Shown here: in pieces, positions 1-40,783 of the stretch
Numbering within the stretch: position 1 is the stretch's first letter
How the letters are laid out: each line of letters opens with the position of its first letter
From: Desulfobacula sp.
GTDB lineage: Bacteria > Desulfobacterota > Desulfobacteria > Desulfobacterales > Desulfobacteraceae
DNA: 40,783 nt
Assembly: GCF_030611305.1 (NCBI RefSeq)
Contig: NZ_JAUWQB010000027.1
Span: 1-40,783 of the forward strand
Direction of reading: 5' to 3'
Translations under genes and position numbers: made by a program
Notes under the pieces: model-generated
Told to the model about the DNA's origin: nothing
Databases searched by the model: none
What the model saw: the letters and a program-made list of their open reading frames with translations, nothing else

Positions 1-327
1 CATTGAAAGAATGTTGTGTTTTTTGCCTTTAAATTTTGACAGCCCTTCATATCCGGCTATGGCGGTGTCAGCCATAACCTCACCAATCACGGTTTCTCCT
101 TTATGGGCCAGTTTTACATTCTCAACACTGGCACCGGTTACTTCGGCAACCGCCTTTACTCCTTTTACATTCTTTGACCAGATTTCAGCTACACCACCGC
201 CGTATGGATAATAAACGCCGCCGGTTCCGCCTGTACCGATGCTGATAAAGGTTGTCTTTGCAATAGCCACCCCTGTAAAAACCAGGGCTAAAAATATAAT
301 GGATAGAATAATATGCGTTCGTTTCAT
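1..327 (-). CDS. TAXI-family TRAP transporter solute receptor (N-terminal part; runs off the window)
   Basis: Periplasmic binding protein of a TRAP importer, TAXI subfamily. Only the first 109 residues are present; the gene continues past position 1. The start ATG (325-327) is preceded by an AGGAGA ribosome binding site. Residues 1 to about 23 form a signal peptide (MKRTHIILSIIFLALVF, then VAIAK). The mature N-terminus reads FISIGTGGTGGVYYPYGG, the typical TAXI opening with a glycine-rich ligand loop. It lies 23 nt after the lipoprotein gene, in the same orientation, and is probably cotranscribed from the sigma-54 promoter at 850-865. The substrate cannot be read from the sequence; TAXI receptors often bind glutamate or other carboxylates. 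The fused TRAP permease usually found nearby would lie outside the window. Confidence 0.9.
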   Translation of the reverse strand, partial: MKRTHIILSIIFLALVFTGVAIAKTTFISIGTGGTGGVYYPYGGGVAEIWSKNVKGVKAVAEVTGASVENVKLAHKGETVIGEVMADTAIAGYEGLSKFKGKKHNILSM

Positions 328-350
328 TGGGCTAATCTCCTTATCTTAAA

Positions 351-779
351 TTATTTGCTCATGGTTTTGATGATCAGATCGATTTTTCCCGGTGCAGCAA
401 TCACATTCTGTACCGGATATGTGAACTTTGCAGTTTCTCCTGGTTTTATCAAACCTTTCTTGATTTTTCTGGGAAGTAGTCCGCCGACAGCCTTGCCGTT
501 TGCAAGAAAAATATTGACCTTGAACCGCTGGTCTTCATTACTGATGTTTTTGACGGCTACATTAAAATGAAGCGTATTTGCACCAGCCCATTTTTTAATA
601 ACACATGAAAAATTTTCCAAAGAGGCTTCAGGCGCAATTATCTTGTTTAAATCTGAATCTTTGGCACAGGAAAAGACTTCTCCTGGTTTGGGAGTTACCG
701 TCATACATCCGGTCAGGGCAAGCACACCTGCTGCGAAAATTAGCAATAACCATGAAAATTTAATTTTACTTTGATTCAT
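351..779 (-). CDS. Small lipoprotein of unknown function
   Basis: A 142-residue predicted lipoprotein. The start ATG at 777-779 has a TAAGGAGAAT ribosome binding site. An upstream in-frame extension to 854 is possible but would begin inside the sigma-54 promoter, so I reject it. The signal segment SWLLLIFAAGVLALTGC ends in a lipobox (LTGC, Cys25). The mature part is probably a beta-sandwich: it holds hydrophobic alternation and the phrase HFNVAVKNISNEDQRFKVNIFLA, which resembles DUF1425/YcfL-like lipoproteins, although I cannot assign the family firmly. It is the first gene after the sigma-54 promoter and precedes the TAXI receptor, so a role at the envelope with that transporter is inferred. 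Confidence 0.8.
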   Translation of the reverse strand: MNQSKIKFSWLLLIFAAGVLALTGCMTVTPKPGEVFSCAKDSDLNKIIAPEASLENFSCVIKKWAGANTLHFNVAVKNISNEDQRFKVNIFLANGKAVGGLLPRKIKKGLIKPGETAKFTYPVQNVIAAPGKIDLIIKTMSK

Positions 780-849
780 AAGATTCTCCTTATTTAATAA
801 TTGATGGATTTTAGTGCACCCCGTTTTAGGCAATAACTTTATAAATAAC

Positions 850-865
850 TGCAATCATGGTGCCA
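850..865 (-). promoter_or_regulatory. Sigma-54 (-24/-12) promoter
   Basis: Read on the minus strand the sequence is TGGCACCATGATTGCA. It matches the sigma-54 consensus TGGCAC-N5-TTGCA exactly, with the correct GG/GC spacing. It lies 71 nt upstream of the lipoprotein ATG, and 80-140 nt downstream of the repeated half-sites at 951-989. The adjacent operon encodes an NtrC-family activator. Confidence 0.85.
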
Positions 866-950
866 GAGGGCATTTATTTTTTTTTATGTCGTTATTTCAA
901 TAAGTTATTCATGGGGGAGAGGGGATAAACAGGGTAGGGATAAGAAAAGT

Positions 951-989
951 GTGCGGTTTTGTTCCGCACTTTTCGGGCGAAAACCGCAC
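951..989. promoter_or_regulatory. Inverted-repeat enhancer sites (probable binding sites of the adjacent NtrC-type regulator)
   Basis: Three half-sites occur: GTGCGG at 951-956, CCGCAC at 964-969 and CCGCAC at 984-989. The first and second form an inverted repeat with a 7-nt spacer. The first and third form a perfect 10-bp inverted repeat (GTGCGGTTTT / AAAACCGCAC). The sites lie about 90-140 bp upstream of the sigma-54 promoter, where bacterial enhancer-binding proteins normally bind. That the response regulator at 1974-3389 binds here is inferred. Confidence 0.65.
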
Positions 990-1026
990 ATTTTACCGAA
1001 TTCTATTCATTTTCAAGGGAGTGTTA

Positions 1027-1977
1027 TTATCTGACAATCTGGTTGGCCATGACAAGAAGGGACATGGGAATCTGGATATTGATTATTCTGGCAGTCTTCA
1101 TATTCACTGAAATATGATAGTGATCAAGGACAGAAGAGGGAATATCCGAAGGGTTCCTCCCGTTTAAAATCAGTATGGCTTTTTGGGCCGCTATTCTGCC
1201 CAGTTCATAATATTTAGGGACAAAGCCCAGCAGGACAGAGTCTTCAGGAACCATGCTCCCGACTGAAGACAGGGACGGTATCTTGTATCCGTTTACCTTT
1301 TCCATGATTTCCTTCCCCAAAAACTTTATCATGGAATCTGCCGGGAGAAAAACCGCGTCAACGTTGTCTTTCATCTGGGGCAGAATTTTTAAAATGTCCT
1401 GTTTCCGGGAAATTCTATATTCTTTGAGAGAAAAATTAAGCAGGTTTTCCAGCCGTTTTACATTGTTTCTTTGAAAAATGGAATTCTGCTCTTTGGGGTT
1501 ATAAATGATTCCCAGTTTTTTATAATTAATGACTTTTTTTAAGGTCTTTAGTTGGTTTATTACTGATACCTTGTTGCTGGCACCGGTGGCATTATTTTTG
1601 GAGCTCTCCCAGCTGGCAATGATTCCTGATCCAACCGGGCGGCTGACAATATTAAAAACAACAGGCGTATCCTTAATCCTCAATAAAACAGACTTGGTAG
1701 CTGTTGTGCCAAAAACATAGATGATATCGACCGGGTTGCTTTGAATCTGTGTTATGATTTTTTGGAGTCGAAAATTATCCTGATCCGCATTATATTTGGT
1801 CAATACTATGTCATAAGTGCTTTTATTCAGTTCATCAATAAAGCCTTTTTCAGCAATTGTTTCACCGCGCCACGTAATCATTGCAATGCAGTACTCTTTT
1901 GCAAAGAGGGGTCCGGGAGCAATAATAAAAAAAAACAGACCCAAAATACATGGGATAAAGAAAAATAAACGGATCAT
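1027..1977 (-). CDS. Periplasmic ABC-type substrate-binding protein (TrpX/ABC_sub_bind family)
   Basis: A 316-residue exported protein. An N-terminal signal segment (FFFIPCILGLFFFIIAPGPLFAKE) is followed by the two-lobe fold of the ABC_sub_bind family (PF04392-like). Typical landmarks are the first-lobe segment VDIIYVFGTTATKSVL, then PVVFNIVSRPVGSGI, KKLGIIYNPKEQNS, VDAVFLPADSM and the final AAQKAILILNGRNPSDIP. The ATG overlaps the stop of the response regulator by 4 nt (ATGA). No ABC permease or ATPase lies next to it. This third gene of a two-component operon may therefore act as a periplasmic ligand-presenting sensor subunit rather than as a transporter receptor; that role is inferred. Confidence 0.8.
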   Translation of the reverse strand: MIRLFFFIPCILGLFFFIIAPGPLFAKEYCIAMITWRGETIAEKGFIDELNKSTYDIVLTKYNADQDNFRLQKIITQIQSNPVDIIYVFGTTATKSVLLRIKDTPVVFNIVSRPVGSGIIASWESSKNNATGASNKVSVINQLKTLKKVINYKKLGIIYNPKEQNSIFQRNNVKRLENLLNFSLKEYRISRKQDILKILPQMKDNVDAVFLPADSMIKFLGKEIMEKVNGYKIPSLSSVGSMVPEDSVLLGFVPKYYELGRIAAQKAILILNGRNPSDIPSSVLDHYHISVNMKTARIINIQIPMSLLVMANQIVR

Positions 1978-3389
1978 TTACCCTTCCTTTTGTTTTCCTT
2001 TTGGTATTTTTTTATCCTGCGTGTCAGGGAATGCCGGCTGATGTCAAGCAGGCGGGCCGCCAGGGTCTTGTTTCCTTTTGTCTTTTTTAAGACATCATCA
2101 ATGATTTGTTTTTCAACTTCTAACAATACTGTATCAATGGGAGTACTCTTTTTTCCCTGGGCATGATTTGTCGGGCCCTGAAATTTTAATTCCGGAATTC
2201 CAGATTTTTTATATTCGAGTATTTCCCGGGGAAGAAGACTTTTATCAACCGTATCTCCCCTACAGAATATAACAGCCCGTTCAATGACATTTCTTAGTTC
2301 CCTGACATTGCCATACCAGGGGTAGGCATTAAAGATGTCCTCAACTTCAGGCAGCAGGGTTTTGGGAATCTTTCCCATATCTCTGGAGAATTCCTCCAGA
2401 AAGTAATTGCTCAACGCCAGGATATCATCTTTTCGTTCCCTTAAAGGAGGCGCATGAATGGAAACAACATTTAAACGGTAATAAAGGTCATTTCTGAATT
2501 TTTTCTTTTCAATTGCCTTTATAAGGTCCTGGTTTGTAGCGGCAATGATTCTGACATCCACTTCAATATCCTTACCGCTGCCAAGCCGTTTGAACTGTTT
2601 TTTTTCCAGGAATGTCAGCAGTTTGGCCTGGATAGACATGGACATTTCTGCAATCTCGTCAAGGAAGACAGTCCCATTGTCTGCAATCTCCAATAGCCCT
2701 TTTTTGGACTGTTTTGCATCTGTGAACGCCCCTTTTTCATACCCGAAAAGTTCGCTTTCAATTAAATTTTCCGGTAGAGTGGCGCAGTTAATTTCCATAA
2801 AAGGGGCTTTTTTTCTTTTACTTTTAAAATGAATTGCACTTGCAACAAGTTCCTTGCCTGTGCCGCTCTCTCCTAAGACAAGCACAGTGGTATGATCGGT
2901 TTTGGAAAGGATTTCAATCTGTTTGTATATCTCCATCATTTTATCACTCTGGCCCACAAGGTCGCAGAACCGGTATATCTTGCGCTGCTGGTACCTCAGG
3001 TATTCAACTTCCCTTTTTAGTACCTGGCCCTTAATGGCCTGCCCCACCAGTTTTTTTAATTCTTCCAGCTCAAAGGGTTTGTTGATAAAGTGAAAAGCCC
3101 CGCATTTGACCGCTTCAACCGTGATTTTTGTGTCTCCGAATGCTGTCATGATAATCACGGCAATCTCAGGGTTATATACCCTGATTTTTTTTAAGACCTC
3201 GATTCCATTTATTCCCGGCAGTCTTAAGTCCAGAAGCACAACAGCAGGATCGAAATCTGAAATTACTTCAAGGGCCTGTTCTCCACTGTTTGAAATTTTT
3301 ACAAGGTAGCCGTCTTCTTCAAAGTCCATTTTTAATGACCGGCAAAGAATTTTTTCATCATCGACAATTAAAACTCTTTCTTGTGTCAT
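1974..3389 (-). CDS. NtrC-family response regulator, sigma-54 activator
   Basis: A 471-residue regulator with three domains. The receiver domain (about 1-120) has acidic pocket DD at 10-11, phosphoacceptor Asp54 (LLDLRLPG) and the conserved Lys in FINKPFE. The AAA+ domain (about 140-370) has Walker A GESGTGKE, the sigma-54 contact loop as GAFTDA instead of the commoner GAFTGA, Walker B GTVFLDEI and arginine-finger region LRERKDDI. A C-terminal Fis-type helix-turn-helix (LAARLLDISRHSLTRRIKKY) is at about 440-465. It overlaps the kinase gene upstream and the binding-protein gene downstream by 4 nt each, so the three should be translationally coupled. The most likely target is the sigma-54 promoter at 850-865. 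Confidence 0.92.
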   Translation of the reverse strand: MTQERVLIVDDEKILCRSLKMDFEEDGYLVKISNSGEQALEVISDFDPAVVLLDLRLPGINGIEVLKKIRVYNPEIAVIIMTAFGDTKITVEAVKCGAFHFINKPFELEELKKLVGQAIKGQVLKREVEYLRYQQRKIYRFCDLVGQSDKMMEIYKQIEILSKTDHTTVLVLGESGTGKELVASAIHFKSKRKKAPFMEINCATLPENLIESELFGYEKGAFTDAKQSKKGLLEIADNGTVFLDEIAEMSMSIQAKLLTFLEKKQFKRLGSGKDIEVDVRIIAATNQDLIKAIEKKKFRNDLYYRLNVVSIHAPPLRERKDDILALSNYFLEEFSRDMGKIPKTLLPEVEDIFNAYPWYGNVRELRNVIERAVIFCRGDTVDKSLLPREILEYKKSGIPELKFQGPTNHAQGKKSTPIDTVLLEVEKQIIDDVLKKTKGNKTLAARLLDISRHSLTRRIKKYQKENKRKGK

Positions 3390-5683
3390 GTTTTTACTTC
3401 CTTTTTACTTGGTTTTTTTAAAGGTGGTTCAGACAAAGTACCTCGGGATTCATCAGCCATGGGGATAATCAGGGTGACGCGACACCCCCTGCCTTCTTTG
3501 CTGTCAATATAAATATACGCATTATTTTTTTCTAAAAGTTTATGGGCGATGGAAAGCCCTAAACCCGTACCATTGGGATCGGTTGTGAAAAAGGGATTAA
3601 ATACTTTTAAGAGATTTTCTTCTTTTATTCCCGAACCGGTATCCGTAAAAGAGACGGCCATATATTCATTTTCCATTGAGAAGCCTGGATCAAAGGACTG
3701 GGCAATTTTTTCCTTGATTCTCTCCTGGTCCATTATCCTCTTGATAGAAATGGTCAGGGTGCCGCCCCCGGGCATGGCATTCACAGCATTCAGCATCAGA
3801 TTTAAAAATACCTGTTGAATTTGTTCCCTGTCAAGGAAGGCACTTGGGATCTCATGATCATATTTTTGAACAATTTTGATATTCAGTTTTTTTATTTTTT
3901 CCATTAAAAGATCAAGGGTCTTTTCAAGTACAATTTTGATATCCATAGGTATAGGAAAGGAAGGGGCAGGGCCTGAGAATTTTAAAAGATCCGTAACAAT
4001 TTCATTGAGCCGGTCTATCTCGCTTAAAACCCCTTCAATGAGAAGTAGTTGTGAGGGGTCCGTCAATTTTTTTGCCAATACCTGGATACTTGTTTTCATC
4101 CCTGCAAGGGGATTTCTGATCTCATGGGCAATCCCGGCAGATAATTCTCCTAAAGAGGCCAGTTTATCAACCCTCATCATCAATTCTTCCATTCGTTTTC
4201 TAAGGGTAACATCTCTGATGTCGGCAATGGCACCGATGACTTTGCCTCCACTCTCATTGAGCAAAGAGGTGTTGATTTCAATGAAAACAGGTTCGCCTTG
4301 TTGATCGAAAAAATCTAGAACCTGGTGTCCTATTTTTTCTTTTTTCCCAAGGGTCAACATTAACAGAGCCAGGGCTTTTTTTATGCCGGCAGGAATGTTT
4401 TCCTGGTCCTTGCTGCCAATACGCCCGGAGAATGATAAGATTTTTTGGGCGCTTTTGTTAATCGAGGTTAACTCTCCTTTGCGGTTCACGGTAATAATAC
4501 CGCTGGACACACTTCTGAAAATATCATCATTAAATGTTTTGAGCTCAACAATCTCCTGCATACTTGTTTTTAACCTGGCAGCCATCTTGTTGAATTCTCT
4601 TGCAAGTCCCTGGAGTTCATCTGATGATTCCACTCTGATTGTCTGATCCAGATCTCCTGCTCCAATGGCCCTGGCACCTGTGATCAATTGGCTGATGGGC
4701 TGGGTCAGGCTTTTTACAAACAGGAGTGAAACAAAAATAATCAGGGTAATGATCAAGGCGCTGAAGGTCATCATGCTCTGCCGAAGTTTAATTATATCAG
4801 CCATAAATTCTGAGTGTTGCAATGTAATGCCCACACTCCAGTTTTTAATCCTGCACGGTGTGAACACTATATATTTTTTTCTTTTTTTAAAAAGGTAATC
4901 TCCAAACCCGCGTTCTCCCGACTCCATTTTTTTTATAATGTGTGCAAGTTTTTCATCTTCATTTTCAAGAAAGGTGTTTTTTAAATTGAGACTCTGATCC
5001 GGATGGTATATGAGATATCCTTTGTCATTGATCAGGAAAGAATACCCCTGGGTGCCGATTTTTAAACTTGACACAAATAAGGTAAAGGAGGACAGTTTGA
5101 TTTCAAAGACAAGGATCCCCACAGGTTTTGTCTTATCTTCAAAATCATACACCTTTTTTGAAAGGATCAAAAAGGAATCGGCAAAGGATTCATTCATGAT
5201 GATGTCTGATAAAAACATGTCTTTTTCAAGCGCGGTATCGAACCAGTCAGGGGTATTAAACAAGCCGGATTTTTTATTGCTGTCCCGGGGGACGGTTAAT
5301 ATGGATTTGCCCTGAAGATTGATCAGGTGAATCTGTTTATAGTATTGGTTCTTTTGTTCATATTCTTCCATAAGTCTTTTGGCCGTATCAAGTTTTTGAC
5401 CAAATTCATACTGGAGAAAAGAAAGCTGAATAAAGGGGAAATTTGACAGCAGATCTATATCTTTTTCAACGACTTCGAAAAACGTATCAATCTGTTGGGC
5501 GGTTTTGTCTGCAAGATTGCCCAATTGTTCGCTGGTCTGTAATAAGAGTGCGTTTGATGCACTGTTATAGGCAAAGAACCCCACAATAATCAGCGGCATC
5601 AAACCTAAAATGACAAAGATGGCAATAAACTTTGAGCGGATGCTGGAAAACAGATAATCCAGTGAAAAAAAATTGCTTTTCAA
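3386..5683 (-). CDS. Membrane sensor histidine kinase (Cache-HAMP-PAS-HisKA-HATPase)
   Basis: A 765-residue kinase. A first membrane helix (FIAIFVILGLMPLIIVGFFAY) is followed by an extracytoplasmic Cache-like sensor of about 260 residues, including the motif GTQGYSFLINDKGYLIYHP. A second helix (TFSALIITLIIFVSLLFV), a HAMP linker and a PAS domain (DDIFRSVSSGIITVNRKGEL) follow. The H-box is ELSAGIAHEIRNPLAGM, and the ATPase boxes are N (FLNLMLNAVNAMPGGG), G1 (FTDTGSGI) and G2 (GTGLGLSIAHKLLE). The start is a TTG at 5681-5683 after a GGGGGTG element. It is the first gene of the sensor operon and partner of the overlapping NtrC-type regulator. The ligand is unknown; a small organic acid taken up by the TAXI system would fit. 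Confidence 0.92.
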   Translation of the reverse strand: MKSNFFSLDYLFSSIRSKFIAIFVILGLMPLIIVGFFAYNSASNALLLQTSEQLGNLADKTAQQIDTFFEVVEKDIDLLSNFPFIQLSFLQYEFGQKLDTAKRLMEEYEQKNQYYKQIHLINLQGKSILTVPRDSNKKSGLFNTPDWFDTALEKDMFLSDIIMNESFADSFLILSKKVYDFEDKTKPVGILVFEIKLSSFTLFVSSLKIGTQGYSFLINDKGYLIYHPDQSLNLKNTFLENEDEKLAHIIKKMESGERGFGDYLFKKRKKYIVFTPCRIKNWSVGITLQHSEFMADIIKLRQSMMTFSALIITLIIFVSLLFVKSLTQPISQLITGARAIGAGDLDQTIRVESSDELQGLAREFNKMAARLKTSMQEIVELKTFNDDIFRSVSSGIITVNRKGELTSINKSAQKILSFSGRIGSKDQENIPAGIKKALALLMLTLGKKEKIGHQVLDFFDQQGEPVFIEINTSLLNESGGKVIGAIADIRDVTLRKRMEELMMRVDKLASLGELSAGIAHEIRNPLAGMKTSIQVLAKKLTDPSQLLLIEGVLSEIDRLNEIVTDLLKFSGPAPSFPIPMDIKIVLEKTLDLLMEKIKKLNIKIVQKYDHEIPSAFLDREQIQQVFLNLMLNAVNAMPGGGTLTISIKRIMDQERIKEKIAQSFDPGFSMENEYMAVSFTDTGSGIKEENLLKVFNPFFTTDPNGTGLGLSIAHKLLEKNNAYIYIDSKEGRGCRVTLIIPMADESRGTLSEPPLKKPSKKEVKT

Positions 5684-5768
5684 GTAACACCCCCATGGTA
5701 TTTTAAGCTTGTCAAGTGTGCCTCTATATAGTTTGGTTACTACCTGTCCCAGGGATAGTCAATTAAAA

Positions 5769-5843
5769 AAGCCCTCTATTTGATATAAATCAAAATAGAG
5801 GGCTTCAATATGTTAAAAGGTTGAAAACAATAAATTTTCAACC
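5769..5843 (-). terminator. Tandem terminator hairpins after the TRAP operon
   Basis: Two inverted repeats follow the dctM stop in the minus direction. The first is at 5819-5843 (GGTTGAAAA / TTTTCAACC). The second is at 5770-5804 (AGCCCTCTATTTGAT paired with ATCAAAATAGAGGGCT, one bulge). The second is followed by a run of six T on the minus strand (5765-5770), as in a Rho-independent terminator. It separates the TRAP genes from the kinase operon that continues in the same direction. Confidence 0.8.
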
Positions 5844-5851
5844 TTGCAAGG

Positions 5852-7168
5852 TCAATACATGAGTTGGGGTAAAAACAGTATGATTTTTGGAAAGATGATC
5901 AGGATGATTACACCGACAACAACAGCGATAAGGAAAGGGAAGATACCTTTGAATATTTTTTCCAAAGGGATTTCCTGATCCAGTACATTTTTTGCAACCC
6001 CATAGACGACATATACGTTAATACCAACCGGGGGTGTGATAACCCCCATTTCAGTCACCATAACGATAATGATGCCAAACCAGATGGGATCATATCCAAG
6101 TTCCATGACAACCGGGAAGAAAATGGGTACGGTTAAGGTGACAAAAGCCAGGGCATCCATAAAACAGCCACCGATGAAATAGATCATAATGATGATCGCC
6201 ATGACCAGGAACGGTGCCATTTGAAGTTCACTGACCCAGCCGGCAATTTCAAAAGGAATTCTTGTGACGGCTAAAAATTTTCCAAAAATAACCGCACCGG
6301 CAATGAGCATCATGACCATGCACGAGGTTCTCAAAGTTTCCATCAGAGACTTGATAAATCCAGCCCAGGTGATCTGTTTTCTTATTATTGCAATGACAAG
6401 TATACCGAAAGCACCTATTGCGGCCGCTTCCGTCGGTGTAAAAAGACCGATGAAAATACCGCCGATAACAAGTATAAATACTGCCAGTGTCTCACCAAGA
6501 CCCAGCAATGCCTTGAATTTTTCTGCCCATGTAAATTTTTCACCGCAAGGGCCTTGTTCCGGATTAATACTGCAACGGATATATATTGTAATGATAAATA
6601 ATATAGTAACAAGCAGGGCCGGGAAAATTCCGGCAACAAATAATTGACCGATGGACTGCTCTGTCAAAATACCGTAAATGATCAGGACAACACTGGGGGG
6701 CATGATCATACCGATTCCGCCGCCGGATGCAACAGATCCTGTGGCAAGTTCATCATCATAATTATAGCGTTTCATTTCAGGAAGACCCACCGTTGCCATG
6801 GTTGCTGCTGTTGCAGGGCTGGATCCGCAGACCGCACCAAAAGCTGTGCACGCGGATACTGTTGCCATGGCAAGCCCCCCCCTGGTACTTCCCATGAACT
6901 TGTAGCCGACGTCATAAAGACGCTTGCTGATTCCCGAGTTAAACCCTAACTGCCCCATGAGGATGAATAAAGGGATTGTTGTTAAATCGTATGATCCAAA
7001 GACGTCATACACATTTCTGGACAAAAGAACCAGGCCGGCATTGGGTGTAACCATGGTGCTGAATCCAACAAAGCCGACTATGGCCATAACAAATGCAACA
7101 GGCATTCTTGTCAGAAACATGAGGATCATGATGACTATACCGATGATGCCAATAATTGTTGGACTCAT
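5852..7168 (-). CDS. dctM: TRAP transporter large permease (DctM)
   Basis: A 438-residue membrane protein of the DctM/TRAP large-subunit family, with about 12 hydrophobic segments. Family landmarks are the N-terminal TRMPVAFVMAIVGFVGF, then TTIPLFILMGQLGFNSGIS, GAVCGSSPATAATMATVGLPEM, the loop GGGIGMIMPPSVVLIIYG, FTPTEAAAIGAFG, and the C-terminal VTEMGVITPPVGINVYVV. It forms the Na+-driven translocation channel. It overlaps dctQ by 4 nt (ATGA), so the two membrane subunits are translationally coupled. The length is normal. The substrate is unknown; its position beside the aromatic cluster and shared promoter elements suggest an aromatic or dicarboxylic acid. Confidence 0.95.
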   Translation of the reverse strand: MSPTIIGIIGIVIMILMFLTRMPVAFVMAIVGFVGFSTMVTPNAGLVLLSRNVYDVFGSYDLTTIPLFILMGQLGFNSGISKRLYDVGYKFMGSTRGGLAMATVSACTAFGAVCGSSPATAATMATVGLPEMKRYNYDDELATGSVASGGGIGMIMPPSVVLIIYGILTEQSIGQLFVAGIFPALLVTILFIITIYIRCSINPEQGPCGEKFTWAEKFKALLGLGETLAVFILVIGGIFIGLFTPTEAAAIGAFGILVIAIIRKQITWAGFIKSLMETLRTSCMVMMLIAGAVIFGKFLAVTRIPFEIAGWVSELQMAPFLVMAIIIMIYFIGGCFMDALAFVTLTVPIFFPVVMELGYDPIWFGIIIVMVTEMGVITPPVGINVYVVYGVAKNVLDQEIPLEKIFKGIFPFLIAVVVGVIILIIFPKIILFLPQLMY

Positions 7169-7659
7169 TTTGTTTTTAATTCTTTCAATTGCTTTATATC
7201 TTTTAAAATAGTCTCTATAATGGTAACAGAGAAGACCAGTAAACCGAAAGCGAGCAGGTATATAATGTAATAAATGGGGAATTCCAGGTTCATGGAGACT
7301 TCTCCTGTTTCACGTATATCATTTGCATAAAGAAACATCTGCCAGGTCACAAGGCAGAACAGAAAAAGGCTTAAGGTTCGGGTGAAAAGATCAATGATAA
7401 GCTGTGTTTTTTTAGACAGCAGCCGGACCAGTATTTCTACACCAACATGCCCTTCCACCTTATAAGTATAAGGCAAAGCCGCGGCCACAACAAGAGTGGC
7501 CAGAAAACCGACAAGCTCAACAGAGCCGAATATGGGATGCTTGAAAAAACGACCGATCACATCAACAACAGTCAACAGCATCATGGCGGTCAGGGCAGAC
7601 ACGCCGATGATTTTTAACAGATCGGAAAATTTGTCCAGTGTTTTGGAGAGATTGTTCAT
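7165..7659 (-). CDS. dctQ: TRAP transporter small permease (DctQ)
   Basis: A 164-residue protein with four predicted membrane helices (IIGVSALTAMMLLTVVDVIGRF; VELVGFLATLVVAAALPYTY; RTLSLFLFCLVTWQMFLYA; IIYLLAFGLLVFSVTIIET). The pattern VDVIGRFF followed by GSVELVGFL is typical of DctQ. I choose the ATG at 7657-7659 (MNNLSKTLDKF). A longer reading to 7719 would run through the perfect palindrome at 7686-7725 and adds residues unlike the family. It links the receptor-docked substrate to DctM. The gene lies 84 nt after dctP. Confidence 0.88.
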   Translation of the reverse strand: MNNLSKTLDKFSDLLKIIGVSALTAMMLLTVVDVIGRFFKHPIFGSVELVGFLATLVVAAALPYTYKVEGHVGVEILVRLLSKKTQLIIDLFTRTLSLFLFCLVTWQMFLYANDIRETGEVSMNLEFPIYYIIYLLAFGLLVFSVTIIETILKDIKQLKELKTK

Positions 7660-7685
7660 AATAGCCTGCTTAAAAATTAAACTAT

Positions 7686-7725
7686 CAATAAATGACCGGG
7701 TTTGATCAAACCCGGTCATTTATTG
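7686..7725. repeat. 40-nt perfect palindrome between dctP and dctQ
   Basis: Every base from 7686 to 7725 is self-complementary around TTTGATCAAA, giving CAATAAATGACCGGG on one arm and its exact complement on the other. In RNA it would form a very stable hairpin just after the dctP stop. Such hairpins commonly cause partial termination or 3' protection, so that the receptor is made in excess over the membrane subunits. It could also act as a DNA operator. Confidence 0.8.
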
Positions 7726-7743
7726 TGAATGAATATTTAAATA

Positions 7744-8739
7744 TTACATATTCGCTTTGATGAAATCCACAACCGCTTTCCCATCAATACCTTTTGCATT
7801 CGCTTTCTTGATATACCCATCAATTACCGGAGCAACAGCAGCTTCCCATTTTTTGGATTCTGCATCAGAAAGGCTAATTACTTTTCCGCCTTTAGATTTA
7901 AAGAACTCAAGACCCAATTTGTCTGCTTCGTCCCAGGCTTCGCCGTGTTTGGCAGACCATTCTGCGTTTATATCTTTGATTGCCTTTTGCGTAGCAGGAG
8001 ACAATTTATTCCATTTGTCTTTGTTCATAAATACGGCAAATGTGGTGGTATAGGCAGTTGAATAATTTTCTGTCAGATAATGAACAACTTCGCCTAATTT
8101 CCACCCCTTGTTGGATTCAAGGGGATGGAGGGAGCCATCGACAACACCTTTTTGAAGCATCTGGTAGCATTCTCGCATGGATTTACCAACAGGAGATGCA
8201 CCAAGGGCAGCGGCGACAAGACCGCTGGTTCCGGTACTTCTGAGTTTAAGACCCTTCAGGCCCGCCATGGTAGAGACGGCTTTGTCGCGGGTATGGATAA
8301 GCCCTGGGCCATGACCATGGAGAAACATGATCTTTGAATCATTAAATTCCTCGGGTTGAAATTTATTTAAGACAGCATTGGCAACGGCAGTTGCCTGTAC
8401 GCCGTTTTTATAACCCAGGGGAAGGTCAATGGCGGATGCCACAGTAAAACGACCCCTTGAATAGGCAAGAACAGTCATGCCGATGTCTGCAATACCCTTA
8501 ACAACACCATCATAAGTTTGTGGGGCTTTTGTAAGGGTTCCTGCAGGAAAATATTTAATAACGACTTCACCATTGGTTCTTTTTTCTACTTCATCACACC
8601 AGCTTTGTGCAAGTATGCTTTGAATATGTGTGGGGGGGAAAAAATTAGCATAGGTAAGTTGGGTTTTAGCTGTTGCATTGAAAGCAAAAATTGTACTAAA
8701 ACAAAAAATTAAAAAACTCAGAAACGTAATTCTCTTCAT
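7744..8739 (-). CDS. dctP: TRAP transporter solute-binding protein (DctP family)
   Basis: A 331-residue periplasmic receptor. The signal peptide (MKRITFLSFLIFCFSTIFAFNATA) is followed by mature LTYANFFPPTHIQSILAQSWCDEVEKRT, a classic DctP N-terminus. Further landmarks are VVIKYFPAGTL, the carboxylate-pocket region GLKGLKLRSTGTSGLVAAALGASPV with its conserved arginine, and the helix YQMLQKGVVDGSLHPLES. The start has an AGGAGGTCAACAAA ribosome site. It is the first gene of the importer, transcribed from the sigma-70 promoter at 8906-8935. The family binds organic acids including aromatic acids; the ligand here is not known. The gene faces away from the aromatic-degradation operon. Confidence 0.93.
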   Translation of the reverse strand: MKRITFLSFLIFCFSTIFAFNATAKTQLTYANFFPPTHIQSILAQSWCDEVEKRTNGEVVIKYFPAGTLTKAPQTYDGVVKGIADIGMTVLAYSRGRFTVASAIDLPLGYKNGVQATAVANAVLNKFQPEEFNDSKIMFLHGHGPGLIHTRDKAVSTMAGLKGLKLRSTGTSGLVAAALGASPVGKSMRECYQMLQKGVVDGSLHPLESNKGWKLGEVVHYLTENYSTAYTTTFAVFMNKDKWNKLSPATQKAIKDINAEWSAKHGEAWDEADKLGLEFFKSKGGKVISLSDAESKKWEAAVAPVIDGYIKKANAKGIDGKAVVDFIKANM

Positions 8740-8905
8740 TTTGTTGACCTCCTAAAAAAAAGTTTATAATGGAGCCAAAAACTACCTTGGGATTCTATAA
8801 TTTAAACCATGCCGCCATGTATTTTGCCCAGGGGGATTTCACCTCCTTTCATTGCAATATTATTAATAGTATTACAATGTAACTATAAATCAGCTATGTT
8901 AAGTA

Positions 8906-8935
8906 ACTATATTTAAAATAAAGAAACCATGTCAA
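8906..8935 (-). promoter_or_regulatory. Sigma-70 promoter of the dctP-dctQ-dctM operon, with repeated TATAGTTAC
   Basis: On the minus strand TTGACA (8935-8930) is followed after 18 nt by TATAGT (8911-8906). The 9-mer TATAGTTAC occurs at 8903-8911 and again at 8879-8887 as direct repeats 24 bp apart, covering the -10 region and the expected transcription start, where a repressor could act. Confidence 0.65.
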
Positions 8936-8976
8936 GAAAAAAAGTTCGTTTTGGAAAATAAAAAGGAAGCCTATGT

Positions 8977-9166
8977 GGTTGATATATCAACCATCCCCTT
9001 AATGCGAGGGGCTCACGGTATTTGGGCGGCTCAAATTTAATAAGACACACGGCTATAGTACGATTATTTGCTATCCATGTTGGAAAAATCCCAAATCAGC
9101 TGTATTTCAACAGGCATTGGCGTTTTTAATCAAAAGAATGTGTTTGTAGGAAGTTGATATATCAAC
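8977..9166. promoter_or_regulatory. Two copies of the palindrome GTTGATATATCAAC
   Basis: GGTTGATATATCAACC at 8977-8992 and GTTGATATATCAACC at 9153-9167 are perfect palindromes of 16 and 14 bp, about 175 bp apart. I saw no other copy in the window. They lie between the divergent promoters, so a dimeric repressor or activator controlling both operons is a natural reading. The regulator that binds them is not identified. Confidence 0.6.
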
Positions 9167-9286
9167 CAATATAAAATATTATTTTAAGTTAAGTGACTTG
9201 ATTTTCTCCTCTTTTCAAAATAAGCAGTGTTTCTCCCTTATTTGTTTAGATGACAATCGGCACTAAAAAAAATTAAAAATAAATTC

Positions 9287-9315
9287 TTGACGTGTAGCTG
9301 TAATGTATCTATAAA
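9287..9315 (+). promoter_or_regulatory. Sigma-70 promoter of the DUF2080-had-SDR-oah operon
   Basis: TTGACG (9287-9292), a 17-nt spacer and TATAAA (9310-9315) make a near-consensus promoter 67 nt before the first ATG. The spacer holds TAGCTGTAATGTA (9295-9307), and a related TAGCTGCTTTGTA recurs at 9352-9364, suggesting operator sites. Confidence 0.75.
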
Positions 9316-9381
9316 ATATCTAAGTAATAGCTAAAATATACTATTGTTGTATAGCTGCTTTGTAAACAGGAGTTTAACATC

Positions 9382-9552
9382 ATGGCGATTGATGATGAAA
9401 AAAGTGAAGAAAGTTACTCTCGCAGCAAGGTGAAATTTGAAATTTATGGTGAAGAAATTATCGAAAAAACTGTTAATTCAAGCGGTAACAGTGGAAGGGT
9501 TTATCTGCCGCCTGAATGGATCGGCATAAAAGTTAAAGTGGTGAAATGTTAA
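9382..9552 (+). CDS. Small DUF2080-like protein (AbrB-like putative DNA-binding protein)
   Basis: A 56-residue protein with start ATG at 9382 and AGGAG at 9368-9372. After an acidic N-terminus it reads KVKFEIYGEEIIEKTV, then SSGNSGRVYLPPEWIG, then KVKVVKC. This matches the pattern I know for DUF2080 (often labelled transposase- or transposon-associated), with the core GNSGRVYLP-EWIGKKVKV. The GNSG-hyd-LP stretch also resembles the AbrB/SpoVT swapped-hairpin fold. No transposase is adjacent. It is the first gene of the aromatic operon, 28 nt before had, so a role as a small transcriptional regulator of the cluster is inferred, not shown. Confidence 0.8.
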   Translation: MAIDDEKSEESYSRSKVKFEIYGEEIIEKTVNSSGNSGRVYLPPEWIGIKVKVVKC

Positions 9553-9580
9553 TATAATTTAATATAATAAGGAGTATAAG

Positions 9581-10693
9581 ATGGCAAATGTACCAGATAA
9601 AATTCAGACCTGGCAAATGGTAACCCCATTTAGAAAAGACAGGGAAACCGGTGAGGCCACCCCTGGGAAACTTGAAAAAAAACAGATTGATGTTCCTGAA
9701 CTTAACCCCGGAGAGGTCTTGGTTGAAGTAGCCGGTTGTGGTGTCTGCCACACGGATCTTGGGTATTTTTATTATGGTGTTCCCACTGTGAATAAACCCC
9801 CTTTAACATTGGGCCATGAAATTTCCGGGATCGTTGTGGCAGCAGCTAGTGATGTGGAAGCCTGGAATGGAAAAGAAGTTATTATCCCGGCGGTCATGCC
9901 CTGCAGAAAATGCTATCTTTGCAAGACAGGCAGGGGAAACAGATGTCTTGCTCAGAAGATGCCGGGCAACAGCATGGGGATTTACGGTGGATTCTCAAGT
10001 CATATTCCTGTTCCTGCCATTGATCTTTGCGAAGTGAAAAACCGCGGAGGCATCTCTCTTGAAAAACTGGCAGTTGTGGCAGATGCTGCAACAACTCCTT
10101 TTCAGGCGGCTAAAAGAGCTGATGTTCAGGTGGGTGACAATGCTATTGTTATTGGTGTCGGCGGTGTGGGACAATACATGGTTCAGGTCCTTAAAGCTCT
10201 GGGTGCGGCAAATGTTGTTGCCATTGATATTAACCAGGAGCGCCTTGATGTCATGTTGAAAAATGGTGCGGATTTTGTTGTTAATTCAATGGGCAAAACC
10301 CCAAGAGAGATCTCCGGGGAGATGAAAGCCTATCGCAAGGAAAATGGACTTGCTTCTACTGGATGGAAAATTTTTGAAGTTTCCGGCAGCAAACCCGGCC
10401 AGGAACTTGGACTTGCTCTTTTAAGCTTTACAGGCAAAATGGTTGTTGTGGGTTTCGGTCCCCACAAGGTTGAATATTCCATTTCAAGACTCATGGCATT
10501 TGATGCAGAACTCATTGGTTCCTGGGGATGCCTGCCGGAATACTATCCTTCTGTGCTGAGCATGATTACCAGCGGGAAAATCAATTTTGAAGAATTTGTA
10601 CAGACAAGGCCCATGAGCACCATTGTTGAAAGCTTTGATGAAGCCCATAAAAAATCACCTGATCAGAGGATTGTACTTGTACCTGATTTTTAA
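9581..10693 (+). CDS. had: 6-hydroxycyclohex-1-ene-1-carbonyl-CoA dehydrogenase
   Basis: A 370-residue zinc-type alcohol dehydrogenase (called Had in Thauera, BamQ in Geobacter). It oxidises the alcohol formed by hydration of cyclohexa-1,5-diene-1-carbonyl-CoA to the 6-oxo compound, with NAD+. Visible are the catalytic-zinc region AGCGVCHTDLGYFYYGV (Cys53), GHEISG, the structural-zinc cluster CRKCYLCKTGRGNRC, and the Rossmann motif VIGVGGVGQYMVQ. The ribosome site is AAGGAG (AATAAGGAGTATAAG before the ATG). Length agrees with the family (about 368). The next steps of the same pathway are encoded downstream, with oah separated only by an SDR gene. Confidence 0.94.
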   Translation: MANVPDKIQTWQMVTPFRKDRETGEATPGKLEKKQIDVPELNPGEVLVEVAGCGVCHTDLGYFYYGVPTVNKPPLTLGHEISGIVVAAASDVEAWNGKEVIIPAVMPCRKCYLCKTGRGNRCLAQKMPGNSMGIYGGFSSHIPVPAIDLCEVKNRGGISLEKLAVVADAATTPFQAAKRADVQVGDNAIVIGVGGVGQYMVQVLKALGAANVVAIDINQERLDVMLKNGADFVVNSMGKTPREISGEMKAYRKENGLASTGWKIFEVSGSKPGQELGLALLSFTGKMVVVGFGPHKVEYSISRLMAFDAELIGSWGCLPEYYPSVLSMITSGKINFEEFVQTRPMSTIVESFDEAHKKSPDQRIVLVPDF

Positions 10694-10714
10694 TAATTTT
10701 AAAGGATGATAAAG

Positions 10715-11464
10715 ATGAAATTAGAAGGACGAAAAGCCATCGTTACCGGTGGAAGCCGCGGAATCGGAAGAGCCATTGCCCTGATGTATGCAAAAGAAGG
10801 GGCAGATATCCTGGTAAACTACCATTCCAATGATGCTGCTGCAAAAGAGACTGTGGCTGAAATTGAAAAACTTGGGCGTAAAGGTGTTGCAGTTGCAGCA
10901 GACGTTGCCTCCTATAAAAGCGCACAGGATATGGTTGAAGAATGCGTAAAACAGCTGGGCGGTGTTGATATTGTTGTCAATAATGCCGGGGTTTCCAAAC
11001 CCTCCATGCTGCTTAAAATGAAGGAAGAAGACTGGGATGCCATTATTGATATCCATTTAAAAGCAGCCTTTAATACCACCCAGGCAGCAGGCCGCCACAT
11101 GAAAGAACAAAAATACGGCAAAATTATTAACGTGATCTCAACCGCCGGTATTTTCGGAACCGTCGGCCAGATCAACTATGCATCTGCAAAAGCCGGGATC
11201 ATAGGATTTACAAAATCAGCCTCCCGGGAACTTGGCAGATATGGTATCAATGTAAACGTCATTTGTCCCGGTATTACAAAGACTGAAATGACGGGCAAAC
11301 TACAGACTGATGAGAAATTAAGAAAAATCTATGAAGGCAGAATTCAGCTGGGCAGATTTGCAGAGCCCGAAGAGATTGCCCCGGCCTTTGTATTTCTTGC
11401 TTCTGATGATGCAAGTTATATCACAGGTCAGGTACTGGGTGTTGACGGCGGATATATAGGATAG
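10715..11464 (+). CDS. SDR-family 3-hydroxyacyl-CoA / 3-oxoacyl-ACP reductase-like dehydrogenase
   Basis: A 249-residue classical short-chain dehydrogenase. It has the cofactor motif TGGSRGIGRA, the NNAG motif, catalytic Ser in NVISTAG, the YASAK active-site Tyr/Lys, the PG motif (CPGITKTEM) and the C-terminal ITGQVLGVDGGY. I prefer the second ATG (10715), because AAAGG sits 10 nt before it but directly abuts the ATG at 10706. Annotation by similarity would be FabG. Its place between had and oah suggests oxidation of a pathway intermediate, for example 3-hydroxypimelyl-CoA formed after ring opening; that is inferred. It begins 21 nt after had. Confidence 0.88.
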   Translation: MKLEGRKAIVTGGSRGIGRAIALMYAKEGADILVNYHSNDAAAKETVAEIEKLGRKGVAVAADVASYKSAQDMVEECVKQLGGVDIVVNNAGVSKPSMLLKMKEEDWDAIIDIHLKAAFNTTQAAGRHMKEQKYGKIINVISTAGIFGTVGQINYASAKAGIIGFTKSASRELGRYGINVNVICPGITKTEMTGKLQTDEKLRKIYEGRIQLGRFAEPEEIAPAFVFLASDDASYITGQVLGVDGGYIG

Positions 11465-11483
11465 TACCCGAATGAAAACCGCT

Positions 11484-11511
11484 AATTTTTCCGATTACTG
11501 CGTTGGGCTCA
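11484..11511 (+). repeat. Dispersed 28-bp repeat, copy 1
   Basis: The 28 bases here are the exact reverse complement of 16826-16853. Similarity extends to a nearby GAAAACCG on the left. It lies in the 176-bp gap between the SDR gene and oah. It could be the core of a short intergenic repeat family of this genome. Confidence 0.8.
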
Positions 11512-11640
11512 AATTTTAATCCTCAAAATACTTAATATATTCCTCCGGTTAAAATTATCGCCCGTCTTGTACTCACAAAAATTTTCAGGTTTTCCGTCAG
11601 GCACTTAAGATAAATAAAAATATTATATAAGGAGCTAAAT

Positions 11641-12777
11641 ATGGCTTTAGAGTGGATGCCAAGAGAAAACGAGATTAAGGATCATGCTTTGCACAGAAAT
11701 CCCCATTGGGGAACAGAAGCACCATGCGTAATATATGAGAAAAGACCATTAACAGATCCAAAGGGAAATGTTACAGAAAAATTGTTTGTTGCATGGATTA
11801 CCTTGAATAACCCAAGACAGTTTAATTCTTATACCACAGACATGGTAAAGGGTGTAATTGCAGGATTTGAAAATGCTTCTCTTGACAGAAGTGTTGTTGC
11901 CGTAGTTTTTACCGGCACAGGCCCCTATGCATTCTGCACGGGTGGAAACACAAAGGAATATTCGGAATTTTATTCAAAAAGATGTGATGAATACGGCCAG
12001 TACATGGAGCTGTTCAACCACATGGTTGATTCTATCCTTGCCTGCAAAAAACCCGTTGTCTGCCGGGTTAACGGCATGAGGGTTGCCGGTGGCCAGGAAA
12101 TCGGCCTGGCATGTGATATCGCAATATCTTCTGATCTTGCTATTTTTGGTCAGGCAGGCCCAAGGCATGGCTCCGCACCTGCCGGTGGATCTTCGGATTT
12201 TCTTCCCTGGTTCCTGACGGCAGAAGATGCCATGTGGAACTGCGTATCCTGTGAGATGTGGTCTTCTTACAAAATGAAAGCAAAAGGGATGCTCTCCAAG
12301 GTTGTCCCGGTTCTGAAAATTGATGGAGAATGGGTGAGAAACCCAACCATTATTACGGATAAATATATTGATGACGGTGAGATCGTTTACGGCGAATACA
12401 AATCAGGACAGGACTTCAAAGATGGCCGGGCAATTCTTAAACAGCATCAGGCCACTGCTGATTTTGAACTTCTTGACAAAGAAGTCAATAATGTTATCTG
12501 GAAGTTTGCCAACCTGTTCCCTGGCTGTCTGATTAAATCCATTGACGGTATCCGTCAGAAAAAGAAATTCTTCTGGGATACCATGAAGAATGATCACAGA
12601 CACTGGCTTGCTGCAAATATGTCCGGGGAAGCATTCCTCGGATTTGGCGCATTTAATACCAAGAAAATTACAGGTCAGGATACAATCGACTTCATTAAAT
12701 TCCGCCAGAACGTTGCTGATTCCAAGATGTGGAGTGATGAAATGTTTGCTGAAGTTATGGGTAAACCCCAAGAATAG
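11641..12777 (+). CDS. oah: 6-oxocyclohex-1-ene-1-carbonyl-CoA hydrolase (ring opening)
   Basis: A 378-residue crotonase-superfamily enzyme (Oah in Thauera, BamA in Geobacter). It adds water twice to 6-oxocyclohex-1-ene-1-carbonyl-CoA and cleaves the ring to 3-hydroxypimelyl-CoA. Its gene is widely used as a marker of anaerobic aromatic degraders. Visible are the characteristic N-terminus LEWMPRENEIKDHALHRNPHWGTEAPCVIYEKRP, the first oxyanion-hole region TGTGPYAFCTGGNTKEYSE, and the second RVNGMRVAGGQEIGLACDIAISSDLAIFGQAGPRHGSAPAGGSSDF. Length equals the family (about 377). The start ATG follows AAGGAG with 6 nt spacing. A terminator follows at 12812-12860. Confidence 0.96.
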   Translation: MALEWMPRENEIKDHALHRNPHWGTEAPCVIYEKRPLTDPKGNVTEKLFVAWITLNNPRQFNSYTTDMVKGVIAGFENASLDRSVVAVVFTGTGPYAFCTGGNTKEYSEFYSKRCDEYGQYMELFNHMVDSILACKKPVVCRVNGMRVAGGQEIGLACDIAISSDLAIFGQAGPRHGSAPAGGSSDFLPWFLTAEDAMWNCVSCEMWSSYKMKAKGMLSKVVPVLKIDGEWVRNPTIITDKYIDDGEIVYGEYKSGQDFKDGRAILKQHQATADFELLDKEVNNVIWKFANLFPGCLIKSIDGIRQKKKFFWDTMKNDHRHWLAANMSGEAFLGFGAFNTKKITGQDTIDFIKFRQNVADSKMWSDEMFAEVMGKPQE

Positions 12778-12811
12778 AAATACTATCAGAAATAATTGAT
12801 AAATAAGTTAC

Positions 12812-12860
12812 ATAATTTATGGTTCAAGGTCTGTATCAGACTTTGGACCATAAATTATTT
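12812..12860 (+). terminator. Rho-independent terminator after oah
   Basis: A 22-nt arm (12812-12833) pairs with 12837-12858 through a 3-nt loop, with two mismatches or G-U positions, followed by TT. The AT-rich base of the stem supplies A and T runs on both sides. It separates the had-oah unit from the bamB promoter. Confidence 0.75.
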
Positions 12861-12918
12861 TAGGGTGGTAATAAAATGGAAAGAGCAATGCTCTGGTTTA
12901 TAAGGCCCATTTTTCCTC

Positions 12919-12948
12919 TTGACACATAGTTATTATGTAGCTTATATA
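12919..12948 (+). promoter_or_regulatory. Sigma-70 promoter of the bamB-I operon
   Basis: TTGACA (12919-12924) is followed after 17-18 nt by TTATAT/TATATA (12942-12948). The spacer contains ATAGTTATTATGTAGCT (12926-12942). This resembles ATAGTTACTTAACATAGCT at the dctP promoter (8892-8910, minus strand) and TAGCTGTAATGTATCTATA at the had promoter. A leader of about 100 nt follows before bamB. Confidence 0.7.
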
Positions 12949-13057
12949 TAATCACATTGTACCGGACGGCGCAGGTAATTTTTTTATCGCCAAGAGTGAT
13001 TTTGTATTCGGTATTAAAAGAATACCATGGATTCAGGTAATATAGAAGGGGAAAAAA

Positions 13058-15082
13058 ATGAGGTATGCAGAGACAGGGTTTAATTTAGAAGTAGACCTAA
13101 CCCGGGGAAACATTGAGAAAGTCGCAACCGATCCAAGAGATACCGAGCTTTATCTGGGGGGTCTAGGTACCAACGCCAAGATATTATGGGACAGGGTTGG
13201 ACCTGAAGTTGAAGCCTTTTCTCCTGATAATTTACTCATATTCGGGGCCGGTCTTTTATGCGGCACACCTGCAACCGGTTGTAATCGTACCATTGTTACC
13301 ACTATTTCTCCTCAGACCAAGTTAATGGTATTTTCAATGATGGGGGGGTTTTGGGCACCGGAATTAAAGTATGCTGGCTATGACAAAGTGATCCTTCGCG
13401 GCAAGTCCCCTGACCTGGTTTATTTATATATAAATAACGACAAGGTCGAAATACGGGATGCCTCTCATTTGAGCGGTAAAGGAGCCATTGAAACTGGTGA
13501 AATTCTTAAGAAGGAGTTGAATGAGTCCAAAGCCCAGGTGGCTGCTATTGGCATGGCCGGTGAAAACAGGGTTTATTATGCTTCCATTGAGCAGGGCAGA
13601 TCCAGTGCCAGCCGAGGCGGAATAGGTGCTGTTATGGGAGACAAAGGGGTAAAGGCCATTGTAGTCCGCGGAACAAAAGATATTAATGTTGCTGACCCTG
13701 AAAAATATATAGAACTTTGCAATGAAGTACTGGAATATATAAAATTTAGAGAAGAAAATCCAATCCCAGGGGTTATGGCCATTTTGTCCAGACTCGGGTC
13801 ACCCCAGGAGATGGCTGTGCATGATGAAAAATGGCACACTGAAAATTTTTCATGGGGAAATTCTCGTACCCGTAGAAAAGATTTTTGGACAGAGGAGGTT
13901 GCAACGGAGTGGAAAGAGACGCTGGAAAGCGCCCGTACACGGCTGATTTCCTGCTATAATTGCCCCATGAAATGCGGCGCAACACTTTCTTTGCCTGGAC
14001 TACCCACATACATGATGAAATGCTTTACAAAACTTACCTATACAATGGGAGCTTTTTCAAATCTGGAATTTGGTTTAAGAATTGCTCAGAAAGCAACGGA
14101 ATATGGCTTGGATGGGTACTCAACTCCCCAGGTTATGGCCTTTGCTCTTGAGCTTTTAGAAGATGGGATTTTGACAGATAAAGATTTCCCTGAAATGCCG
14201 GCTGATACTGAAGGCAGATTTTATTATCTGTTGGACAAGATTGTTCGACGGGAAGGAATAGGGGATACTCTGGCAAATGGTACCCATTGGGCAGCTAAAG
14301 AGATAGGTAACGGTGCCGAGGAATACGCCCATAATAATATTAAGAAGGTTGAGCAGTTGCCTCTTAAATTGTTTATGATGAATCCCATTTATTATCTGAT
14401 GTATTGTACCGGCGAGAAAATGAATATTACACAGATTGAAGGACAATTTCCCCAGGCGCCTTTCCCAAAAAGAGAGCATAGAGAAAAGTTTGTAAAGGAC
14501 TGGTTCCAGGTGCCGGATGAAAAATTCAAACAATATTTTCTGGACTGGGAAATGAGGGGCGAAGAAAACGTAACGCCTTTCTATCCAACTGTTGAAATGA
14601 CTTGTGAGATTGTTGACTGGCAGGAAAAAATGCATTACATTGATGATGCTCTCGGTATGTGTGCCGGTCTTTCTTCATTTCATCTTAAACCTCCCTATCA
14701 TATGCACAATTTTCCAAAATTTATCACCGCAGGTGCCGGGTTAGAAATGGATCAGGACAAACTGACTAAAGCAGCCAAGAGGTATCGAACCTTAGTTAGA
14801 GCCAACAATATAAGAAGAGGCATGAGAAGAAAAGATGAAGTACCACCAGCTGATCATTGGAAGAAAAGATTTCCCGAGCTTGAAAAGGAACTCTTAGATA
14901 CGTATTACCAATATAAAGGGTGGAACAATGATGGTATTCCGACTAAAGAGTCCTTACATGAACTGGGTTTGGATTACGTGGCCGAAGACTTTGTAAAGAG
15001 AGGGATCTTAACGGACGGCGAAGATTCGCCTTTCGAAGATACTTCTTCCGAAGAGGCAATGGCTGAAAAAGAGAAAAAATAG
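13058..15082 (+). CDS. bamB: Class II benzoyl-CoA reductase, tungsten active-site subunit BamB
   Basis: A 674-residue member of the aldehyde:ferredoxin oxidoreductase family. In class II reductases BamB holds a tungsten-bis-pterin cofactor and a [4Fe-4S] cluster and reduces benzoyl-CoA to cyclohexa-1,5-diene-1-carbonyl-CoA without ATP hydrolysis. Visible are the family N-terminus LEVDLTRGNIEKV and YLGGLGTNAKILWD, the pterin-site loop ASRGGIGAVMGDKGVKAIVV, and the cluster cysteines C-X2-C-X3-C at 299, 302 and 306 (CYNCPMKCG). The C-terminal region carries the paired phrases DDALGMCAGLSS and FITAGAGLEM. A charged tail (about 15 residues, ending MAEKEKK) is probably dispensable. An AAGGGG ribosome site precedes the ATG. 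It is 17 nt from bamC. Confidence 0.95.
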   Translation: MRYAETGFNLEVDLTRGNIEKVATDPRDTELYLGGLGTNAKILWDRVGPEVEAFSPDNLLIFGAGLLCGTPATGCNRTIVTTISPQTKLMVFSMMGGFWAPELKYAGYDKVILRGKSPDLVYLYINNDKVEIRDASHLSGKGAIETGEILKKELNESKAQVAAIGMAGENRVYYASIEQGRSSASRGGIGAVMGDKGVKAIVVRGTKDINVADPEKYIELCNEVLEYIKFREENPIPGVMAILSRLGSPQEMAVHDEKWHTENFSWGNSRTRRKDFWTEEVATEWKETLESARTRLISCYNCPMKCGATLSLPGLPTYMMKCFTKLTYTMGAFSNLEFGLRIAQKATEYGLDGYSTPQVMAFALELLEDGILTDKDFPEMPADTEGRFYYLLDKIVRREGIGDTLANGTHWAAKEIGNGAEEYAHNNIKKVEQLPLKLFMMNPIYYLMYCTGEKMNITQIEGQFPQAPFPKREHREKFVKDWFQVPDEKFKQYFLDWEMRGEENVTPFYPTVEMTCEIVDWQEKMHYIDDALGMCAGLSSFHLKPPYHMHNFPKFITAGAGLEMDQDKLTKAAKRYRTLVRANNIRRGMRRKDEVPPADHWKKRFPELEKELLDTYYQYKGWNNDGIPTKESLHELGLDYVAEDFVKRGILTDGEDSPFEDTSSEEAMAEKEKK

Positions 15083-15099
15083 AGTGGAGGGCGTGAATC

Positions 15100-15645
15100 T
15101 TGACTGTTGATAAAATTGATGAAAAAAAGAAAATAATTAAGACAATAAAAATTGATGTTGATAAATGCAATGGCTGCCGGGCATGTGAAGTCATCTGCTC
15201 CGCCTTTCACGCTGCTCCCAAATACAGCAGCAATAATCCGGCAAGATCCCGTATCCGAATCATTCGTGATCCCTTAAGAGATATTTATGTTCCTGTCTAT
15301 GCAGGAGAATATACTGTTGCGGAATGTGCCGGCAGAGACAAATACACCATTGACGGGAAGGAATACGACGAGTGTTCTTTTTGCAGGGCTTCCTGCCCAT
15401 CCAGGGACGAGTTCAAAGAGCCTGATTCAGGCTTGCCCTTAAAATGCGATATGTGTGAAGGTGAAGAAGAGCCTTTGTGTGTTAAGTGGTGCCTGCATGA
15501 TGCGTTGATTCTGGAAGAAAGAGAAGAGGAAATGGAAGAAGAGGTGGAGCAGGAAGATCTGGAGATCGGGTTGGAATCATTGGCAGACAAATATGGTATG
15601 GACAAGATAATGGATGCCGTTGTCCGAATGAATGAAAAGGACTAA
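15100..15645 (+). CDS. bamC: Class II benzoyl-CoA reductase, electron-transfer ferredoxin subunit BamC
   Basis: A 181-residue polyferredoxin that carries three [4Fe-4S] clusters in the BamBC complex. Cysteine groups are C23-X2-C26-X2-C29-X3-C33 (KCNGCRACEVIC), then DECSFCRASCPS, then KCDMCEGEEEPLCVKWC. The C-terminus is strongly acidic (EEREEEMEEEVEQEDLEIG). It starts at TTG (15100) behind GGAGG, with 9 nt spacing, and no better ATG is available. It passes electrons from BamDEF toward the tungsten site of BamB. It overlaps or abuts bamD. Confidence 0.92.
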   Translation: MTVDKIDEKKKIIKTIKIDVDKCNGCRACEVICSAFHAAPKYSSNNPARSRIRIIRDPLRDIYVPVYAGEYTVAECAGRDKYTIDGKEYDECSFCRASCPSRDEFKEPDSGLPLKCDMCEGEEEPLCVKWCLHDALILEEREEEMEEEVEQEDLEIGLESLADKYGMDKIMDAVVRMNEKD

Positions 15646-15649
15646 ATCA

Positions 15650-16801
15650 GTGGAAACTATAGCCCCCTTCATAGAAGTAATAGATGAGATAAAAGAGGCC
15701 GGCGGAGAAGTCTTTAAAATGTGCTTTCAGTGTGGCTTGTGCGATACTGTTTGTCCGTGGAATAAGGTTCGACCCTTTAGCATGCGCAAGCTGATCCGGG
15801 AGGTTGCCTTTGGTTTGACTGAAATTGAAAGCGAAGATATATGGCGCTGCACAACCTGCGGAATCTGTCCTGAGCAGTGCCCGAGGGGCGTCAAACAGAT
15901 AGATATCAGCGTAGCCCTGCGAAGGGTGGCAACGGAATATGAAGTTTTCCCCGCCTCTGTCAAATCCGCCCGTACGGCTCGGGCAAGCCTGATTTCTGAA
16001 GGCAACCCCTTGCAGGGAGACCGAAAAAAGCGGGCTGACTGGGCTAAAGATCTGTCTGTAAAAACGTACACAGAGGGAATGGAAGCCTTATATTTCGTTG
16101 GCTGCTATCTTTCCTATGACCCGAGGATGAAAAAAGTAGCAATCGCCACAACCAATATCCTTAAAAAAGCCGGGGTAAATTTTGGGATACTGGGTGACAA
16201 GGAAAGCTGTTGTGGAGAAAGCATACGCAAGACAGGCAGTGAGGAAGTTTTCAAAAATCTGGCCAAAGAAAATATCAAAACCTTTATTGATAATGGCGTA
16301 AAAAAAATCATTGTTTCTTCCCCCCATTGCTTTCACACTTTTAAAAATGAATATCCCGAATTTATGGTAAACTTTGAGGTTATTCATATGTCCCAATATC
16401 TCCTTGAGCTGATTAATGAAGGACGGCTTGAACTAACAGGAGAATACCCGAAAAAAGTAACCTTTCATGATCCCTGTTATCTTGGCCGGCATAATAATGT
16501 ATACGACGAACCTCGGGATCTTTTAAACAAGGTAGCCGGTTTGGAACTGATTGAGATGGAAAATTCCCGCAAGAACAGCCTTTGCTGCGGTGGCGGCGGT
16601 GGCAGGATCTGGATGGACACACCCCAGGAAGAAAGGTTTTCCGATATCAGACTGAAACAGGCAAAAGAGGTTGAGGCCCAGGTTCTTGCGACATCCTGCC
16701 CATACTGCATTACCAACTTTGAGGAAAGCCGCCTGAATCTTGAATATGAAGATGTCCTGGAAGTCAAAGACATCACAGAGATTATCAGTGAGATGCTTTA
16801 G
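15650..16801 (+). CDS. bamD: BamD, HdrD/HdrBC-like iron-sulfur subunit of the class II benzoyl-CoA reductase complex
   Basis: A 383-residue heterodisulfide reductase-like protein. Two ferredoxin-type clusters lie near the N-terminus (CFQCGLCDTVCPW and CTTCGICPEQCPRG). Two CCG domains follow (SCCGESI with HCFHTF; FHDPCYLGRHN with LCCGGGGG and TSCPYC). I prefer the GTG at 15650 because AAAAGG lies 9 nt before it; an ATG at 15632, inside the bamC end, would add six residues and has no ribosome site. BamD, E and F together resemble Hdr/Mvh electron-bifurcating modules, and are thought to couple ferredoxin or benzoyl-CoA reduction to an exergonic electron transfer. No hydrogenase subunit is present here. 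Confidence 0.9.
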   Translation: METIAPFIEVIDEIKEAGGEVFKMCFQCGLCDTVCPWNKVRPFSMRKLIREVAFGLTEIESEDIWRCTTCGICPEQCPRGVKQIDISVALRRVATEYEVFPASVKSARTARASLISEGNPLQGDRKKRADWAKDLSVKTYTEGMEALYFVGCYLSYDPRMKKVAIATTNILKKAGVNFGILGDKESCCGESIRKTGSEEVFKNLAKENIKTFIDNGVKKIIVSSPHCFHTFKNEYPEFMVNFEVIHMSQYLLELINEGRLELTGEYPKKVTFHDPCYLGRHNNVYDEPRDLLNKVAGLELIEMENSRKNSLCCGGGGGRIWMDTPQEERFSDIRLKQAKEVEAQVLATSCPYCITNFEESRLNLEYEDVLEVKDITEIISEML

Positions 16802-16825
16802 AAAAATGATTTTGAGTAAGTGGTC

Positions 16826-16853
16826 TGAGCCCAACGCAGTAATCGGAAAAATT
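16826..16853 (-). repeat. Dispersed 28-bp repeat, copy 2
   Basis: Exact inverted copy of 11484-11511, in the 97-bp gap between bamD and bamE. The neighbouring GACGGTTTTCGGGCG continues the similarity to copy 1 with small differences. Confidence 0.8.
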
Positions 16854-16898
16854 GACGGTTTTCGGGCGAGCACTAAATATATGATGAGGAGATAGAAA

Positions 16899-19800
16899 GT
16901 GGAAAACGATGTATTACCAAAAGAAGTAATTCAGCAATTTTCTAAAAATCTTGGAGACAAAAACTTTGGAGACGTAATGGTTGTTGGCGGGGGGGTCAGC
17001 GGTATTCAAGCCTCTCTTGATCTCGCCACTGCGGGTTTCAAGGTTTATCTGGTTGAGAAAGGACCGAGCATTGGCGGCCACATGGCCCAGCTTGACAAGA
17101 CTTTTCCTACAAATGACTGCTCGATGTGAATTCTCTCTCCAAAACTGGTCGAGGTCGGCCGGCATCCAAACATAGAGATTCTGACATTTAGTGAAGTAGA
17201 GACTGTAGAAGGGAAACAAGGTGATTTTAAGATAACGCTTAAAACAAGACCCCGATACATTATCGAGGACGAATGCACGGGTTGTACAACCTGTGTAGAA
17301 TACTGCCCCGTGGAATATCCTGATAAATTTAACCAGGGAATATCCCAGAATAAAGCCGTGCATGTATATTTTTCCCAGGCAATTCCCCTTGTTTCATATA
17401 TTGATGACAGTTGTCTCAGACTTAAAGAGAACAAATGTGATATCTGTAGCAGCGTATGTAAGACAGGCGCCATAGATTTCAGACAAACGCCCCGGAAAAC
17501 AGACATAAATGTAGGTGCGATCATTCTGTCTTCCGGTATTACGCCGTTTGATCCTTCAGTGAAGGATGAATATGGCTATGGGAAGATGCAGAACGTTGTC
17601 ACCAGTATGGACTATGAACGGCTTTTATCCTCCACAGGTCCTTACGAAGGCGAGGTCCTGCGTATCTCTAACAAGAAGCATCCCAAAAAAATAGCCTGGA
17701 TTCAATGCGTTGGTTCAAGACGGGTAACCGAAGGGGATAACAGCTATTGCTCAGGCGTGTGCTGTACCTATACCCAGAAACAGGTTATTTTGACAAAACA
17801 CCATTACGAAGATGCCGAGTGTACCATATTTCATAACGATATTCGTTCCTTTGGCAAGGATTTTGAACGATTCTTCCAAAGAGCAGAACAACTGCCCGGG
17901 GTTGAATTCATCAGAAGCTACGCATCCATCGAAAAAGAGATCCCTGACAGCAAGAATGTTGTTGTCAGATATGCGACTTCCGATGATGGTGTAAAAAGAG
18001 AAGAATTCGATATGGTGGTATTATCTGTTGGATTGAATCCGCCGGCGGCTTACAAGGAGATTTCAGAAAAATTTGGAATCGAGCTTAATTCACATGGATT
18101 CTGTAAAACAGATTCTACCAATCCGATCAAGACCAACAGACCCGGCGTTTTTGTCAGCGGCGCATTCCAGGGCCCGACAGATATTCCTGAGTCGGTTTTT
18201 ACCGCCAGCGGTGCCAGTTCTCAAATTGGTGAACTTCTTAACTACAGGCGGGGGAAGCTGGCCAAAGAAAGAGTTTATCCGATCGAGCGGGATGTCTCCG
18301 CCGAAGAGCCCAAGATAGGCGTTTTTGTCTGTCATTGCGGGGCCAATATTTCAAGTGTTGTCAATGTGCCCTCCACAGTTGATTATGCCTTAACTTTACC
18401 CAATGTTGTCTACGCCACAGATCAAATTTTTTCATGTGCAACCAATTCTGCCAAGGAAATAACAGACCTGGCAATAGAAAAAGGATTCAACCGGGTTGTC
18501 ATTGCTGCCTGTTCCCCCAGGACCCTTGAACCCTTGTTCCGGGATACCCTTCGAGAAGCCGGGTTGAATCAATATTACCTTGATATGGCCAATATTCGAG
18601 AACAGTGCTCCTGGGTTCATGCCAAGCAAAAGGAAGAGGCCACCCAAAAGGCACAGGATATCGTCCGGATGTCAGTAGCACGCGCCAGTCAACTGGAACC
18701 CTTACAGGAATTTGATCTGCCGGTAAACAAAGCGGCCTTAGTGGTTGGTGGCGGTATAGGCGGCATGACCTGTGCACTCTCCATAGCCAGACAGGGACAT
18801 GAGGTTCATCTCGTGGAGAAGAATAAAGACTTAGGTGGAATGGCGCGAAGACTTCATTCGACCCTGGAAGGCCTGGATGTTCAAGCCTATTTGAATGACG
18901 TGATACGCCAGGTTTATCAGAATCCCTTAATCCATGTATCCCATGAAGCCACTATTAAAAGTGTTACAGGCTATCTGGGCAATTTTACCACCATCCTGGA
19001 AACCGAGGGAAGGATCAAAGAAATAAAACATGGTGCCTCCGTCCTTGCGATAGGTGCTGATGAATATAAGCCTACCGAATACCTTTATGGGGAAAACGAT
19101 TCTGTCTTCACCCACCTTGAGCTGGGAGAAGAGATTGCCAAAGGAAACCAAACGGTCATTAATGCCGAAAGTCTGGTGATGATCCAATGTGTTGGCTGTA
19201 GAAACGAAGACAGAAATTATTGCAGCAGGGTATGTTGCAGTCATGCCGTAAAGAACGCCTTGAAACTCAAAAAGAAAAATCCCGAGATGCAGATTTATAT
19301 CCTTTTCAGGGATATGAGAACCTATGGGTTCAGGGAAGATTCTTACAGGGAAGCCTCAGAGAATGACGTACGTTTCATCCGTTATACGCCGGAAGATAAG
19401 CCTGTAGTGGAAGCGGCCAAAGAGGGTGGTAAAGACATTATACGGGTAACCGTTCCTGATCCCATTTTAGGCCGGCGGCTTGAACTTACTGCCGATGTTC
19501 TTTCTCTGGCTGCCGCTGTTATTCCCACTGAATCAACCAATGAAATAGCCAGCCACTTTAAGGTAACCTTGAGCCCGGATAACTTTTTCAAAGAAGCCCA
19601 TGTTAAATTAAAACCGGTTGAGTTTGCTACGGATGGCGTTTTTCTTTGTGGAACGGCTCACTATCCCAAACATATACCGGAAACGATTAACCAGGCGTAT
19701 GGCGCTGCCGGAAGGGTCTTAACACTTCTATCAAAAGATACGGTCATAGCATCCGGTTCTGTAGCCAAAGTAACTGAGTGCGATTGTGTGTCATGCGGCG

Positions 19801-20036
19801 CATGTATTACAGCGTGTGCCTATGATGCTATTGAATTCCGTGATACACCAAAGGGTAAGAAAGCCTTTGTGAACCCGATTCTGTGTAAAGGAGACGGTCT
19901 GTGTAATGCAAAATGTCCAACAAATGCTATTAGCCTAAAGCATTTTACCGATGATGCGCTCATAAGCCAGATTGATGCGGCAGTTACCCATGAAGATATC
20001 ATAGAACAAATGGATGCGGTTCTTGAAGAGGCATAG
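16899..20036 (+). CDS. bamE: BamE, HdrA-like flavoprotein with in-frame UGA (selenocysteine)
   Basis: A 1045-residue HdrA-type protein if the TGA at 17127-17129 (codon 77) is read through. Both sides are in the same frame and form one family protein. The order is FAD-binding [17 protein letters not shown], the HdrA motif [19 protein letters not shown] with Sec where HdrA normally has Cys, ferredoxin motifs [17 protein letters not shown] and [15 protein letters not shown], and a second Rossmann unit at about 612 ([21 protein letters not shown]). Two ferredoxin motifs end the protein ([32 protein letters not shown]). A SECIS-like hairpin follows the UGA. The start GTG is preceded by GAGGAGATAGAAA. 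HdrA proteins bifurcate electrons at flavin; BamE is expected to do so for the reductase. Confidence 0.92.
17127..17162 (+). promoter_or_regulatory. UGA codon and SECIS-like hairpin of bamE
   Basis: After the UGA (17127-17129), CTGGTC (17145-17150) pairs with GGCCGG (17157-17162) through loop GAGGTC (17151-17156). The loop sequence AGGUC equals that of the known bacterial fdhF SECIS. The loop GGU lies about 23 nt after the UGA, inside the usual 16-37 nt range. Confidence 0.75.
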
Positions 20037-20100
20037 GACCATGATGAATAGAGGCTGTTTTAAAGTTTTAAATAGCTTCTAACAAAGGAGGTTATAAATA

Positions 20101-20868
20101 ATGAGTACAGGTCTTGAATTTAAACCAAAAATATTAGGGTTTGTGTGTCACTGGTGAGCATACGGTGCTGCTGACCTGGCTGGAGTTTCCAGACTGCAAT
20201 ATACAAATGAAATGAGGCTTATTCGAGTCATGTGCTCCGGTAGAGTTGACCTGGAATTTATACTCAGAGCCTTCTCAAATGGACAAGACGGCGTGTTTAT
20301 TGGTGGGTGCAAGTTAGATGAATGTAATTATGTTACCCATGGAAATTATGATGCATTAGCCAACACCTATCTTACTAAAAAGATATTAGAACATATCGGC
20401 CTGAACCCAGAGCGCCTCCGGATCAAATTTATGACCGGCGCTGATGGAAATCTTCTGGCCGAATATACTGATGATTTTACCAATGAGATTAAGGAGTTAG
20501 GACCAATTGGCGAAAGCGAAGGCATGGATGAAAATGAATTGAAGTTCAAACTTGAAGCAGTTAGAAAATTGGTCCCCTACATTAAACTGGTGGAAAGACA
20601 GAGGCTGAGAGTACCTTTTAAATCGGAAGAAGCGTATAATAAGTTCTTTGAAAGCAGCGAGGTAAACAGGTTATTTAATGAATTAATTGTAGATAAATTG
20701 GCAATAAGCCAAATTATGGCGCTCCTGCGGGAAAGACCTCTTTCAGCTGGAGAAATCTCTGAGATTTTAGGTTTAAACCCGTCTGAAGTATCAAGACACC
20801 TTGATGTTTCAGCAAGGCAGGGATTAGTCAGGTTCGACAAAAGCCAGGACCTTATTGTTGCCGCCTGA
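20101..20868 (+). CDS. bamF: BamF, MvhD-like subunit with in-frame UGA (selenocysteine) and C-terminal helix-turn-helix
   Basis: A 255-residue protein if the TGA at 20155-20157 (codon 19) is read as Sec. The N-terminus ILGFVCHW-U-AYGAADLAGVSRLQY matches the MvhD motif FCCNWCSYAGADLAG, with Sec replacing Cys. Later MvhD landmarks are IRVMCSGRVDLEFILRAFSNGQDGVFIGGC and ECNYVTHGNYDA. MvhD-type subunits carry a [2Fe-2S] cluster and pass electrons to HdrA. After residue 195 a winged-helix-like segment (ISQIMALLRERPLSAGEISEILGLNPSEVSRHLDVSARQGLVRF) appears, which plain MvhD lacks. The ATG has a strong AAGGAGG ribosome site. An ATG at 20212 would lose the conserved N-terminus, so I reject it. Confidence 0.9.
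20155..20192 (+). promoter_or_regulatory. UGA codon and SECIS-like hairpin of bamF
   Basis: CTGGA (20180-20184) pairs with TCCAG (20188-20192) around loop GTT, 28 nt after the UGA at 20155-20157. The short GC-containing stem and GU loop fit loose bacterial SECIS criteria; it is less canonical than the bamE element. Confidence 0.6.
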
Positions 20869-20925
20869 GATGAAAGAGCAGGCACACAGATAAGACAAAG
20901 AAATAAGGAAGTTAGGACAGCGACT

Positions 20926-21378
20926 ATGGATAATGATAAAATCGATCAGATTATAAATAAACATCAGGGGAAAGCCAGTTCACTGATTCAAGTGTTGATA
21001 GAGATTCAGAATCAAAATCATTGGCTCCCTAAAGAAGTATTAGACAAGGTTAGTAAGAAACTGGAAGTACCGTTAACTCGTGTAATGCAAATAGCTACCT
21101 TTTATAAAACTTTTAGTTTGATTCCTAAAGGACGTAATGAAGTTCACGTATGTACGGGCAGCTCCTGTCATGCTCGTGGTTCGGCACGCCTCCTCGATAC
21201 GGTTCAAGACCTGATCGGAATTAGACCTGGTGAAACAGACTCTGACTCAAAGTTCAGCCTGGAAACCAGCAATTGCCTCGGCTGCTGTAATTTAGGGCCG
21301 GAGATAATAATCAATGGGAAACATCACGCCAGGCTAACACCTGACCAGGCAGAAGATGTGTTGAAAAACTACAAGTAA
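20926..21378 (+). CDS. bamG: BamG, NuoE-like [2Fe-2S] subunit
   Basis: A 150-residue thioredoxin-like ferredoxin subunit, homologous to NuoE and the HydA/Hnd gamma-type subunits. The four cluster cysteines are C76, C81, C117 and C121 (HVCTGSSCHARGS and NCLGCCNLGP). The N-terminal helical part (SSLIQVLIEIQNQNHWLPKEVL) and the TFYKTFSLIPKG phrase are typical. It pairs with BamH to form an NAD(H)-reactive module. The gene ends 9 nt before bamH. Confidence 0.93.
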   Translation: MDNDKIDQIINKHQGKASSLIQVLIEIQNQNHWLPKEVLDKVSKKLEVPLTRVMQIATFYKTFSLIPKGRNEVHVCTGSSCHARGSARLLDTVQDLIGIRPGETDSDSKFSLETSNCLGCCNLGPEIIINGKHHARLTPDQAEDVLKNYK

Positions 21379-21387
21379 GGAAAGATT

Positions 21388-23031
21388 ATGCCAAGGATAA
21401 ATTCAGCTGCTGAACTGGAAGAACGAAGGTCGGGTATCTTGTCAAAAAGAGATCCTGATAAGACCTGTATCTCGATATGTTCGGGAATGGGTTGTCACGG
21501 TCTCGGTAACGACAGGGTTATCAGCGCCTTTGAAGAAGAAATCAACAAACAAAATTTAAAGACTAAAGTTGATATTAGAGTAACCGGCTGCCATGGTTTT
21601 TGTGAAAAAGGGCCTATCGTAGTTATTTATCCTGAAGAAATCTGCTATATGGAGGTAACACCGGAGGATGTCCCGGAAATTATATCTCAGACTGTGCTTG
21701 AAAAGAAAGTGATTGACCGTCTGATTTATACTGATCCCAATACCGGCGAAAAAGCAGCACATCAGTCTGAAATACCTTTTTACAAGAATCAGACCCAGTA
21801 CCTTATCAGCTATAACCCTAAGATTGATCCTACAAGCATTGATGATTATCTGGCTAATGGTGGTTATTCTGGTTTATCCAAAGCGCTTTTTGAGATGAGC
21901 CCTGAGCAAGTCCTTGAAGAGGTAAAGAAAGCTAACCTGCGTGGTAGAGGCGGCGGTGGATTTCCTGCTGGTCGGAAGTGGGAGACTGCGCGAAATGCCC
22001 CGGGAAAAGATAAGTATGTTATTGTCAATGGTCATGAAGGTGAACCAGGGGCGTATATGGATAGAGCCATTTTTACGGGAAATCCGCATCTTGTGCTGGA
22101 AGGTCTGATAATTGGCGCTTATGCTATTGGCTCACATCAAGGATTTATCTATACACGTCATGATACTCCTCAATTAAAAAAGAATATTGATATTGCTCTT
22201 GCTAAGGCCACGGAATACGGTCTTTTAGGTGAAAATATCCTTGGCTCCGGCTTTAATTTTAATGTTGAGGTGCATTTTGATGTAGGAATATTTGTTTCCG
22301 GTGAGTCCAGCGCATTAATGAGTTCAATAGAAGGGAAAAACCCGGAACCAAGACCAAAATATATACGTACTTCGGTACGTGGTGTTTGGGACATGCCGAC
22401 CAACCTGAATAATGTAGAAACCTGGGCTAATGTGTCTCAGATAATCAATAAGGGCGCAGAATGGTATACCAGTATCGGGACAGAGAAAAGCAAGGGAACA
22501 AAACTCATATCCTTATCAGGTAATATAGTTAATACAGGGGTCGTAGAAGTTCCTTTTGGTACTACCCTCAGAGAGCTTGTTTACGACATTGGCGGTGGAG
22601 TTCCAAATGGGAAAAAACTCAAAGCGATTCATTTTGGAGGGCCCATGGGAGGCTCTATTCCAGAGGAATTTCTTGACACTCCTTTAGATTTTGATGAGCT
22701 TGCAAAACTGGGAGCTCCGATAGGGGCAGGTGGATTACTAGTATTGGATGAAGATACCAATATGGTTGAAAAAACCAGGTTCTTCCTTGATTTTCTCGTT
22801 AATGAGTCATGCGGTAAATGTGTTCCATGCCGTGAAGGCATCAGGCAGATGGCTAAGATTTTGACTAATATTAGTGAAGGAAATGGAAAAGAGGGAGACA
22901 TTGAGCTTTTGGAGGAGATAGCCGAGGTAGCTGGAACAGCCTCTTTGTGTGCGTTGGGGAAAACTGCTTCTGATCCGCTCCTGAGCTCTTTACGCTACTT
23001 CAGAGATGAGTATGAGGCACGCATCAAGTAG
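21388..23031 (+). CDS. bamH: BamH, NuoF-like NADH-binding flavoprotein subunit
   Basis: A 547-residue NuoF-type protein. An N-terminal [2Fe-2S] thioredoxin-like extension contains CISICSGMGCHGLG and VTGCHGFCEKGP. The NADH/FMN core holds NLRGRGGGGFPAGRKWE (about 183-199) and VNGHEGEPGAYMDR, with ESSALMSSIEGKNPEPRPK after it. A C-terminal [4Fe-4S] site follows (NESCGKCVPCREG, near 474, completed by the later SLCALGK). It would exchange electrons between NAD(H) and the BamDEF iron-sulfur core. The length and the N-terminal extension resemble soluble hydrogenase diaphorase subunits. Confidence 0.94.
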   Translation: MPRINSAAELEERRSGILSKRDPDKTCISICSGMGCHGLGNDRVISAFEEEINKQNLKTKVDIRVTGCHGFCEKGPIVVIYPEEICYMEVTPEDVPEIISQTVLEKKVIDRLIYTDPNTGEKAAHQSEIPFYKNQTQYLISYNPKIDPTSIDDYLANGGYSGLSKALFEMSPEQVLEEVKKANLRGRGGGGFPAGRKWETARNAPGKDKYVIVNGHEGEPGAYMDRAIFTGNPHLVLEGLIIGAYAIGSHQGFIYTRHDTPQLKKNIDIALAKATEYGLLGENILGSGFNFNVEVHFDVGIFVSGESSALMSSIEGKNPEPRPKYIRTSVRGVWDMPTNLNNVETWANVSQIINKGAEWYTSIGTEKSKGTKLISLSGNIVNTGVVEVPFGTTLRELVYDIGGGVPNGKKLKAIHFGGPMGGSIPEEFLDTPLDFDELAKLGAPIGAGGLLVLDEDTNMVEKTRFFLDFLVNESCGKCVPCREGIRQMAKILTNISEGNGKEGDIELLEEIAEVAGTASLCALGKTASDPLLSSLRYFRDEYEARIK

Positions 23032-23083
23032 ATGCAATGCTCGGCAAAGAACCAAGAATTATAGTTAAAGAGAGTATAAAAAG

Positions 23084-23668
23084 ATGAAGGAAATTCTTTT
23101 ACAGATAGATGGAAGGCAAGTTAAAGCAACAGAAGGGATGACCCTTTTGGAAGCAGCCCAAAGTGCAGATATATTTATTCCTACGCTCTGTCACCATGAG
23201 AAATTAGAACCTTATGGTGGGTGTCGACTTTGTATAGTAGAAGTAGAAGTTAACGGCTGGACAAAGCTCGTTGTTTCCTGCGTTTATCCGGTAGAAGAAA
23301 ATATAATTGTCAGAACCAGATCTGAGAAGGTAGATAAAATTCGTAAGATGATTTTGGAGCTTCTGCTGGCTCATGCCCCTGATTCTTTGCAATTGCAAGC
23401 TTTTGCTAAAGAGTATGGAGCAGATAGAGACCGTTTTGAAAAAGAGGCTTCATTTTGTATCCATTGCGGTCTATGTGTAAGATATTGTGCTGAAGTCAAA
23501 AAGAAACATGCTGTTGGATTTGTTAACAGTGGAGCAAGACGTGAGATAAGTTTTATTCCGGAAATAGCCGCAAAGGAGTGCAATGACTGTAAGGAATGTT
23601 TTGAGCTCTGCCCGACATCGTATCTCCAGGCAGTTTTCGTTTTAACCGAAGCCCTCGCGTTTCCCTAA
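23084..23668 (+). CDS. bamI: BamI, NuoG-like iron-sulfur subunit
   Basis: A 194-residue protein like the N-terminal part of NuoG. The [2Fe-2S] ligands are C36, C47, C50 and C66 (TLCHHEKLEPYGGCRLC and VVSCVYP). Two [4Fe-4S] motifs follow: C125-X2-C128-X2-C131-X3-C135 and C166-X2-C169-X2-C172-X3-C176 (CNDCKECFELCPTSY). It lacks the large molybdopterin-like domain of full NuoG, as expected for BamI. It completes the BamGHI module. The start ATG follows GAGAGTATAAAAAG, a weak ribosome site. Confidence 0.92.
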   Translation: MKEILLQIDGRQVKATEGMTLLEAAQSADIFIPTLCHHEKLEPYGGCRLCIVEVEVNGWTKLVVSCVYPVEENIIVRTRSEKVDKIRKMILELLLAHAPDSLQLQAFAKEYGADRDRFEKEASFCIHCGLCVRYCAEVKKKHAVGFVNSGARREISFIPEIAAKECNDCKECFELCPTSYLQAVFVLTEALAFP

Positions 23669-23692
23669 CCTTTTTGTAAGGAGAAGGAACAA

Positions 23693-24523
23693 TTGAGTGC
23701 AGGAAAAAATACTAAATTTTATCAAGCGCTTCGGTGCAAGGAAGGGGTCAGCCAGACAAATTTTTCCGACCAGACAATTGACCTGGAATTGATCGGAGAG
23801 GAACCCTTTTTAATCCGTATCGATGACAAGCCTTATTCAGTAGTGATGAGAACACCCGGGGAAGAGGTGTTTCACGCGGCAGGATTCTGTTTAGGGGAGG
23901 GGATTGCGGATGCTCCGGATGATTTCAAGACCATTGGATATGATAAAGATCTGGACCCAAATATTATTGATATCTGGCTCAAACCTGAACGGCGGGAAAA
24001 GATTCCGCATCTTCTTGAAAGAAGGGGCTTTGTCAGCCAAACCAGTTGCGGTATCTGTGGTAAGGAAATGATGAAGGAACTCAACCAGATATTAATGCCG
24101 GCGGAAAATGGCTTTGAGGTTGAAATTAATCACGTTTTTGATTGCATTGGTAAACTTTCCAAAAATCAAAAATACTATCAGAGAACCCGTGGATCACACG
24201 CTGCAATCATATTTGATGACCGGCTTCAAGCGATCTCTTTTTCTGAGGATGTGGGTCGGCATAATGCGCTTGACAAGGCAATCGGAAAAATCTTTATGGA
24301 CGGGACGCTGTCTGACGCCAGCATTCTTGTTCTATCTTCAAGGATCAGCTATGAACTCGTTCAAAAAGCTGCCAGAGCGCGTTTGCCGGTGATGATTTCT
24401 AACTCAAGACCCACCACCCTTGCCGTAGAAATGGGGCAGGCCCTTAACATGACGCTTGCCTTTCCTGCCGAGGAAACTGAATTAATAATAGTTTGCGGTG
24501 AAAACCGCATCAAGAGAAGATAA
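23693..24523 (+). CDS. fdhD: FdhD-family cofactor sulfurtransferase
   Basis: A 276-residue FdhD-like protein. In E. coli FdhD passes sulfur from IscS to the molybdenum cofactor of formate dehydrogenase through a CxxC loop. Here that loop is C119/C122 (SQTSCGICGK). Other landmarks are DKPYSVVMRTPGEEVFHAAGFCLGEGIA, GSHAAIIF, EDVGRHNALDKAIGK and VLSSRISYELVQKAARARLPV. The start is TTG (23693), after GGAGAAGG. It sits 24 nt after bamI within the operon, with no formate dehydrogenase nearby. A role in maturing the tungsten-pterin cofactor of BamB is inferred from context. Confidence 0.9.
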   Translation: MSAGKNTKFYQALRCKEGVSQTNFSDQTIDLELIGEEPFLIRIDDKPYSVVMRTPGEEVFHAAGFCLGEGIADAPDDFKTIGYDKDLDPNIIDIWLKPERREKIPHLLERRGFVSQTSCGICGKEMMKELNQILMPAENGFEVEINHVFDCIGKLSKNQKYYQRTRGSHAAIIFDDRLQAISFSEDVGRHNALDKAIGKIFMDGTLSDASILVLSSRISYELVQKAARARLPVMISNSRPTTLAVEMGQALNMTLAFPAEETELIIVCGENRIKRR

Positions 24524-24604
24524 AGTCAAGGTAACAATTTACACAAAAAAAGATCAAAACAAAAAAACTGATAAATATAAAAAACCAATAAACAGGAGGA
24601 TAAT

Positions 24605-25387
24605 TTGAAAATTCTCACAACCGCAAAAAAAGTAGTAGATGTGGAATTAACCATTCACGTGGAGAACGGCGCCATTGTCGAAGACGGGTTGCAATATGTT
24701 ATTAATGCCTGGGATGAAAATGCAGTGGAAGCCTCTGTCCAGTTAAAGGAAAATAATGGGGCCGAAACGACCCTGGTGAGTATTGGCAGTGGTGATAACA
24801 CGGATATGATCCGTAAATGCTATGCCATGGGAATTGATAATGGAATTCATATTGATGATCCTGCATTGGAAAAAGCAGATTCATTTGTCTTTGCCAAAGT
24901 GCTGCAAAAGGTTTATGAGGCTGGCGAGTATGATCTGGTCATCACAGGGAAACAGGCCCAGGATACAGACAGCGGCCAGACCGGGATTATATTGGCGGAG
25001 TGTTTGGGAATAGCGTGCGTCAGTAACGTGATCGCCATAGAAATAATAGATGACGGCAAGATTAAAGTTTCCCGGCTGGGTGATATGGGTACAGAAATTG
25101 TAGAAGTTGTGTTACCCGCAGTAATAACGGTGAGTGACAGTATTAATGAACCCCGGTTGCCGGCCATGCGCGGTATCATGATGGCAAAGAAAAAGAAAAT
25201 CCAGGTTATGGATCTGGCAGGCCTGGGAACTTCCTATGACGAAGTCGGCGGCGGCTCTCTAAAATCAGAAGTTATAGAGTTTATGGAATCGGAAAAACGA
25301 CAGGGCGGGCAGAAATTTGAAGGTGATGCAGCAGAAATTACAGCCAAAGTCGTTGATCTTCTGGTCAATGAAGCAAAGGTGTTTTAA
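24605..25387 (+). CDS. etfB: Electron transfer flavoprotein beta subunit
   Basis: A 260-residue EtfB. It opens MKILTTAKKVVDVE and contains VINAWDENAVEAS, the AMP/FAD-site region YDLVITGKQAQDTDSGQTG and the recognition-loop-like segment LPAVITVSDSINEPRLPAMRGIMMAKKKKI. The start is a TTG behind GGAGG (24596-24600), 4 nt spacing. With EtfA it forms a soluble electron carrier for acyl-CoA dehydrogenases, such as glutaryl-CoA or pimelyl-CoA dehydrogenase in aromatic degradation. It is the first gene of the etfB-etfA-oxidoreductase trio, 81 nt after fdhD. Confidence 0.95.
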   Translation: MKILTTAKKVVDVELTIHVENGAIVEDGLQYVINAWDENAVEASVQLKENNGAETTLVSIGSGDNTDMIRKCYAMGIDNGIHIDDPALEKADSFVFAKVLQKVYEAGEYDLVITGKQAQDTDSGQTGIILAECLGIACVSNVIAIEIIDDGKIKVSRLGDMGTEIVEVVLPAVITVSDSINEPRLPAMRGIMMAKKKKIQVMDLAGLGTSYDEVGGGSLKSEVIEFMESEKRQGGQKFEGDAAEITAKVVDLLVNEAKVF

Positions 25388-25442
25388 CAAAATTTAAAAC
25401 TAACCGGATTCAATTCCGATTTCATATAAGGAAAATAATATT

Positions 25443-26402
25443 ATGGCTAAAGTACTTGTAATAGCAGATATCAAACAAGGCGAACTAAAAGGCAGCACAG
25501 CTGAACTTTTATCAAAAGCCAAAGCCATTGGCGCAGAGACTGCTGTCGTGGCGATTGGTAGTAATATCGAATCATTGGCAAATGATCTGGCAAATGCCGG
25601 ATCAGATACCCAGTATATAGCAGATGATGCAAGTCTTGAACTTTTTTCAGCAGGACCTTATGCATCATGTGTCGTGGACGCAGCCAATCAATTTGAAGCC
25701 AACCTGATCTGGTTTGGTTTTTCCGAAGGCGGCAAGGCCATGGCGCCGAGAGTAGCAACCCAGCTGGAAGCTGCATGTGCAACAGAAATTACTGACATTG
25801 TGCTTGATGGAGATCAAATCGAGGTCATGCGACCTGCCATTGCAAATAAGGTAACGCAAAAAGTCAAAATCAATACGAAAAGACTTGTAGCCGTTATCAG
25901 AGCGGGTGCATTTGAGGCAGACGAAGGCATAAGCGGAACTGAAAATGTGGTTAAACTTACTGCCCCGGCAGCTGATTTAAAGGCCGTGATCAAAGAACTT
26001 GTTTCAGATGCCAGCGGAGAAATTGATCTTGCCGATGCCGACATCGTCATCTCAGTGGGGCGAGGCACTAAGGATCAGGCCGGTATAGATCTTGTAAAAG
26101 AACTGGCCAACGATCTTGCCGCAGGATTTGGTTCCTCCCGCGCCATGGTGGATGGTGGTTTCATGGCACATAACAAGCAAGTCGGACAAACCGGTAAAAT
26201 AGTCGCACCGACCCTTTATATGGCAATCGGTATCTCAGGCGCTATCCAGCATCTTGCAGGAATGAACGGCTCAAAAACGATCCTGGCTGTTAATAAAGAT
26301 CCTGAAGCACCCATCTTTAACGTGGCTGACTATGGTATTGTCGGAGACCTTTTTGAAGTGGTTCCGATTCTCCGTGAAGAGATTAATAAAATTAGAAGTT
26401 AG
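25443..26402 (+). CDS. etfA: Electron transfer flavoprotein alpha subunit
   Basis: A 319-residue EtfA. The N-terminal domain starts [30 protein letters not shown]. The FAD-binding C-terminal domain has [38 protein letters not shown], then [62 protein letters not shown], all hallmark motifs. It has no ferredoxin domain, so it is the simple non-fused form. An AAGGAAAATAATATT precedes the ATG. It ends 12 nt before the membrane oxidoreductase. Confidence 0.96.
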
Positions 26403-26414
26403 GAAGAGGTCCCC

Positions 26415-28523
26415 ATGAACCCACTTTTTATGTCTTTACTGCTTATTGTCGGGCTGGCGATTTTTAGCCGCACAATGGTTCAAAAAATCCAATTGCTTAT
26501 GGCACTTGAACCCACTGACCGGGCCAATCATATTACAGACCGGCTTAAGAATATGGTGGTTATCGCACTGGGTCAGAAACGACTGGTGGGAAGAAAAAAA
26601 GAGTGGGCTTCCGGTATCATGCACGCTTTCATCTTCTGGGGATTCTGCATCCTGTTAATCCGCAGCCTGAATTTATATGGAGAAGGATTTGTAAAAGGGT
26701 TTCAGCTGCCTTTATTTGGAGACGGGTCCATACTGGGATATCTCTATATCGCCTTAAAAGATATCATGGAAGGCATTGTTCTAGTGATGGCTGTTTATGC
26801 CATCTTTCGCAGGGCCGTTCTTAAGCCGGAACGACTGCACAATACCTGGGAAGCGTATTTTGTTCTGGGCATGATCGGGGTTTTGATGCTTTCCGATCTC
26901 TTACTCGATGGCGCCCGGTATAACTTAATTATGCTGCATAATAATCCAGAGCATCTTCATTTTTTTAATAATCCACTATATGGTTCCGAGTTTCTCTGGA
27001 CACCTGTTTCCGTGGGGGCGGCAAGCCTCATATCCGGCTTCAGTGCCGATGCCAACGGGCTTATCCTGACCACTATGTTCTGGCTGCATATCATCACCCA
27101 GTTGACCTTTCTTAATTTTCTGCCCTTTGGAAAACACTTTCATGTCATCACTGCACTTCCCAATGTGTTTTTAAAATCCCTGGGATATCCCCATGAAAAG
27201 ACCAAACTTTTAGATCTGGAAGATGAATCCGTGTGGGAAGATGAATCCTTAGGGATAAACCACATCCACCAGCTCAATTGGAAACAGGGACTGGATCTTT
27301 ACACCTGTACCGAGTGCGGCCGATGCAAAGAGGTCTGTCCCACGCATACCACTGACAAACCGTTAAATCTGCATGACTTCAATGATACACTGAAGGCTGA
27401 ACTCTTAGAGAATGCAGGCAACCTGATTAAAAGAGCAAAACTGGCCGCTACCATCAAAGAGGACGGCGACGCTGAAAAAAATGAAGAAATCAAAGCCCAA
27501 ATGGCCGAGCTCAACAGCAAAAAGCCGCTTATCGGTGATGTGATCACCGAAGACACGCTCTGGGCCTGCACCACCTGCCGGGCCTGTGAACAAGTCTGTC
27601 CGGTTACCATCGAGCATGTTCCCCGCATAATTGCCATGAGACAGGGACAGTCCTTGATGCAGGGAGTCTACCCCCAGGAGTTGAATGTGGCCCTTAAAGG
27701 ACTTGAGCGCAACGGCAATCCCTGGGGTATCGGGTATGACAAACGCGTTGACTGGGCAGACGGGTTAGACGTTAAAATCATGGCAAAAGATGCTGATGTC
27801 GACTATTTACTCTGGGTCGGCTGTGCCGGGTCTTTTGATGATCGAAGCAAAAAAGTATCCAAAAGCCTGGTCAAAATTCTACAGAAAGCCAATATCAGCT
27901 TTGCCATCCTGGGTAAGGAAGAAAAATGCACGGGTGATTTTGCCAGACGTGTCGGCAATGAGATGATGTACCAGATGATGGCTCAGGAAAACATTGAAAC
28001 CCTGAACAATTACAAGGTTAAAAAAATTATCGCAGCATGCCCTCATTGTCTCAATACGCTTAAACATGAATACCCGCAAATGGGCGGAAATTATGAGGTG
28101 ATCCATCATACGGATTTTATCGACCAGCTTATAAAATCCGGCAAAATCACCTTAAATAAATCATTTCAAGGCTCTTTGACTTACCATGATCCCTGCTATC
28201 TGGGGCGGTACAATTCAATTTATGATCAACCCAGATCGATTTTGCAGGCCTTATCAAAAGACGGGCTCAAAGAGCTTGATCGGCATGGCCGTGAAAGTTT
28301 TTGTTGCGGCGCCGGCGGCGGAAGAATGTGGATGGAGGAGACCATTGGTAAAAGAATCAATGTGGAACGATCAGAAGAAATTGCAGGTCAAAAAGCCGCA
28401 ACTGTGGCAGTGGCCTGCCCGTTCTGCCTGACCATGATTGAAGACGGCATGAAAGAGCTGGACAAAGACGAGGACATCAAGACACAGGATATCGCCGAAC
28501 TTGTGGCGAATAATATGGCGTGA
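26415..28523 (+). CDS. Membrane-bound FeS oxidoreductase, ETF:(mena)quinone oxidoreductase type (EMO-like)
   Basis: A 702-residue protein. The N-terminal third has membrane helices of NarI/heterodisulfide-reductase-gamma type (MSLLLIVGLAIFSRTM; GIMHAFIFWGFCILLI; and more up to about 240). The middle has two [4Fe-4S] motifs (CTECGRCKEVCP and CTTCRACEQVCP). The C-terminal half has two CCG domains (KCTGDFARR with CPHCLNTLKHEYP; YHDPCYLGRYN, FCCGAGGGRMWM, ACPFCLTM). This layout matches the ETF:methylmenaquinone oxidoreductases that feed electrons from reduced ETF to the quinone pool. Its place after etfBA supports that assignment. The cluster ends here; the next gene is convergent. Confidence 0.9.
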   Translation: MNPLFMSLLLIVGLAIFSRTMVQKIQLLMALEPTDRANHITDRLKNMVVIALGQKRLVGRKKEWASGIMHAFIFWGFCILLIRSLNLYGEGFVKGFQLPLFGDGSILGYLYIALKDIMEGIVLVMAVYAIFRRAVLKPERLHNTWEAYFVLGMIGVLMLSDLLLDGARYNLIMLHNNPEHLHFFNNPLYGSEFLWTPVSVGAASLISGFSADANGLILTTMFWLHIITQLTFLNFLPFGKHFHVITALPNVFLKSLGYPHEKTKLLDLEDESVWEDESLGINHIHQLNWKQGLDLYTCTECGRCKEVCPTHTTDKPLNLHDFNDTLKAELLENAGNLIKRAKLAATIKEDGDAEKNEEIKAQMAELNSKKPLIGDVITEDTLWACTTCRACEQVCPVTIEHVPRIIAMRQGQSLMQGVYPQELNVALKGLERNGNPWGIGYDKRVDWADGLDVKIMAKDADVDYLLWVGCAGSFDDRSKKVSKSLVKILQKANISFAILGKEEKCTGDFARRVGNEMMYQMMAQENIETLNNYKVKKIIAACPHCLNTLKHEYPQMGGNYEVIHHTDFIDQLIKSGKITLNKSFQGSLTYHDPCYLGRYNSIYDQPRSILQALSKDGLKELDRHGRESFCCGAGGGRMWMEETIGKRINVERSEEIAGQKAATVAVACPFCLTMIEDGMKELDKDEDIKTQDIAELVANNMA

Positions 28524-28561
28524 TTCTCTTAAACTGCGGACAAACACTTTTAGTTTCACTG

Positions 28562-29587
28562 CTATTTAGTTGATTGCACCCTTTTAATCATGTTTCCGAC
28601 ATCAACTGATGTGTTAATCCTTTTAAGGTGTACGTCAGGATGTTTGTTTGTAAAAACCCTGAATATCTGATCTGCAAATGCCTGACCGATCTGGGCGACA
28701 CCTTTGAAATCCAATATAACCTCAGTAAATCTGTCAAGTCGCGATATAAGCCGCTTTGCCTGTGATCTTGAAAGCAAAGACTCTCCCTCGTTTTGCATAA
28801 GCTCAACCAGAATAAGGGTTTTATGGAAACTCGGATCTTTATCCGGATCTGCATATTCATCAAAGATGTCCTTTAATAAAGTGGGTGAATCTTTTTTGAT
28901 TTCCATATTGACGGTGGTCCCCGGAAGATCGCGTTTTCTTTCCAACATGACCCCTTCATCATTTCCAAACCCGACAAAGGCTAACTCGTGTGAAAAAATG
29001 ACGAAGATATCAAACACCCTTGAAGTAAAAAAGATACCTTCCCCGGAGTGGTTTTCAGGATCAGAGGTGAATTTGCCCTTTGCCAGTTCTAAAATTGCCT
29101 GTTTTGGATGCTCCAAGCCCAGGTCGGTTTTTATTTTTTCAAAAATACCGATTCCATTATCAGACACTTGGAGTTTAAGCTTTAAATAATCAACAGATAG
29201 CTGAATCGTTATTGTGTTTGATTCTGAATGATCAATCACATTGTTGACCATTTCTGTAAAACCATATTGGCAAATTTCTTTTACATTGTTTTTAAGGTCT
29301 TTTAATAAAGGTGCCATGTCCTTTGACCATAGAATGTCTTCTTCTAAATGATTATTCTCATACTCCCAATTGTAAACAGTTTTAACCAATTGGTAATTGG
29401 GCAATTTATTTGATCCAAGTTTTTCGAGAATTTTGTCTTCAACCAGTTCATAAATATATTTATAAACAGTTGGTTTGGTAATCTGAAAATGCTTGCAAGT
29501 GATTTGTGTCAATGTGTTTGGGTTGTCGGAGACATGATTAATTATAAAGACTTTTATCATTTCGACAACTTCTTTTGTGAACTTCAT
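28562..29587 (-). CDS. HTH - GHKL ATPase - STAS-like (DUF4325) regulatory protein
   Basis: A 341-residue cytoplasmic protein in three parts. Residues 1-70 look like a winged helix (TQITCKHFQITKPTVYKYIYELVEDKILEKLG). Residues about 85-230 form a HATPase_c/GHKL domain with N-box TEMVNNVIDHSES, G1 VSDNGIG and G2 SGEGIFFTSRVF. Residues 255-335 match the STAS-like DUF4325 pattern (SLLSRSQAKRLISRLDRFTEVILDFKGVAQIGQAFADQIFRVF). No histidine phosphoacceptor box or receiver domain is seen. The order resembles anti-sigma or partner-switching kinases joined to their own antagonist domain. The target is unknown. It is convergent with the ETF oxidoreductase gene, 38 nt apart, and backs onto the insertion sequence. 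Confidence 0.82.
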   Translation of the reverse strand: MKFTKEVVEMIKVFIINHVSDNPNTLTQITCKHFQITKPTVYKYIYELVEDKILEKLGSNKLPNYQLVKTVYNWEYENNHLEEDILWSKDMAPLLKDLKNNVKEICQYGFTEMVNNVIDHSESNTITIQLSVDYLKLKLQVSDNGIGIFEKIKTDLGLEHPKQAILELAKGKFTSDPENHSGEGIFFTSRVFDIFVIFSHELAFVGFGNDEGVMLERKRDLPGTTVNMEIKKDSPTLLKDIFDEYADPDKDPSFHKTLILVELMQNEGESLLSRSQAKRLISRLDRFTEVILDFKGVAQIGQAFADQIFRVFTNKHPDVHLKRINTSVDVGNMIKRVQSTK

Positions 29588-29990
29588 CTTGATTTCCTAT
29601 GTTTTATTATAAAAATAAAAATGAAAATTTATATATAATGGTAAACATTAATATACAATTTGCAAAATGTAAAGTAAAAATAAGCTTAGGAGTTTTCCCT
29701 GATTGCAATTCTATGAAATCCCTATTATAACAGAAAATGACATGCTGTTTCGATCTTGCCTCCATTCTCGACAATGTAAGCGAAAGAGCGGAGCTGTGCC
29801 AGATAACAACAAGCTAAAAGATCAAGGCCATACTTATAACCAGACCTTTGAACAACTCATCGACTAAAACAACGAATTATTACAAAAACGAAATAAATTT
29901 ATTTTTAGATAACTAATTAAAATAATTGACTATTCATTCCATTTATGTTATTAAAATGACAATCAAAAGCATAAATGGAGGGACCTTTTA
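29588..29990. other. Gene-free stretch upstream of the transposase
   Basis: About 400 bp, AT-rich. The left part is the presumed promoter area of the minus-strand regulatory gene. Position 29841 onward is the presumed left end of the insertion sequence. The part around 29750-29835 is more GC-balanced but has stops in each frame I read; I recognise nothing in it. Confidence 0.5.
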
Positions 29991-31235
29991 ATGGGCTTTA
30001 AATCAAATCAAAAAAATCTAACATTCTCTGACTTAGAAAAATCGTTTAAAGACGAAAAGAACCGAAGTCTAAAAACCCTGATGAATTTAGAAAAAGTCAT
30101 TTCCTGGGATCGAATAGAATCAATACTCTTGAAAGACTATCCGGTTGGCCATAAGAGGGAAGGCAATAGAGCTTATCCTCCGTTGTTTCTGTTTAAATGC
30201 ATGTTACTTCAAAAATGATTCCGGGTCGGATCAGATCCGGAACTGGAGAATTTGATCAATGATCGTAAATCATTTCAGGTTTTTCTGGGCCTCTCTGCCC
30301 GGGAAGCATCTCCTGATCATTCAACTTTTTCAATTTTCAGGAAAAGACTTACAAAGGCTAAGTTCGATATGATAGTTGGAGATATTTTAAATCAATTTTC
30401 AGATAAGGGCCTTACCATTAATGAAGGAATCGCCATAGATGCCCGGATTGTTAAATCAGCCAGCAGGCCGGTTAGCAATAAAACCTTGGAAAAAATAAGA
30501 GTGAAAAGAGAAACACCTGAAGGGAAACTTGATAAAACCGGGAAGCCCTTAAAATTTGCCAGGGATATTGAATCCAATTGGACAATAAAAAACAAAAAAA
30601 ATTATTATGGACTAAAAGAACATGCATCTGTTGATGCAAAGTATGGATTTGTTCTTGCAACAGCTTTAAGCCCTGCTTCTGTTAATGACACGAATTATTT
30701 ACCATATTGCACTTTATATAGCCGTCACATCAAGCATGCTCTGGCGATTGTGTATGCGGATAAAGGATACGCAGGAGAGCCGAACCGAACATTCCTGGCC
30801 ATGAATAAACTCAAAGATGGAATCATGCGGAAGGATACCAAAACAGCAAAATTAACTGAGCATGAAATAGAGAGAAATAAAAAGATATCCAAAGTCAGAT
30901 ACATAGTCGAACAGTATTTTGGTTTAAGTCATCTTCATGACAATGGGCAAAGAGCAAGGTTTACGACCATAGATAAAAACAACATTGATATATGGTTCAG
31001 GCAAGTAGCATTTAATATAAAAAGAGGATTTAACATTTTTCAAAGGCTATCAACAGCATAGTTGCGTCCAAAGGCTCAAAAGAGCCATTTGGGAGGCTTT
31101 TGAGGTAAAAAATACAGAAATAATGTGGATTTTTATTGAAAATAAGTCAAAAATAAATCATTTTTAAGAAATTGTATTTGAATTTTAAATTTTACAAAAG
31201 AAAATAACTGGAATTGTAAATTAATCAAAGGTCTG
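29841..31235 (+). mobile_element. IS5-type insertion sequence (inactivated)
   Basis: The transposase gene is flanked by an 11-bp perfect inverted repeat, CAGACCTTTGA at 29841-29851 and TCAAAGGTCTG at 31225-31235, giving an element of about 1.4 kb. I could not find a clear target duplication, so the exact ends are uncertain. Confidence 0.6.
29991..31061 (+). pseudogene. IS5-family DDE transposase, broken by a nonsense codon
   Basis: Two in-frame pieces (29991-30218 and 30219-31061) together give a 356-codon IS5-type transposase. The N-terminal DUF772 region includes FLFKCMLLQK, then the stop, then FRVGSDPELENLINDRKSFQVFLGLS. Related proteins have Trp at the stop (LQKWFR), so TGG to TGA is the likely change. 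DDE landmarks follow: IAIDARIVKSAS, VYADKGYAG and the final glutamate region VRYIVEQYFGLSHLH. A GGAGGGACCTTTTA ribosome site precedes the ATG. No hairpin or context argues for readthrough. Confidence 0.85.
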
Positions 31236-31292
31236 ACCTTGTTGAAATTTTGAAAAAACTCACGTCCTAACATTTAGAGACTCGATCTAAGA

Positions 31293-31770
31293 TTATTTCA
31301 TGAGAAATATTCTTAGATCCATGACATTTGTATTGGGGGGGCCGGTTATGATTAGATCATCCAAAGAAGATAAAATTATTGTGTTATATCCCAGTGACTC
31401 AGCTTTGGCTCTGGCAGCGATGAGTGTATTAAAATTATTCCCGATGATAAGGTTCTTAACTTTTTTAAAATATGGATCATCAGGCTTGGGGGTTTCAGGA
31501 ATTTCACCTTTACACCCTTTATTAATATGATTCAGGACATTTTTTGGCAGGCTTAGGGCAATATTATATGAATCTATGATATTTTTACAATCTTCAAAAG
31601 TGCCTGTGTCGGGAACTGTAAGGCCTGAAGCTATGATATCAAGATCATCACCCACATGGTAAAGGTGAAAGCGCAGACCCGCCACCTGAAATAAGGCAGA
31701 AAACAAGAGTTTTTTCATGGGCATTTTTTGCCATGTCAAAAAGTTTTTCTGCTATATAACGGGTTCTAAA
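31293..31770 (-). pseudogene. Decayed glycerate 2-kinase (GckA/MOFRL family) relic
   Basis: Pieces of a glycerate 2-kinase remain in order but in different frames. Near 31660-31760 one frame reads AEKLFDMAKNAHEKTLVF and the signature CLISGGGSALSPLPCG, then stops. From about 31650 another frame continues with GDDLDIIASGLTVPDTGTF and ETPKPDDPYFKKVKNLIIGNN, both typical of the family. After LGYNTIILSS it jumps to the family's C-terminal end, DLIITGPPNTNVMDLRIFLM. So the N-terminus and at least two internal segments are deleted. The 148-codon open frame is therefore not an intact gene. It lies between the insertion sequence and the amino-acid operon. Confidence 0.78.
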
Positions 31771-31815
31771 AAGGGCCGGCTACCAGAAAAACTTTGGCAA
31801 ATGATCTATATGGTC

Positions 31816-33951
31816 TCAGCTGAGCCATATTTTTTTGTGCATCTCCACATAAACCGATAGCGCCTCCAATGCCATTGGCATGATCTTTTCACCATAACCG
31901 ACGCGAAAATATCCACTGTCGTCTGTGCCATATTCCGAAAATACATAAGCGGGTTTTATTGAAATCCCCGATTTAGCCAGTTGTTCACCAAGCTCATCAG
32001 ACGATAGAGGCCCCTTAAATTTCACGTAAGCACTCGCCCCCGCACTTGGTCGCACCCATTCAAATAGATCACTATATTTTTCGATGAATCGATCTAACAG
32101 CTCAATATTATACCTAATAATTTTTAAATTTTTTTCAAGAATTTTATCACTGGCACGCAACGTCATGATCGCCTGGATTTCACTGGCACGACCAGGGCAA
32201 GCCGTCCCAAAATATTGAGTATCAATGATTTTTTGCCTAAGATCAAGATCCTGCAATGCCAACCAGCCAATCGTTATGCCACATCCGCCCCATGGTTTTG
32301 ATAATGTAACGGCACTTATCCCTTTTTCGTAGAAATCAGCCATTGCCGGAAGTCGATCGTCGGCATTATGCTCTAGCAAACGATAAACCTCATCCGAAAG
32401 AACATAAATATCATTTGCCTCGGCTATATTTTTAAGCTGCTGCTGCACCTTATGGCTCATCAAAGTACCAGTAGGATTAGAAGGCTCATTGATAACGATA
32501 TATTTCGTATTTTTCTGAACCGCGGCTTCTACCACCTCAGGATTTATCTGCCAATTAGTTTCCGGATGGAGACAAATTCTGGTCAACTGACTGCCTGCGC
32601 GGGCCGGTGCTTCCTGAACGGATTGGTAGCTAGGCGTAAATACGATTGAATGACAATCTTTGTCTAACAAGGCACTCGCGGCGGTTTGCAGCGCCACTTG
32701 TGCACCTGGAAAGACTACAATATTTTCCGCTTCAATATCCGGGCCATAAAGCCCTGCTATTTCTTCACGAAGATCTATACTCCCTCCGTTAGGCGTATAA
32801 ATCAGTGAATGTTTATTATATTGTTCTACAATATCGAGATCGCCTCTATCAAGCGACAGATTGATCAGCTCTTCACTATCAAGTGGCTCGGCAAAAGAAT
32901 TCGACAGATTAAATGGCGTGTTTGCCGTTACGGATTTATGTCTTTTGGACCATGGTTCTTTATATGTCATATTGTTTGATTTTCTTAATATATATTTTTC
33001 GTCCTCAAGCTTTTTTAGCAGTGCCTGGGCCGGTTTTTGGGAAATGAGAATATATTTATTATCTGGATACTGTTTTGCGCTGTGCGATGTCATCGTTATA
33101 CTGGTCACAAGTCGCATCGCCATCAGATAATATAGTATATCAATTTCAGCTTCTTCCAACGGGAATTCTTTGGTGTAACCATCTATAATATTGTTCGTCG
33201 CCATTTGGATATCATCTTCCCCCAGCAGTGAATAGGCAAGCGTAATTGCAAGGTCATTAATCTGTGTTCCATACTGTATTTCACCAAAATCTATCAATCC
33301 GGCTATTTTGTTTGGTTGATCCGGCAGGATTAGAAAATTGTGCTCGTTGGCGTCACCATGAAGGATAGCTTTTCGTAAATTCTGCAACTTAGGCCTTATG
33401 CTTTTTTCATACTCTTCATATAGCCGGGTAATACGGTTCCGGGCATCTTCATCAATAACATCGGGTAGATAGGCTTTGCACGCTAGGACATTATCAAGTT
33501 TCCATAATGCGTCTGAGCCTTCCTGGCCGGGATGAGAAAAGCCTTGCATGGCATTTGAAAACTGACCCAGGAAGCACCCGATATCATGGTAAAGTTCTGG
33601 ACTTCTCCTCATGTTTCCCAATACATCGCCTTCAAGAAAAGTAAGGAGCCGTACAGCAAACCCGTCGATAAAGATTATTTTTTCCCCCTTCAATGACTGT
33701 ACAACGCTGGGGAATGTCATATTTGGCGCGACATTTTTTAAATGTTCAAGCACTTTAGTCTGCATTTTTACAAACTCAAGATCCCATCTTTTATTGGCTA
33801 TCTTAATTACAAATTTATCTTTTGGCGTCTTGATTAAGGCATTTTGATCTTCGTAAGAGACGAAAGAAGCGATCTCCCCTTTGAGGCCATAATGTTCCTT
33901 GGCAATTTTAGCAAGGGCCTGCTCATCAAAATTCGGCACCTGGTATGTCAT
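31816..33951 (-). CDS. Fusion of APH/hydroxylysine-kinase-like kinase with fold-type I PLP aminotransferase or lyase
   Basis: A 711-residue two-domain enzyme. Residues 1-325 are an aminoglycoside-phosphotransferase-fold kinase resembling hydroxylysine kinases (YGLKGEIASFVSYEDQN, FVIKIAN). The catalytic loop is HGDANEHN (198-205, Asp200) and the metal site is IDFG (220-223). Residues about 340-711 are a class I/II aminotransferase-like domain with NEPSNPTG (488-495), SDEVYR (519-524) and PLP lysine K552 (TLSKPWGGCGITIGWLA). A GAGGATCGT site precedes the ATG. It is the last gene of the operon, after the threonine-synthase-like gene. Substrate phosphorylation plus PLP chemistry on an imported hydroxy- or substituted amino acid is inferred; the true substrate is unknown. 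Confidence 0.88.
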   Translation of the reverse strand: MTYQVPNFDEQALAKIAKEHYGLKGEIASFVSYEDQNALIKTPKDKFVIKIANKRWDLEFVKMQTKVLEHLKNVAPNMTFPSVVQSLKGEKIIFIDGFAVRLLTFLEGDVLGNMRRSPELYHDIGCFLGQFSNAMQGFSHPGQEGSDALWKLDNVLACKAYLPDVIDEDARNRITRLYEEYEKSIRPKLQNLRKAILHGDANEHNFLILPDQPNKIAGLIDFGEIQYGTQINDLAITLAYSLLGEDDIQMATNNIIDGYTKEFPLEEAEIDILYYLMAMRLVTSITMTSHSAKQYPDNKYILISQKPAQALLKKLEDEKYILRKSNNMTYKEPWSKRHKSVTANTPFNLSNSFAEPLDSEELINLSLDRGDLDIVEQYNKHSLIYTPNGGSIDLREEIAGLYGPDIEAENIVVFPGAQVALQTAASALLDKDCHSIVFTPSYQSVQEAPARAGSQLTRICLHPETNWQINPEVVEAAVQKNTKYIVINEPSNPTGTLMSHKVQQQLKNIAEANDIYVLSDEVYRLLEHNADDRLPAMADFYEKGISAVTLSKPWGGCGITIGWLALQDLDLRQKIIDTQYFGTACPGRASEIQAIMTLRASDKILEKNLKIIRYNIELLDRFIEKYSDLFEWVRPSAGASAYVKFKGPLSSDELGEQLAKSGISIKPAYVFSEYGTDDSGYFRVGYGEKIMPMALEALSVYVEMHKKIWLS

Positions 33952-34028
33952 ACGATCCTCATATTAAAATGATTTAGGTATAACTTCGAATCTCCTATAC
34001 CGATTGTCCAGCCGTTAAAGCATTATAC

Positions 34029-35480
34029 CTATTTCGAATCCGAAACTCTTGTTATGGCTTCCACCAGGGCAAATTCCAGGTTTTCAAAATCACATAACCT
34101 GAGATGCTGACAGACTTTACCTGCCTTAACCAGCGAAGAATGGACGGCCTGGTTTGGAAGTTCATCACCTTCTAAACGTAAAATTTTTCTCATTACATCG
34201 GGAAATTTGGCCGGGTGCGCTGTCGCCATACAAATGATTTTACCGGATTCAGGCAACTTGTCTTTAAGCTCTTCAACCGCAGCGACGGCCACAGCAGCAT
34301 GGGGATCGAGAAGATAGTGAGATCCATTGTTAAATGTCTGGTTTATGGTTTGGGCGGTTTTCTCCTCTGATATGGAAACAGAAAGAAAACCTTCCTGAAA
34401 AGAAGCAGCGGTTTTCTCATCAAATTTAATTTCACCTTTGTCAAAGAATTCATCCATCCAGGCTTTTAGTTTAGTACTGTCGCTTCCGGAAGAAAAATAC
34501 AATAATCGCCAGAAATTATAAGGCACGACAATATCAATGGCAGATGAAAAAGTTTCAATCAGGTCTTTTTTAGCAAAAACACCTTTTGAAAAAGCTGTAT
34601 GCAATGCGGCATTTTTGTTGTTGGCGCAGATAAATTTTTCAACGGGCAATCCCATTGCGCGAGCCAGATAACCACCAAAACCATTCCCGAAAGCGCCCGA
34701 GGGAATCGAGAAAGTCACCTTGTCTCCCACCTTGTCCACAACCTTAAAATAACCGTAGAAATAATGTACGGCCTGGACCATCACTCTACACCAGTTTATA
34801 GAATTCACACTGGTAATCTTCATTCGTTCCCTTAATTCTACATCACCGAACAGTTTGGATAACACAAAATCAAGATCATCTCCGCCATCAGCGCAGTTTT
34901 CCACGCTCAAAGGATGAACATTGGCAGCATTTAATGTCGTCATCTGGCGGGCCTGTTCCTCTGATATCATCCCTGTTGGATAAAGCGGCCAGCAGTCAAT
35001 CGTCTTTTTCCCTGCTGCAGCATAGGCTGCGGCCGGCCCGGTATCCCCTGTGGTCGCAAGTAGAATGGACAAATGTTCATTTTTGTTTTGCAGGAAGTAG
35101 TCCATGATATTTATTAAAAAATTCATGGCAATATCTTTAAACGAAAGCGTGGGGCCATGAAACAATTCCATGATAAATGTATCGGTTTTTTTGTCAAAGG
35201 GTATGACAGGAATGATATCCGGGCTCTCAAAGTTGCTGAAACTTTTTTTGAGTAAGTTTTTTAAATCTGCAGCCGGAATGATTGATTCGTCCACGTATAA
35301 CCGCAATAACTCAAAGGCTAGGTCAGTGTATCCTAAATCAGCCCACTGCTCCATTTGGTTTTTTGAAACTACGGGGATGTATTCCGGAACGAAAAGGCCC
35401 CCATCTTTGGCATAACCTTGCAATACCGCTTCATCAAAAGTTACTGGTGAAATACCACCCCTTGTACTGACAAATTTCAT
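34029..35480 (-). CDS. Threonine synthase-like PLP enzyme
   Basis: A 483-residue protein of the E. coli/yeast-type threonine synthase family. It opens MKFVSTRGGISPVTFDEAVLQGYAKDGGLFVPE and has the PLP lysine K115 in ELFHGPTLSFKD, with the phosphate-binding loop TTGDTGPAAAYAAAG (the family usually has SGDTG). SVNSINWCRVMVQAVHYFYGY and SIPSGAFGNGFGGYLARAMGLPV are also typical. It is longer than E. coli ThrC (428). Threonine synthases turn O-phosphohomoserine into threonine; relatives (THNSL2 type) act as phospho-lyases. The place between an ABC importer and a kinase-aminotransferase fusion suggests a catabolic role with a phosphorylated amino acid. The symbol thrC is withheld for that reason. 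Confidence 0.88.
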   Translation of the reverse strand: MKFVSTRGGISPVTFDEAVLQGYAKDGGLFVPEYIPVVSKNQMEQWADLGYTDLAFELLRLYVDESIIPAADLKNLLKKSFSNFESPDIIPVIPFDKKTDTFIMELFHGPTLSFKDIAMNFLINIMDYFLQNKNEHLSILLATTGDTGPAAAYAAAGKKTIDCWPLYPTGMISEEQARQMTTLNAANVHPLSVENCADGGDDLDFVLSKLFGDVELRERMKITSVNSINWCRVMVQAVHYFYGYFKVVDKVGDKVTFSIPSGAFGNGFGGYLARAMGLPVEKFICANNKNAALHTAFSKGVFAKKDLIETFSSAIDIVVPYNFWRLLYFSSGSDSTKLKAWMDEFFDKGEIKFDEKTAASFQEGFLSVSISEEKTAQTINQTFNNGSHYLLDPHAAVAVAAVEELKDKLPESGKIICMATAHPAKFPDVMRKILRLEGDELPNQAVHSSLVKAGKVCQHLRLCDFENLEFALVEAITRVSDSK

Positions 35481-35524
35481 AATACTACTTCCTCCAATCT
35501 ATTACAAAAATAATATCCTTTGAC

Positions 35525-36277
35525 TCAATGAGAGAGAATCTGGCTGAGAAAGGCTTTAGTGCGTTTGCTTTCCGGATTGTTGAAGAATTCATCAGGCGGC
35601 TTCATTTCGACAATTTCACCGCTATCCATGAAAACTATACTGTCGGCGACCGACCGGGCAAAACCCATTTCGTGGGTGACACAGATCATTGTCAAACCTT
35701 CATTTGCAAGATCAATCATTACATCGAGAACCTCACTGATCATTTCCGGATCCAATGCAGATGTCGGTTCGTCAAAGAGCATTACTTCAGGGTTCATACA
35801 AAGCGCACGGGCTATGGCAACACGTTGCTGCTGTCCTCCCGAGAGCTGGATCGGGTATTTATCGGCCTGCTCGGGTATTTGAACACGTTCGAGAAAACCC
35901 ATGGCTACTTCCCGAGCCTTTGACTTGTTCATCTTTCGCACCAGTTTGAGGGCCAGCATCAAATTGTTAATGACCGTCAAATGCGGGAATAAGTTGAAAT
36001 TCTGGAACACCATCCCGACTTCACTACGAACGGCATCAATGTCTTTGACCTCATTTGTCAGTTCACGACCGGAAATAATTATTTTACCGCTGTCATGCTC
36101 TTCAAGCCGGTTGATACAGCGGATCATGGTTGATTTACCTGATCCTGAAGGTCCGCACACCACAATTTTTTCACCTTTGTTTACCTGCAAGTTGATATTG
36201 TTCAGTGCCTGGAAGTCTCCAAAGGATTTGCAGACATCCTGCAGTATTATTTTAGCTTCGTTGTCGTTATCCTTCAT
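35525..36277 (-). CDS. Polar amino acid ABC transporter ATP-binding protein
   Basis: A 250-residue ATPase of the HisP/GlnQ type. Motifs are Walker [11 protein letters not shown]-loop [13 protein letters not shown], signature [15 protein letters not shown], Walker [16 protein letters not shown] and switch [11 protein letters not shown] choose the ATG at 36275-36277 (MKDNDNEAK) because AAGGAG lies just before it; the longer frame to 36310 contains that ribosome site. It powers the two permeases encoded immediately upstream. The importer class carries amino acids, often basic or acidic ones. Confidence 0.93.
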
Positions 36278-36361
36278 ACTACTCCTTAAATTTTTATCTT
36301 TAATTTTCATACTGCTTTGGCTTAAAAATTAATACAAACTTTTTGGCTTTGGTCTGCATGG

Positions 36362-37051
36362 TTATGGTTTGACATATCGGCTCATGTACTTCTCAAACCT
36401 GCCAAAGCCGCGTTGAATAAAAAATGTCATCACCATATAGATGATCGCAGCAGAGATGAAAATCTCATAGGGTGCAAAAGTTTCGGCTACAATAGTACGT
36501 GATGCACCTGTCATATCGAGCAAGGTAATCGTACTGGCCAAGGAGGTGGCCTTGAGCAGACTTATGAAGTCGTTGCTGTAGGCCGGGATGGCAATCCTGA
36601 CTGCAATGGGGGTCGTAACGTAAACAAACCGATGCAGTTTCGACAGTCCAAGGGCCATGCCCGCTTCATGCAGTTCACGTTGAACACCCAGATACCCCCC
36701 CCGAAGAATTTCCGAAACATAGGCACCCGTATTTAGAGTAAGGGCGAGGGTTGCACAGCCGAATGGTTCACGAAGGATCGGCCAGAATACACTGTCCCGA
36801 ATGAACTCAAACTGTGGGAAGCCGTGGTAGATGACAAAAATTTGAACCAGAATAGGTGTCCCCCTGAAAAAGTATATGTAGATAAATGCGGGCAGGGAAA
36901 GATACCAGCGGCCACTGATGCGCATCAATAGAAGAAAAATACCCAGGGATAAGCCCAGAACTGCTGACAGAAACAAAAGCTGCAGTGTAACCCCAAGGCC
37001 GGTCAGCATTTTAGGGATGCTTTCAAGGATGAGATATATTTGAAGATTCAT
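36362..37051 (-). CDS. Polar amino acid ABC transporter permease (second)
   Basis: A 229-residue HisM/GlnP-type permease with about five helices. It carries the characteristic FRGTPILVQIFVIYHG and the EAA loop EILRGGYLGVQRELHEAGMALGLSKLHRF. A transport-domain helix region follows (PAYSNDFISLLKATSLAST). It overlaps the other permease gene by 4 nt, so the two are coupled and presumably form a heterodimer. Confidence 0.92.
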   Translation of the reverse strand: MNLQIYLILESIPKMLTGLGVTLQLLFLSAVLGLSLGIFLLLMRISGRWYLSLPAFIYIYFFRGTPILVQIFVIYHGFPQFEFIRDSVFWPILREPFGCATLALTLNTGAYVSEILRGGYLGVQRELHEAGMALGLSKLHRFVYVTTPIAVRIAIPAYSNDFISLLKATSLASTITLLDMTGASRTIVAETFAPYEIFISAAIIYMVMTFFIQRGFGRFEKYMSRYVKP

Positions 37052-37743
37052 TTGGCAACCTCCAGATGGCGATTAGCGTGTTTCTCCAGGAGCATCACAA
37101 CCATTGTAATGACAGTGGTAATGCTAAGATAAATTAAAGCCACGATCATGTACATTGTAAACGGCTTGAGGGTCACTGCCGTGGCCATTTCTGCAACAAA
37201 AAGGATCTCTTCAAGCCCTATGATTGAAATTAATGCCGTATCCTTCATTATTGAAAGCATATGATTGCCGAATGCAGGCAGGGCTAAACGCCACATCTGG
37301 GGTATCCTGACATAAAAGAACGTGTGCAGGTTCGAAATCCCCAAAGCTCTGGAAGCCTCGACAATCCCTGGATCAACACCCATAAAAGCCCCTCGAAACG
37401 TCTCGGTTGCGTATGAACCAACTATCAAACCGATGGAAAGGGAACCGGCCCAGAAAGGAGGGATATCGACAAACGGCATTTGGGGGAAAAATATCTGCAC
37501 GATTTTAGTCAACGCAATAGCGGAACCATAGTAAAAAAGCAATAGAACCAGTATCTCCGGCGTTCCACGAAAGGTGATTGTATAGGCGTTGGCTATTTTA
37601 TTGGCAATACGGTTTTTTGACAGTTTGGCGCTGGCCCCCATCAATCCGAAAATTACTGCCATGGTCAAGGAGACACCAAAAACCTTTAGAACTACCATTG
37701 CGCCCCAAAAATAGTCGTCCAACCACCCGGATAGCTCTGCCAT
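37048..37743 (-). CDS. Polar amino acid ABC transporter permease (first)
   Basis: A 231-residue HisQ/ArtQ-type permease. It includes TFRGTPEILVLLLFYYG and the EAA loop ATETFRGAFMGVDPGIVEASRALGISNLHTFFYVRIPQMWRLALPAFGNH. I choose the ATG at 37741-37743 (MAELSGWLDDYFW), which has GAGGAAGGAAACGGCT before it. The longer frame (to 37809) begins with an unlikely histidine-rich peptide. It lies about 140 nt after the receptor gene. Confidence 0.9.
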   Translation of the reverse strand: MAELSGWLDDYFWGAMVVLKVFGVSLTMAVIFGLMGASAKLSKNRIANKIANAYTITFRGTPEILVLLLFYYGSAIALTKIVQIFFPQMPFVDIPPFWAGSLSIGLIVGSYATETFRGAFMGVDPGIVEASRALGISNLHTFFYVRIPQMWRLALPAFGNHMLSIMKDTALISIIGLEEILFVAEMATAVTLKPFTMYMIVALIYLSITTVITMVVMLLEKHANRHLEVAK

Positions 37744-37883
37744 AGCCGTTTCCTTCCTCTGATCGAGGTATCTATGCCTGGTATGACCGCGATGGTCACA
37801 CCCAGGCATGTTTTGTTAATTTGCGAGTACAAAAAAGCAATGGAGTCGGCCGGTGCCAACTCCAACGTATCAGTTATAGATTT

Positions 37884-38702
37884 TTATTCGCCAACACCCT
37901 CCCAATTTTCATTGTGGATGGCAAAGGGGAAGTATTTCAGGGAGTATTTTTCCAAAGAGCCGTTTTTAATCAGTTCCGCCAGAGCATTGTTGATGCGCTT
38001 GAGCAGATCCTCCCGATCTTTGGCAATCCCTACTCCGACACCGATGCCGAATAATTTGGGGTCATCCAGCGCCGGGCTGACAAATTCGAATTTTTTGCCC
38101 TTTTCCTTGCTGAGAAATTTAAGAAAGGCCTTCATGGGATTGGTCATGATGATATCCGTTCGGCCGTTCTGAAGATCAAGATATAAGGCCTCGTTAGTAT
38201 CATACAGCATAACATTGGCATTGGGTACGTTCGTTTCAACCCAGTTTGCATAGGTTGTGGCACGCTCAAGACCTAGTTTGAGGCCCTTGAAATTGGCTGG
38301 ATTGGGGGAACCGTCTTTATTGAAAAGATTGAGATTTGCATCTTTCTTGCCCACAAACCGACCCACGGAAATCCGGTATGGAATCGAGAAGTCTATTTTT
38401 TGCTTTCGCTTATCGGTTATGGACATGGATGCTATGACTAAATCAAACTTATTGGCCAGGAGGGCTGGAATCATACCGTCCCACTTCTGGCAAACAAAGG
38501 TGACGTCGGCACCGATGATCTCCATGATACCCCTGGCAACATCAATGTCGTAGCCGGTAAGCACACCATCAGCCGTGCGATAGTTAAATGGGAAATAGGT
38601 GCATTCCGATCCAACACGCAGCTTTTCTGCTGCTGCTGGTTGCACGAGTCCGCCTGCACCAAATACTAGGATTGCCGTTGCTAAAAGAAAAAACTTTTTC
38701 AT
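37884..38702 (-). CDS. Basic-amino-acid-type ABC transporter substrate-binding protein
   Basis: A 272-residue receptor (SBP family 3). The signal peptide is MKKFFLLATAILVFGAGGLVQPAAA. The mature part reads LRVGSECTYFPFNYRTADGVLTGYDIDVARGIMEIIGADVTFVCQKWDGMIPALLANKFDLVIASMSITDKRKQKIDFSIPYRIS. The segment WDGMIPALLANKFDLVIASMSIT is typical of lysine/arginine/ornithine/octopine-type receptors, so a basic or guanidino amino acid is the likely ligand class; this is inference. AGGGGGTATTAGAA precedes the ATG. It is the receptor for the permease pair and ATPase downstream. Confidence 0.92.
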   Translation of the reverse strand: MKKFFLLATAILVFGAGGLVQPAAAEKLRVGSECTYFPFNYRTADGVLTGYDIDVARGIMEIIGADVTFVCQKWDGMIPALLANKFDLVIASMSITDKRKQKIDFSIPYRISVGRFVGKKDANLNLFNKDGSPNPANFKGLKLGLERATTYANWVETNVPNANVMLYDTNEALYLDLQNGRTDIIMTNPMKAFLKFLSKEKGKKFEFVSPALDDPKLFGIGVGVGIAKDREDLLKRINNALAELIKNGSLEKYSLKYFPFAIHNENWEGVGE

Positions 38703-38853
38703 TTCTAATACCCCCTGTGTCTTGTTTTAGTTTCCATATTCCCGACATAAAGTTTTAGTAATAAATATCACAATCATTACTATTGCCCTTTTGTCCACCT
38801 CCAAGGAGGACCTGATCGGGATAAATCACATATGTTTTCATAACCAATGTTTC

Positions 38854-39819
38854 CTATACACTGCCAACATCAGATTGGTTCAGGGCTTTGTGGACCGCCT
38901 TGGCAATCTGAATATCCTGTACCGCAACACCGGTCAAATCAGCCACGGTTATCTGCTCAGCAGATGTCCGTCCGGATTGATGACCGGCAATCACATCCCC
39001 CAGTTCAATGAGATCTTCTTTTTTTAACAGACTTGCCTGTAGTGCTTTGAAAATTTCACCCCGGGACAAACATTGCTCTATACTGTCAGCCACCACTATA
39101 TCGGCTTTTTGAAGAATTTTAGGGTCTAACTCCTGCTTTTGGGAGGTATCAGAGCCCATGGCCGTGATGTGGGTACCCGGTTTTATCTGCTTAACATCCA
39201 TAAGCGGGGTCTGTGAGGGCGTAGACGTAATGATCAGGCGGCATTTTTCTGTTATGTCACCAGCATCCCGGGTTGTCTGGACATTAAATCCTATTTTTTC
39301 CATATCTTGCTTGTATGTTTCAAAATCATCCTGTGGCAACCCCCAGACCATGACACTGCGGCAATCGACAACCGTCTTTAGATACTCAACCTGCATCCGG
39401 CCTTGAACCCCTGTTCCAAAGACACCGATGCAGTCAATTTCAGGCGGGGCCATATATTTTGAAACAATCTGACCCGCCACTGCAGTCCTGACATTGGTGA
39501 GATAACATTCATCAAGCAAAATACTCGCCAGTTTTCCATCCCGCTGGGAAAACAGCAATATGAGCCCGTCACTGGTGGGCAGGTCGATTTTATAATTTTC
39601 ATAAAATCCAGAGGCAATCTTGATGGCAAAGTAGTCGTCATCTTTAATATACCCGTATTTAATATGGACATCAGCCGGTGGGTTTTCGAAGATCAGTTCG
39701 CCCACGGGGGGAACAACCACCCGGCCCTGTGAATAGGCCACAAACCCTTCTTCGATGAAAGGTAAAAAATCAATCTGCTTTACAACACTTTTTATTTGCT
39801 CTAAATTAAATATCTGCAT
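38854..39819 (-). CDS. Ornithine cyclodeaminase / mu-crystallin family protein
   Basis: A 321-residue NAD(P)-binding enzyme. Landmarks are the N-terminal QIFNLEQIKSVV, VHIKYGYIKDD with KIASGF, the core LLDECYLTNVRTAVAG, the Rossmann motif GVFGTGVQGRMQVEYL, LIITSTPSQTPLM and GTHITAMGSDTSQKQELDP. The family includes ornithine cyclodeaminases, ketimine reductases, alanine dehydrogenases and EutC-like enzymes, so substrate cannot be assigned. I choose the ATG at 39817-39819, because AGGAG lies 8 nt before it; a TTG one codon earlier is also possible. It follows the regulator gene by 45 nt and is likely cotranscribed. Confidence 0.88.
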   Translation of the reverse strand: MQIFNLEQIKSVVKQIDFLPFIEEGFVAYSQGRVVVPPVGELIFENPPADVHIKYGYIKDDDYFAIKIASGFYENYKIDLPTSDGLILLFSQRDGKLASILLDECYLTNVRTAVAGQIVSKYMAPPEIDCIGVFGTGVQGRMQVEYLKTVVDCRSVMVWGLPQDDFETYKQDMEKIGFNVQTTRDAGDITEKCRLIITSTPSQTPLMDVKQIKPGTHITAMGSDTSQKQELDPKILQKADIVVADSIEQCLSRGEIFKALQASLLKKEDLIELGDVIAGHQSGRTSAEQITVADLTGVAVQDIQIAKAVHKALNQSDVGSV

Positions 39820-39864
39820 CAATCTTTCTCCTGATTTTATGCCTGCATAATAATTTGCGGCCTG

Positions 39865-40512
39865 TTAGAGTCCGACGAGGATATCGGAGGTTTTCTTTTT
39901 TTTTCTAATTTCACTGAGGCCTTTGTATATGGTCGCCCTTGATATCCCAAGATAGGCAGCCACCTGCTCTGCCGATTTTCTTGCATAAAAAAGACCTTTT
40001 TTATCAAGGTGTAAAAGCAACGCTTTCCGTCCCTGAACATCCAGGTTTTCTTTTGTCTGTCCTTGTTCTTTTAAATATGATCGGATCGCCGAAAGGGTCA
40101 CTTCCAGCCATTCATTTCGGAACAGAATTTCCGGGCGGGGTTCTTCGTTCATTGGATTGAAAAATCTCCTAACAACCGATAGGGAGGATTCAAGAATTGA
40201 GAAATCAAGGTTGATGCACATGAGCCCTCTTGGGTTTCCCTTATCATCCTTCAGCACTGAGGTAATCGATCGAACACTTTGTCCCTTTGTCCCAACTTTT
40301 TCATATGGACCAATCACATCTTCTTCCAGGTCGAAATTCTGCGCTCCGATTTTCAAATTTGAAGAATCACCCAACTGCCTGCCGGAGTAAGGATTGGCAA
40401 TATAGAAGATTGTATCATCTTCAATGTCATGAATTACAATTTCAGCATGGGGACGAAAAAGTTCAGCAAGAGCGTCTGCAATAGATATGTATTGTGATAG
40501 GTTGCATGTCAT
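39865..40512 (-). CDS. YheO/DauR-like PAS-HTH transcriptional regulator
   Basis: A 215-residue regulator. An N-terminal YheO-type PAS domain (AELFRPHAEIVIHDIEDDTIFYIANPYSGRQLGD ... RSITSVLKDDKGNPRGLMCINLDFS) senses a small ligand. The C-terminal helix-turn-helix is HLDKKGLFYARKSAEQVAAYLGISRATIYKGLSEIRKK. The family includes DauR, the repressor of D-arginine utilisation. I choose the ATG at 40510-40512, because AAAGGA precedes it; the TTG at 40542 has no ribosome site. It probably controls the amino-acid operon that follows. An inverted repeat (GTCAA-N11-TTGAC) lies upstream at 40529-40549. Confidence 0.88.
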   Translation of the reverse strand: MTCNLSQYISIADALAELFRPHAEIVIHDIEDDTIFYIANPYSGRQLGDSSNLKIGAQNFDLEEDVIGPYEKVGTKGQSVRSITSVLKDDKGNPRGLMCINLDFSILESSLSVVRRFFNPMNEEPRPEILFRNEWLEVTLSAIRSYLKEQGQTKENLDVQGRKALLLHLDKKGLFYARKSAEQVAAYLGISRATIYKGLSEIRKKKKTSDILVGL

Positions 40513-40528
40513 TTGAAATCCTTTGTAA

Positions 40529-40549
40529 GTCAATTTGTCCAATTTTGAC
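40529..40549. promoter_or_regulatory. Possible operator of the regulator gene
   Basis: GTCAA (40529-40533) and TTGAC (40545-40549) are inverted, with an 11-nt spacer, 16 nt before the chosen start of the YheO/DauR-like regulator. The rest of the region up to 40783 is AT-rich and has no recognised gene. An autoregulatory site is a guess. Confidence 0.4.
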
Positions 40550-40783
40550 TTTTTGTCTTATAAAATTACATTCATTTTGTTCGCAGTCAAGGAGTATTTA
40601 CATAATTTTTCTAATTTTCTATCCATAATTGATATTCTTCCGACCTAACCCAAGTTCGTCATTTTTTTAAAAATCAAGGCTAATTTTATCAAAAAACCAT
40701 GGGGTTGAAAATATAACGCACTGTATTTATTATATTTATTTTTTTGCTCGTCAATGTAGTGACCCATAGATTAATTTTATTGT

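What the first reader, a model, noticed from the sequence alone, without database searches (positions are those of the whole stretch)
31816..40512. Candidate undescribed amino-acid catabolic operon
Nine genes in one direction: PAS-HTH regulator, ornithine-cyclodeaminase-like enzyme, basic-amino-acid-type ABC importer, threonine-synthase-like enzyme, kinase-PLP fusion. One coherent model is that the PLP domain releases homoserine from an O-substituted homoserine such as canavanine, the kinase forms O-phosphohomoserine and the threonine-synthase-like enzyme gives threonine or 2-oxobutyrate. A second model is hydroxylysine phosphorylation and phosphate elimination. Both are inference.
Basis: inference. 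Interest (0 to 1): 0.7.

Follow-up and report, generated by a model that had tools for sequence, protein, structure and literature searches.

The report
Amino-acid operon with threonine-synthase look-alike
This stretch encodes an importer and a set of enzymes that probably add phosphate to an unusual amino acid and then break it down; the core gene set recurs in distant bacteria, but the compound it consumes is still unknown.

Summary
Seven of the eight recur on Sinorhizobium meliloti pSymA (ThrC2 58%, receptor 60%, OCD 59%, transporter 64-67%). ThrC2 is a distinct clade with 13 diagnostic columns; it keeps the motif NSxNxxR, and the genome holds a second thrC. In three of four family relatives with ThrC2 the next ORF is a homoserine-kinase-like kinase, only 21-23% identical to the window kinase. 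In a Porticoccaceae MAG, kinase+PLP and OCD+ThrC2 occur as two separate pairs. The canavanine step is not supported: the PLP domain lacks GntC's gamma-hydroxyl and guanidinium residues, and S. meliloti has the same receptor pocket with no PLP gene annotated in its operon. The pocket (E11, E117, R118, Y122, N161) matches neither LAO nor the opine receptors. Best model: phosphorylation of a homoserine-type amino acid, phosphate elimination by ThrC2, imine reduction by OCD. Substrate unresolved.

The parts
39865..40542 (-). YheO-type PAS_6 + HTH_22 regulator (start ATG 40512 or TTG 40542)
   Evidence: Pfam PAS_6 2e-24, HTH_22 5e-13; same two domains in the S. meliloti pSymA regulator; 49-51% homologs beside OCD-ThrC2 in G887 and G861
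38854..39822 (-). OCD/mu-crystallin-family enzyme, probably imino-acid reductase
   Evidence: NCBIfam PRK06823 413 bits (cut-off 438), PRK08291 309, EutC 262, alanine dehydrogenase 216; best solved chain alanine dehydrogenase 1omo 157 bits, ornithine cyclodeaminase 1u7h 46 bits
37884..38702 (-). Family-3 solute receptor with a distinctive pocket (E11 Y14 W52 E117 R118 Y122 N161, LAO numbering)
   Evidence: SBP_bac_3; three 59-62% orthologs (S. meliloti, two Shinella) agree with it at all 17 pocket positions examined except 120, T or S
37841..37864 (-). Terminator-like hairpin just after the receptor gene (possibly an attenuator within the transporter operon)
   Evidence: consensus scan; fold z-score -3.4
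37048..37809 (-). ABC permease, HisQ/ArtQ type (the true start may lie inside the ORF)
   Evidence: BPD_transp_1; HisQ 176 bits; 66% to S. meliloti
36362..37051 (-). ABC permease, HisM/ArtM type
   Evidence: HisM 161 bits; 64% to S. meliloti
35525..36310 (-). ABC ATPase, polar-amino-acid type
   Evidence: GlnQ 307 bits, below cut-off 379; 67% to S. meliloti
34029..35480 (-). ThrC2: threonine-synthase-like fold-II PLP enzyme of a separate clade
   Evidence: TIGR00260 212 bits over cut-off 167; 13 diagnostic columns, NSxNxxR and SFKD lysine kept
32971..33951 (-). Kinase domain (APH fold; HGDANEHN and IDFG motifs)
   Evidence: APH 2e-22; PRK06148 249 bits; AF2 model pLDDT 86.8, best PDB fold and sequence match homoserine kinase 2ppq
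31816..32970 (-). Class-I/II PLP domain, fused to the kinase here, separate gene in L006 and L007
   Evidence: Aminotran_1_2 3e-31; PRK07324 215, GntC 199 bits, both below cut-off; fusion junction compared

Best explanation
A YheO-type regulator controls import and breakdown of a cationic, homoserine-type (hydroxyl- or O-substituted) amino acid. The kinase phosphorylates the side-chain hydroxyl. ThrC2, a threonine-synthase paralogue that has kept its substrate-phosphate motif but changed other conserved residues, eliminates the phosphate to give an enamine/2-imino acid (hydrolysed to a 2-oxo acid such as 2-oxobutyrate, or reduced). The OCD-family enzyme reduces or otherwise handles that imino acid. 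The PLP domain fused to the kinase is a second alpha-amine-activating eliminase or lyase, acting either upstream (freeing the hydroxy-amino acid) or in parallel. Shown: gene content, conservation, clade status, retained motifs, operon linkage. Inferred: every reaction, the order of steps and the substrate class.
For: Regulator, OCD and ThrC2 recur together in G861, G887 and S. meliloti. In three of four other ThrC2 genomes of the own family the ORF directly after ThrC2 is a homoserine-kinase-II-like kinase (G887, G902, G903), and in the window that slot holds a non-orthologous APH kinase (21-23% identity over the aligned parts): the kinase activity is what the slot seems to conserve. The Porticoccaceae MAG G149 has kinase+PLP on one contig and OCD+ThrC2 on another; in a search of 274 genomes of its class, with G149 as the centre, it alone had a ThrC2 match at E 1e-105 or better. 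All three genomes found with kinase+PLP (G000, G148, G149) have an OCD of 48% identity or more to the window's (in G000 the window's own); none of the other seven genomes searched exceeded 34%. NSxNxxR is kept in 7 of 7 ThrC2. A second thrC is over the cut-off in 5 of 6 ThrC2 genomes searched. The closest solved structure to the kinase by sequence and by fold is homoserine kinase 2ppq.
Against: S. meliloti and G861 have ThrC2 and OCD without an adjacent kinase, and G861 had no match to the homoserine-kinase-like protein anywhere; S. meliloti has a HisN-type phosphatase there instead, which this model does not explain. G902 and G903 have no OCD next to ThrC2 in their short contigs. Kordiimonadaceae G148 has kinase+PLP and the OCD but no ThrC2 match at that threshold (a MAG, and no positive control in that search). 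The homoserine-kinase-like proteins score below the curated cut-offs (152-162 of 271 and 105-126 of 256 bits). A homoserine-only substrate does not explain a receptor with two glutamates in its pocket. The PLP domain's role is not pinned down.
Confidence: 0.45

Rival explanations
1. One reading: canavanine (or another O-substituted homoserine) is imported; the PLP domain gamma-cleaves it to homoserine, the kinase makes O-phosphohomoserine, ThrC2 makes threonine or 2-oxobutyrate.
For: Homoserine-kinase-like partner of ThrC2 in relatives; a PLP canavanine gamma-lyase giving homoserine and hydroxyguanidine exists (passages of PMC10018355); the PLP domain is in the GntC/VioD/PRK07324 neighbourhood.
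Against: GntC's gamma-hydroxyl and guanidinium residues are not kept; the receptor has the same pocket in S. meliloti, whose operon has no PLP gene annotated; receptor N161 replaces LAO Asp161, which binds the alpha-ammonium (passages of PMC5740067), odd for an arginine analogue; no RNA family hit in 28000-40783. The canavanine gamma-lyase sequence itself was not available to compare.
Confidence: 0.12
2. One reading: 5-hydroxylysine is phosphorylated and phosphate eliminated, as by mammalian hydroxylysine kinase and phospholyase.
For: The window kinase is nearest to PRK06148/PRK06149 kinase domains that are fused to aminotransferases; cationic-type receptor.
Against: A class-I PLP enzyme or ThrC2 acting on the alpha-amine cannot readily expel a delta-phosphate (chemical argument, own knowledge); in three relatives the kinase slot is homoserine-kinase-like.
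Confidence: 0.1
3. Biosynthetic reading by analogy with SbnA/SbnB: ThrC2 joins a phospho-amino acid to an amine donor and the OCD enzyme releases a diamino acid such as 2,4- or 2,3-diaminobutyrate.
For: Fold-II PLP enzyme plus OCD-family enzyme is the SbnA/SbnB arrangement (recalled); the OCD enzyme matches SbnB at 94 bits.
Against: OCD matches PRK06823, EutC and alanine dehydrogenase far better than SbnB; linked importer; no peptide-synthetase-like ORF noticed by eye in the ORF lists of the window.
Confidence: 0.1
4. The imported compound is a cationic phosphodiester of a hydroxy-amino acid (lombricine-like); ThrC2 eliminates the phosphodiester and the HisN/IMPase removes phosphate from the leaving group.
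For: The pocket has two glutamates plus an arginine beside the second one (E11, E117, R118); IMPase-type genes sit with the transporter in S. meliloti and Shinella; OCD resembles alanine dehydrogenase.
Against: Does not explain kinases in the window and family relatives; the window has no phosphatase in the operon; ligand is pure inference.
Confidence: 0.08
5. ThrC2 is merely a threonine-synthase isozyme that has joined an ordinary basic-amino-acid uptake operon, with no common pathway.
For: TIGR00260 score over cut-off; NSxNxxR motif kept; in G903 (87% complete) it is the only match over the cut-off.
Against: 13 diagnostic columns, including the PSGNFG asparagine, separate the clade from six canonical enzymes; repeated linkage to OCD and regulator.
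Confidence: 0.12

Closest known systems
S. meliloti pSymA locus annotated thrC (strain M162; probably SMa0483-SMa0495 of strain 1021, my assignment from tag numbers)
   Same: YheO-type regulator, receptor, two permeases, ATPase, OCD, ThrC2 as neighbours at 35-67% identity
   Different: No kinase or PLP gene in the annotation; OCD lies after the ATPase; a hisN-type phosphatase follows ThrC2; pathway not described in the passages read
Homoserine kinase + threonine synthase (ThrB/ThrC)
   Same: Kinase of APH/homoserine-kinase fold beside a ThrC-family enzyme with the NSxNxxR motif
   Different: Kinase not orthologous to ThrB, ThrC2 clade diverged, another thrC elsewhere in the genome, linked to importer and OCD
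PLP eliminase + OCD-family enzyme pairs (EutB/EutC, BhcB/BhcD, SbnA/SbnB; pairing recalled)
   Same: Fold-II PLP enzyme coupled to an OCD-family enzyme; OCD scores 262 bits to EutC and 167 to BhcD
   Different: The eliminase is ThrC-derived and linked to a kinase
Kinase-M23-class-III aminotransferase proteins (PRK06148/PRK06149)
   Same: Kinase domain 249 bits, fused to a PLP domain; one such protein, recognised by eye, is in the same genome (L056)
   Different: Here the PLP partner is class I/II and there is no M23 domain
GntC / VioD cyclases and PRK07324 aminotransferases
   Same: Fold and PLP-binding residues (Lys, Asp, Asn, Arg)
   Different: Below cut-offs (199 of 415, 120 of 391, 215 of 476 bits); GntC side-chain residues lost

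Membership tests
Threonine synthase (TIGR00260) | Score over curated cut-off | tested here: met
   212 bits, cut-off 167
Threonine synthase (TIGR00260) | Conserved columns of canonical enzymes | tested here: not met
   SFKD lysine and NSxNxxR kept, but 13 columns separate 7 ThrC2 from 6 canonical sequences (one residue in at least 6 of 7 against another in at least 5 of 6), including A/G for N at 263 in PSGNFG and W for E at 324
Threonine synthase (TIGR00260) | Converts O-phosphohomoserine to threonine | not testable with these tools
   needs assay
Homoserine kinase II (TIGR00938/PRK05231) | Score over curated cut-off (window kinase) | tested here: not met
   44 of 255.9 and 63 of 271 bits
Homoserine kinase II (TIGR00938/PRK05231) | Score over curated cut-off (kinases after ThrC2 in G887, G902, G903) | tested here: not met
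   105-126 of 255.9, 152-162 of 271 bits; PRK05231 is the best family of each nonetheless
PRK06148 kinase-M23-aminotransferase | Full-length architecture and cut-off | tested here: not met
   249 of 1128 bits, N-terminal kinase part only
GntC (NF041364) | Cut-off and side-chain residues N52, T84, H250, S26 | tested here: not met
   199 of 415 bits; Y, Q, G, F at those positions in the window (residues from named sections of PMC10367076)
Canavanine utilisation operon | Canavanine gamma-lyase orthology; tRNA deacylase CtdA next to it | tested here: inconclusive
Opine receptor OccJ | Signature Glu30-Tyr33-Trp71-Ser91-Arg96-Gln159-Asn111-Thr163-Ala164-Asn202 (PMC5740067, passages) | tested here: not met
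   E, Y, W, S, R, T, N kept; Gln159 is E, Asn111 is G, Ala164 is Y
LAO/ArgT receptor | Asp11, Phe52, Leu117, Gln122, Asp161 | tested here: not met
   E, W, E, Y, N
Ornithine cyclodeaminase proper | Close match to characterised OCD | tested here: not met
   1u7h 46 bits against 157 for alanine dehydrogenase 1omo

The most novel reading that the evidence does not exclude
An undescribed, oxygen-independent catabolic route in which a gamma-hydroxy or O-substituted cationic amino acid is activated by phosphorylation, its phosphate eliminated by a new ThrC-derived phospho-amino-acid lyase, and the imine taken by an OCD-family reductase. It would be spread by gene transfer between this anaerobe-like lineage, rhizobia and marine Proteobacteria, with the kinase slot refilled by unrelated kinases.
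Probability: 0.35. Interest if true: 0.62.

Novelty: new variant of a known kind. Interest (0 to 1): 0.46.

Why it matters
Genes scored as threonine synthase over the curated cut-off fall into a separate clade here, so some annotated thrC genes, including the one on S. meliloti pSymA, may not be threonine synthases. If the model is right it gives a function to a transporter whose receptor is probably SMa0495, an sRNA target in a model symbiont (PMC8844928, passages; the identification is mine), adds a member to the PLP-eliminase-plus-OCD theme, and shows one operon slot filled by two unrelated APH kinases, which helps assign substrates in a large family annotated only as phosphotransferase. 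It can be tested in a laboratory strain.

Tried and rejected
Viral contigs: one scan for the fusion protein found no relative. Rfam: no match up to E 0.5 in 28000-40783. RNA fold of 145 nt between OCD and receptor: z -0.54, ordinary. Opine import: first attractive from N161, weakened by E117, Y122 and G92. GntC-like guanidine chemistry: rejected as a membership claim. G126 as a ThrC2 member (43%): rejected, it has the canonical residue at all 13 columns. G918 (30%) likewise not counted. Shinella PLP beside the same transporter: only 30% to the window PLP and on a long branch, so not counted as the same enzyme. PLP-OCD pairs: of 18 further PLP loci looked at, 6 have an OCD next to the PLP gene (G298, Priestia, Streptomyces, Shinella pShin-08, Agrobacterium, Rhizobium etli) and 12 do not; the loci were my choice from hit lists and several of those OCDs are on long branches, so they are background only. 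OCD tree: weakly resolved, with a long-branch warning. Paper searches: 10 used, over open-licence PMC only; those on SbnA/SbnB, an OCD imine reductase and threonine-synthase-like phospho-lyase gave nothing useful. Only (locus tags) addressed this locus itself; I therefore make no firm claim that it is not in print.

Fetched but not read: L047-L049, L053, L057, L071, L073, L102-L104.
Full report
What is there. The window lies on contig C115 of a 3.57 Mb, 159-contig genome, 97% complete. The tools give it no name; from genes read by eye elsewhere in the window I take it for a strictly anaerobic Desulfobacterota-like bacterium. On the - strand eight ORFs follow each other with gaps of 42, 151, 74, -4, 51, 44 and 77 bases: regulator, OCD, receptor, two permeases, ATPase, ThrC2, kinase-PLP. 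Families are given.

Conservation. Among plasmids, ThrC2 relatives at 56-58% identity are all Sinorhizobium: 34 of the 60 listed records (68 matched at E 1e-40, 8 not listed). The other 26 are at 37.3% or less; the five of these that I aligned with ThrC2 (S. meliloti pSymB, Deinococcus, Sphingomonas, Paroceanicella, Bacteroides) have canonical residues at nearly all diagnostic columns. On pSymA of S. meliloti M162 its neighbours are, in order, a divergent YheO-type regulator, receptor, permease, permease, ATPase, OCD, thrC and hisN (that gene table is known to be incomplete). Identities to the window: ThrC2 58, ATPase 67, permeases 64 and 66, receptor 60, OCD 59, regulator 35%. No kinase or PLP gene is annotated there. 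In the own family, ThrC2 occurs in 5 of 47 genomes searched (own included; 2 of 26 in the genus): patchy. G861 and G887 have regulator-OCD-ThrC2 side by side; G887, G902 and G903 have a homoserine-kinase-like gene directly after ThrC2; G861 does not. None of these four has the importer next to it in the stretches read, two of which are contigs of only 9-10 kb. An IS-type transposase and a glycerate-kinase remnant flank the window's cluster. ThrC2 and OCD are as close to Sinorhizobium as to family members (58 against 54-60% and 59 against 56%), though the regulator is not (35 against 49-51%). I read this as horizontal spread (inference).

Kinase-PLP. Both halves occur together in the window, in a Kordiimonadaceae MAG (PLP1-kinase-PLP2; another contig holds what looks like the rest of PLP2, then an APC-type permease, named by eye) and in a Porticoccaceae MAG (kinase-PLP): 2 of the 5 relatives found in one scan of the genome collection. 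In these two MAGs they are separate genes; in the window the kinase stop is lost and a few codons link them. In 148 genomes of the own phylum the own match scored 1618 bits and the next best, to the PLP half alone, 171 bits. In 289 genomes of the class of G148, three had a match at E 1e-60 and only G148 had both halves. The Porticoccaceae genome G149 also carries OCD+ThrC2 on another contig; with G149 as centre it alone of 274 genomes of its class had a ThrC2 match at E 1e-105. G148 has the OCD (51%) but no ThrC2 match at that threshold, nor has any of the 385 genomes of its class searched (no positive control in that set). So two of three kinase-PLP genomes have ThrC2 and three of three have the OCD. 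A fourth genome with a kinase of 58% identity, G150, is cut by a contig end and had no OCD match.

ThrC2 as a clade. Seven ThrC2 sequences share 41-65% identity among themselves and 33-41% with six canonical enzymes; 13 columns are diagnostic (one residue in at least 6 of 7 against another in at least 5 of 6, no overlap). The SFKD lysine and NSxNxxR are kept in 7 of 7; my pattern for the latter, which fixes the residue before it, matched 5 of 6 canonical. That NSxNxxR binds the substrate phosphate is recalled, not from a call. Five of six ThrC2 genomes searched have another thrC over the cut-off; the exception, G903, is 87% complete.

Kinase. HGDANEHN and IDFG are intact in the window. Family: PRK06148. 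The predicted structure (pLDDT 86.8) matches homoserine kinase 2ppq best (TM 0.76-0.79), as does the sequence (E 3e-7). Only two solved sequences matched at all at E 0.01, so this is not specificity. The kinases in G887, G902 and G903 share 48-55% with each other and 21-23% with the window kinase over the aligned parts.

PLP domain. It forms a supported clade with the Porticoccaceae and Kordiimonadaceae enzymes (100/99). It keeps cofactor residues but not GntC's side-chain residues. Elsewhere, of 18 further PLP loci looked at, 6 have an OCD gene beside the PLP gene and 3 a YheO-type regulator, so a PLP-OCD relation exists outside this operon but is not general.

Receptor. Four proteins (window, S. 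meliloti, two Shinella) agree at all 17 pocket positions examined except 120, which is T or S; the window differs from LAO at 11, 52, 69, 90, 92, 117-120, 122 and 161. A 43% relative from an OCD-PLP locus of Shinella differs from the window at 11, 92, 117, 119, 120 and 161, and the Agrobacterium and R. etli receptors of such loci (27%) at most positions. LAO Asp161 and Ser72 bind the alpha-ammonium, and OccJ has Asn202 in place of Asp161 (PMC5740067, passages). I infer a cationic ligand with an unusual alpha-amine environment or a second anion. The S. meliloti receptor is probably SMa0495, a target of the AbcR sRNAs (PMC8844928, passages), and the phosphatase SMa0483 (PMC3272708, one passage); no call ties these tags to the coordinates, I infer it from tag order and annotation.

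Reading. The kinase slot after ThrC2, filled by two unrelated kinases, and the retained motif make a kinase-to-ThrC2 step the best-supported inference. OCD, nearest to alanine dehydrogenase and imine reductases among solved chains, would take the imino acid. The HisN-type phosphatase of S. meliloti and Shinella is unexplained.

Weaknesses. Many genomes are MAGs; neighbourhood counts are small and not independent; no reaction was tested; alignments and trees use few sequences.

Noticed in passing
window 30252-31739: IS-type transposase ORF (30252-31061 +, by eye) and a glycerate 2-kinase remnant (31293-31739 -, DUF4147 end only) next to the cluster, pointing to an insertion site.
   Followed up: partly
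window 9581-28523: Genes resembling anaerobic benzoyl-CoA ring-opening enzymes (dehydrogenase, oxo-hydrolase, BamB-like oxidoreductase), heterodisulfide-reductase-like and NADH-dehydrogenase-like subunits, and electron-transfer flavoproteins; read by eye from the ORF list.
   Followed up: no
L056 7658-9505: The same genome carries what looks like a kinase-M23-class-III aminotransferase protein (PRK06148 type, by eye) whose kinase is 27% identical to the window kinase.
   Followed up: partly
L078 6288-9015: Streptomyces plasmid three-gene set: YheO-type regulator, class-I PLP enzyme, OCD, the last two overlapping; similar PLP genes at 53-61% in own-family genomes G861, G887 and G903, on other contigs than ThrC2.
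   Followed up: partly
L074 11684-16774 and L081 7684-12767: Shinella plasmids pair the same receptor/transporter with a divergent GntC-like PLP gene and an inositol-monophosphatase-type gene.
   Followed up: partly
L045 8574-9044 and L105 15287-15754: RidA-family genes near the kinase-PLP genes in Kordiimonadaceae (identified by eye) and near the OCD-PLP-receptor cluster in Rhizobium etli (annotated), fitting an imine-producing PLP step.
   Followed up: no
window 37841-37864: Strong terminator-like hairpin directly after the receptor gene, as in transporter operons that make excess receptor.
   Followed up: yes
window 28562-29587: ORF with a winged-helix-like N-terminus, a histidine-kinase-type ATPase region and a C-terminal domain (by eye), upstream of the transposase; not identified.
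   Followed up: no
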